Positions 1 through 64,000 of a DNA stretch of 64,000 bases are shown here, in pieces. A model generated the notes under the pieces. The model was not told the DNA's origin. It was given only the letters and a program-made list of their open reading frames with translations, and did not search any database. Numbering within the stretch: the stretch's first letter is position 1; the number at the start of each line of letters is the position of its first letter. This stretch comes from Apostichopus japonicus (Eukaryota > Echinodermata > Holothuroidea > Aspidochirotida > Stichopodidae). The stretch is taken from assembly GCF_037975245.1 (NCBI RefSeq), contig NC_092571.1, forward strand, positions 1,163,501-1,227,500, given 5' to 3'. A program made the translations under genes and the position numbers.

Positions 1-3000
1 GCTAGGAAACAAATAGGACTGTAAATATGTATGGGTTACCATACTGTCGTGTGATGAAAAATATAGTCTGTACAGGTTCAGTAGAGTATATTAAGACTAT
101 TGGTCTTAGAACTGGCGCTGTAGTTAACTAATGTTATGACCCCAAGACATGGGCATGTAGTTACTTATGAAATTTGTCACCCAAGAACGGGGGGGAGGTA
201 GTTAACTTAGTTGAGAGCAATAACTGAGATCGGAGTTCACTAAATTATTGATGTGAAAACTGTTGTCTGGATGGGGCTAAATTAGTGATGCAGAAAGCTG
301 GGGTTTGGAGTTCGGACGATACTTTAATGATATATATATGTATACTTACACATTAGATCTACAAAATCTACACAAAATGCAACTGAATTATCTCAATTTG
401 TATGGGACCTCAAAAAGAACAAGCAAGATTTTTCGATAACATGCCAGCACCAACAAAAAGACTGCTGCACAGTGCAACTTGCTCCTATAAGAAATTCAAA
501 AATTCAAATTCAAATCAACTTTATTAAGCACCAAAAATGGGCAATTAAATGCTCGCAATAAGACAATACAATGATAAGATGGAATAAGATTAATACAAAT
601 AGTATACATGAAAATACACAAAAAGGATACCATACTATGAATTGCACAAATTAATTTAATAGGATAATGAGAAAAGCCTGCGATTATCACCGCTCACCCG
701 CAGAAAGAAAACTCAACAATAGGAGCGAGCTTTTGACCAAATGCAAATATAGAGGGTCACTTGAACCATGGAAGTATATATATATATATATATGAATATT
801 TAAACATATCTTCTTAACAATAATCTCTTGCTTCCTGTTGAATTTGAAGTTTCCTCTTAGAACACTATTCCATGTTACTTGTAACTCACATTTAACGACT
901 TGATCATGTAAAAAAATAAAAAATAAAATTTTCTTTCTTGTATACTGTTTTTCTACCACAACTTAGCAATCACAAACTTTCCTCAAATCTCAAACTATTT
1001 TCTTGCTATCCTCTTAGAGACATATATTGTTTTGTTTGTATTTTTTTTATCTTGAATCCTACTACACACAATTTGGAAAGACTTCATTTCCTTACTAAGA
1101 GATCATTTCTTACAGTTGTACTCTCATGTAATTCATCTAGAAAAAAGATCAGTTTCTACTTTTTACTTTGTGATTCAATTACTTTTTTGTTTTTCTTTTG
1201 TTGGCACATATTGAATGTATTGGTGCCTATCATATCTAAGAACAGTTTTTATTTCATTCTGAAGCACACATATTTCTTCCGAAACTTTTTATTGTGGTTC
1301 TTGCTCAAATTTTTGTTCATGGTTAATTTGAAGGATTTATCGTACAATCTCTAAAACCAGAAAGGATGCATCTGTTAAATATTTCTTTCCATTAAATCTC
1401 TGAAAGTAATATGGTTGTAAAGAAGAACATTTAGAACAAGTACTTTTTCTTTGTTTGATACTTTTGAAAACAGTCTTTAACAGTTTTGAAGCAATTGAGA
1501 TGGTCGCCTAATATCAAAAGGTGTTTCTGCAAACAGTAAACATGCAAGTTGTATAACTTTTTAAGATCGTCCATAAAATGCACTATATACTTAATGGTAA
1601 CTAACTGCTTCAGTTCTCAGTGAATACATGCAAAAGTGTGAATACTTTAGTTCAATTTTGTATGATAAAACCATAATAATGTCTCTTAATTTTGAAGGCA
1701 GTTTTAGTGCCCTTTAATAATAATGCACTTAAAACAAGGCCTGGTGGCAGGCTATATTGTACTTGTGTAGTGTGTTTAGCTGTTTGAGTGGCTATTATGT
1801 TCACATTATGCCTTTGCTATATTTATGCATATGCAATCATTGATATCTCGTTAATAAAACGAAGGGCTTTCATTGGCCGTCGTAGGAGGAGTAATGTCAT
1901 GTTAAACTGTCAGTTTTGTCTTCCATACATTGGCGCTAAAATTTTCATAATTAAATATTTCATTTCGCTGGGTAGAGTTAGAAATCTAAATGAGTACTTC
2001 GTATCTATATGAAGTTGTAACAAGTCACTCCCATTTACAGTTGAATCAAGTCACATGCCTTTGACAAAAGTCAAGTTCCTTGTATGCTTAAGTCACAGTG
2101 TTATCTCCAGAGGGGGGTGGGGAGGGTGGATATTGTACTTTTTTTCAATCATTTAATATCACACTTGGTAGGCTTTTAATAAAGAATTACAACAGAAGTA
2201 AAATGAAAAGTATAAAAACTTAGCATTATGGGTGTGTGTATTATATATATATATGTATTATGCAATCCTCATAGCACTGTAATATAAATATAACCTAGTA
2301 AAATATCAACCTTGGTTTGACATTTTGTCATGAGAAAAGGTATAATTAACATATCAAAGTTTTCACTTATATATTACAAACCTGGTTAATCAAATATCAT
2401 CATTAACAAACTTTCTTCGCGTCCATTACAAAACATGTAAGCTTGATTGCAATATCAAATAGTTTTGCCAATTCGATCTAACTTAGAACCGGTTGGCTAT
2501 AATCAAAGATTAATCATATTTTGGCAGTTTGCAAGAGTCCAACTTAGAGCTTGAAAAAATAAAAGTGTAGTTATAAATTAATCATAGACTATTGAATATT
2601 CAACATAGAGAGTAGTAAAATATGCGTAGCCTTTGTAGTTGGCCGAATGATGTAACATAGATAAACAAGTTCACTACCTGTTTAGTATCACTACTTTAAA
2701 TAATTCTTTCTTTCATTGTAGCCAGTCATTTTGTTGGCAAAAATATAAATCAATTTTATTTACCTTCCGGCAACTATTGTTACATGAAAATTGTTATGTA
2801 AAAAGAAAACAGCGAGGCAAAAAAAATTCTTCATATTTTTTTTGTGTATATTTCAACATACTGTTCTGGTAAGGACTAGTAAAAACAGCTATTAAAAAGT
2901 GATTAAATTTGATAATGAAGATCATCTTTAATGATTTTCTAAGTTAATAAAATTAGTTTTTTTATACTAAATAATTCGATTTTTTTTTTTTCTTTTTTAA

Positions 3001-5640
3001 AAATTTACATGTAATAAAAAACAAAGGTTTCCTTTTTATTCATTTTTGGTATTAATGAAGTGCAATTTGAGGTTATGATGTCTCTGTTTTCTGTTGGTTT
3101 GTGTTTTTCTTTTGGTAAAAATTCAGAGATTGTCTCTATCGATATATTATGCGTCTTTCCTACGCTTTAAATTCATCAGTATTCTCCCCAAATATTGCTT
3201 GCTAAAGTTGCTAGCTTTTGGTCTTTAAAACTGGTAGACTTTTCGTTCATATGCTCAAAATAAATTCCAGAATGTTCTGAAGTTATGTTAGCACACAGCA
3301 TGTATTGTTTCTCAAATGAATGATGTTCTAACAGTGGAATCTTTTGGTGTGGATTTATTCTAGCTAAATCTGACCACTTTTTTCTAGCATATTTAGGGGC
3401 AATACTGATGACCATTAAAAAAATTGGCATAGACTTAATTCAGTCATTCTCTTTACATTTTCTTTCTGTAACTGTTGCGTTTTTTTTGGGGGGGTGGGGG
3501 AACTACTATTTCCCCCCTCCATTTTCTTTTCTTTGTAACATTTTGTACAAATATTTTCGGTGTTAATATTAATTGAGCCGTGTGATGAAAGTTTTTGAGA
3601 TTTAAGTTGTCTAAACAATGTAAAATGTGCTAAATATACTACACAGGATTTTATAGTCATAATTATAAAGTTGGTCATTATCGAGAAAACCAGATTATTC
3701 AGGCCTTATGCAGGATGGTACCAGATAACAAATATGTCTGTAATACTTTTGTCTGATTTCAAGATAATAACTCTTTTAGCCTACAGGTTATGATTACTAA
3801 GGCTCATAGAGCTGTTTACAGACCAACTCCAAAAATTACTATCAGTAATATCTTATCTTATTGTTATTTATACGTTTTCAGAGAAAACTGATTCTCAAGG
3901 AAAGAGTACACAACAAACGTTTGTCTTAGACTGTACTCCACGTTGAAGGTCTTCCTTAATATCTGAGCTATTTGATTTCAAGGTTTATTCTTGAAGGATT
4001 CATCAGGTCATGTGGTACGACTATGTATCTTCTCGGATAGCTAAGATCACCACTGCGAGGTTTCTTTGTTGGCAATCAAAATTACTTACAGGGTGTAAAG
4101 TGTATTAACTCTTTGACAATAGATAATCATGTTTTGCAGGTAAAAGTATTGAAACAAAACTCCAAATTTTGGGTAGAAGCCTCTGTAATTTTTTTTTTTT
4201 CAATTTTTTTCTGCAAATGATTATAAATTCTAAACAAATCAAGATTGGATTTAATAATAAACATAAAGTTTTAGATAATAAGGATGTTACTATGGAACTG
4301 AGAGTTCTTGTACAACACATAGGCCAAATATCTATGCATAATACAGTTCAATATTACACTAGTGTTGTTAGTAGGGCAGCATTGTAACAAAAAAGTGTAT
4401 TTTGCCTTTTGTCAAGTTATAAAATAACTTAATTTTTCTGGGAAAAGTAGCAAGGCCGATAAACGTTGACCGTTTAAGTTCCTTTTAAAATTCAATTCCT
4501 CTTTTCACAACTTACAAAACTTAGTTTTTCATCGAATCCAAGGGGTTTAAGGTGGATGTGTTTGCCTTATTAATTCTCAAAAATTATGTTTTTTTTCTTC
4601 TTTTTTCATAATGAAAAACAATACAGATCTTTGATTTATTTTATGGAATTATGACAGCTGTACTGTAAGATGCAAGAGCAACAGTTCATTAAATGGAAGG
4701 AATTTATCACATTAACTTGTTTGGTTTCAGTTAACATTGTAGTTGTGTATTAAAGCTGTTGCTTAGCAACTCTTTTGCCAAATTCACCCCTCACAATCTC
4801 TGATAAATATCTAAACTTAAATAGACTTAAGATGGCCAAGACACAGAACTGGCTTGTGTTTAAGATCTCAGCTTAGCTGTTTTCTAATGCAATAAACGAG
4901 AAAGAATGCAAAACTTGAGCAGTCGTTACTTTGTTAACTTGAAAGCATCTGTCAATGTTTATTTTGTGCCATAAATGTTGAGGTAATAATTATAAACGGA
5001 AGACCATCTAAGACAGCATTTTGAAAGAAGAATATTTTATTTTTGTTCGTTCTCTGATCATGGAAGATTAGTTAATTACTTTCTTTTGTTGCATCATAGT
5101 AATGTTCAAAGTGTATATTCAATGCTTCTCATAATCATCAGATTCTGTTGTATCGTTTAGATATGAACACATTTAGAATATTCATGCTAACGATTGACAA
5201 ACAAATTTTGTTAAAATTAACTTCTGTTCCTAACAAGGAACCCTATAACCAACAGTTTGGGCCACACCTTCAATAACTTGAAACAAGAGCAGTGATTGTC
5301 ACTAGGGCAGGGTGCATCCACCAGTAGCAATGTCCTATACCAATATTGTGTTTGACTTCTTTGCCCACTAATCTCAAACTTGTGTCAGGGTCCCACCATG
5401 TGGTAAAGAAGTCAATTCTTGGACAAGGGATAGATGGTGCACACGAGGGTAGTAAAGAGGGGTTATATAAATTGGCAACGTTATGCTTAAATTGGCAACC
5501 TCGTGCTATCTCAACAGGGGTGTTTTGAATCTTTTCATGTCTTGTTGCCATAGTAACCTATTTGGTTATGCATGGAGAGATGATAAAAACTTGGTAATAC
5601 ACAAAGAGAGGCAGTACAATAAGCCAGGATTCTGTGTCAC
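1..5640. other. AT-rich intergenic stretch without recognisable gene
   Basis: No open reading frame here resembles a known family, and none has convincing splice sites. The longest, at 938-1354 on the plus strand, is a Phe/Leu-rich low-complexity translation of T-rich DNA. Contents that can be named are a (TA)n run near 776-793, a LINE-like 3' tail at 496-690, and several poly-T/poly-A tracts around 2975-3000 and 4190-4210. Two overlapping open frames at 5270-5551 (minus) and 5346-5528 (plus) are unrecognised. Confidence 0.6.
496..690 (-). mobile_element. Probable 3' tail of a non-LTR retrotransposon
   Basis: Read on the minus strand the stretch ends in a GCTTAATAAAGTTGATTTGA signature followed by an ATTTGA-like short repeat. 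This arrangement, an AATAAAGTT motif next to a short A/T-rich repeat, is common at the 3' ends of CR1/L2-type LINEs in marine invertebrates. No reverse-transcriptase coding sequence is left. The assignment rests only on the tail, so an unrelated AT-rich repeat is possible. Confidence 0.35.
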
Positions 5641-5715
5641 CCTTTATTTGTACAGAGTGCTGAACATACAGTGAGAAATGACCCTTTATTTGTACAAAGT
5701 CCTGTACATACAGAC
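5635..5715 (-). repeat. 42-bp direct duplication carrying two AATAAA signals
   Basis: The motif CCCTTTATTTGTACA(g/a)AGT followed by CTG(a/t)ACATACAG occurs twice, 42 bases apart. On the minus strand each copy contains AATAAA (5643-5648 and 5685-5690), in the direction of the XXYLT1 transcript whose stop codon is 1.8 kb upstream. They are candidate poly(A) signals for that gene, which would give a 3' UTR of about 1.85 kb; further TTTATT words, such as at 5950, are alternatives. Confidence 0.35.
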
Positions 5716-6379
5716 AGAAATGCATATATATACAAACATCATAACAGAGAGAGTACTTTATAGCATGTAAATAGCAAATGCAAAAATATGCTATTAAATA
5801 ATGAAAGACATTTCAGTTGGCTTTGCCAGTTTAAACTATGTTAAGAAATTGTATGAAAGAACGTAACATTACAAAAATAGTTGCAGATAATTTCTCGAAA
5901 CAGTTGCATGGCCATTTTCATTCTTCTGCTGGCATGAAAACAGGTTAAGTTTATTTTCAAGAAACGTGTAGCAGATTACAACTAGAAAGATGTAGTTTAC
6001 AAATATGGTCAGTATCAAACATTTTTGGAAAGAACAATCAATTGTTAGGATGTTGAAACTGCACTACAAACCAATGTGTTGGTACTAGTACTAACTAGTG
6101 AAATATTGAACTTCCATCACCATGAGGAAAACTGAACAATAAATTAAAATGAACAAAAAGAAGAAATAAATTGCTGATAGGAGATACGGTTAGAATGTGT
6201 TCTGGTTTACTATAAGAGTCTGTATGTATAGTAATAATCAATAATATAATGACCAGGCAGTTATTCTTATGACCACGAATGTGAGAGAAGCTCGCAAGGG
6301 CTTAAGGATTCCCACTTTCACATCGGGTGGCATCCAATTCAACATTTTAACTCAAATTTGGAGTCTTTTCAATTTAGAA

Positions 6380-6500
6380 AGTAATTTCAGATGGGAAAAC
6401 TCAGCATACTATAACCCAGGCAGGGATCGAACCGCAAACATCCCAATTGCTAAGCCTCATTGCTTAAAATGCCATTGCCTCTATCCAATCGGCAACAGCA
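6380..6500 (-). mobile_element. tRNA-derived SINE head
   Basis: On the minus strand the stretch contains a good RNA polymerase III B box, GGTTCGATCCC (about 6423-6433), preceded at the usual distance by an A-box-like TTGGATAGAGGCAA. It cannot be folded into a functional tRNA by eye, so it is read as a tRNA-derived SINE. It lies in the presumed 3' UTR or downstream flank of XXYLT1. Confidence 0.45.
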
Positions 6501-7504
6501 CAGGTAAACACTGGCCTTATGCAAACATAAAGCCACCCAATAAGAATAATCAATAGACAAGTATCACCAATACATAACACTAAAGAGCTTTGAGCTTAGT
6601 AAAGGCATTTACCCACAGTACAACCCCATAGAAAGAAATTAATTTAAAAAACTCCCTAACCCGTTCCAATAAAACCAAAACATGTACCGGCTATCTGCCG
6701 TATCTAAGCTTTGTGCGGAATCATTAGATTCTGCTAAATAGCGTACAACATATTTAATATGCATTTCTTATAGTCAAGCCTTGCCAAAGGTAAACTTATG
6801 TTCCATGCGAAGGCAAACAGAATGTGTACATGTTTGTTTGACGACTCTTGGTATGAAAACAACTGAAAACGTTTACATACACGATGAAATAATTTCATAT
6901 TAACATCTTATTGAGTACAAAACAATTCTTATCATTTTCTGTGGAGGCCAAAGGTCGTTTGGTCTCTACGGCAGTTGAAGTACAGTACTTACAAAAAGAA
7001 TAAAACTACTCCAAAAGTAAATCTTGCTTGCACATGATGTTTAGATCAACATGAGTGCATGAACAAATACTGATCACTCAAAGTGGTTAAAACATGTAAA
7101 TCTTGTCCTTCAGTGCAGGGAACAATTTATCCAAGTATCACATCGCAAAATGCTTTTCAAAATATATTGCTATACAAGTCCAAATTAGAGGTAACAGTTT
7201 TGTAAAACAGCTGGAACCAAAGTATTATATACCAGACCAGACATTTCAGAGCGTACAAGTCTGTTCCACACAATTTGAATACTAAAACACTACACAGTGA
7301 CACATAAATTTTCTCATAGGAAATGTGGCAAATAATATCACCGTTGCCCTTGTAGCTTTTAACACATAAAGTATATGTGATAACCTAACCCTTGGAAATT
7401 AGCAGAAGACAAAACCCAAAAGGTACAAACGTGAATTTACAAAGTCCACCTTTGCCTACTCTCAAGAAAAATGGTGACTCCATTTTGTTTACCCACTTCA
7501 GCAA

Positions 7505-9255
7505 TCAATGGGGAATGGGTGTGTTACAGTTGCCATGATACACATGAATGGGCTGGGGACAATTAAAATACATATCAAAAACGTCACTATATCCTTTATC
7601 TTTCCACCAAACGCACAATTGTTTATTCCAAGAGCAGGGTAATACATAGAATAATTCCGGCTTCTCCATACTGGCTAACGAAAAGAAGTCCTGATCACCG
7701 AGATGACCCTTGAAATGATACTTCTCGGAGTACTTCTGAATGAAATCAACCCTGAGAATTTCACGGTAGGCCTCACTACCACGCATTTTGTCAAAGTCCA
7801 GCAGCATCACGCCGCTGTTAAATCCTGTCAAGCCGTCCGGTGGTGGATCACCTACTTTTGTGCCTTTATTTTGGGAACGGAACAGAGAAAACAAATGACG
7901 GTAAACTGGTTGTTGCTCGTGGGCAATACCCAACACATTTTCGTCAGAAAAATCTTCAAATAAGTCGAACAGTTGCTTAATGTCAGTCATGAACTTAAGA
8001 TCTGTATCCATCATGATAAGTCGTTTAACATCGTCGGGTAAAATTTCATGGTGGATACCCAGAGACATAAAGAATATGGCATCGCGGTAGTAGGGATGAC
8101 TACCTTGGAGTTGAGCTTGCAAGTCACCAACATGTGGAAGAAGTTGACGGCCCAAGTTTTCAACAAGGAGAATTGTAAACTGTAAGAAAATGGGGAAAAC
8201 AAGATAAATCAGATCAAAGTTTTCAAAGAGCAACATGGTGAAGCAAAACTGTCTCTTCCTAACTCAAAAACTTTAAATCACTACAGATCCAGAGGGGGAG
8301 TGGGTATTAGGGGTATACCATGAAGTACTGAACTGTCACAATAAACATAACAATCAAATGAAAATGAAGCAAGGGTTAATTCCCTCTGATATCAGCTCTG
8401 CAAGTCTGCATGATAAGAAACTGATTTGTTTAAATTTGTAACAACTTTAAGATTCCTTCAGATTTAGCCTTGTTAAATACAGTTAGGCCTAGGCTTATTT
8501 GGTTACATAATCATAAGAGCAAAAATACAAACCTGAAAGTGTGATCTGGCTATACCTTCATCTGTGATTTGTTGCAAACATTCTATTATGAATTCTTCGC
8601 TTGGTTTGTCCACCACAAAAAAGAAATGAAGATTAATCGAGGCCTTTGAGAGAATTGACCTGATGCAGACAACAAATCTTGTCTTCAAGTGAGTTTTTTG
8701 GTGAGTATTTGTAAGAACCTGTAAGACATGGTAATGAGGTGGTTTCTCATTATGACCAGCTGCAAGTAAGTTTGCTACATTCTCAATGTTATTATCAACT
8801 TCTTGATTTGCTCCAGTATTTTGTACATGATTTTCTACTTCTGTATCATGCTTTATTGCATCATTAACACTGCTAGGCCTAACATTAAGTTTCTGGCCAT
8901 ATATATTGTTTGGTTGCTTACTCTGAACGCGCTCTTTAAGTTGATCTTCTTGGAAAAAATCTTTTAAACGATCATTCTTTGGTGCAATCCATCCCGCCTC
9001 TTCAGCAAACCCATAAATAATTCTTTTGTCATAGATATACACACATAGGACGAAAGAGCCAATCACTACCAGAAGCTTTGTGAATGAGCCTAACCATGAA
9101 AGTACATTGCAGTTCCTCTTCGAACTGCGAAAAGACATATTGTCACTCTTCTTTCCTCTACCTTTTGTTGGGTTTGCTAAACCTTTTTGTTTTGCTTTCA
9201 CTCCAGAAGACTGAATATTAACTTTAGATTTCGAAGTTGATGGTCGCTGATGCAT
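7505..9255 (-). CDS. XXYLT1: Xyloside xylosyltransferase 1 (two coding exons, complete)
   Basis: Exons are 9255-8533 and 8179-7505; the donor CAG|GTTTGT and acceptor TTTTCTTACAG|TTT join in phase 0, giving 465 residues (human protein 393; the extra length is in the N-terminal stem). The product is a type II membrane glycosyltransferase of the GT8 type that adds the second xylose to the Xyl-Glc O-glycan on Notch-type EGF repeats, using UDP-xylose in the ER. Visible are a basic cytosolic N-terminus, a membrane anchor at about residues 51-75, a low-complexity stem to about 165, and the catalytic domain. That domain holds the metal-binding MMDTDLKF (DTD at 299-301), QPVYRH, the PPPxGLxGFNSGVMLL block, HLGDQDFF, and the C-terminal YHGNCNTPIP characteristic of XXYLT1. 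The start codon has A at -3 and opens directly onto the basic leader. It is transcribed divergently from ILKAP, 2.8 kb away. Identity is very likely; the 5' UTR and poly(A) site are not defined. Confidence 0.93.
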
Positions 9256-12098
9256 GGTAATACCGTTGATTCCGGTAAAAATACGACTTTCATGAAGTTT
9301 TGGGAAATTTGGTAGCCTAGGACAATGTCAACAAGAGTAGCATTTGCACGAAATAGATTCTGAACATGGCACGCGAATTATGTTACATATAATATAGGCA
9401 TATTGGTCTTCATGAAGTATGCGCCACCGTATGTGATGGTTGGCATAAAAGATGAACCCAAGGAATTTTCATTCTTCATACTAAGTTCATCTTCAACTTA
9501 AAACACAACGTTTATTGGCAAGTAGTTAACTATTGTGAAATGTTCAGATATATATGAATTCGGGGTGTAGTGGGTGTCAAGTGTCGGCTTACATAGACTG
9601 CCCCCAACTTTATACAGACCATTGGAAACACGAACTAACCGACCCCTCTCTCGACAGTCGTTTTTGGTACTCTTGTGTACATGATCACACAATTTCAACG
9701 ATTTACCAATTCCAAAATGTTTTGGCCCATACGCAGAGATGGAGCTAATGAAAAGTTTAAACCATATTAAAGGTGTCCCGGTTGTTAGTGTTTTGGTTGA
9801 GATGAAAGCATGCGATGGATTAATGTTTTCATCTCGACCACAACAATAACATAGAACGGGACACTTTTGTACGTTTGATGTGAAGATTTCATTAGGTCGA
9901 TCTCTGCGAATATGCCAAACTGTTGGCAAAAAAGTTCATCAACATGATTGTGTGATCTTTTACTTCACAATAGTACTGCAAAATGAGATTATTTAGACCG
10001 TCGAGATTGAATGTATAAATAACCGGGTAACTTCCAGACGATGTGTACGTCAGTGTCACTGGTCACCATGCCTGTCATATGGAAATTAGTAGCATGTGAT
10101 CTTCGTAAATGTTTTTCTGTAGCAAGCTGCATAGGCACAGTCCGAATTATCTCAATAATTTCATAATCTGAAAGTCTCAAACCTATAGTTCAAGCCTCGC
10201 AAGTGGCAAGTTTGCTGATATCACATGATTCTAATTCAAATGCCTCTGAAGATGTTGCATCAATTAATCCGGCATTTCCTGGTCGAACGCGAACTAATTG
10301 ACACAAAAAGTACTGAAAGGAAATTAAGGTAGGCTAAACAGCAATCAGAAGAAACGAAAGCACATCATATTGCGAAAAAAATAAATGTCAGCCTGAGATA
10401 ATGAAATACGATAGGCGACATATATCGAAGAGGAAAGAAAGAAGAGGGAAAACAACGACGTGACAATAAAAAAAACTTTTAGAAAATACTGAGCTGTTCC
10501 TAGCATTGAAAAGGAAAATGATGACGAAAAGTATTAACCGGGTACAATTTGCATTTGCACAGTAGCTATTTTGTTTGCTTAATTGCAAGGCAGAGCAGTT
10601 TATGCTAAGTCGTAACCCTATTTATTGGGTACAATGCCTCAGAAAGATTAACCGGTTAATATCTGTTATGTTAAATAAGCTGGATTCCCGGCTTTCTATA
10701 TCGTGTTTTGTGTGTATCGTGTTTTGTTCTCACAGAAAACCAGTGTAACATGTGTCATGCGTCAATGTAATGGTAGTTCCCATAGGCACATTCTACCGTC
10801 TGCTAACTAATCCACAGAAATTATTTTTTGAGCTATATAGCCGACGGGAAACAGGCTGCTTGTAAGTAAGAGGCTGTTCTGAAATTTATGTCCTTGATGT
10901 GTATCTTTGTCGTGTCAACATTTATGTCTTTCACTGGAAAAAAAATGAGCTTCTTTTACAGCAAACGCTGGAAAGGAACGCCTTTAGCTGTTGCAGACCA
11001 TTACTTTCTCATACATATAGTGTGGCTTAGTTTTGCGAGGAATTTAGTTGCCCCAACCCCGAATGCCCTATATCAATTCATACACCAACGACTGTGTTTG
11101 GTTGATTGACAAAGCTCCTAAAGACGGTTTAAGTACTTTCAGTCAGCAGTTATCAGGCTTTGTAATCTGTTTTTCAATCCACCGCACTCAACAAGAAATC
11201 TTCCATGCCATCTCTGAATTACACTTGCACTCCTAGGCGTAATCCTAGTCTACATGATTGTTATGCAAATTTACTTTCATTGAGATTACATACAAATGCT
11301 ATAATACATGGGACCTAGGCTTATACAGTACTTACAGTTACTGCTGCAATGGATATGTAACGTGTTGCGTCTTTGTAACAGTTGTTGTTGTATACATGCT
11401 CAGCAACCAGGGGCAGCCATGTTTTTCAACAGGGTTTGTAGGCGACGGGTGTGTAGCCTAGTGAGAATGTATTGACTTATCATATTGCATTTCAGCATGT
11501 ATACATCAAATCACTTTGAATTTTGACTGGCAATATTAATTGATTGCTTATGTTGTTTATTAACTTTGCTCTTGTATATCAAGTACTAGCCTACTAGATA
11601 CTGCTATATAGTGGAAGCCATCAGTTGAAACAGTAGTTTTAAAAGTTGCATTGGGAACTTTTGAACTATTAATAAGCCATATGTAGTCTATTTTTGATGT
11701 GTAAGTCATTTTCACTCTACATTTATGTTCGTTCATCCTAGTTTTCTTGTACACACAACAAAGCTTCATATTTTTGGCAGTAGCCGTCAAGTTGTTTTAA
11801 TACTTAGCCTATCAGTAGTATCACAATATCCTATTTGGTTGATGAACTTGATTTAGTCTAGACGGAGAAGTATAAAAAGTTTATAAAGTAAGAATCTTTA
11901 TTTGAGAAAATTCCTGGCAGATTTGAGAAGGATCCGACTGGAATTAATATTCTGCTTGATAATGTTGTTGGACTACACATGTTGCATATAGGTGTACACC
12001 TAAACTAAGCTGTACAGTATAATTCTTTTCTATGGTTGACATATTTTTTGATCATTTATTTGTTTTTAACAAATCCTAGAGCCGTCTGTCATCCACAA
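9256..12098. other. Intergenic region between divergent XXYLT1 and ILKAP
   Basis: The 2.8 kb between the two start codons should contain both promoters, but no clear TATA box or CpG-rich block is visible. It holds the fold-back at 9.65-10.0 kb. The 143-codon minus-strand frame at 9498-9929 runs through that fold-back and resembles no family. A splice-acceptor-like ACAAATCCTAG at 12069-12079 just before the ILKAP start hints that the ILKAP 5' UTR is itself spliced. Confidence 0.5.
9651..10004. repeat. Long imperfect inverted repeat (fold-back)
   Basis: Two arms of roughly 160 bases are reverse complements with mismatches and small gaps, centred near 9817-9825. Matching blocks are TTGAGATGAAAG with TTTTCATCTCGAC, GGTGTCCCG with CGGGACACTTT, CGCAGAGATGGAGCTAATGAA with its partner at 9885-9912, and GATCACACAAT (left) with ATTGTGTGATC (right). 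The unpaired loop is about 17 bases. Its nature is unclear; a fold-back transposon remnant, an inverted duplication and a source of hairpin RNA are all possible. Confidence 0.65.
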
Positions 12099-15000
12099 AT
12101 GGATTTGTTCTCAGATTTGCCAGCTCCATGTAAGTATCAAATTATGATTAAGTTTTATGGTTGAGATAACTTTGAAACAGGTTTCGTATCCACAATACCT
12201 TGTCAATTGTCATCAAATAGAGCTTTGATATGGTAGCAAAGAAATAGCACAGCAGCCCTTGTTTGTTTCTTATAACAAAACAGTTCTTGGTCACCTGAGA
12301 TATATCTGTCCAAACATTATGGTCACCATTATCAGTTTCAATTATGGAGCATCCATCAATATGTACAGTAGGTATTGTTCAAATACTTTTAAGAAGTAAT
12401 GAAAACAATCCAACCTGCCTAAATGTTTCCCTTAAACCAACATTGAACCTGATCATGGGCAGCATCCATTCCATTTCCAGGGGATTTGAGATAGTCAATT
12501 GACATGCTGCGTTCTCATGATCATATGGTTACAATCTGGATGTATTACAGTAGGGGACTGGAGTTCTTAGGGGTTCAAGTTGTTTCTCATGCCCGAGCTC
12601 AATCTTGGGTGAATTTTTCTTAAGAATTATATGGCCTAAACTAAAGTTTGTTCTGAGAAAATGCTCCATCAGTTTGTCAAAGCTGAAGCTCTGTGTATTT
12701 GAAAGGCTTAGTTGGTTACTTTGGGAACTTTTACAGGTGTTAGAATTGAGATCTTTCCTTTTCTTTCTCAGCCAAAGAATCTGATGCTGGTAAACCTGCC
12801 GACCAGGAGAATGTTACTGATAACAAAAGGAAAGCTGACGAAGGAATAGTGGAATCGCCATCAAAGAAACAAGCTAAGGAACAAAGTAAGGACATTTTCA
12901 GGCATTTTTTTTCAAACGTACAATGTTATATATATTTCTGTTAGCCTGTTTTGTATCAAATTTTGTTTATGTTGATCGCTGAAGGACATAACTGCCATTC
13001 ATCTTTTATGAAGTAAAGAGGCAGAATATTTTCTTCATCGAAAGGTATCAGGTGATTATCAGATGGAAAGTGGAAATTAGTTGCTAACCTTAAATGTTTA
13101 ATACCTGATCACATTGCTGTCTGAAATGGGGACAGAGAAACAGAAAGGTTATATGTAGATGAATCCAAAGTCTAAAGATCTGTGCAAGTCAGACATACAT
13201 GGCTGTAGTAAATCTCAAATTTCCCAATTAAACATTATTAATAAAAGAGCCCATAGAATCTGCCTTAACATCCGTAGCTACGTCACCACTACTAAGCTCC
13301 TTGAAGCAGCAAACTCTTTACCACTTTTTGACCAACTAATCATCTCAAATGAAAAATCTTTAAAAAACACCCTCCATCTTGACCCCCTAATCCATGACCT
13401 CCTGCTTAAATACTTAGTTCACAAAACCTACGCAAAAAATCGATTTGATTGAGAGTTAGTGCCACAGTTAGTGCCAATTAATGCCAATCGTCAAAGTTGC
13501 TGTTATTTTATCTCTTGTGTTGTGTGTGTGTGTCTTAAGCCCATATAATCTGAAATACAAGTCATAGCAGAGTGGACATTCTGGTATAGAATGAGTCCCC
13601 CTTCAACGAGTGATTGTTCTCTCATGCTATCACTGTGAACACTCCACCCTCCCCCTCTCCCCCTTCTCCCTACACTGGCTTTCGGTTGTAGTTCTACTGT
13701 TACCTTGTATCATTGCTGATAAGTCTGTTTTATTTGAGCCATGCAGTGTTTGTGTTTTCCCGGTAGAATCCAAGTGGAAATGTTTGAAAGGTTTCCTGGC
13801 TGAGAGGCAGGGAGAGCGCGAGGAGATGCAAGATGCCCACGTTATCATCAATGATTTGACAGAGCTGTTTATCAACAGGCCATCCTTTGTGTAGGTTACT
13901 CTTTTATCTGATCTTTGTTTTCAAATCACATTTAAAGTATTGTTCGTCCATTAAAATATAAAATAAAATAAAATGAAATATTGGTTGATTTAATCAGAAA
14001 CTTTCGGCAAAAAATAGGGTTTCTGTCACTTCCAAGTCTGTAAACTATTCCGGATTTAATTTTCGGGAGAAATTCATTATATAACCAGTGCTGTGCTTAC
14101 ATGAATTTCTCGTTAAGCATCTATATTTACTTCTTGGATTGTTTCTCAAATTGTAAATGTACAATAAAAAAAGTCACAACTGCCTATTGGATTGCTGCCA
14201 GATATGAAAAGCAAATTTCCAGCTAACTATTAATTATGTTTCATAATGTTATTAATGATGTTTATTAATTTCATTCTCTACGGTTAAATGTCAGCTGAGA
14301 CTGGGAGGCTTGAATTCATAGCTGAGTACCATCAATGGATTTCCCCTCCCCTCCCCCACCAATGAAAATAGCTTATAGAAAAGAAAACTAGTCCCTTATT
14401 TTACGATATTAACCACTGATTTGAACAAATGAAAAGTTTTACAACCCCTAACTACATCTCTTTATATTACGTTCTTTAACAAATGTGTCGGCAACATGAA
14501 TGCTTTATATGTAACATTTTAGGTTTAATCTGTTTGTCTTTCAAATACAATTTGCTTGTTTATTGATTTATCTGTTGACAGTGAACGGTTAGCTTACTAT
14601 GGAGTGTTGTGTATTTGTTTGTTTAACAGTGTACGGTTAGCTTACTATGCACTGTTGCTATTTTATTTGTTTGTTGATTTATCTGTTGAGAGTGAACGGT
14701 AAGCTTACTATGCAATGTTGTTTGTTTATTGATTTATCTGTTGACAGTGAACGGTTAGCTTACTATGCAGTGTTGTGTATTTGTTTGGTTAACAGTGTAC
14801 GGTTAGCTTGCTATGCACTGTTTGTTTTATTTGTTTGTTGATTTATCTGTTGAAAGTGAACGGTTAGCTTACTATGCACTGTTCTTATTTTATTTGTTTA
14901 TTGATTTATCTGTTGATAGTGAACGGTTAGCTTACTATGCAGTGTTTGACGGTCACAGCGGAGCTCGAGCTGCCAAACACGCCGCCAAATGTCTCCATGA

Positions 15001-18000
15001 AAATATCAAGAAGATGTTTCCCAGCACCAAGAAAGAAACCTGGGAGAAAGATGTGAAAAGGTGTTTCATAGAGGCTTTTAAATCCACTGATGAAGATTTC
15101 TTGAAAGCAGCTAGTGCCCAGTAAGTAATCCTCTGATAGCATCTCAGCCATTTTGGTTATTTATTTGGCTATTCATACTTAGGATAGCTATGCCACATAT
15201 GTAAGGTAGGAGATGCCTATTGTTGTTTCAGGTCAAATTTCATCATAAACACAATAGGGATCTTGCAGACAACTCATACTTTACATCTAGATGTTTCATT
15301 TTAAGTAGAAGAATCCTATTTGTTTTTATAGAGGTGGACAGTCATTTTATTATCCACATTTTTGCTTCTCTGGTTGTCATGCTTGCATATTGTCGTTAAC
15401 TTTAACTGACTAAAGTGATAGTTATTGTTGATGGACATGTTTTAACATCATAGTGTGTGTCAACTTCCTTATTCAGCATCCTTCTATGGATTGGATGCCA
15501 TTCAATTCTGTGTTGTTTCAGTGCTCTTTCTCTGGTGCCATTTAAAGGGGGACAAAATCCCCTTAAGTATTTTTAAAAGTGTTTTTAAATGCAATTCCTG
15601 TTGTTTTTGAATAGCCTTCTTTCTCTTCTCTTCTTTCTCATTACAGTAAGGCAGGATTATATTCAGTATGGAAGCTGCTAAGATTTTTTTTTCTATTCAG
15701 CCTGCTTTGGCAGAGCTACTCTAGGAAAATGGCTGACGTTACTAGGAAACAATTCTTGACTTATGATTATGAAAACTCCCCTCCCAAGCCAACATCTTAA
15801 ACCAAACCAGTCTCTGGAATCCCGACTGACATTACCCAAAGACCCACTAGCCTTGGCCAGGTTCATTAAGAAAGCCAAACCAAACACCCTAATTGCCTTA
15901 ATCAGAAACCTAACAAACTCTTATATATAGAAACTACACCAGGTAACCCAGAATCAACCAATTAAATCATTAAATCTGTAAAATCTCCCACATGGAATGA
16001 AATGTGAAATGTAACCATCTAGTTTTGTTTTGTATCTTTACAACTGTAGGTAATCTTCTTTTCTTCTTCTAACCATTATTGTTTGTATTTAATCATTTTT
16101 GTAAACATGTTATAGATATTTCCCGTTCCACTGAGCAAAACAATATATTTTTGGGAGGGTGAAGGATGGGTGTACCAGGCCAGTGTAGTCGTGTAGGTCT
16201 CATGGGAAACTGACTGTTCTTTTTCTGTTCTGAACTGTAAGCTGTAGCCTTTAGTTTAGAAGTAATTTAAGTGCATAATAACTGGTAAAAATACTTGTGA
16301 AAGTGAAGGATAGATTGGGCTGGAGTGAGGGCGTGGAGGGGGTGGAGGATGACCCAGGGTGAATGTCAGCCATAAACACAATGGAAATTATGCTTCACCA
16401 TCCTCTGTAGGGGTATGGGATATTTTCAGTTTCTCTCTACTTTCCTACGTACATACATGTTCTTACAGAATATTTCTTTGAAAATGTTTTCTTCGCCAGG
16501 AAGCCAGCATGGAAGGATGGTTCCACAGCTGTGTGTGTAATGGCTGTCAATGATACGCTGTATATTGCCAATGTTGGAGACAGCAGGGTGAGTAGCCAGC
16601 GAATATTAATCGACCAATTAGTGTGCTACAGGGGAACAGGTGGATGGTAAAGGGGTAACAACTTTGAGGGGTACAGGGGTGGATCTTTAAAATGGAAGGG
16701 GGTCATTTGAGCCAACTTCAATGTAAGGAACTGAGTGGGGGGGGGGGTCCTCCCCCAGAGAGACAGTTAAAAGTTTACAAGTGAAATGTTGCATTCTGAG
16801 GGATACCATAAACTACTTTGACTTTTGTTTATGTGGGTTTGATAACCTGAGGTATGTGTTTGTCTGGAATTTCTGTCTTTGGCCTGTAGTTACATTTGAT
16901 AGGTCCTCTAGAATGCCCCTTTAAAGCTTAAGAGTTGATGACATCTGCTCCTCAGTACAGGACTAAAGGGTAATGTTAATCCATTGCCTTAAAAATGTTA
17001 ACAACTCAACCCAAACATGTTCTTCTGAATTTTCTTGGATTCGGCTCATATTTGTAATGTAAATATTAAACATGTCATTTTAGATTTGTGTTGCATTTGA
17101 GAGAGCTGACCTAATGTTATGTGTACTAAAGTACAAAGTCCAGTCACTTATTAATTGAAAGAGTCATTTATCAAAGATTTGTTCTCATTGATAGCAACCT
17201 AGACTCATCGGTGTCTGTTTTAATGGTCTACAAAAGATCAAAATAAATTGTGTGCCTATAGTCATGGTCGCATGTCGTAAGGTGGGCACCTTTTCAATAA
17301 CGGTGTTAAAAATGGCAAAAAACATATTTCTTGATATTTTGTATATATTGATAGCCTCTAATAGTTAACACCATTTTTAGCCATAAAACATGTTTATTTT
17401 TCGAGATAATCCTTAATTACTAATTAATTAATACACAGTTGTCCATGTAAATCTCAATTTTCAAACACGTTTTTCTCAAATCGGACCTTTTTCACAAAAA
17501 GTCCTACCAAATTTTTATTTCATGCAAGAAATTTACCAGATTTGGAGGATTTGTTCTGAACATGATAATACTTCGTGGTATAATTCAAAATATTTTACAT
17601 TAAGAAGTTCATATGCTAATTACATCAGCAAGGTCAACGACATTTTTATGTGTAATTAATGAACAGTTTATTCTATCATTAAGGAAATTAAAGTCAAGAA
17701 GAGAAATATATACACAAGCAAGTTCTTAAGGTACTGCAATTAATGTTACAGTCAATAAAAAATGAAAAAATGGAACAAATAACTCATTAAAGTATTCAAA
17801 TTGGCTTATTAATAGGATTAATTAAGGTAACGAAAATCAATTCCATTGATGCGCACAATACAACGGCTGAAGTAACAAAATTTTGACTCCAACCCAAATG
17901 CATGACTTACAGTATTTTAAAACAAATTAGGAGGTTTCTATACTTGAAGTTATGAAATGAAAGAATAGACAAACAAATAACTCAATTAATATTTAAATTG

Positions 18001-21000
18001 GCTCATTTATGGGATTAATTAAGTACTGAATGTCCATTCCTTTGTTGCGTACAATACCAATGGCTGAAATTACCAAAATTTTCCACCCCTAACCCAGATG
18101 TATGACTTATTTTGTTAAAGCAAAATAGTAGGTTCCTCCACTTGAAGTAATGAAAATGAATTTAAAAATGAAAGAATAGACTAACAAATAACTTTTTTAA
18201 TATTCAAATTGGCTCACTAATAGGATTACCAGTAATTAAGGTAATGATTGCCCATTCCATCATTGCATATGGACTTTTAGCCAAAATTACAGAAATATGC
18301 ACTCTAACCAAAAGTCACGACTTATTGCGTATCAATTGTTGAAAAAATCAACTTAAATACTGTTTTTACATTCCTTCCTGTCTAAATTTGTAATAGCATG
18401 GTAAAAGAAACCAGTTATTTGAACTTATGCCCATGATTTTTCATATATTGCTCACTCCCGCATCTGCCTGCACCGCATCCGCCTGCACCTCCACCCCTGG
18501 CAGTTTTCATTCAAACTGATGCCATTTTTTTACAAAGCACTGTATGATCTCATGTTTCTCCACACTGAAAGCATATTAAATTAGGCTTAAAATGAGGTAT
18601 TAACCAGCACTGTAGGATAAGGGGTTGTGAAATACCAATCAAATTTGTGACAAAGTTTTCGGAAAAGCGTTATTCCTCCACCCTTTTGGGATACCCAACT
18701 CAGGACATGCGACCTCATCCATTAAGGCAGCATTTTGTCAATTTGGTCAAATTGATAAATTTGGTCCTAAATACTCCATTTCCAATTTTTATTAGATTGA
18801 CTAGACAAATTTTCTTCCAAGTAGTAGGGATGCACCAGATATCAAATCTGTTATCTAGCCAAATCTTGGACCCATCTCAAGTATCAGCCTTACGTTGTGC
18901 ATATGATTACTACTAAAATGTTTGGGCATCAAACTTTTATAACAATGGTTATCAATAATTACTGGCTAAGATATGCTAATGAGGAAAATAGCTCAGATAA
19001 AAACCCGTCTTTAGCTGAATTATCTGAAAATACTGTTTTTGAGAAGTATTTCTCTGCCAAGACAAACTTGCTAGAAATTTGTCAAATAAATGTGAAACAT
19101 GTAAATAGTTCTGATGGATCCAGGCATAGCCTTGACCTTTGTTGGAATTGACCTGAAACTGTACAACTAATGATTTATTCTGCTTATGAGATACAGATAT
19201 ATGGTTGTAGCATATCACAAAGAACTGGACAGAAATTGTTAATGGCGACTTTGTTTGCTGACCAGAACACTACAGGACTATGACATACCAGTAACTCAGG
19301 AAGGGGTACAAGGTGGGCCTGTGTAAAGTGTCACGCCACCCAAAAGGGTAACATTAAGGGGCACTTTAGTTACTGGTTGTAGCTATTTCTTCTCTCTGTT
19401 GTATCTTTGTTGTCTCTCAAGGCGATGATATGTCGATACAACCCGGACGAGAAGAAGCATCATTTTATTCCACTCAGCAAAGAGCACAATCCTATCCAGT
19501 ACGAAGAGAGAATGAGAATACAGAAGTCTGGTGGATATGTCAGGTATTTTTATTTCATTTAATTTATTTTCCAATAGAAACTACTGTGGCTGGTACCCGA
19601 AATGGGAAAGGAGAACCACACAGGAATGGTCACAGCCACAGTAGGTCCTGGTCACTGTCCCCAAGTGGCCGTAGAAGTAGGTCAGATAGGAACCATAGGG
19701 GCAAAGAGAAGATACCGTCCCCAGATGGCAAATAGATACCTAAGGGCACAGAGAAGATACCGCTCCCCAGATAGCAAATAGATACCGTAGGGTGCAGAGA
19801 AGATATCAGTCCCCAGATAGCAAATATATACCTTAGGGCGAAGAGAAGATACCGTCCCCAGATGGCAAATAGATACCTAAGGGCACAGAGAAGATACCGG
19901 TCCCCAGGTAGCAAGTAAATACTGTAGGGCAAAGAGAAGATACCGGTCCCCAGATAGCAAATAGATACCGTAGTGTGTAGAGAAGATACCGGTCCCCAAA
20001 TAGCAAATAAATACTGTAGGGCAAAGAGAAGATACCGGTCCCCAGGTAGCAAATATATACTGTGTAGGGCACAGAGAAGATACTGGTCCCCAGATAGCAA
20101 ATAGATACCGTAGGGTGTAGAGAAGATACCGGTCCCCAGATAGCAAATAAATACTGTAGGGCAAAGAGAAGATACCGGTCCCCCAGATGGCATATAAATA
20201 CTGTAGGGCAAAGAGATTATACCGCTCCCCAGATGTAGACAAGAGCCAGTTTGGCAGGTTCAGCAGACAAGTTTATTATAGACAGTACCTGGAGAGAGAG
20301 AAGGGAAGAGAAACAAATAGAGCAAAAGAGACAGAAAATGAAAGAGTGGCAGCATGTCCACAGGGCCTGCAGTGTGGACATTTGTCCCGCACAGACATTC
20401 ACGATGAGGGGGACGCCCTAGATTGCATAGCATCAGTGGCACCCTAAGGTCTGGAAAACAATGTACAGGACTTGCCATTGTACGACACGAGTTCAGAATG
20501 GTACACTCTGAGGAATATGGAGGAGATCCCGGGGGGGGGGGGAACAAAGTTTTCTCCGGAGTTAGTGACCAGAGTTAGCCAGACGTTGGAACGGGTGAAA
20601 AATCTGGCACGATTGTTGAAGCATTTTAATAACAGTGAAGTGTTTATATTGGGTGGGGGTTGGGGAAAGGGGAGGAGTCCTCTATCCATGAGAAATCTGA
20701 CATTTTATGAATATAGCAGAAGCAGAATTGAGTTTCTTTATTTGAATGGAGGAAGAGTGGAGGGCGGTTATGTCACATCACCACAAGTACAATCAGCTCT
20801 TCTTTCTGGAAGCTCTTTTTTTTTTGCTTTTGATCTGTAGAAGTGGTGCAAGGAGAGGGAGTTAGTAGAGGCATAATTACATTCTCTGAGGGTATTATGT
20901 ATTTTATTGGTGGTGCAGCATTTATTCTTGTTAGAGATCTGCCGATCTGGTTGCTAAGGATGACAGAATATAGCAATTCATAATATTGGATATGTGTCAG

Positions 21001-22370
21001 ATTACTAGCGTAGGGTAAATATGATTAATATTCATCAAAAAGTGGGATAAAACAATACAAACCAATTCATGAATCAGATAAACAGGCTTTGGTAGAGCTC
21101 TCCCGTTATTTCTTTTCCTGTTTTTGTTCAGGGATGGACGACTGATGGGTATCTTAGAAGTGTCTCGTTCCCTAGGCGACGGCCGCTTTAAACATTGTGG
21201 TGTCGTCTGCCTGCCGGACGTCAAGAAGTGTCAGCTGACCGACCATGACCGTTATATTTTGCTCTCCTGCGACGGATTATGGACAAACTTTGAGCCTTCT
21301 ACAGCCTTGGAGTTTGTCCAGAAGATAATTAATGTGAGTAGCCTTACTCTCTGCTGTTTTTGACATTATAGTTCAAAGAGTCTCCATGCTATGTTGTATA
21401 TATAAATAAATAAACAGCAGAGAAAGGTGGAACACTATATTAAACAATCGTAGAAGAGCAAATATATTATTGGCTTGAAGGGGATTTTGATGAGTGGTCT
21501 TAAAAGGAGTTTCTGGTGGATTAAGCCAAGTGTCACAATCAGGAATGACCTTTGCCAGGAATATTTTAACATGAGATACTCATGTCAGAAGTCCATATTT
21601 CCAGCGTAACGTAGTCCTATACCGGTAAATTACGGTCCTATGACTTATTAAATTGAACCACTTTTGACAATTAGTATTCACAGACAAAGAACAAGTCAGA
21701 AATATTCAACATACTTTACTTTTTCTTTCTTCACTATTTGAAATCAAAATGGACAGGTTGGCATAAAGATCAAGATTGCTACATATGGAGATTGTTTTAA
21801 TTATGCTCAAGTGTCAAAAATTTGCCAAAAAGCTGCAATAAAGCAATTTCTTGAGTCCAGCTTTTGTAAATTTACAAGAATCCATATTTTAGTGTTTCAT
21901 AGTTCGGCTACTCAAGTTTCATTGGCATAAAGTAATAGGAAATGACTCGTTCATCAGCCCTTACTTTGCCCTTAAAACACTAGGAGGGGAGTCATAGTTA
22001 ATTGTAACCTTAGGTTTGAGTTACTGTACATAAAATGCAAAAAGCAATTCTAACATATTTAATACTTGTGTGATATATTGTATGATGATTAGATTTCAAG
22101 GTTAGCTAAAAGTGGTTTTAGATATTTATATTTGATTATAGCATATTATCATGAGATATCTGGACAGTCTTTGATATCTCAATCACTTCTTCCTTCACTT
22201 GTGATGATGTCACTGCCTCTTGATTATTCCTCTTCTTTACCAAACAGGACGGAGAGACTCCCTCAGATGAAAAATTTGAGGTAGCTTGCAACAAACTTGC
22301 GTCAGAGGCGGTCAGAAGGGGGAGTTCAGATAATGTGACAGTCATACTGGTGAGGATATCACAAAGGTGA
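12099..22370 (+). CDS. ILKAP: ILKAP, PP2C-type Ser/Thr phosphatase (eight exons, complete)
   Basis: Exons are 12099-12129, 12772-12885, 13767-13890, 14920-15120, 16500-16587, 19422-19543, 21132-21333 and 22248-22370. All introns are GT/AG and frames join exactly over 1,005 nt (334 residues; human 392). The product is a metal-dependent phosphatase that in vertebrates binds and restrains integrin-linked kinase. The start MDLFSDLPAP matches the family N-terminus; a Lys/Glu-rich linker follows. PP2C motifs in order are GEREEMQDAHV (64-74), FDGHSG (99-104), KDGSTA (162-167), YIANVGDSR (178-186), SKEHNPIQYEERMRIQKSGG (exon 6), EVSRSLGDG (236-244), LLSCDGLW (270-277) and GSSDNVTVILV (from 319). The metal ligands expected from PP2C structures, D100, D274 and D322, are present, so an active enzyme is predicted. 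Oddities: the exon-4 acceptor and the coding 3' end have both been tandemly duplicated (separate entries). The intron between exons 2 and 3 carries a LINE fragment. Confidence 0.93.
13159..13452 (+). mobile_element. Non-LTR retrotransposon fragment, C-terminal coding end
   Basis: A 97-codon frame inside ILKAP intron 2 contains an INKRAHRICLNI-like block followed by SLPLFDQLIISNEKSL. This layout (I-x-KRA-x-RI, a short gap, then LxxLPLxxxR/I followed by a Lys-rich helix) is seen just before the stop codon in the ORF2 of CR1/Jockey-type LINEs. A stop codon lies immediately upstream, so only a truncated relic is present. The match is by pattern memory and should be treated as probable, not certain. 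Confidence 0.45.
14566..14945 (+). repeat. Tandem duplication of the ILKAP exon-4 splice acceptor, seven copies
   Basis: The block TGATTTATCTGTTGA(c/t)AG|TGAACGGTTAGCTTACTATGC, that is, intron end plus exon start, is repeated with post-AG positions at 14582, 14630, 14693, 14748, 14796, 14857 and 14920. Spacings are 48, 63, 55, 48, 61 and 63; copies 1-3 and 4-6 form a higher-order unit of about 166 bases. Only the last copy continues into TTTGACGG, encoding the FDG metal-binding motif, and it is the functional exon 4. All copies keep an AG, so they are potential competing acceptors. Confidence 0.9.
15700..15930 (+). mobile_element. Possible degenerate coding relic in ILKAP intron 4
   Basis: A plus-strand frame between roughly 15784 and 15930 reads as a compact, charged peptide with NQSLESRLTLPKDPLALA and a following ARFIKKAKPNTLIALI segment, then a stop. 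Its composition is more protein-like than the surrounding AT-rich intron, and it ends at a stop followed by C/A-rich DNA, as retrotransposon ends often do. No family is recognised; it may be a retroelement relic or chance. Confidence 0.2.
17775..18330. repeat. Three tandem ~200-bp repeats in ILKAP intron 5
   Basis: A unit beginning AACTC(a/t)TTAA.. and containing TTCAAATTGGCT, AATAGGATTAATTAAG, a TTCC(a/t)TTG(a/t)TGCG block, GGCTGAA.TTAC.AAAATTT and a final (a/t)CACGACTTA-type end starts at about 17781, 17978 and 18189. The copies are strongly diverged, with point changes and small indels, so the duplication is old. No coding potential is seen. Confidence 0.6.
19690..20240. repeat. 46-bp minisatellite in ILKAP intron 6
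   Basis: About eleven copies of a 46-base unit built from AAGATACCGGTCCCCAGATA, GCAAATAGATACCGTAGGGC and AAAGAG lie in tandem. Because 46 is not a multiple of 3 and the unit has no stop codons on the minus strand, several long overlapping minus-strand frames (up to 193 codons) result; these are by-products and not genes. A single TACCGG/CCGGTA core recurs in most units. Confidence 0.9.
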
Positions 22371-22640
22371 CAGGATGTGACAGCAATAGCGTCGAGGATT
22401 TCACCAAGGTGATGGGATGTGACTAATCCTGGTGAAAATATATCTCAAAGGTGACAGTCATACTGGTGAGGATATCGCATAGGTGACAGGATGTGACAGC
22501 AAGTGGCGAGGATTTCACCAAGGTGACGGGATGTGACTAATCCTGGTGATAATATATTTCAAAGGTGACAGTTCTACTGGTGAGATGTCACAATGGTGAC
22601 AGCATGACTGTGATCCTGGTGTCAAGATGTGACAGTTCTA
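22335..22640 (+). repeat. Minisatellite derived from the ILKAP coding 3' end
   Basis: The block GTGACAGTCATACTGGTGAG followed by GATATC, which encodes the NVTVILVRIS end of the phosphatase, recurs with a period of about 115 bases at 22335, 22451 and 22565, in decreasing similarity. Within each period is a shorter echo, GAGGATTTCACCAAGGTGA. The first copy contains the true stop codon (22368-22370); later copies would form the start of the 3' UTR. Confidence 0.8.
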
Positions 22641-25000
22641 TTGTGAGATATCACAAATGTAACATGATATGTAATTGATCCTGCTGAGGATGTCACAGAA
22701 TGTGACAGATGAGATCTTGAAATGTACTTACACTGTACCTAGTTACTACTTCTCAGAAAGTGGTTTAGTTTATATATTGACCGTGAAAGCATCATGTATG
22801 TGAGCTATCGTTAGATGGACTGTATGAATGGTAGGCAGACTTACTATAACAGTGATGTATGTGACATTAATTTCGATGAGCATGTCGTGTACGTCCACCG
22901 TTCAGCTGGTGTTGATATGTTTGACGAGATTGCTTCTGCTAGATCAGCTACAAGTAACAGTGAACAGACAACAGTATAGGTTTGTACTGTGGTGGTTGTT
23001 TAAATAATACCACCAGAGAGAAGATAGGCCCTCAGAGTTGGAACAATTTTTATCTGTGTTAAATAATAATGACATGAATAATTGAAAGAGGGAAGTTTAA
23101 CCCACTCAGTCTAAGATATGGTGTGAATGACAACATCAAGTTTGGTATCTAAATATTTTATCTATTTTTAACTTATATAAATAGGTCATTCCCTGTTAAA
23201 TCACCATATTTTGGAGTATGTTGTAGTTCAACCTCTTTTAAAAACTACCAAATTGATTGTATGCTTAGAAAACCATGCAATAAGCATATTCTGAAAATTT
23301 CAGTTGCATTGCTTCAAAATTGGCCGATTTTATCACACTTTGAAATTCTGCAATTTGTCGCAACTAAGTCATTTTCTTGATTTTTGAGGATTGATTTCTC
23401 AGCAATTAAATATCTTACTACCTAGGCTATTGAAGTTATTTTATTAAGCTATTCAATGTTCAAAATTTGGTGGTTCCAATAAGGGTATGCAGTTTGCCAG
23501 TGTTGTATTTTTGGATGTGTGCAAGATTATTTCTAGTACCACTGTAGACATTGAGAAATCAACCTTTAAATGTTGAAAGTTGGTGGCTGGACTTGCATGG
23601 TGGCTGGACTTGCTAGCTTTACAATAGACATCATAAAATGCATGTACAAATAGCAACAAAAAAGAAAAATATGATTTTAAATAGTCAGTTGTAAAATTTG
23701 ACCCTTCGATGCCCTGTTTTGAATACAAGGTCTTCATTTTAATAGTTATTGAACAATAACTTTTACAATAAGGTCTGAACAGAGGGACTGAATCCATCAA
23801 AGAATCCTCTGTAATATTTCGCTTATGAACAAATCAGCTTCTAAATTTCTAGCAAAAGTGAAAGGCTTTTTTCCCCATCTTTAACAGCTCCAACCATTTT
23901 ATTTTTAGAAGAACAGTCTAGGTAACATATTTGCAGGTGAATAAAATGTAAAATGTCTTGAAAACTAAACTAGATGTAACCATGAAAAATTTACCTACAA
24001 AAACTATGCATTTCACTGTAACATTTCTGGCAAAATAAAACATTTAAAAAAGGTTAGCTTATTGTCATATGAAAATCTGATAGTTTTCCCTAAATTCTAT
24101 TTGCTCGAGTCGCTAGTATTTAATCTAGTCCAGCTATCTATTCGTCATATCTATTATGAGTTTGTTTGATAGAACCATGTCCGTATAGTTGAATATACAA
24201 AGAACGGTCATTTTACTTCATTTAACAATTTGATATATTCATAACCTGCTTAATCATATCATAAATCATTCTTCTGACAACTGAAAACTTTCAATATTTC
24301 CACTTTAACCAAGAATTTCGTAAAATTCATGAATCAAAAGGGTGCAGACGCTCAGATGATCTGCTTTCTATTTCTGACGTTGGTTATACAGGTCAGCATC
24401 AATGTGTCAGTCACTTAAACAATGACCCAATCATGTCAATTTATTAAGTGTTTATGATCTCAAAGTTGCCCTGAGACACATCAAGATAAAGGTTTAGAGG
24501 TGTTAAGTATTTCTATATCCATTTTCATTCAGTAAGTCATACAGTTTATGAGACAAGATTTTTCAATAAACAGAAAGTAAGTTATCAGGCTTACTAACTC
24601 CACTGGAGCCCTCCATTCCTCTGTTTTTGTGTGTTAATGCCCCAAAACGATCCCCATTGCACGATATTATATCCAAATGAACTAGAAAATGCTGCTTGAA
24701 GGTTTCTTAAATAGAGGATAAAACAGTTTAATTTTACTTTCCGGAACCAGGATAATATTAAAGACCAGAACTGGCAGTAGAAATGACACCAGTGTGTAAT
24801 TGGACCACTTTGATTAATCCCTATTTATAAGCCTTAGGAATTATAGAATTATGAGTTTTCAATACACTTTCATAAAGATGTTGGGAAAGCACTGCCCTAT
24901 GCATATGTTAATGATGTGTGTTATAATATGATTTATGTTACTCATGATTTGCATCTTGAAATGAGTGTGAGTATAACCAAATCTGGTAGTATCATCGGTG
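22641..25000. other. Intergenic region downstream of ILKAP
   Basis: No gene is recognised. An AATAAA at about 23940 is a possible ILKAP poly(A) signal, which would imply a long 3' UTR. The only local structure seen is a short direct duplication of GGTGGCTGGACTTGC near 23580-23610. A 115-codon minus-strand frame at 23453-23800 has no recognisable motif. Confidence 0.4.
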
Positions 25001-25017
25001 TATTGGTCTAAGCTTAA

Positions 25018-25520
25018 GATTCAAGTTTATTATTGTTTCAAGTCTATTAAAAATCCAGTATAAATAAATGAAAGTACATATTTATAAATAGGATATGAAA
25101 ACAACAGTTCAAAAGCTTGAAATAGCATGTACTATATCTACAAATAATAAATAAAAAGTTAATAAGTGAATTAAAGTAGGTTTTGTGGAACAACACCTTG
25201 CATAGATATGGCAGCCCTATAATCGAAAGAATTTTTGATATGTTACAGTTCGAAATTTTGGCTTAATTGTCCTATTTCTCAAATTATAATTAGTCTGTTG
25301 AAGAAGTGACCTAAGCTTGTTATGGAGTGGGTGTTTCTCGTCTCTCTGAATTTTATAAGAAAGCCTTCTAAAATCTCTCATGGCTGCATTGTTATAACTT
25401 GGTTAAGGGTGTTAACATCTAGGCTAAAAATTTGGCAAAGTAATGCAAGGCGGCTCTAATTCTGTTCTGATTTGACAAGTAAAAAATGGTACCAGGTATA
25501 CGAACACCGGATGTTATACG
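25018..25520 (-). mobile_element. Degenerate LINE 3' region
   Basis: Read on the minus strand, interrupted frames encode a basic segment with MRDFRRLSYKIQRDEKHPLH and, a little later, a YNLRNRTIKPKFRT block. This is reminiscent of the extreme C-terminus of LINE ORF2 proteins, where an NLR-type motif precedes the final Arg/Phe-rich stretch. The element ends in AATAAACTTGAATC at 25018-25031 on that strand, a typical LINE tail. Stops and frameshifts show it is dead. Confidence 0.4.
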
Positions 25521-25724
25521 AGGTAAAATATAGCTATTAAAAACTTCCATTAAATTAACATATAATAAACCCTCTTTAAAATTCTGGAAATATGACACAC
25601 AAAATGAAGCTTATTGTCTAAACACACCCCTAAAATACATCGTCTGTTAAGTACTGTTATCTTCGGCACCCTCAATCTCTAGTACACTCAAATAGAGATA
25701 GATTCAAATAGAACTCTGCAACAG

Positions 25725-26345
25725 TTGCTTGGGCACAGTACTTCATGTGCTGGACTGGGAATCTAACATCATAGATATTGTAATAGGTTAGTGCTCTGGA
25801 CTGGGAATCTATCTTTGTCAAGTTCAATTCCTAGTAGATGATTTACCTTTTATTCTTTCAAAGTCCTGCATTCTGAGGTTTATATATAAGAAACAAAGAC
25901 TATATCTCAACAGTTCTTGTGGCACAGTGGTTAGTGCTCTGGACTGGGAATCTGAAAATCATGGGTTCAATCCCTGGTCTTGACAGTAAAAGCAATTCCT
26001 GATTGATCATTTTCCTTTTTTCCCTTGTTCTTTCAAAGTCCTTGCATTCTGAGGTTCAAATATTAGAAATGAAGAGTATATCTCAACAGTTCTTGTGGCA
26101 CAATGGTTAGTGCTCTGGACTGGGAATCTGAAAATCATGAGTTCAATCCCTGGTCTTCACAGTAAAAGCACTTCCTGATTGATCATTTTCCTTTTTTCCC
26201 TTGTACTCTCAAAGTCCTTGCATTCTGAGGTTCAAATATTAGAAACGAAGAGTATATCTCAACAGTTCTTGTGGCACAGTGGTTAGTGCTCTGGACTGGG
26301 AATCTGAAAATCATGGGTTCAATCCCTGGTCTTGACAGCAAAAGC
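25725..26345 (+). mobile_element. Tandem array of four tRNA-like SINEs
   Basis: Three well-kept copies begin at TATCTCAACAGTTCTTG at 25903, 26079 and 26255, exactly 176 bases apart. A degraded fourth copy precedes them at about 25725-25900. Each has an A-box-like TGGCACAGTGGTTAGTGC and a B box GGTTCAATCCC about 40 bases later, then a body with TTTCCTTTTTTCCCTTG and AAAGTCCTTGCATTCTGAGG. The heads do not form a good acceptor stem, so these are SINE-type pol III elements and not tRNA genes. Tandem head-to-tail SINEs are unusual, since retroposition inserts single copies. Confidence 0.65.
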
Positions 26346-26451
26346 AATGTTGTCTCATTAGAGGCAAGTTGGGTATTATTTTAATTTTCTGTTCTTATAG
26401 GCCGATTAAGGGTTAGGAAGTATAAAGGGAAAAACGAAAACATAATAATTA

Positions 26452-26530
26452 GGAGCCGAAATGGTGCAGTGGATGATCTTCCGGGATCTGATCGCTGGTT
26501 CATCGGTTCAAACCCCTCTGAAGCCAGGCA
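26452..26530 (+). mobile_element. Second tRNA-like SINE head
   Basis: GGAGCCGAAATGGTGCAGTG (A-box region) is followed at tRNA spacing by TCATCGGTTCAAACCCCTCT (B box GGTTCAAACCC). The sequence differs from the 25.9-kb family and is followed by GC-rich DNA with an 18-21-bp GGTGGGGGTGCACCGGAG minisatellite. Functional tRNA folding is not apparent. Confidence 0.45.
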
Positions 26531-26654
26531 AAAGGAGAGCTTCTGGGGAGTGTTGGAGGTCCTTAATCAGGACTGAAGATGCTTCTCAGGAGTGACCCAC
26601 GGTGTCTGTGGGAGTGTTAGAGGTCCATCAGGACTTCCAGGGAGGGGAGTCCAG

Positions 26655-26760
26655 ACGGTGGTGGTCTGGAGGTGGGGGTGCACCGGAGGTGGGGGTGCAC
26701 CGGAGGAGGTGGGGGTGCACCGGAGGAGGAGGGGTGCACCAGAGGAGGAGGTGTGGAGAG
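26655..26760. repeat. Short GC-rich minisatellite
   Basis: Four to five copies of GGAGG(agg)TGGGGGTGCACC lie in tandem, within an island of GC-rich purine-biased DNA that contrasts with its AT-rich surroundings. The overlapping frames on both strands here are products of the repeat and the absence of A/T-rich stops. Confidence 0.8.
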
Positions 26761-26871
26761 GGAGAGGAGGAAGAAGGAACATGAGAGACAGCATGTGAGG
26801 GCATCATATTTTATTGATCACAGGTCAAACAAGAATAGGATCTTTAAGTATTTCTTCAAAAAAAAATTCCA

Positions 26872-27056
26872 GTAGCCCCCTCTTTTGGTTCAGTGGTCAA
26901 TTTGTTAGCTTTTGGATCCAAAGGTCCCTGGTTCAAGCCCAGCACAAAGCGATTTCCAAGTTGGCAAAAGGAGCATTTTAGTAATACACCTACTGGCTGG
27001 TATATAACATCATGCTCCTTTTGCTCAACTTGGAAATTACTTCTGCTGGGCTTGGT
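26872..27056 (+). mobile_element. Third tRNA-like element with adjoining hairpin
   Basis: TTTTGGTTCAGTGGTCAATT (A-box-like) precedes CCTGGTTCAAGCCCAGC (B box GGTTCAAGCCC) at tRNA spacing. The right part, AAGCCCAGCACAAAG through TTTCCAAGTTGGCAAAAGGA (26936-26975), is matched in reverse complement by 27012-27055, giving arms of about 42 bases around a 36-base loop. It could be a SINE with an inverted partial copy. Confidence 0.45.
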
Positions 27057-27864
27057 TTAGGAAACCCAACAGACTGCTACAAAACTCCTTGCCAAAAAAA
27101 CAAATTTTGTACACGAGTGCATTTAAAACAAATAGATCACATGGTGAGGTGTTTTTAGGGGGTAAATTTGGTAAATTTAGGGGGTTTTAAACTTGAAATT
27201 GCAATTTTAGTACTAACCAAACATGTGCATTTCTAAAATTCAAACAGTTTGGGATCTGAACATATACATATATTGATATATGTACCTACTTCCATGTGAT
27301 CTATTATGATTTACATACACTTGTGTACAAAACATGTCTTTCGGAGTTAAGTTGAGATGTTATCATGCTATCCCTGGTGTACAATGCTGTCAGACTGACT
27401 CTGTGCTCACAGAACAGTAACCAATAGTTTCACTTGAAGATCGGGGCAGTTTTAGATAATATGGCTTGGATACCACTAAGAGGGTCACCTCACATAAATA
27501 ATAAGTTTGACAAGGTGAAAAAATAGTTCACCATAGTTCATGGCAAATTTGAACTTTTGAATAGAATGTTTTCTTGACACCTGACTGTCTGTAAACTAAG
27601 GTGCCCAATAATTTACAAATTGTTTTGGTATAAGGCTAATATTTCAGAAAACAACTAATTAGCCAAGTTTTGGTTTTTTTCCCCTTTCCCTCTCAAGCAG
27701 AAAACTAAATGTTGATATTAATACAGCTCATATGAGATGAACTATGTTTTTGATTGTACAGCAGAATACACCAGTAACACCAGGATGACATCACAACATG
27801 TAGCATCATTCAAATAATAAACACTTCTAGAAATGGTGTCTCTCATATTGACTGTACAGTTTAA

Positions 27865-28215
27865 AGGGTGTGAAGACTCACGCAAAAAGAAACGTCTAAT
27901 GCTAGTAATCTGACCTAGTTTCAAATGAGGTGTAACAGAGGTGTTAAACACCAACATCGATCCAAGAAAATACACACACAGCTTGCTACCATCGGTAATT
28001 AGAAACTATTGTACAGTCAGTACATACAGCTGCGGTCAATACCCACAGCACAGTGTATAAACGATACAGCGATGGCCATCTCAGGTCCAGCTAAAGATAA
28101 CAAGGTATCACACATTTCATTTCTGTGTGCATTTTGTAGCGACACAAACAAAACGTCACTTGCAAGCAACGGAAAGTTAATTTTTTCAGATTTTTGGTGC
28201 AAGTCTTCAATGCCT
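27865..28215 (+). mobile_element. TTAA-flanked MITE, copy 1
   Basis: The element starts AGGGTGTGAAGACTC and ends GAGTCTTC-like (AAGTCTTCAATGCCT), the two ends being inverted repeats of about 20 bases. It is flanked on the left by TTAA (27861-27864) and on the right by TCAA, a one-base variant. Internally it matches the copies at 52.7 and 54.6 kb, including ACACACAGCTTGCTACC and GATAACAAGGTATCAC. TTAA target duplications are typical of piggyBac-type transposition. It sits inside a unit of the large array. Confidence 0.75.
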
Positions 28216-29029
28216 TCAACTCAAACATTTCATTTTATTTGAATGAATCTCCCCTCTTCAGGGAAGTTAGATTTTTATTATTATGACCAATTTTTTGGTT
28301 ACTGGCTAAATGCCAGTGGTCTTTGCCATTTGCCAATAGATAGAAAATGCCTGGTATTTTTTCTGCCAGTGCAAATTATTTTTGCTCTTGCTTTGATCAA
28401 GGAAAATATTTTATTTTAGCCAGTAGCTTTTTCAGTCACTGGTATTTTTTAGCGAGTAGCTTAAATATAGAAGTTGTAGGTCTGTAACTGCATTTTAATC
28501 ATTAAAAGAGACACCATTCCTATTAACAAAAAAATAGTCTTGAGGAATTTCATTTTTTACTTACAAAAGAAGGAACATACTTTAAAACATCCTTGTGAAA
28601 TTTCCATTAATTCCATAATCACAATTTTTTTAATTTAAGGGTAATTATTGGACTAATGTTGAAGTTGAAGCAAACAGGTGTATTGTCATAGATCACAATG
28701 TGCAAAAGAAACAGTTTGTCATCTCAAGGATTAATATCCACTTTACAAACTAGGATATACTTTGGCACCCTCCCCACCCCAGGTATTTACCCAAAAGAGG
28801 GTAAAAACCATAGTGAACTAAAGTATTTCAACATACAGTAGAAATGGAATGCTGTGTTTAGCAGAATGCTTCAAAATGTGTTCCTCTTTTACCAATAAAA
28901 AAATTAATTACCTCAGAGCTATTCTTCTAAGTCTACAGTTCCATTATAAACATGGACAAAACAGTGACTGACCTCTGACATTGCTCATAGCCGACAATCA
29001 CATCAATAAATGACACTCGAATGTACCAA

Positions 29030-32000
29030 AACTTTGCTTCTTTCAAACAATGCAGTTAATTCGTTTCCCCAAAATTTGATAAATTTCGTCAAAAATTGAA
29101 CAAATTACTCTGAAACAACTGACTGCTCAGAATTTGTTTACAAACTATAGCTATGAGCTTTTGAGATTTGTAAGTATTCTTCAAAACATAATATCTTGAA
29201 GGTTTGAAAGCCTTTGTAGATAGGTAGGCCTGTCAGTTTATAGTCCATGTTGATAATGGAGGATACAACATAACTTAAAGTTATCTGTAATGCCCACAAA
29301 TATGTCAAAAAGATCATAACTGATCTTCTAAGACCTTCTAAGATATCATATTCTTCTGCCTCAGAGCAGATTTTGTTCGTAATTACGTCATTTGATCGCC
29401 AGATTTCAAACTTGTCAATGTCTGGATTTAATCTGGATTGTTAGACTGCACAAAGTGCAATTTTGGAAACCTTTTAGATTAAGAACTTTGTTGTTGACCA
29501 GTTTATCATGGACAATACAGATGAACCTTAACACAGTTTTAACAAACATTTGCTTCTTGAAACATCTTCACACATCCTCGTCTGATATTAACATCTCTGT
29601 GATTCAGGGAAGTAGCTCTTCTCCTACTGATGTCTTGAGTGAACACATAATAATCCTGCAGGTCTGGTCTGTTAGGTGAAAAGAAAAGATGAATTTATGT
29701 CACAATTTGATGATAACATGCTTAAAAGGGATTCTCTTCACATGTAATATTTCACAGTAATATTCATAGATCAGATCATTGAGGTCTTCATACTATTCTG
29801 ACCTTTGAGCAACTTTTTAGCATTGCAGATATTTCAGAAATCAACTAATCAGCCTAAGATCTTTGGGGCCTTTTTCCTCCTTTCCCTCTCAAGTAGATAA
29901 CTTCATTTGAGTTGATATGAATACAGCATATGAGATGAACTTTCATTGTACAGCACAATACACCATTAACACCATAATGACATCACAACAAGTAACATCA
30001 TACTAATAATAAACACTTCTAGAAGTGGTGTCTCTCATATTGACTGTACAGCTAAACAAAACTCTAGCAGAGACATACGACACCTCCTTTTATTTGAATG
30101 AATCTCCCCTCTTCAAGAAAGTTAGATTTTTATTATTATGACCAACTTTTTTTGTTTCTGGCTAAATGCCAATGGTCTTTGCCATTTGCCAATAGATAGT
30201 AAATGCCTGGTATTTTTCTGCCAGTGCAAATTAATTTTTGCTCTTGCTTTGATTTAAGGAAAATATTTTATTTTAGCCAGTGGATTTTTCATTCACTGGT
30301 ATTTTTTAGCGAGTAGCTAAAAATATTGAAGTTGTAGGTCTGTAACTGCATTTTAATCATTAAAAGAGACACCATTCCTATTAAAAAAATATAGTCTTGA
30401 GAAATTTAATTTTTTTACTTACAAAAGAAGAACATAATCTAAAACATCCTTGTGAAATTTCCATTAATTCCATAATCACAATATTTTTATTCTGAGGGTA
30501 ATTATTGGACTAATTTTGAAGTTGAAGCAAATAGGTGTAATGTCACAGATCAACATGTGCAAAAGAAACATTTTGTCATTTAAAGGATTAATATCCAATT
30601 TACAAAATAGGGTGTACTTTGGCACCCTCCACCCCTCCCCACCCCAGGTATTTACCCAAAAGAGGGTAAAACCATAGTGTGAAGTAATTCAACATACAGT
30701 TGAAATGGAATGCTGTGTTTAGCAGGATGCTTCAAAATGTGTTCCTCTTTTACCAGTAAAAAAAATTAATTACCTCAGAGCTATTCTTCTAAGCCTACAG
30801 TTCCATTATAAACATGGACAAAACAGTGACAGACCTCTGACATTGCTCATAGCCGACAATCATATCAATAAATGACACTCGAATGTACCAAACTTTGCTT
30901 CTTTCAAACAATGCAGTTATTTCGTTTCCCCAAAATTTGATAAATTTTGTCAAAAATTGAACAAATTACTCTGAAACAACTGACTGCTCAGAATTTGTTT
31001 ACAAACTATAGCTATGAGCTTTTGAGATTTGTAAGTATTCTTCAAAACATAATATCTTGAAGGTTTGAAAGCCTTTGTAGATAGGTAGGCCTGTCAGTTT
31101 ATAGTCCATGTTGATAATGGAGGATACAACATAACTTAAAGTTATCTGTAATGCCCACAAATATGTCAAAAAGATCATAACTGATCTTCTAAGATCTTCT
31201 AAGATATCATATTCTTCTGCCTCAGAGCAGATTTTGTTCGTAATTACGTCATTTGATCGCCAGATTTCAAACTTGTCAATGTCTAGATTTAATCTGGATT
31301 GTTAGACTGCACAAAGTGCAATTTTGGAAACCTTTTAGATTAAGAACTTTGTTGTTGACCAGTTTATCATGGACAATACAGATGAACCTTAACACAGTTT
31401 TAACAAACATTTGCTTCTTGAAACATCTTCACACATCCTCGTCTGATATTAACATCTCTGTGATTCAGGGAAGTAGCTCTTCTCCTACTGATGTCTTGAG
31501 TGAACACATAATAATCCTGCAGGTCTGGTCTGTTAGGTGAAAAGAAAAGATGAATTTATGTCACAATTTGATGATAACATGCTTAAAAGGGATTCTCTTC
31601 ACATGTAATATTTCACAGTAATATTCATAGATCAGATCATTGAGGTCTTCATACTATTCTGACCTTTGAGCAACTTTTTAGCATTGCAGATATTTCAGAA
31701 ATCAACTAATCAGCCTAAGATCTTTGGGGCCTTTTTCCTCCTTTCCCTCTCAAGTAGATAACTTCATTTGAGTTGATATGAATACAGCATATGAGATGAA
31801 CTTTCATTGTACAGCACAATACACCATTAACACCATAATGACATCACAACAAGTAACATCATACTAATAATAAACACTTCTAGAAGTGGTGTCTCTCATA
31901 TTGACTGTACAGCTAAACAAAACTCTAGCAGAGACATACGACACCTCCTTTTATTTGAATGAATCTCCCCTCTTCAAGAAAGTTAGATTTTTATTATTAT

Positions 32001-33320
32001 GACCAACTTTTTTTGTTTCTGGCTAAATGCCAATGGTCTTTGCCATTTGCCAATAGATAGTAAATGCCTGGTATTTTTCTGCCAGTGCAAATTAATTTTT
32101 GCTCTTGCTTTGATTTAAGGAAAATATTTTATTTTAGCCAGTGGATTTTTCATTCACTGGTATTTTTTAGCGAGTAGCTAAAAATATTGAAGTTGTAGGT
32201 CTGTAACTGCATTTTAATCATTAAAAGAGACACCATTCCTATTAAAAAAATATAGTCTTGAGAAATTTAATTTTTTTACTTACAAAAGAAGAACATAATC
32301 TAAAACATCCTTGTGAAATTTCCATTAATTCCATAATCACAATATTTTTATTCTGAGGGTAATTATTGGACTAATTTTGAAGTTGAAGCAAATAGGTGTA
32401 ATGTCACAGATCAACATGTGCAAAAGAAACATTTTGTCATTTAAAGGATTAATATCCAATTTACATAATAGGGTGTACTTTGGCACCCTCCACCCCTCCC
32501 CACCCCAGGTATTTACCCAAAAGAGGGTAAAACCATAGTGTGAAGTAATTCAACATACAGTTGAAATGGAATGCTGTGTTTAGCAGGATGCTTCAAAATG
32601 TGTTCCTCTTTTACCAGTAAAAAAAATTAATTACCTCAGAGCTATTCTTCTAAGCCTACAGTTCCATTATAAACATGGACAAAACAGTGACAGACCTCTG
32701 ACATTGCTCATAGCCGACAATCATATCAATAAATGACACTCGAATGTACCAAACTTTGCTTCTTTCAAACAATGCAGTTATTTCGTTTCCCCAAAATTTG
32801 ATAAATTTTGTCAAAAATTGAACAAATTACTCTGAAACAACTGACTGCTCAGAATTTGTTTACAAACTATAGCTATGAGCTTTTGAGATTTGTAAGTATT
32901 CTTCAAAACATAATATCTTGAAGGTTTGAAAGCCTTTGTAGATAGGTAGGCCTGTCAGTTTATAGTCCATGTTGATAATGGAGGATACAACATAACTTAA
33001 AGTTATCTGTAATGCCCAGAAATATGTCAAAAAGATCATAACTGATCTTCTAAGATCTTCTAAGATATCATATTCTTCTGCCTCAGAGCAGATTTTGTTC
33101 GTAATTACGTCATTTGATCGCCAGATTTCAAACTTGTCAATGTCTAGATTTAATCTGGATTGTTAGACTGCACAAAGTGCAATTTTGGAAACCTTTTAGA
33201 TTAAGAACTTTGTTGTTGACCAGTTTATCATGGGCAATACAGATGAATCTTAACACAGTATTAACAAACATTCGCTTCTTGAAACATCTTCAGAACATCC
33301 TCTTCTGGTATTAACATTCT
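29030..33320. repeat. Near-identical 1,861-bp tandem copies
   Basis: Within the larger array this part repeats with a constant period of 1,861 bases and only scattered single-base changes. Identical 95-codon frames start at 29392 and 31253, and a shortened version starts at 33114. The next unit to the right is clearly more diverged, as is the left part of the first unit, so these copies come from a recent unequal exchange or recent duplication. An assembly artefact is the alternative. Confidence 0.9.
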
Positions 33321-36300
33321 CTGTGATTCAGGGAAGTAGCTCTTCTCCTACTGATGTCTTGAGTGAACACAAGTCTGGTCGGATAGGGTGAAAAGAAAAG
33401 ATGAACTTATGTCACAAGTTGGTGAAACATTCTTTAAATGGATTGTCTTCACATGTAATTTATCACAGTAATATTCATAGAATTTATTAGTCATGAACAT
33501 ATGGAAAGTTGTTTTAACATCAAAAAGCCTCTTACATTATGTAGTATGCTGAAAGCATTTCCACTGATACAGAGACATCTTATTGTCCAGTAATTTTACC
33601 CAGCTCAATGTCTGGGAATAATTTTTGTCAGTCAGATCATTTAGGTCTCAATTCTTTTGTGACCTTTGAACAACTTTTAGCATATTTAATTTCAGAATAC
33701 AACTAAAAAGCCTAAGTTTGTTTTTCCCCTTTCCCTCTCAAGTAGATAACCTCATTTGAGTTGATATTAATACAGCTCATATGAGATGAACTATGTTTTT
33801 GATTGTACAGCAGAATACACCAGTAACACCATAATGACATCACAACATGTAACATCATTCAAATAATAAACACTTCTAGAAATGGTGTCTCTCATATTGA
33901 CTGTACAGCTGGACAAAACTCTGGCACAAACATTTCATTTTATTTGAATGAATCTCCCCTCTTCAAGAAAGTTAGATTTTTATTATTATAACCAACTTTT
34001 CTTTTTACTGGCTAAATGCCCGAGGTCTTTGCCATTTGCCAATAGATAAAAAATGCCTGGTATTTATTTGGCCAGTGCAAATTATTTTTGCTCTTGCTTT
34101 GATTCAAGGAAAATATTTTATTTTAGCCAGTGGATTTTTCCTTCACTGGTATTTTTTAGCGAGTAGATTAAATATTGTAAAACTTGTAGGTCTGAAACTG
34201 CATTTTAATCATTAAAAGAGACACCATTCCTATTAAAAATAGTCTTGAGGAATTTCATTTTTTTACATACAAAAGAAGAACATAATCTAAAACATCCTTG
34301 TGAAATTTTCCAATTAATTTTCTTTTTAAGGGTAATTATTGGACTAATGTTGAACTTGAAGCAAATAGGTGTAATGTCATAGATCACCATGTGCAAAGAA
34401 AACATTTTGTCATTTAAAGGACTAATATCCAATTTACATTATAGGATATACTTTGACACCCTGCACCCCCTCCCAAGCCCCAGGTATTTACCCAAACGAG
34501 AGTAAAAACCATAGTGTGAACTACAGTAATTCAACATACAGTAGAAATGGAATGCTGTGTTTAGCAGGATGCTTCAAAATGTGTTCCTCTTTTACCAGTA
34601 AAAATAATAAATGACCTCAGAGCTATTCTCCTAAGCCTACAGTTCCATTATAAACATGGACAAAACAGTGACTGACCTCTGACATTGCTCATAGCCGACA
34701 ATCACTTCAATAAATGACACTCGGAAGTATCAAAACTTTGCTTCTTTCAAACAATGCAGTTAATTCGTTTCCCCAAAAATTTGATAAATTTCACCAAAAA
34801 ATTGAGCAAATTACCCTGACACAACTGACTGCTCAGAATTTGTTTACAAACTATAGCTATGAGCTTTTGAGATTTGAGAGTATTCTTCAAAATACAACAT
34901 CTTGAAGTTTTGAAAGCCTTTATAGATAGGTAGGCCTGTCAGTTTATAGTCCATGTTGATAAAGGAGCAAGCACAATAATTTAAAGTTATCTGTAATGCC
35001 CACAAATATATCAAAAAGATCATAACTGATCTTCTAAGACTAAGATCACATATCATATTCTTCTGCCTCAGAGCAGATTTTGTCTTTAATTACGTCATTT
35101 GATCGCCAGATCAAACTTGTCAATGTCTAGATATAATCTGGATGATTAGACTGCACAAAGTGCAATTCTGGAAACCTTTTAGATTTAAAAACTTTGTGGT
35201 TGACCAGTTTATCATGGGCAATACAGATGAACCTTAACACAGTATTAACAAACATATGCTTCTTGAAACATCTTCGGAACATCCTCTTCAGATATTAACA
35301 TCTCTGGGATTTATGGAAGTAGCTCTTCTCCTACTGATGTCTTGAGTGAACACATAATTATCCTGCAGGTCTTGTCTGATGAGGTGAAAAGAAAAGATGA
35401 ATTTATGTCACAATTTGATGATAACATGCTTAAAAGGGATTCTCTTCACATGTTATGTTTCACAGTAATTTTCATATTTCAGATCATTGAGGCATTCATA
35501 CTTTTCTGACCTTTGAGCAACTTTTCCTCGTCTCCTCAAAAGTTTATTATAAGTTTATAACCAACTTTTTGCCCTTCTCGTTGAGCAGAAATACTGCAGG
35601 TATTGAAATTAAGGTAATTTAGTGCTAGTGGATTTTGTCACTTGCCAGTAGATAAAAAGACCAGGTATTTTTTGGCCAGTGCAAATTTATGTTGCTTTTG
35701 TTTTAATTCAAGAAAACTGCAATTGGTAATTTGATTTCAGCCAGTGGATTTTTTTTATTCACTGGCATTTTTTAGCAAGTGGCTTAAATAGTACAATTCT
35801 AGGTCTGAAACTGCATCTTAATCAGTAAAAGGGACATCTTGCCTATTTTAAAAAAAAAAGATCTTATTATTTTTTTTTACCTACAAGAGAAGACCATACC
35901 CTAAAACATCATTGTGAAATTACCATTCATTCCATAATCATGATAGTTTTGTTTGAAGGATAATAATTGGACCAATGTTGAACTTGAACCCACCTCCCCA
36001 CCCCGAGGTATTTACCCAAAAGAGGGTAAAAACCATAGTGTGAACTAAAGTTATTCAAAATACAGTAGAAATGGAATGCTGTGTTTAGCAGGATGCTTCA
36101 AAATGTGTTCCTCTTTTACTAGTAAAAAAAAAAATTACCTAAGAGCTATTCTTCTAGTTCTACAGTTCCATTATAAACATGGACAAAACAGTGACCGACC
36201 TCTGACATTGCTCATAGCCGATAATCACATCAATAAATGACACTTGTAAGTACCAAAATTTGCTTCTTTCAAACAATGCAGTTAATTTGTTCCCCCAAAA

Positions 36301-39300
36301 ATTGACAAATTTCACCAAAAAATTAGCAAATTACCCTGACACAACTGACTGCTCAGAATTTGTTTACAAACTATTGCTATGAGCTTTTGAGATTTGAAAG
36401 TGTTCTTCGAAACAAGACATCTTGAAGTTTTGAAAACCATTTGTAGATAGGAAGGCCTGTCAGTTTATAGTCCATGTTGATAAAGGAGGATACAACATAA
36501 TTTAAAGTTATCTGTAATGCCCAGAAATATGTCAAAAAGATCATAACTGATCTTCTAAGATCATACATATCATATTCTTCTGCCTCAGAGCAGATTTTAT
36601 CCGTAATTACGTCATTTGATTGCCAGATTTCAAATTTGTCAATGTCTAGATTTAATCTGGATTGTTAGACTGCCCTCTCAAGTAGATATCCTCATTTGAG
36701 TTGATATTAATACAGCATATGAGAAGAACTTTGTGTTTGATTGTACAGCAGAATACACCAGTAATACCATGATGACATCACAACATGTAGCATCATTCAA
36801 ATCATAAACACTTCTAGAAATGGTGTCACTCATATTGACTGTACAGCTGTACAAAACCCTGGCAGAGACATATGACACTTCCTTTTATTTGAATGCATCT
36901 CCCCCTCTCTTCAAAAGTTTATTATGACCAACTTTTTGCCCTCCGTGTTGAGCAGAAATAAACTGCAGGTATTGAAATTAAGGTAATTTAGTGCTAGTGG
37001 ATTTTGTCACTTGCCAGTAGATAAAAAGACCAGGTAGTTTTTTGGCCAGTGCAAATTATTTTGCTTTTGTTTTAATTCAAGAAAACTGCAATTGGTAATT
37101 TGATTTCATCCAGTGGATTTTTGTATTCACTGGCCTTTTTTAGCAATTGGCTTAAATAGTAAAATGTTAGGTCTGAAACTGCATCTTAATCCTTAAAAGG
37201 GATATCTTGCCTATTTTAAAAAAAATGATCTTTTGAATTTACCTACAAAAGAAGACCATGCCCTAAAACATCATTGTAAAATTTCCATTCATTCCATAAT
37301 CATGATATTTTTGTTTGAAGGATAATAATTGGACCAATGTTGAACTTGAACCCCCCTCCCCACCCTTAGGTATTTACCACAAAGAGGGTAAAATCCATAG
37401 TGTGAACTTAAGTTATTCAAAATACAGTAGAAATGGAATGCTGTGTTTAGCAGGATGCTTCAAAATGTGTTCCTCTTTTATCAGTAAAAAAATAAATGAC
37501 CTCAGAGCTATTCTTCTAGGTCTACAGTTCCATTATTAACATGGACAAAACAGTGACTGACCTCTGACATTGCTCATAGCCGACAATCATATCAATAAAT
37601 GCAACTTGTTAGTACCAAAACTTTGCTTCTTTCAAACAATGCAGTTACTTTGTTCCCCAAAAAATTTGATAAATTTCACAAAAAGTTGAACAAATAACTC
37701 TGACACAACTGACTGCTCAGAATTTGTTACAAAATATTGCTATGAGGTTTTGAGATTTGAAAGTGTTCTTTAAAACATAACATATTCGAGTTTTGAAAGC
37801 CTTTGTAGATAGGTAGGCCTGTCAGTTTATAGTCCATGTTGATAAAGGAGGATAAAACATAACTTAAAGTTATCTGTTATGCCCACAATTATGTCAAACA
37901 GATCATAACTGATCTTCTAAGATCTTCTAAGATATCATATTCTTCTGCCTCAGAGCAGATTTTGCCCGTAATTACGTCATTTGATCACCAGATTTCAAAC
38001 TTGTCAATGTCTAGATTTAAGCTGGATGGTTAGACTGCACAAAGTGCAATTGTGGAAATCTTTTATATTTAAGAACTTTGTGGTTGACCAGTTTATCATG
38101 GGCAATACAGATGAACCTTAACACAGTATTAACAAACATTTGCTTCTTGAAACATCTTCACACATCCTCGTCTTGTATTAACATCTCTGAGATTCAGGGA
38201 AGTAGCTCTTCTCCTACTGATGTCTTGAGTGAACACAGGTCTGGCCTGATAAGGTGAAAAGAAAAAGAGAATTATGTCACAACTTGGTGATAACATGACA
38301 TTTTACTAGATGTCCATTAAATAGACATAATCTTAAATAGACATAAGGGGGTTTCAAGATGTAACCATAAAATAGAAGTTGTTTTAACATCAAAAAGCCT
38401 CTTACATTATGTAGTATGCTGAAAGCATTACCACTGACACAGAGACATCTTATTGTCTAGTAACTTTACTCAGCTCAATTTCTGGGAATTAATTGGTGGT
38501 CAGATCATTTAGGTCTCAATTCTTTTGTGACCTTTGAGCAACTTTTAACATATTTAATTGCAGAATACAACTAATTAACCGCCTTTCCTTATTCCTTCTT
38601 TATTTGAGTTGATATTAATACAGCTCATATGAGAAGAACTATGATTTTGATTGTACAGCAGAATACACCAGTAACACCAAAATGACATCACAATATCACA
38701 TTAATAAACAAATTCAGGTCAAATAATACTTTGTAAACACGATGACTCTAAAACGTACATCTTTGTTGAACTTCATACCTGGTATGCAGATTCAGCTTGG
38801 TGAGTATAAGAACCCTATTGATATTGGTAAAGGTTAACATTTAAGTAAAAACCTGATAACCTTGTAAAACATTACAACTCCTAAATCTAATGCTACAACT
38901 CATCTGTGATTTTCCAATGCTATGATTTTCTGGTAAACAGTTTGGTCTAATTCAGTTCAGTTCAGTTTTGTTCAGTGGTTCTATTGATCTTTAACAAAAT
39001 ATAGTCATCCAGGAAGTGATATCTGCTTCAAATAGTTGAGTTTTAATTCAACAAACTCACAAGGCCTATAACCAGCTTTCACCCTCTGAGCTTCAAGGGG
39101 TCAACAGGTTATCTAAAATGGTGCAAAAATTGGCCCTAAAAGGTTAACCAAAATGTTGCAAATGTTTCTCTGTAATTTATACTAGATGAGTTTTGCTTTG
39201 GCCCTAGGTTTGAAAAATATTTTACATTGAATAAACAATGTCATGTTACTCTCATTCATTAATAACAACTATAAAAGGAAAGCTCAAAATTGGGAAAAGA

Positions 39301-42300
39301 TAATGTCCTTCTTTCAAACATCTATGTGTCTATATTTCACACAGGAAGATTGTTCTTTCTGGATTTTGACAAATTTTGGAAACAAAATTCTATAATGTAA
39401 AATCCTTACCAGTGAATGAAATGCTTGATGCACGCAAAGGAGTGCTAAAATAAGAGCTAAAAATCTCTGATCTTTTCTGGTTCTCACTTAATTCTTGGAC
39501 AAATTTAACTCACTTGGTCTAGTTACATTAGTCAGATAGTTATTTTGAATTTTGAGCAAATTGTATGGCAAGGAATCACAAAGCCAACTGGCCCTCTGAA
39601 AATTATGATGACCACATTTTTACCCTCTTTGTTGGTAGAAATAAACTGCAAACATCAAAATTCAGGCTATTTATTGGCTGGATGCCAGTGGACTTTGCAG
39701 TTTTCTAGTATATAGAAAATGCCTGGCATTTTTCTGCCAGTGCAAACTAATTTTGCTCTTTCATTGGCTCAAGGAAAATGCAAGTGGTAATTTGATTTTG
39801 TCAGTAGGTTTTTTTATTTACTGGAATATTTTAGCAAGTGGCATAAAGAGGGAAATTCTAGGTATGAAACTGCATCTTAATCATTACGAAAGATATTATT
39901 CCTATTAGACAAAAAGATTTTTTTTTTGGATTACAAAAGTAGAAAATATTTTAAAACATCCATTAATTCTTTATTTACAATATGTTTGTGTGAAGGATTC
40001 ATTATTGGACCAATGTGAACACTTGAGGCAAACAGGTGTAATGTCATAGATCAACATGTGTAACATGATCAACATGATCAACAAGTTGATTTAATGATTA
40101 TATCCAATTTTCTTTTTCAAATTAGGGTGTATTTCAGCACCCTCCACGATGCCTCTCCCCACCCTTAGGAATTTACCCAAAAGAGGGTAAAAAACCATAG
40201 TGTGAACTAAAGTTATTCAACATACAGTAGAAATGGAATGCTGTGTTTAGCAGGATGCTTTAAAATGTGTTCCTCTTTTACCAGTAAAAAAAAAGAAATT
40301 ACCCATGGCTATTCTTCTAAGTCTACAGTTCCAATATAAACATGGACAAAACAGTGAATGACATCTGACATTGCTCATAGTCGACAATCACATCAATAAA
40401 TGTCACTCGTTAGTACCAAAACTTTGCTTCTTTCAAACAATGCAGTTAATTTGGTTCCCCAAAATTTGATAAATTTCACCAAAAATTGAACAAATTACCC
40501 TGACACAACTGCTGACTGCTCAGAGTTTGTTTACTAACTCCAGCTATGAGCTTTTCACATTTCATTTTATTTGAATGAATCTCCCCCTCTCCAGAAAAGT
40601 TAGATTAGTTATTGTTATGACTAACTTTTTGAACTCTTTGTTGGGTAGAAATAAACTGATGATTTTAGATAACACAGTATTAACATACATTTGCTTCTTG
40701 AAACATCTTCACACATCCTCGTCTGGTATTAACATCTCTGGGATTCAGGGACGCAGCTCTTCTCCTAATGTCGTTTTGAGTGAACACATAATAATCCTGC
40801 AGGTCTGGTCTGATAGGGTGAAAAGAAAAGATGAATTTATGTCACAACTTGACGATAACATGCTTCAAAGGGATTCTCTTCACAGGTAATGTTTCACAGT
40901 AATATTCATAGAATTAAATGAAACCAAAGTATCTCACAAGAAATTAATCACAAAAGTTAAGTATCAACATGAACAGATTGGTTCAACAAATTTCCACACA
41001 TGTTTCACAAAATTTCATTCAATTTTCTATTAAATAGACAATTTTTTAAGGTGCCCATTAAATATACATAATCTTGAATAGAGATAGTGGGTTTTCCAGA
41101 TGTAACCCTAAAATGGAAAGTTGTTTTAACATCAAAAAGCCTCTTACATTATGTAGTATGCTGAAAGCATTTCCACTGATACAGAGACATTTTACTGTCG
41201 AGTAACTCTACTAAGCTCAATTTCTCGGAGTAAATTGATGGTCAGATCATTTAGGTCTCAATTCTTTTGTGACCTTTGAGCAATTTTTTATCATTGCAAA
41301 TATCTCAGAAATCCACTAATCAGCCTAAGATTTTGGGGCCTTTTTCCCCCTTTCTCTCTCAAGTAGATATCCTCATTTGAGTTGATATTAATACAGCTCA
41401 TATGAGATGAACTTTGTGTTTGATTGTACAGCAGAATACACCAGTAACACCAAAATGACATCACAACATGTAGCATCATTCAAATAATAAACACATCTAG
41501 AAATGGTGTCTCTCATATTGACTGTACAGCTGAACAAAACTCTGGCAGAAACATTTGACACCTCCTTTTATTTGAATGCAACTCCCACTCTCCTCAAAAG
41601 TTTATTATGACTACATGTTTGCCGTCCTTGTTGAACAGATATAAACTGCGGGTATGGAAATTAAGGTAATTTACTGGCTTAGTGCTAGTGGATTTTGTCA
41701 CTTGCCAGTAGATCAAAAGACCAGGTATCTTTTTGCCAGTGCAAATTTATTTTGCTATTGTTTTTAATTCAAGAAAACTGCAATTGGTAATTTGATTTCA
41801 GTCAGTGTATTTTTTTTATTCACTGGCATTTTTTAGCAAGTGGCTGAGGTAGTGAAAGTCTGATCTGAAACTGCATCTTAATCATTAAAAGAGACATCTT
41901 TCATACTTTAAAAAAATGGTCGTTTTATTTGACCTACAAAAGAAGACCATGCATACCCTAAAACATCATGTTTTGAAATTTCCATTAATTCCATAATCAA
42001 GATACTTTTGTTTCAAGGACAAAAATTGGACCAATGTTGAACTTGACCCCCCTCCCTACCCTTAGGTATTTACCCAAAAAAGGGTAAAAACCATAGTGAC
42101 CTAAAGTAATTCAAAATACAGTAGAAATGGAATGCTTTCCATTTTAGGGTTACATCTTGAAACCCCTCTATGTCTTTTTAACAATCACATCAATAAATGT
42201 CACTCGGAAGTACCAGAACTTTGCTTCTTTATATAATTCAGTTAATTTTTTCCCCCAAAGCTTGATAAATTTCACAAATTACCCCGATACAACTGTCTGC

Positions 42301-43275
42301 TCAGATTTGTTGACAACTATAGCTATGAACTTTTGAGATTTGTAAGTTTTCTTCAAAACACAACATCTTGAAGTTTTGAAATCCTTTGTAGATAGGTAGG
42401 CCTGTCAGTTTATAGTCCATGTTGATAAAGGAGCAGCAACATAACTTAAAGTTATCTGTAATGCCCAGAAATATGTCAAAAAGATCATAACTGATCTTCT
42501 AAATTCACAAATATAATATTCTTCTGCCTCAGAGCAGATTTTGCCCGTAATTACGTCATTTGAGCCCCAGATTTCAAACTTGTCAATGTCTAGATATAAT
42601 CTGGATGGTTAGACTTCACAAAGTGCAAATGTGGAAACTTTTTAGTTTTAAAACCTTTGGTGGGTAATACATATGAACCTTAACACAGTATTAACATACA
42701 TGCCCTTCTTGAAACATCTTCACACATCCTCGTCTGGTATTAACATCTCTGGGATTCAGGGACGTAGCTCTTCTCCTAATGTCGTCTTGAGTGAACACAT
42801 AATAATCCTGCAGGTCTGGTCTGATAGGGTGAAAAGAAAAGATGAATTTATGTCACAACTTGACGATAACATGCTTCAAAGGGATTCTCTTCACAGGTAA
42901 TGTTTCACAGTAATATTCATAGAATTAAATGAAACCAAAGTATCTCACAAGAAATTAATCACAAAAGTTAAGTATCAACATGAACAGATTGGTTCAACAA
43001 AATTAAATAGACAATTTTTTAGGTGCCCATTAAATAGACATAATCTTGAATAGAGATAGTGGGTTTTCCAGATGTAACCCTAAAATGGAAAGTTAATTTA
43101 ACATCAAGAAGCCTCTTACATTATGTAGTATGCTGAAAGCATTTCCACTGATACAGAGATTATCATAAATGCCTAGTAACTTTACCCAGCTCATTTTCTG
43201 GGAATATTTTTGGCTGGTCATATCATTTAGGTCTCATTTCCTTTGTGACATTTGAGCAACTGTTAGCATGCTAAA

Positions 43276-44370
43276 CTTAGGTGGTTTTTATTGTTTGACA
43301 ATAATTTAACGAAAAAAGTTACTTAGCTCACTACAGATCATTGTTCACTGCAATATGGAAGTTTTAAAAGCTCAATGAGATTGTATTCATTAGCAGCAAA
43401 TATATTAGGTCTGTAGTTTGAATCCTAATTATTGACCAGTTTGCAAACTACCAACCATCCACTCTCTTACATGTAGCTTCACTGATCAAGTTTTAAATTC
43501 AAATAATGGGCAACAATTTTCAAATTATCAGATTTTCTTTGGGCATGTGATTAATTATTATATATTTAATAATTTTATACAAAATAATTTTATACAAAAT
43601 AATTTTGCAACATATCTGATTTGCCTTGTACATGTGATCTTATATCATGATAATGAAAAAACAAGATGATGTTATTGGCAACAAAATTTTCTTTTACTCA
43701 TAACCTTTTTCCATTATTGATACTCCTTAGGTTTCTTCATTTAGCAAAACATCAAACATAAAACAGGAATTTAATACAAGTTTTTAAAAGCAAACCATTC
43801 AAGTTTATTTGGGCAACCAGTGACTTTAAAAAATGTTGATATGAAGTACGATCTCTGCGGTGAAAAGAGACAAAAGTTAATAAAGAATTTCTGGAGAGTC
43901 ATGATTTCTGAGAGATACAGTATGTATATAAACACTTGAGTTTGAGTGAGTCGTCACTCACATCATGGATATTCAAGAACACTTCAAATTACATACTTCC
44001 TCCTTATACTTTACCAGATATGAACAAGTCAAGCCCATGGATACAGTTGCTAGGTAATTTGATGGAATGAATAAGAAATTATTAGTCCTGCACTGTACAA
44101 CAATGTTCATGTGGTACAACACTTATAGTAAATGCAAAATAAGGTACCCCAAATACACACATATACATACACACACTAGATATGACATGTATCATGTGGC
44201 AGAAGGCTGAATGGCTGACAAGTCATACCTGACATTTCCATTCATTTTCATAAATTTAAATTTCACAAATTCATTCAATTTTCAGTTTTAGCACATTTGG
44301 GTCATTATACTATTTTCAGATGGTAGAAACATGCGATTTCTCCTGGATGAAAAAAAAAAACGCACCTTAC
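43276..44370. other. AT-rich spacer between array and minisatellite
   Basis: No gene or clear repeat is seen. The only local structure is three short tandem AAAATAATTTTATAC-type copies at about 43565-43605 and an ACACACAC tract near 44155-44175. Confidence 0.4.
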
Positions 44371-44371
44371 T

Positions 44372-44620
44372 GTAAGCCAGCCAGGGTTCTAACCCATGAC
44401 CTCCCAGATATTAGATTCCAGATCCAGATCCCAGATGCTAGATTGTTGTGACAATCACAGAGGGCGAATCATTGTTATAGTTGCTTGTTGGATTCCATCT
44501 GTCACAATGCACATAAAGAGGAACCATACTAGACCTGTAATGGAAAGACCAGGTACAAAGAATGCAGTGTTTGTCGGAAAAAACTTAACACCGTAATACA
44601 AAGTGTAATCACAATAAGAG
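44372..44620 (-). mobile_element. Probable tRNA-derived SINE
   Basis: On the minus strand GGTCATGGGTTAGAACCCTG contains a B-box-like GGGTTAGAACC (about 44388-44399), after which the sequence GGCTGGCTTACAGTAAGGTG leads into a T-run. The A box is poor. The minus-strand frame at 44455-44799 runs through this element and is not taken as a gene. Confidence 0.3.
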
Positions 44621-44964
44621 CCGAATGGAAGGAATGGTTGATTTCTTTCAAGAAAAGTTGAACTTTGGGGGTCGAGGTGTAACTTTGTATTATGGGGAGG
44701 TGCGTGCATGCTATATCTGCAGCAATTCAGGATAATACTGAATGAAGAGTTTTTATTGCTTTGCCAAGAACTAGCAATTATAGTAATATAACATAGCAAT
44801 TATGGTAATATACCACTATGGGCACAGAAACTGTACTTAAGTCTAGAGATAGATCAATTATCACTCCATAACAGTCTGCAGGCACCATTACTGTAAGCCA
44901 TAGAAAGTGTCTTCAACTTGTAATATATTTTATTAGCAGCAAATAATTAAAAACAAGTAATAAG

Positions 44965-45070
44965 TTAGAAACTTAGAAAACCTTCAAATAAGCTGGTTTG
45001 AATCAATGTCCTCTTCTTCCAAACATGAAAGCTTTTGTATTTGTTTAGTTCAACTCCACAGTCTCTGCAC
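44965..45070 (-). other. Candidate terminal exon with poly(A) signal
   Basis: On the minus strand an acceptor TTTTTATTTTCAG|GTGCAGAG opens a 35-codon frame with CRDCGVELNKYKSFHVWKK, ending in TAA at 44967-44965. An AATAAA lies about 30 bases further on (44934-44929). The frame is in phase with the donor of the lysyl-hydroxylase-like exon at 52.0 kb, 6.9 kb upstream on the same strand. It matches no lysyl hydroxylase sequence, so the linkage is only suggestive. Confidence 0.2.
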
Positions 45071-45220
45071 CTGAAAATAAAAAGTCCACAATTTTTCCTA
45101 TTAAAGCTGACAAACTACAGAAACAATAACTTATATTTGGTATCTTAATTCTTTTGACATTGTAAACCACAAAGTCTTCGGGAGTGTCAAAGGAGTATAT
45201 GTCAGAATTCACGCAAATAG

Positions 45221-48200
45221 ACCATTACCTAGCCTAACACTATGCATCCATTACCTAGGCTAACACAGACATATATAACCTAGGCTAACACTGACATCTA
45301 TTACCTAGGCTAACACTGGCATCCATTATCTAGGCTAACACTGGCATCCATTACCTAGGCTAACACTGGCATCCATTACCTAAAGGCTAACACTGGCATC
45401 CATTACCTAAAGGCTAACACTGGCATCCATTACCTAGGCTAATACTAGCATCCATTACCTAGGCTAACACTGGCATCCGTTACCTAGGCTAACACTGGCA
45501 TCGATTACCTATAGGCTAACACTAGGCATCCATTATCTAGCCTAATACTAGCATCCATTACCTAGGCTAATAATAGCATCCATTACCTAGGCTAACACTG
45601 GCATCCATTACCTATAGGCTAACGCTGGTATCCATTACCTAGGCTAACACTGGTATCCATTACCTAGGCTAACACTGGTATCCATTACCTATAGGCTAAA
45701 GCTGGCATCTCTAACCTAGGCTAACACTGGCATCCGTTACCTACGCTAATACTAGCATCCATTACCTAGGCTAACACTGGCATCCATTACCTATAGGCTT
45801 ACACTGGCATCTATTACCTAGACTAACACTGGCATCCGTTACCTAGGCTAACACTGGCATCCATTACCTAAAGGCTAAACACTGGCATTCATTACCTAGG
45901 CTAATACTAGCATCCATTACCTAGGCTAACACTGGCATCTGTTACCTAGGCTAACACTAGCATCTATAACCTAGGCTAACACTGGCATCCATTACCTATA
46001 GGCTTACACTGGCATCTATAACCTAGGCTAACACTGGCATCTATAACCTAGGCTTACACTGGCATCCATTACCTAGGCTAATAATAGCATCCATTACCTA
46101 GGCTAACACTGGCATCCATTACCTATAGGCTTACACTGGCATCTATAACCTAGGCTAACACTGGCATCTATAACCTAGGCTAACACTGGCATCCATTACC
46201 TAGACTAATACTAGCATCCATTACCTAGGCTAACACTGGCATCTCTAACCTAGGCTAACACTGGCATCCATTACCTATAGGCTAACGCTGGTATCCATTA
46301 CCTAGGCTAACACTGGTATCCATTACCTAGGCTAACACTGGTATCCATTACCTATAGGCTAAAGCTGGCATCTCTAACCTAGGCTAACACTGGCATCCGT
46401 TACCTACGCTAATACTAGCATCCATTACCTAGGCTAACACTGGCATCCATTACCTATAGGCTTACACTGGCATCTATTACCTAGACTAACACTGGCATCC
46501 GTTACCTAGGCTAACACTGGCATCCATTACCTAAAGGCTAAACACTGGCATTCATTACCTAGGCTAATACTAGCATCCATTACCTAGGCTAACACTGGCA
46601 TCTGTTACCTAGGCTAACACTAGCATCTATAACCTAGGCTAACACTGGCATCCATTACCTATAGGCTTACACTGGCATCTATAACCTAGGCTAACACTGG
46701 CATCTATAACCTAGGCTTACACTGGCATCCATTACCTAGGCTAATAATAGCATCCATTACCTAGGCTAACACTGGCATCCATTACCTATAGGCTTACACT
46801 GGCATCTATAACCTAGGCTAACACTGGCATCTATAACCTAGGCTAACACTGGCATCCATTACCTAGACTAATACTAGCATCCATTACCTAGGCTAACACT
46901 GGCATCTCTAACCTAGGCTAACACTGGCATCCGTTACCTACGCTAATACTAGCATCCATTACCTAGGCTAACACTGGCATCCATTACCTATAGGCTTACA
47001 CTGGCATCTATTACCTAGACTAACACTGGCATCCGTTACCTAGGCTAACACTGGCATCCATTACCTAAAGGCTAAACACTGGCATTCATTACCTAGGCTA
47101 ATACTAGCATCCATTACCTAGGCTAACACTGGCATCTGTTACCTAGGCTAACACTAGCATCTATAACCTAGGCTAACACTGGCATCCATTACCTAGGCTA
47201 ATACTAGCATCCATTACCTAGGCTAACACTGGCATCCGTTACCTAGGCTAACACTGGCATCCATTACCTATAGGCTAACACTAGGCATCCATTACCTAGC
47301 CTAATACTAGCATCCATTACCTAAGCTAATAATAGCATCCATTACCTAGGCTAACACTGGCATCCATTACCTATAGGCTTACACTGGCATCTATAACCTA
47401 GGCTAACACTGGCATCTATAACCTAGGCAAACACTGGCAACCATTAACTAGACTAATACTAGCATCCATTACCTAGGCTAACACTGGCATCTCTAACCTA
47501 GGCTAACACTGGCATCCGTTACCTACGCTAATACTAGCATCCATTACCTAGGCTAACACTGGCATCCATTACCTATAGGCTTACACTGGCATCTATTACC
47601 TAGACTAACACTGGCATCCGTTACCTAGGCTAACACTGGCATCCATTACCTATAGGCTAACACTAGGCATCCATTATCTAGCCTAATACTAGCATCCATT
47701 ACCTAGGCTAATAATAGCATCCATTACCTAGGCTAACACTGGCATCCATTACCTATAGGCTAACGCTGGTATCCATTACCTAGGCTAACACTGGTATCCA
47801 TTACCTAGGCTAACACTGGTATCCATTACCTATAGGCTAAAGCTGGCATCTCTAACCTAGGCTAACACTGGCATCCGTTACCTACGCTAATACTAGCATC
47901 CATTACCTAGGCTAACACTGGCATCCATTACCTATAGGCTTACACTGGCATCTATTACCTAGACTAACAATGGCATCCGTTACCTAGGCTAACACTGGCA
48001 TCCATTACCTAAAGGCTAAACACTGGCATTCATTACCTAGGCTAATACTAGCATCCATTACCTAGGCTAACACTGGCATCTGTTACCTAGGCTAACACTA
48101 GCATCTATAACCTAGGCTAACACTGGCATCCATTACCTATAGGCTAACACTGGCATCTATAACCTAGGCTAACACTGGCATCTATAACCTAGGCAAACAC

Positions 48201-51200
48201 TGGCAACCATTAACTAGACTAATACTAGCATCCATTACCTAGGCTAACACTGGCATCTCTAACCTAGGCTAACACTGGCATCCGTTCCCTACGCTAATAC
48301 TAGCATCCATTACCTAGGCTAACACTGGCATCCATTACCTATAGGCTTACACTGGCATCTATTACCTAGACTAACACTGGCATCCGTTACCTAGGCTTAC
48401 ACTGGCATCTATTACCTAGACATACACTGGAATCCATTACCTATACTAACACTGGCATCCATTACCTAGGCTAATACTAGCATCCATTACCTATAGGGAA
48501 ACACTGGCATCTATAACCAAGGCTTACTTTGGCATCCGTTACCTATAGGCTTATATGACATCCATTACCTAGGCTAACACTGGAATCCATTACCTAGGCT
48601 TACACTGGCATCTATTACCTAGGCTAACACTGGCATCCATTACATAGGCTAACACTGACATCCATTACCTAGGCTTACACTGGCATCCATTACCTATAGG
48701 CTAACGCTGGTATCCATTACCTAGGCTAACACTGGTATCCATTACCTAGGCTAACACTGGTATCCATTACCTACAGGCTAAAGCTGGTATCCATTACCTA
48801 TAGGCTAACGCTGGCATCCATTACCTAGGCTAATACTAGCATCCATTCCCTAGGCTAACACTGGCATCCATTATCTAGGCTAACACTGGCATCCATTACC
48901 TAAAGGCTAACACTGGCATCCATTACCTAAAGGCTAACACTGGCATCCATAACCTAGGCTAATACTAGCATCCATTACCTAGGCTAACACTGGCATCCAT
49001 TATCTAGGCTAACACTGGCATCCATTACCTAAAGGCTAACACTGGCATCCATTACCTAAAGGCTAACACTGGCATCCATTACCTAGGCTAATACTAGCAT
49101 CCATTACCTAGGCTAACACTGGCATCCATTACCTAAAGGCTAACACTGGCATCCATTACCTAAAGGCTAACACTGGCATCCATTACCTAGGCTAATACTA
49201 GCATCCATTACCTAGGCTAACACTGGCATCCATTATCTAGGCTAACACTGGCATCCATTACCTAAAGGCTAACACTGGCATCCATTACCTAAAGGCTAAC
49301 ACTGGCATCTATTACCTAGGCTTACTTTGGCATCCATTACCTAAAGGCTAGCACTGGCATCCATTACCTAGGCTAACACTGGCATCTATAACCTAGGCTA
49401 AGACTGTCATCCGTTTCCTAGGCTAATACTAGCATCCAGTACCTAGGCTAACACTGGCATCCATTACCTATAGGCTTACACTGGCATCTATTACCTAGAC
49501 ATACACTGGAATCCATTACCTATACTAACACTGGCATCCATTACCTAGGCTAATACTAGCATCCATTACCTATAGGGAAACACTGGCATCTATAACCAAG
49601 GCTTACTTTGGCATCCGTTACCTATAGGCTTATATGACATCCATTACCTAGGCTAACACTGGAATCCATTACCTAGGCTTACACTGGCATCTATTACCTA
49701 GGCTAACACTGGCATCCATTACATAGGCTAACACTGACATCCATTACCTAGGCTTACACTGGCATCCATTACCTATAGGCTAACGCTGGTATCCATTACC
49801 TAGGCTAACACTGGTATCCATTACCTAGGCTAACACTGGTATCCATTACCTACAGGCTAAAGCTGGTATCCATTACCTATAGGCTAACGCTGGCATCCAT
49901 TACCTAGGCTAATACTAGCATCCATTCCCTAGGCTAACACTGGCATCCATTATCTAGGCTAACACTGGCATCCATTACCTAAAGGCTAACACTGGCATCC
50001 ATTACCTAAAGGCTAACACTGGCATCCATAACCTAGGCTAATACTAGCATCCATTACCTAGGCTAACACTGGCATCCATTATCTAGGCTAACACTGGCAT
50101 CCATTACCTAAAGGCTAACACTGGCATCCATTACCTAAAGGCTAACACTGGCATCCATTACCTAGGCTAATACTAGCATCCATTACCTAGGCTAACACTG
50201 GCATCCATTACCTAGGCTAACACTGGCATCTATAACCTAGGCTAAGACTGTCATCCGTTACCTAGGCTAATACTAGCATCCATTACCTAGGCTAACACTG
50301 GCATCCATTACCTATAGGCTTACACTGGCATCTATTACCTAGACTAACACTGGAATCCATTACCTAGGCTTACACTGGCATCCATTATCTAGGCTAACAC
50401 TGACATCCATTACATAGGCTTACACTGGCATCCATTACATAGGCTAACACTGGCATCCATTACATAGGCTTACACTGGCATCCATTACCTAGGCTAACAC
50501 TGGCATCAATTACCTCTAGGCTAATACTAGCATCCATTACCTATAGGCTTACACTGGCATCCATTACCTAGGCTAACACTGGCATCCTTTATCTAGGCAT
50601 ATACTAGCATCCATTATCTAGGCTAACACTGGCATCCGTTACCTAGGCTAACGCTGGCATCCATTACATAGGCTTACACTGGCATCCATTACCTAGGCTA
50701 ACACTAGCATCCATTATCTAGGCTAACACTGGCATCCATTACCTAGGCTAACACTGGCATCCATTACCTAGGCTAACACTGGCATCCATTACCTATAGGC
50801 TTATACTAGCATCCATTATCTAGGCTAACACTGGCATCCATTACCAAGGCTAACACTGGCATCCATTACCTAGGCTAACACTGGCATCCATTACCTAGGC
50901 TAACACTGGAATCCATTACCTAGGCTTACACTGGCATCCATTACCTAGGCTAACACTGGAATCCATTACCTAGGCTTACACTGGCATCTATTACCTAGGC
51001 TAACACTGACATCCATTATCTAGGCTAACACTGACATCCATTACATAGGCTTACACTGGCATCCATTACATAGGCTAACACTGGCATCCATTATATAGGC
51101 TTACACTGGCATCCATTACCTAGGCTAACACTGGCATCAATTACCTCTAGGCTAATACTAGCATCCATTACCTATAGGCTTTCACTGGCATCCATTACCT

Positions 51201-51590
51201 ATAGGCTAACACTGGCATCCTTTATCTAGGCTAACACTGGCATCCATTATCTAGGCTAACACTGGCATCCATTATCTAGGCTAACACTGGCATCCATTAC
51301 CTAGGCTAACACTGGCATCCATCACCTATAGGCTAACAATGGCATCCATTACCTAGGCTAACACTGGCATCCATTATCTAAGCTAACACTAGCATCCATT
51401 ACCTAGGCTAACACTGGCATCCATTATCTAGGCTAACACTGGCATCCATTATCTAGGCTATACTAGCATCCATTACCTAGGCTAACACTAGCATCCATTA
51501 CCTAGGCTAACACTGTCATCCATTACCTATAGGCTAACACTGGCATCCTTTACCTATAGGCCAACACTGGCATCCATTACCCATAGGCCA
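45221..51590. repeat. 6.4-kb minisatellite, ~25-bp unit
   Basis: About 250 tandem copies of a unit readable as CATCCATTACCTAGG plus CTAACACTGG are present. Common variants replace CCTAGG by CCTATAGG, CCTAAAGG or TCTAGG, ACACTGG by ATACTAG, and CATCC by CATCT or TATCC. Higher-order structure is plain: the variant string with TATAGGCTAACGCTGG recurs at 45621, 46284 and 47762, and again at 48703 and 49782. The last pair is part of a 1,079-base duplication (48421 versus 49500). The 25/27-base units are not multiples of 3 and no long frame exists, so it is non-coding. It contains the palindrome CCTAGG in most units. Confidence 0.97.
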
Positions 51591-51978
51591 TTGCATTGCA
51601 GTAACATGGAATGCTTACTGCAAGGACTTGTTCTAGTTTACCACTTCCTCCCACCTACCCTTTCCCATCCCCTATTCTGTCTCTCCCAGCCCCAGGGGAA
51701 TGCATGTTTGACAATTTTCTAAACAGTGATATATGCTGAGACTCAGAGAAAGAAGTTTTGCAGTGAAAAGTATTCTAGAAAAGTTTAAGCTGCAAAACAA
51801 ATTTATAGATATTATTTGTGGATGAGCAGTTTGCTAACAGTTTTATTTTATTTAGATATTATTAGGTTAGACTTACGTTTACCAAATACAAACTTCACAT
51901 AGCATTGAGAGATGCAATAGCCAGAAAATATTTATGGGACCACGATTCTTGCAGAAGTTGAATGAAACGTAAACTCAC

Positions 51979-52080
51979 TTGTTTTGTTCGATAAGGAGTC
52001 TGAGAATTTCAGGATTGTAGAGCCGGACATTAGAATCAATCACAAAGTGATAATCACATTCTACCTCGTTACAAAGATTC
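51979..52080 (-). CDS. PLOD: Isolated procollagen-lysyl-hydroxylase-like exon (partial)
   Basis: A 102-base exon lies between a good acceptor (TTTTTGTCAG, ending at 52081) and donor (AA|GTGAGT at 51978). It encodes ECDYHFVIDSNVRLYNPEIL and then RLLIEQNK, in phase 1 to phase 2. In lysyl hydroxylases (PLOD1-3) this is part of the N-terminal glycosyltransferase region: a CDYYFSVDADV-type segment followed by NP..LR.LI.QNK. Here the acidic DADV is DSNV, so the second aspartate, a likely metal or sugar-nucleotide contact, is an asparagine. No neighbouring PLOD exon was found on either side. To the left are the 6.4-kb minisatellite and a possible terminal exon at 45.07 kb. To the right on the same strand is an unrelated DUF4806 gene. 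It may be a stray duplicated exon, an exon of a gene with very long introns, or a relic. Confidence 0.6.
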
Positions 52081-52725
52081 CTGACAAAAATAAAAACAGA
52101 AGAAAAAACATAGTTAACTGTAAATGAACTGATATAAATATTAAATGTTACTGTTCTATAAAAAATAATAATAATAGTAAAATTTGGTCATAAAAGGTAA
52201 AGATTAATTTACAATTAGCAGTCTTATATACAGCAAACTAGTGCTGATAGTCGTAATCGATTAACTGCCAGTAGTCGAGATTACACTTTGGAAGTTTGAT
52301 TAATCGCGCTCAAAACCTAAGTTGTGATTACCTTATACAAACTAGCACTACACATAAACTGCTTTTGAATAATAGCCTAACTTATCAAAAACAACACTAA
52401 AGCAGTTTTTCAGCAAATATTGCAAAAGTAAAGTACAAGTTATGAGATAATAAGTCCAATTTGCCTGATATTTTTATGAAAACTGATTAAAGTAAGTTTA
52501 ACTATGACCCCTAGTAGCTGGAATTGTAAGGTATTTCTTTATTTTTAGGTTCAATTGTTCTCGTGACTGCAAGTGTCAGTGATTTTTGACCTTTCATTTA
52601 TATAAATACTTCTGTAGACCATATCAATATTTGTAAACGTTATTCTGATAAAAAATTATTCATCCCATTTGTGAAATATATAAGAACAAATTTTAAAGAG
52701 ACATAAAAGGAATTTGTTCTTTTAA

Positions 52726-53108
52726 AGGCATTGAAGAACTCGCGCACAAAGAAACGTCTGATGCTGGTAATCTGACCTAGTTTTGAGTGAGTTGAAGTAT
52801 TAGACACCACCATAGATCCAAGAAAATACACACACAGCTTGCTACCGTCGGTAATTAGACACTAGTGTACAGTCAATACATACAGCTACGGTCAATACCC
52901 ACCACACAGTGCACATATCAGCGATGGACATCTCTGCAGGGAGTTGTTATGGAACTCCCTGATCTACGGGCCAGATAAAAGATAACAAGGTATCACGTTT
53001 CATTACTGTCTGCATTTTGCAGCAACAAGAAAACAACTTCACTTGCAAGCAACGGAAAGTTAATTCATCAGAGGGCGGCACGCAGTTTGGGGCAAGTCTT
53101 CAATGCCT
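52726..53108 (+). mobile_element. TTAA-flanked MITE, copy 2
   Basis: It starts AGGCATTGAAGAACTCGCGC after TTAA (52722-52725) and ends GGCAAGTCTTCAATGCCT at 53108, followed by TGAG where TTAA is expected. The terminal inverted repeats and internal blocks (CACACAGCTTGCTACCGTCG, GATAACAAGGTATCACGTTT) match copies 1 and 3. It has extra internal sequence compared with them (383 versus about 355 bases). Confidence 0.75.
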
Positions 53109-53692
53109 TGAGGGGTCTTGTGACGTCATAATGCTATATTAATGGCTGCCCCCTGGTGTGAGTTTCACATCAGGATATCTTGAAAACATGATTTTTGGGA
53201 AACATGTAAACCTTATGCTTCTTTTTCATTAAACAATATTTGATCCCTTACTTATAATCCAGGGTTTTATTCTCCTTTTAAAGTGTCAACATCAGTTAAG
53301 TTTATTTGATTTATTCAGTAGTCAACAGATTCATGGTGTTCTATAGGTAACATAATACTTGTTCAGACTGGTTTTTGGAGAGATGGATAAAAGTCTGTAC
53401 ACAAAGTTCACTTTCATTTTGTTTTGGTCACATTCCAGGCACAGCTTGGGAGGACACAAATCATCAAGGATAATTCCCCTTCAGATAACAACTGCCATTT
53501 AGACTGCCTCTACATAAAGTTGACCCAAGAGAGAAGCTATTAACAATCACCCCACTCCTGTACCCACATATTAAGATGAACCCAGAGTACACCAAACCTT
53601 CATCAATCATCAATGCTGAATGACACCAATACCATATTTAGTTACCTCATACACAAGTTCAAAATAAGGTAAATATCGAACTCATAACTTAC

Positions 53693-55118
53693 TTTCTACT
53701 ACTTTCTTGAGGGCCATATCTTTGAATGCCGCCTTTTCACCCTGGCTTGTCCAGTTTACCAATTACATCACCTGGTTGGTCATCAGTTCAGACAACATGC
53801 GCTTCACAGCTGCAGGAACTCCTTCACCACCCACTGCTGCTAGTGTTAACACCTTAAAATGATAGTGGAAAGATATTTAATATAATTGGAAGATGGGGGG
53901 GGGGGAGAGGAGGGGAGGGTGAGTGGGTGGGTTCTACCAGGCTTACAAGTTCCCAGAAAGAAACAGAAAAAATAGAAATGCCAACTGCCACCATTAATTG
54001 TCCACCCTAAATCAAACACAATCCTTTTAATTTTAAATTAAAATTAAACTTTAAATTTTATGCATGAATACAACCAAATCAATTATATAACCTATATTAA
54101 TTATATAGCAAAATTGATTATATAATAAGTAACTATAAATAAACTTACAAGTTTCTTTTCGACGGCGTTTAAGTCATCTTTAAACCTCTTGTCAATTTCC
54201 TTTAGCTGGTCACAGGTCACGGTTGGAATGCCAAAGTCATCTGGTAGCTGGTTTGGGTCAAAGGTCACCAGTTTGGAGCAGCTCTGCCAATGTCGTGCTG
54301 TTAGCTGTGGAGATTGTCTTCAGCTCTTCCAGTTCTGCTTTGAGTTCTGCAAGAAGTGTCAACATCCTTCGTTTAGTTGCTGTAACAAACATATCAGTAA
54401 TACGCACAGCCTTGCCCCCTACCTCCCCCACCTGTAAGCTGTATACAGTACACATACTCTCTGGTGAAGGTATTCAAGTAGGATGTTCACTCTTTTCATC
54501 CAGTTAATGAAAAACGCTCGTTTTGAACTGATGATTAAATTTTGTTTTTTCCAATATTTATTCCGGTGGGATTGATGCTAACACCTGATGATGATGCTGA
54601 TGAGCTTACATTTTACGCCGCTTAGTTTCTTTGGATGAAGTCATTAAAGGGTGTGAAGACTCGCACAAACAGGAACGTCTAATGCCAGTAATCTGACCTA
54701 GTTTCGAATGAGGTGCAACAGAAGTGTTAGACACCACCATCTATCCCAGAAAATACGCACACAGCTTGCTACCGTCGGTAATTAAACACTAGTATACAAT
54801 CAGTAAATACAGCTGCGGTCAATACCCACAGCACAGTGTATAAACGATAGTGATGGACATCTCAGGTCCAGCTAAAGATAACAAGGTATCACGTTTCATT
54901 ACTGAACTGTCTGCATTGTGTAGCGATACTAACAAACGTCACTTGCAAGCAACTGAAAGTTAACTTTTTCAGATGGCCGCACGCGGTTTTGGGCGAGTCT
55001 TCAATGCCTTTAAGCACAGTGCATCCACTTTACGCCATTCTGAAGGGTACATGTCGATAATCCCAACACCTTCTTCACCAATGAAAGCAATCACTAAAAA
55101 CAATTTGCTGGAAGACAT
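53693..55118 (-). pseudogene. DUF4806-domain gene, disrupted
   Basis: Three segments are recognisable. The first coding exon (55118 to 55010, continuing 54643-54610) starts MSSSKLFLVIAFIGEEGV and has a YPSEWRKVD block, the pattern of the N-terminus of DUF4806 proteins, whose function is unknown. It is split by a MITE (54648-55009). A second exon (54379-54149) encodes a coiled-coil KRRMLTLLAELKAELEELK and, after a one-base frame change near 54250, IPTVTCDQLKEIDKRF at the start of the DUF4806 domain. A third exon (53852-53693) continues with VGGEGVPAAVKRMLSELM, a TAA stop (53765-53763), then WTSQGEKAAFKDMALKKV. The GG...RMLSELM...NW..G.K.AF pattern is that of the domain. Insertion, frame change and internal stop argue for a dead copy. 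Phases between the first and second exons do not fit directly, so an intervening exon is missing or unseen. Confidence 0.6.
54648..55009 (+). mobile_element. TTAA-flanked MITE, copy 3, inside a coding exon
   Basis: Perfect TTAA duplications at 54644-54647 and 55010-55013 flank a 362-base element that begins AGGGTGTGAAGACTCGCACA and ends GGGCGAGTCTTCAATGCCT. The ends form an inverted repeat of about 22 bases with four mismatches. Removing the element plus one TTAA rejoins an uninterrupted frame across the site and leads to a normal donor (AAAT|GTAAGC). The element has no coding capacity; movement would have needed a transposase supplied elsewhere. Confidence 0.85.
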
Positions 55119-55339
55119 ACTGCTGAAAAAGGATACAAAATAGCTGGTTTGAGTTGTAGGTTATTATGAACTTCTATGATGCAGGAGTGGAATTTTGATG
55201 TGGGAGTTTTTTCTGGGAAGAAGCACATATTTTCTCAAAATATTTGAAATTAGAGACACCTTATCTCTTCACTCAAATTGCTTTACCTTAAACACCCCCA
55301 GCAAGGTTAGATCTAGCAGAAAAGTAGGTTGGGAACATG

Positions 55340-56170
55340 AAGTGTAGACCTAGCCTAGGTGTGCAAGTGAAAGGAAGTGAAAGCTTGGGCTTATCAAGTA
55401 GATCACTCCCTCAGCAGGAAAGAGAAATTACACTGGCACTTAAATGTACCCTATAGGCCTAAAGTTCTATATATCATTGATAAATTGACAAATTTATTAA
55501 CCTAGGCCTGATAACGTTTAGTTTTCGGTGTAGGTTAACATAAGGCCTATCCAAGTTCAAATATGATACTTTATACATTATAGTTATATAGTAGGTATAG
55601 GCCTAGCCTTTTTCGCGTCTAGCCAAGTGTAGTTTAGGCTATATCTATAATTCTTCATGTAACTTGTTTCTGTGTTAGGCCTATAGGCCTAGGCCTACCT
55701 AATTAGGCTCAGTAGGTTATGTCTTAATCATTATTGCATACATAGGAATGATAAGAGTTACATAACATCTATATCAAACTCTACAATTGCGTAACATCAT
55801 GAATCCCATGCAATGTTAATTGTTACTGTTTAACATATGCTACTGCTAGGCCTAACACCCTAGACCTTACAACTACTAGACTGATATTTCCTATTACGTA
55901 ACCTAACATTTGGTTTTACGTTAGCTAGCCTAGGCTGGTTCGAAAGTAATACCCGACTCGGTCCACTGAATGCAGCTTAGGGTGTTTAGGCTAGACTTTG
56001 ATTATATTCAAAATTACTTTGAGAGTAGGCCTTACCTTGTCACAACATTCACGCATGTATTTTAAGTAATATAAACGACCAAACAGCAGTCGTGAAGTTC
56101 ATCCCGTCGTTTCTCTGGCCCATTCTTGAAGATAAAGACTGGCTACAGTACCCAGTAGGCCTATCATTGC
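55340..56170. other. CCTAGGC/AGGCCT-rich intergenic DNA
   Basis: The words TAGGCCTA, CCTATAGGCCTAGGCCTA and TTAGGCCTA recur many times without forming a regular tandem repeat. Upstream non-coding exons of the DUF4806 gene could lie here, since a splice acceptor (TTTTTCAG) precedes its start codon by four bases. No frame of interest is present. Confidence 0.4.
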
Positions 56171-56806
56171 GAACGTACAATACGTTTAGACTAGATTTAC
56201 TAATGCACGCGCACATGTCGTGCAGAAGACAGGGTGTACCAACTTAACATAAAAGTCCCGCTCTACCCAATAGGCAACAGCCATAGAAAATCCTTATCAA
56301 TTTCTATGGCAACAGCACAAAACTATTGAAAGCGAAAAAGGAAATATTCGTCAATAACGCCAATAGAAAATGTTTGCGCCATTGATGATATTTCAAGCCG
56401 TTATCAAGCCACCAGCTTCGATTGAAGGAATTGGAGATTTTTCATGTGGCAATATGAATTTAAATGTAGGGTAACATGTTCCTATTACATTAACACACGC
56501 TCAGAAATGACTCGTATTCGCTCACTTGAACAGGTTACAACGCAGTTAACTTGACATTGAATTAATTTTTTGATCCTACGGTTTCGTTCGAAGGATGATT
56601 AACTGTTACGCAGTACGGGTCAATTTCCGAAGCATTCACTGTGCTAATATGCACTAAAACAAATAGTTCTAGAATAATGATTGAACAAAACTGTTCTTAG
56701 TCACATCAAATTTCTTAATACCTTGTAATTCATTAGTAAGTTTTTGTACTTTTGGGGGTCAGTTTAGGGTAAACGGGACTTTTGCGCTCATAAGTTACCC
56801 CCCTCA

Positions 56807-57097
56807 CAGGCGCGTAGCCAAGGGGGGGGGGGCGAAGGGGGCAGCCGCCCCCCCCCCTTGAGCATAATTTTTTTTTTTAAATGATTTTATGATATCGCTA
56901 GTATTTTCAAAAGGGAAAATGCTAAGATGCAACTTACAAGGCCTGGGAAGTGCCATTTCCAGCGATCTGGGAGGCATTCTAAGCCAAAATTTTCTTGTAC
57001 GCTTCGCGCCAATCATGGTGGCGCTACGCTTAGATAGTTTGCAATGCCGAAACTACAGTTTCGCCCCTCCCTTGGCAAATTCCTGGCTACGCGCCTG
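56807..57097. mobile_element. CAGGCGCGTAGCCA inverted-repeat element, copy 1
   Basis: The element begins CAGGCGCGTAGCCAAGG and ends TTCCTGGCTACGCGCCTG, so the terminal 14 bases are perfect inverted repeats. Adjacent are a G-run and a C-run (GGGGGG...CCGCCCCCC) that could also pair. The interior carries a T-run and TGGTGGCGCTACGCTTAGA. The size of 291 bases and absence of a transposase make it a MITE. The superfamily is uncertain; eight bases separate it from copy 2, compatible with a hAT-type 8-bp target duplication. Confidence 0.75.
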
Positions 57098-57105
57098 CTT
57101 CTAAC

Positions 57106-57399
57106 CAGGCGCGTAGCCAAGGGGGGGGGGGGGCGAAGGGGCAGCCGCCCCCCCCCTTGAGCATAATGTTTTTTTTTTTTAAATGTTTTTATGATATCGC
57201 TAGTATTTTCAAAAGAGAAAATGCTAAGATGCAACTTACAAGGCCTGGGAAGTGCCATTTCCAGCGATCTGGAAGGCATTCTAAGCCAAAATTTTCTTGT
57301 ACGCTTCGCGCCAATCATGGTGGCGCTACGCTTAGATAGTTTTCAATGCCGAATCTACAGTTTCGCCCCTCCCTTGGCAAATTCCTGGCTACGCGCCTG
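57106..57399. mobile_element. CAGGCGCGTAGCCA inverted-repeat element, copy 2
   Basis: It is a 294-base direct neighbour of copy 1, with the same ends and very high similarity throughout (for example GGCATTCTAAGCCAAAATTT in both). The overlapping minus- and plus-strand frames at 56.8-57.5 kb all run through these copies and are not genes. Confidence 0.75.
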
Positions 57400-57407
57400 C
57401 CCCCCAA

Positions 57408-59612
57408 CATACAACCCCCGTTTTTTTTTAGTGGAACGGTCCCGCAAAATATGAACAGAATATTCTTATACTTGAAAGAATCAAGCAACATCTGATTGCC
57501 TGTAACTATACAATGTACCAAAACATTTAATAATACGGGTTGATTGATATTACAAGTTCTACGGAGTTTCTATAGCTGCGACCTCCTGGCGCGCTAGCCA
57601 TAGTGCAGATCAAAGAAAGAGCAGTGATGGATGGGGCTTGAGCGATTATGATATCGCGTTGCCGTTACTTTCTTGTAAAATAGGTTTGATTGCAAACTAC
57701 ACTGTTAACGTTGTTACCAAAACCACATTTACACAAGTTATTCGTTCAATGGGGGCATTACACCATTAGGCTTGTAAGGCGTAGAGTTGCGAGTTACGAA
57801 ACTTTTTCATAGATGGCTAAAAACCAGGATTTGGGAAATATATCGCATGTGTTGATTTTAAGAATTTTAGTACATAAGTAGTTGTTATGACTATGCAACA
57901 TTGCCGTATAAGGTTAGTTTACTTAAACGAACAGTTGTTTACGGTCTTACCATAACGTGACTGAAGGCCCGCATACCCTTCATAGGTAGTAACATTAGAC
58001 CTATGTTATAGTATAGACCGAGTTGGGTTTTAGGTTGAATACGTAATGAACGGGTTCCCGGGGACCTACCGAACGGCGGAGACGTGGTTCCATTTTTGTT
58101 ACCGGTCCCGTCACTAAGTTCCCAACCTCCCCTCTCATCATCCGCCCGCCCACCAGTCCCCGCCCCCCCCCCCTCCCCACAACAAAATGACATAGACCTT
58201 TCTTTATAAGCACTCTCACGCCGGGGGAAAAAGAATTCGCGCATAATTAATCAACTTTACATCTGAAAAATGAAATATCAAAATCATGAAATATGAAACC
58301 AATATGATTAATTATGTAAAGTAACTCTTCATTTGTGATAACGGATATTTAGTTTCATTTCGTTCAATTTAAATTAATAAGTGGAAATTTTGATGAGGTA
58401 TTTGGAGTCCCGATGGGGAAGAGGGTGGGAGAAGGGGAAGGGAGGAGAGGTGTGAAAGAAAACGTTATTGACTGGTTCTAACATTTAGAACGCTTTTATA
58501 CTCTTGGAAATATACCAGTGCAGATTTTCGTTACGTTTTCCCTTGTTATACCTGAGCTGGTTGAGCCAGAAGGGTATACATCATTTTAGATGCTAAGCAT
58601 GTTTGAAATTCAATAATGAAATGCTATTCACCAAATATCTACTGTAACTTGATGTTCAAAATTTGATGTCAATTCGGCTAAAAGTTAATGTCTCTCTTTC
58701 AAACATAAAATATGAATCAAACGCTCCTATAGGAAAGTTAAAAACTGAAATATCATTTGTAATTTGAGATCTGGGTGAATTATTCCTTCAACAGGTCAAA
58801 ACATATATTTACATCAAAACTATTCTTTTGAGGACTAAAAGAACACAAACTATAGCAAATAGAGTTGAAAATACAGTAAAGATCACACGTCATGTACTGT
58901 TTATTAAACTCGTCACCACGTACCAAAATATGAAATCCAAAGAACGTTAAGTACGTTAACGTTAAGTAACGTAAACACAACCCACGATATAATTTGGTAA
59001 AAATGTTCCCACCGTAGGAAACAGAGATCCTTTAAACAAATAAGGGAGTAAAAACTTGAAAAAGATTGGTCCTCTTCTTGTTTGCAGGATCGCCGTTCGG
59101 TATCCAGGTAATTATTTTTACTTTAACACAAGAACTCACGGTGAATTATCATATAATAACTGTTTATATTATACACATATTATGTTATAATAAACACACA
59201 CACACACCCACCCACACAATATGTGTGATTATATACATTTATGCGTTAGCAATGATTATTAATAACATTTCAGCAAAGAAAATATAGTATGTTAACACAT
59301 ACATTCCCAATGTATTTTCCATTGTCTTCGATGCTTCATAGCAATCTAATAACTTCTACCGAAACAAACAAGCAATAACAGATTACTGTTTCAATATAAA
59401 TATGCCAACAAAATCAAAACTTAAAGCAACTTCATGTCATGTTCTTTAAGCATATGTTTCTGGCTTTGAACATGTTAGAAAACTGCAAGCTTAGTTCAAT
59501 ATGAGCTACGGTATATATTTAGTGCCATTTTCTTTACTGCGTTTCAAAAAAGAGCACGCTAGAACAAACATGCAAAACAATAGTGCTATTTACTATAGAG
59601 CAACAGCACCAA
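57408..59612. other. Intergenic region downstream of alkaline phosphatase
   Basis: No gene is seen. A C-rich tract (58155-58180), a purine-rich tract (58415-58455) and a (CA)n run (59192-59218) are present. An AATAAA on the minus strand at 58905-58900 is one possible poly(A) signal for alkaline phosphatase, about 0.7 kb after its stop codon. Confidence 0.4.
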
Positions 59613-62532
59613 CTACTGTAAGAATACCGCCGCTAGGAAACTAGACAGTAGCGTGACCAGTACAGCACCCAGAGAGCTAGCGCCACCTACAGGGTTCTCG
59701 CAATGCTCTTTATAGTCGAGACAGGAGGCATAGCGCATGACATGGTTGACATAGGTCTGTTCATGCACTCCATGGAAAAGGTGTGCCATTGGTCCGATGG
59801 CGAAGATACCAACGTCCTGTCCTCCATGGGTCTCCTCTAGCTCCACCAATGGTACCAAGGCATCCTGTAAGTAGTGAGGGTCCTCTGCAAAAAAAAAAAA
59901 ACCCACAAGAAACGGGACGTAGAAAATATCATTGAAGTTACACGTGTCTCTGCCCGACACACCCTATATGTCCTTACGTATCTTATGTATGTGTGTTGTG
60001 GGGTGGGCTTTAAACTTGCTAAAGCCATCGCCGTTTTACACATGTGATAAACGGAACCGATGTTACGTTACAATGTATTACAATGCTATCGTATGTGAAA
60101 TATGACAGGAGATGTTTATATGTAACATTAAAGCCCCAGATACTTCGTGATTCCTTGCGATAAATATTTCACTCCGTTCAACCTGAGCAACTGGTTTTAA
60201 AAAAATTTCCAAGAATCATCGAGACCAGAATATCATCGAGTTTATGTTCCGTGAACTTTACAGAGCCTTTCATGTGCCTATAAGTAACAGCCACGTATAG
60301 TCACAAACTAATTAAAGCGCTGATTTTATATTAAAATAATTCTAATGGAATTGCTTTTTCTAAAATCCAGCCAGTATGTCCTTGTAGTATAGAAAATCAC
60401 ATAGATGGATCGCGGCATATCAGTTTCTTTATCAGTTTAATGAGGTCACAAATAATTCACCACCCAGGCCTATAGTAAGTATTACTCGGATGAACGCTAT
60501 AAATGACTTCAATATATTCTGAAATATTATGACAACTGACAACCAAGGACGATTCCAATTAAATCGTCCTGTATATCACAGACAGATTAGCTGGGGTGGG
60601 GGTATGGTCGAGACTACTAGTGGGGTCGGGGTGGGGTGTGGTGGGTGGGAAGGGATATGATCGATTCCATTTTTCAGTGGTAAAGATGGATATCGTTGTA
60701 CACAGTGATACTTGTGTGGAAAGGCCTGCCGTAGCCCTGCAGTATAACGACTCAAATGTACAATAACTCACCAGTGTCGACATTAGTGAGGTCAGGACGT
60801 TTTCCAGTCTTGTTGAAGGCTTCGTGAACCTGTGGTGCCCCTGGACCGTTCATGTAGGCCAGAGTACTGAACGGCAGTCCGTCATCACCCATATAAATGT
60901 CATTCTTTCCTAAAGAAATGACAAACCGAAAAGAAAGTCAGTTTTGTCCTGTGATTTCATGCAATTTTTAACACAGCTTTTACAAACTAAACATAACTTT
61001 TCGTATCTACGTTTTCTGTTTTACGTGCACCAGAGCGCAGAAGGAAAATAAATATTACAATTATGTTATCGTATTAAAGATTCTTGAACGTTTTTCCACT
61101 TTCACCAATTGCTAGGTTTCTTGATATTGTTGCATTGTTTTGTATTGTGATATTGTTGCATTGTTTTGTATTGTGATATTGTTGCAATGTTTTGTATTGT
61201 GATATTGTTGCATTGTTTTGTATTGTGATATTGTTGCATTGTTTTGTATTGTGATATTGTTGCATTGTTTTGTATTGTGGTATTGTTGTAGTGCTTTGCC
61301 CTGGTGTACTGCTGTAGTGTGTTCTATTATTGCAGTGTTTTGTATTTATGATATTGTTGCATTGTTTTGTATTGTGATATTGTTGCATTGTTTTGTATTG
61401 TGATATTGTTGCATTGTTTTGTATTGTGGTATTGTTGTAGTGCTTTGCCCTGGTGTACTGCTGTAGTGTGTTCTATTATTGCAGTGTTTTGTATTTATGA
61501 TATTGTTGCATTGTTTTGTATTGTGATTTATATTTATAAATAATAGAACACACCAAACGAGTACACCAGGGCAAAGCACTACAACAATATCACAATACAA
61601 AACAAACGCAACAATATAAAACACTATATTACAAATCACTACAACAATACAACTATACAAACATAAATATGCAATATATTACAACAATATCAAACTACAA
61701 AACACTGCAACCATACACAACACTTTAACAATACAAAATATTACAACACTAGTACACGACTACAATACAAAACATCTCAAATAACAATAAGAAACATTAT
61801 ACGACCATACAAACCCTACTACACAATACAACAATGCAAAACTTGATTCTCGATCTTACCGAGGATTGGGTTGCCTCTGGATGGGTATCCCGCCATGGTC
61901 ATCACGTGACCGTGGTCAGCCGTCACAATCACCAATGTCTCTTTCAGGTCCACCATGTCGAGAGCCTTCTCAACGGCCTCTTCGAAAGCCAAGGTGTCTA
62001 GAAGGGCGTTGTACGCCACGCCAGCGTGATGTCCGTGATCGATTCTCCCACCTGCATAACATAGATATAGTTGAAGAAATTATGTTTCGAATTAACGGTA
62101 AGGGCTAAAAGCAATGAAAATTATGTCTGGGAGACATTTCATTTTAATAAGTAATAATGCAAAGAGGAAATAATAATTTGCCGTGTTGAAGAGGGGCACA
62201 GGTTGATTTTGTCCAATGCTTGATTTGGAACCTTATACAGGCGTACAAGCGATACAAACTTCGAAGATTTACTGTGTAATGCAGAAGTGTACCAGAGAAG
62301 TTTGGAACGCCAAAAGGGCCAGACTATTGCTGTTGCCAACTTTACAGTTTACCCACAGCAGTGTTCCATGGAGAAGCGAAGTTAACCTAACCTTCAACGA
62401 AGAGGAAATATCCATCTTCATCTTTGGAGAGAATTTGGATTGCCTTTTCCGTCATCTCGGCGATGCTGGGCTCTCCAGCGGCGTCTAGTTCCCGGTCGCG
62501 TTCGTAGTTCATGTGGCTAGGCTCGAAGAGGC
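59613..62532 (-). CDS. ALPL: Alkaline phosphatase, last four exons (5' part off window)
   Basis: Exons are 62532-62392, 62051-61860, 60909-60772 and 59884-59613, all joined in phase 1 with GT/AG introns, giving about 247 C-terminal residues of a protein usually 500-550 long. The enzyme hydrolyses phosphate monoesters outside the cell and uses two zinc ions and one magnesium. Visible family landmarks are GLFEPSHMNYE, FLFVEGGRIDHGHH (Mg and Zn ligands), VTADHGHVMTMAGY (the conserved DH zinc ligands), EETHGGQDV with the zinc-binding His, and GPMAHLFHGVHEQTYV. A hydrophobic tail after GGASSLGA without a charged end predicts GPI anchoring. In most animal enzymes the ETHGGEDV motif has Glu where this one has Gln. 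The intron between the second and third visible exons holds a TTG-rich palindromic repeat. The active-site serine lies in missing upstream exons. The symbol follows the vertebrate tissue-nonspecific enzyme; true orthology is not shown. Confidence 0.9.
60590..60655 (+). other. G-rich tract in alkaline phosphatase intron
   Basis: Runs of three or more G recur (GGGGTGGGGGT, GGGGTCGGGGTGGGG, GGTGGGTGGG) within 60 bases on the plus strand, enough for a possible G-quadruplex. On the transcribed pre-mRNA (minus strand) it is C-rich. Confidence 0.5.
61105..61830. repeat. TTG-rich tandem repeat with inverted partner
   Basis: From about 61105 to 61530, units of TATTGTTGCATTGTTTTGTATTGTGA are tandemly repeated. 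A 149-base higher-order period includes TAGTGCTTTGCCCTGGTGTA at about 61289 and 61438. From 61540 the same sequence continues in reverse complement (ACACCAGGGCAAAGCACTAC at about 61562), followed by ACAATACAA-rich copies to about 61830. The whole is a large imperfect palindrome inside an intron. Frames of about 100 codons here are by-products. Confidence 0.8.
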
Positions 62533-64000
62533 CTAGAATTAAAGGAAAAGATTTAAAACATCCATGAGATAAATCACGGCAGGACATTTCACTAGCAAGT
62601 ATCCTGAGTTAACCAAAAGTGTAGGCTACAGTTTTAACAATACTGTGTTATATGATGTCATAACGTCTATATAGTTAGTTTTGTTCTTGGTTGTTATTAT
62701 TGCCTCTGATGAGTTTTTGATTTAATGGATTGTGTGTTAAACTAGGTAGTCCAGTCGTTTTGATTTATTATGCATTAACTACAATGTCTAAAGGGTAACT
62801 TGCAGAAAAAGAACTACGATCAGTTTTGAAAATAGCCTACTATGGATTGATATCACGTGTGTTTAATGATCATAACTAACCAATTTTAATTTCGTGCATT
62901 TGGTCATAGCGTAGGATGTGTGCATACGACTCTCATATCCTTACGATTTGCGACACAAGTCCGCAAGTTGACTCTTGACCAGAACTTGTTGACGCCAGAT
63001 TTGACCTTTTTTTAACACTAGTGGTTTGCACTATGCAACAAGAGCCCAAGGGCACTGTGGTTCCTTGCTTGGGGTATATGACAATACACATAATAGTATC
63101 AGGCAAGATTGGGCTCAAATAGTCCAAGTAATTGTGGTCCTACATGTTCCCATAAAGTAACCAACACTATAGCCAACACTTTTGTGATCACAAAATGTGA
63201 TCAGATTTTTTATCAAAAGGCACTTTTGAGATCTAAATATGACGTCGAAAATGAAAGAAATATAAGAGACCTACAAGCGTGTCAACAGATATGATAACAT
63301 TGGTGACCTCAGATGACATGACCTTTAAGTTTCAAAATGTTCCACCACCCCATTCACAACTTGTCCCAAAATATCAACCATGTCACACCTTGGCATTGAG
63401 ATTTAATTGCATTAAATGCAAAAAATTAACTTTGAACTTGTATACATAACTTCACACACAAAGGTCACCCGGAGGTCAACCAATTGACATTTTTGATCGG
63501 TGAGACCTAAATAGAGCATGACTGTAAAAATTCAAACATTTTTTCTTTGCCCATTTGCGGGTCGACAATTGGATTACATTGAAGCAACTCCCAACCCTAA
63601 CGGACAATTTGTTCTCAAGTTATCGCAAAAATACTAGTTTTTTATCATTAATTGACCTTTGGTGACCTTGTATCACATGACCGTTAAGTTTGAAAATATT
63701 CCCCTATACCATTTGCAACTACTCCAAAAATATCAACCTTGTCACACCTTGGCACTGGGAGTTATTGCATTAAATGTCTGAAAATTAACTTTGACCTCAT
63801 ATAACTTCGCACACGAAGGTCACACGGGGGTCAACCTATTGACATTTATGATCAGAAGGTACCTTTGACATCTGAAAATAGCATCAAAACTGTAAAAATC
63901 CACAAAACACGAAAAGGTCACCCGGAGGTCAAATTGAGGTCAAGGGTCACCCAGATGCGGGTCGACAATTGGATTACATTGAAGCAACTCCCAACCCTAA
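62533..64000. other. Alkaline phosphatase upstream intron or flank
   Basis: The acceptor of the exon ending at 62532 implies an intron to the right, and no further alkaline phosphatase exon was found before the window ends. The short frames at 62933-63127 and 63109-63294 resemble nothing known. From about 63.1 kb the sequence is repetitive. Confidence 0.5.
63130..64000. repeat. ~400-bp tandem repeat running off the right edge
   Basis: The block GCGGGTCGACAATTGGATTA followed by CATTGAAGCAACTCCCAACC occurs at 63557 and 63957, 400 bases apart. ATATCAACC(a/t)TGTCACACCTT, AAGGTCAC(c/a)CGG(a/g)GGTCAACC and TTGACATTT(t/a)TGATC also recur at the same period. A partial, more diverged copy appears to start near 63130-63300 (TGATCA, GGCACTTTTGA, AGATCTAAAT). 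At least two units are present; the array continues beyond the window. Confidence 0.8.

Follow-up and report, generated by a model that had tools for sequence, protein, structure and literature searches.

A tandem array of seven splice acceptor and exon-start copies in a PP2C gene fits the structural definition of a mirage

Tandem repeats of intron/exon boundaries have been named "mirages" in amphioxus genes, where 5' or 3' boundaries are affected, many units carry splice signals and the units measure 10-160 bp (PMC3087553, as excerpted). In BflGb6 (B12.2 intron/exon 2) the 3' end of the intron and the 5' part of exon 2 are repeated in 6 or 3 units according to haplotype, and RT-PCR suggests regular splicing; BflGb9 and Adh3 are further mirage cases in the same source (PMC3087553). 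According to the excerpt of PMC3902484, the Adh and TnC arrays are said to yield no aberrant mRNAs. As for the choice among competing sites, the excerpted sources report that the first AG after the branch point is strongly preferred (PMC7317903), that the proximal AG is preferred in NAGNAG pairs (PMC3250501), and that the order of the two sites is not decisive in designed human tandem acceptors (PMC6783452). Excess base-pairing can invert the usual CAG > UAG order, as described for human "laggard" CAG sites (PMC11802449), and PMC7404189 gives general background only.

The window analysed here, i.e., the whole 64-kb stretch of DNA, has a GC content of 36.5%. It carries a PP2C gene, presumably ILKAP-like, the profile match itself showing a PP2C domain only. 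The product built with the copy 7 acceptor described below matched PF00481 (PP2C) with an E value of 4.9e-58 over profile positions 6-255 of 255, the exons having been joined by hand with two joints approximate, and it would thus contain a complete PP2C domain. The reading frame continues across the end of exon 3 at 13890 and the exon start at 14920 as ..RPSFVERLAYYAVFDGHSG.., the joined sequence being SFVERLAYYAVFDGHSG. The two exons concerned are:

Exon 3 of the PP2C (ILKAP-like) gene, 13767..13890, + strand: donor GT at 13891 (TGT/GTAGGT), translation continuous with exon 4, acceptor 13766/13767 placed from the frame.
Exon 4, 14920..15120, + strand: 201 nt, donor CCA/GTAAGT at 15121.

Direct reading of the region between them revealed seven copies of the acceptor plus exon start at about 14552-14944:

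Copy 1, type A, 14552..14606, + strand: acceptor CAG, exon-like start 14582, out of frame.
Copy 2, type B, 14607..14654, + strand: acceptor CAG, start 14630, out of frame; predicted AG-containing hairpin of -14.2 kcal/mol.
Copy 3, type C, 14655..14717, + strand: acceptor GAG, start 14693, out of frame; GTAAG donor-like string at 14699.
Copy 4, type A, 14718..14772, + strand: acceptor CAG, start 14748, out of frame.
Copy 5, type B, 14773..14820, + strand: acceptor CAG, start 14796, out of frame; predicted hairpin of -13.3 kcal/mol; CTTGC replaces CTTAC.
Copy 6, type C, 14821..14881, + strand: acceptor AAG, start 14857, in frame and open to copy 7, giving a 21-residue insert.
Copy 7, type A, 14882..14944, + strand: acceptor TAG, continuing into the PP2C frame; includes the exon 4 start at 14920 and the first 25 bases of that exon.

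An exact search for AGTG[A/T]ACGGT on the + strand of the whole window gave seven matches, all within the array, and TRF scored the array at 327 (14548-14946). Thirty dinucleotide shuffles of 14400-15000 produced no TRF row at the minimum score of 50 used in this control, for which the real sequence served as the positive one. The preliminary description had placed seven tandem copies at 14566-14945; the number holds, and the array begins earlier, near 14552 (14548 by TRF). Its statement that the last copy only runs into the FDGH codons is borne out as well, as copy 7 alone reads on into TTTGACGGTCAC (F-D-G-H). The exon starts are separated by steps of 48, 63, 55, 48, 61 and 63 nt. By alignment the units fall into three types, A (copies 1, 4 and 7), B (copies 2 and 5) and C (copies 3 and 6), arranged in the order ABC-ABC-A. 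The blocks 14552-14717 and 14718-14881 match in 156 of 166 alignment columns, the remainder being 8 substitutions and 2 gap columns, a pattern suggestive of a block duplication; this duplication, in the one haplotype read, lends indirect support to length instability.

All seven copies keep the AG, which the search pattern itself demanded and which the alignment of the units shows as well. Copies 4 and 7 share 25 identical exon-like bases. The sites are not near-identical as had been stated at first, because the -3 bases differ (C, C, G, C, C, A and T in copies 1-7), the type B copies have an intron part about 15 nt shorter, with TGTACGG, and copy 5 has CTTGC for CTTAC. Four of the decoy acceptors are CAG, and the site keeping the protein frame is TAG. 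In copy 3, the string ACG/GTAAGC (14699) is donor-like and lies six bases past the acceptor of that copy; a 6-nt in-frame micro-exon or a recursive splice point would be formally possible there.

Since the repeat unit spans an intron/exon boundary and many units, here 7/7, keep the AG, the array fits the structural definition of a mirage, a kind already described and not new. Like the amphioxus mirages it is a tandem repeat across an intron/exon boundary, at the 3' boundary as in BflGb6 (PMC3087553, as excerpted), whereas it lies in a PP2C gene, with steps of 48-63 nt and in ABC-ABC-A order. The 60- and 108-bp repeats of lancelet PGBD5, a different gene, are likewise imperfect tandem repeats overlapping splice sites; their copy number differs between two assembly versions, and according to the excerpt the predicted exon 5 within them has no EST or mRNA support (PMC3902484). 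Internal tandem repeats of human segmentally duplicated genes are also minisatellites, some of them at exon-intron boundaries, and such boundary repeats can form novel introns (PMC2812944, as excerpted). Designed tandem or duplicated 3' splice sites in human cells also set near-copies in competition, but the designed pairs come from native sites 2-59 nt apart and show no first-acceptor preference in the excerpted text (PMC6783452), whereas the PP2C gene offers seven natural copies over 338 nt.

A second array lies at the end of the same gene:

Second coding-edge array of the PP2C gene, 22335..~22698, + strand: founder unit made up of the final 36 coding bases, stop included (VTVILVRISQR*), with further copies running into the presumed 3' UTR.

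Its units of about 42 nt start inside these last 36 coding bases (22335-22370) and run to about 22698, so that in both arrays a coding edge appears to have been copied outward into sequence taken as non-coding. Strong local repeats were found at 2 of 14 edges of the gene (13 splice edges, several placed by inference, plus the stop, with exon 1 left out), with scores of 53 and 46 against shuffle maxima of 21 and 14. Sampled positions in 1300-26700 reached the cut-off of 30, which was set after the edge scores had been seen, in 39 of 508 cases, or 27 of 491 without the two arrays. An excess of repeats at exon edges was rejected (P 0.29 or 0.18) given the local repeat density.

Repeats also occupy other parts of the window. 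Among the repeat families listed (20 of 34), the region 27700-43000 contains tandem units, about eight in number and spaced at roughly 1.4-2.8 kb; three of these are at least 99% alike over 300 nt, with a 1861-nt step. TRF found a 6.4-kb satellite at 45222-51581 with the 25-nt unit CCATTACCTAGGCTAACACTGGCAT, which had 0 exact matches in viral and prokaryote contigs, a collection from which animal genomes are absent by design. Two open stretches on the - strand at 59616-62079 match alkaline phosphatase (PF00245), and a 26-nt minisatellite lies between them at 61122-61527. A Glycosyltransferase family 8 gene (PF01501), presumably XXYLT1-like, is found at 7505-9327 on the - strand. The open stretch at 13159-13449 resembles by eye the end of a LINE-type reverse transcriptase and had no Pfam match at E 0.001. 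No Rfam match at the gathering score and no tRNA were found in the window.

Counted to 14920, the exon starts of copies 1-7 have offsets of 338, 290, 227, 172, 124, 63 and 0 nt. None of copies 1-5 is in frame (remainders 2, 2, 2, 1 and 1), and each meets a stop; the frame is kept by copies 6 and 7 only. It had been noted before that copies 3 and 5 are out of frame, which is right for those two and understates the matter. The offsets and the translation agree with the further statement that copy 6 lies 63 nt upstream, in frame and with no stop, and would insert 21 residues. Exons starting at copies 7 to 1 would hypothetically measure 201, 264, 325, 373, 428, 491 and 539 nt.

The most satisfactory account, which we regard as likely, is that the array is a mirage-kind minisatellite grown from the intron 3/exon 4 boundary, that copy 7 is mainly used, that transcripts spliced to copies 1-5 decay, and that copy 6 is at most a minor site. 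To the array and its block structure, both directly observed, we add by inference the mutational steps, branch sites, exon definition, acceptor use and decay. The array would have grown via repeated tandem duplication or unequal exchange, including one duplication of a three-unit block to give ABC-ABC-A. Its place on the intron side would follow from the protein needing no copy other than the one continuous with the remainder of exon 4. The spliceosome would mainly pick copy 7. Exon definition, most likely the basis of the correct choice, would couple this copy to the donor of exon 4 at a distance of 201 nt. The branch site of copy 7 may be just upstream, at CTTAT (14884) or CTTAC (14868). Stray splicing to copies 1-5 would cause a frameshift and probably removal by nonsense-mediated decay, and copy 6 would yield a minor in-frame isoform at most. 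This account is consistent with the seven copies and their higher-order pattern (156/166 columns between blocks), with the frame being kept by copies 6 and 7 only, with the fit of the copy 7 product to PP2C (E 4.9e-58), with candidate branch sites at 32 and 48 nt upstream of the AG of copy 7 and no other AG in the interval, and with the precedents of BflGb6, where RT-PCR suggests regular splicing, and of the Adh and TnC arrays, as far as the excerpted sources go.

The splice signals themselves do not all favour copy 7. With a general acceptor matrix, copies 1-7 scored 2.58, 3.15, -3.42, 2.58, 1.21, -0.83 and 1.44. Copies 1, 2 and 4 thus outscore copy 7, as do five further acceptors of the gene whose positions were correctly set (2.80-6.79, exon 2 left out), so other copies surpass the frame-keeping site within the array, and by the standard of the gene it is not strong either. 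Candidate branch sites by the yTnAy motif occur upstream of every copy, CTTAT lying 32 nt and CTTAC 48 nt before the AG of copy 7. In addition, TTAAT at 14525 lies upstream of the array, 53 nt ahead of the copy 1 AG; if a branch site upstream of the array is used, the first-AG and proximal-AG preferences would favour the upstream copies, which argues against the use of copy 7. The -3 position is the sole four-state column among copies 1, 3, 4, 6 and 7 over -27..+25 (P 0.029, post hoc). Selection weakening the decoys at this base was not accepted, as CAG is kept in 4 of 6 decoys.

Another reading makes copy 6 a regulated alternative acceptor, so that a PP2C isoform would gain 21 residues immediately ahead of the DGH-bearing strand, where an alignment with PPM1A places the insert point. 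We consider this improbable. The copy is in frame and open, but shuffles of the 63-nt insert were open in 25.6% of 5000 cases and the frame requirement multiplies this by about one third, so an in-frame copy 6 requires no special explanation; an in-frame design of the copy was therefore rejected, and as an in-frame open decoy it is unremarkable. Its -5..-1 bases are predicted to be unpaired with a probability of 0.98 in a 36-nt window, but the acceptor is only 0.03 unpaired in the predicted fold of the whole intron plus exon 4. An apparent AAG acceptor at exon 6 of the gene, a boundary placed by inference, gives the AAG of copy 6 a companion, but the copy 6 score of -0.83 is the second lowest of the seven. 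The CTTAC candidate upstream, within copy 5, reads CTTGC, and copy 6 is left with TTTAT at 27 nt, TTGAT at 15 nt and TTTAT at 11 nt. The insert would moreover be hydrophobic and inside the catalytic domain.

It is similarly doubtful that the decoys are used often, so that frameshift and decay lower the functional mRNA and copy number acts as a tuner of expression. This reading is favoured by the four CAG acceptors, none of them in frame and each followed by a stop, and by the higher scores of three of them over copy 7, and a related idea has been proposed in Drosophila, where decay would shelter weakly spliced new introns (PMC2809761, as excerpted). Against it, the amphioxus arrays are said in the excerpted literature to splice regularly, and exons of 325-539 nt starting at copies 1-5 would be less suited to exon definition.

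RNA structure offers one further way in which decoys might be passed over. In 40-nt window folds, the predicted energies were -14.2 and -13.3 kcal/mol for copies 2 and 5 and between -3.6 and -8.6 for the other five. Copy 2 differs from copy 4 within -6..+25 by three bases only, at -5, +3 and +23; placed singly into copy 4, these changed the predicted energy from -6.6 to -7.0, -10.1 and -10.2 kcal/mol, and all three together gave -14.1. Random triple changes of copy 4 with the AG kept were equally stable in 70 of 20,000 trials (a fraction of 0.0035, post hoc, as the stem had been seen first), and 4 of 1350 sampled 36-mers of 1-27000 reached -13 kcal/mol. The type B decoys may on this modelling be silenced by burial of their CAG in a stem, as self-hiding acceptors that have evolved, and such hiding would allow a TAG to win over base-paired CAGs, in line with the proposal for human "laggard" CAG sites. 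We think this unlikely as well, because no such stem forms in copies 1 and 4, which are CAG as well, because copy 7 is largely base-paired in the predicted folds, and because the test came after the stem had been noticed. In folds with flanks of at least 80 nt all seven acceptors were mostly paired (mean unpaired 0.03-0.35), the -5..-1 bases of copy 7 were predicted to be 0.06 unpaired in the 36-nt window, and the fold of 14545-14950 had a z of -1.55, a stability equalled or exceeded by 5 of 100 shuffles. That copy 7 is chosen for its RNA accessibility is unsupported, since it does not stand out in the mean unpaired probabilities, and this also counts against its use. That the array is an assembly artefact of fewer copies is very improbable, for although tandem arrays are error-prone and the array of BflGb6 haplotype 1 seemed to be wrongly put together in the draft genome (PMC3087553, as excerpted), all seven units differ in sequence, which false expansion does not readily yield.

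With a mirage-kind array mainly spliced at copy 7 as the favoured account, the PP2C gene is a natural counterpart of duplicated-3'-splice-site experiments, with seven graded copies per transcript. Between copies the -3 base varies, as do the candidate branch site, the distance and the predicted hairpin, and the set could be used to weigh scanning, site strength, exon definition and structure. To our knowledge, the cases called mirages in the work cited here have cephalochordate hosts. If the present host is not a cephalochordate, mirages would seem to be no peculiarity of amphioxus.
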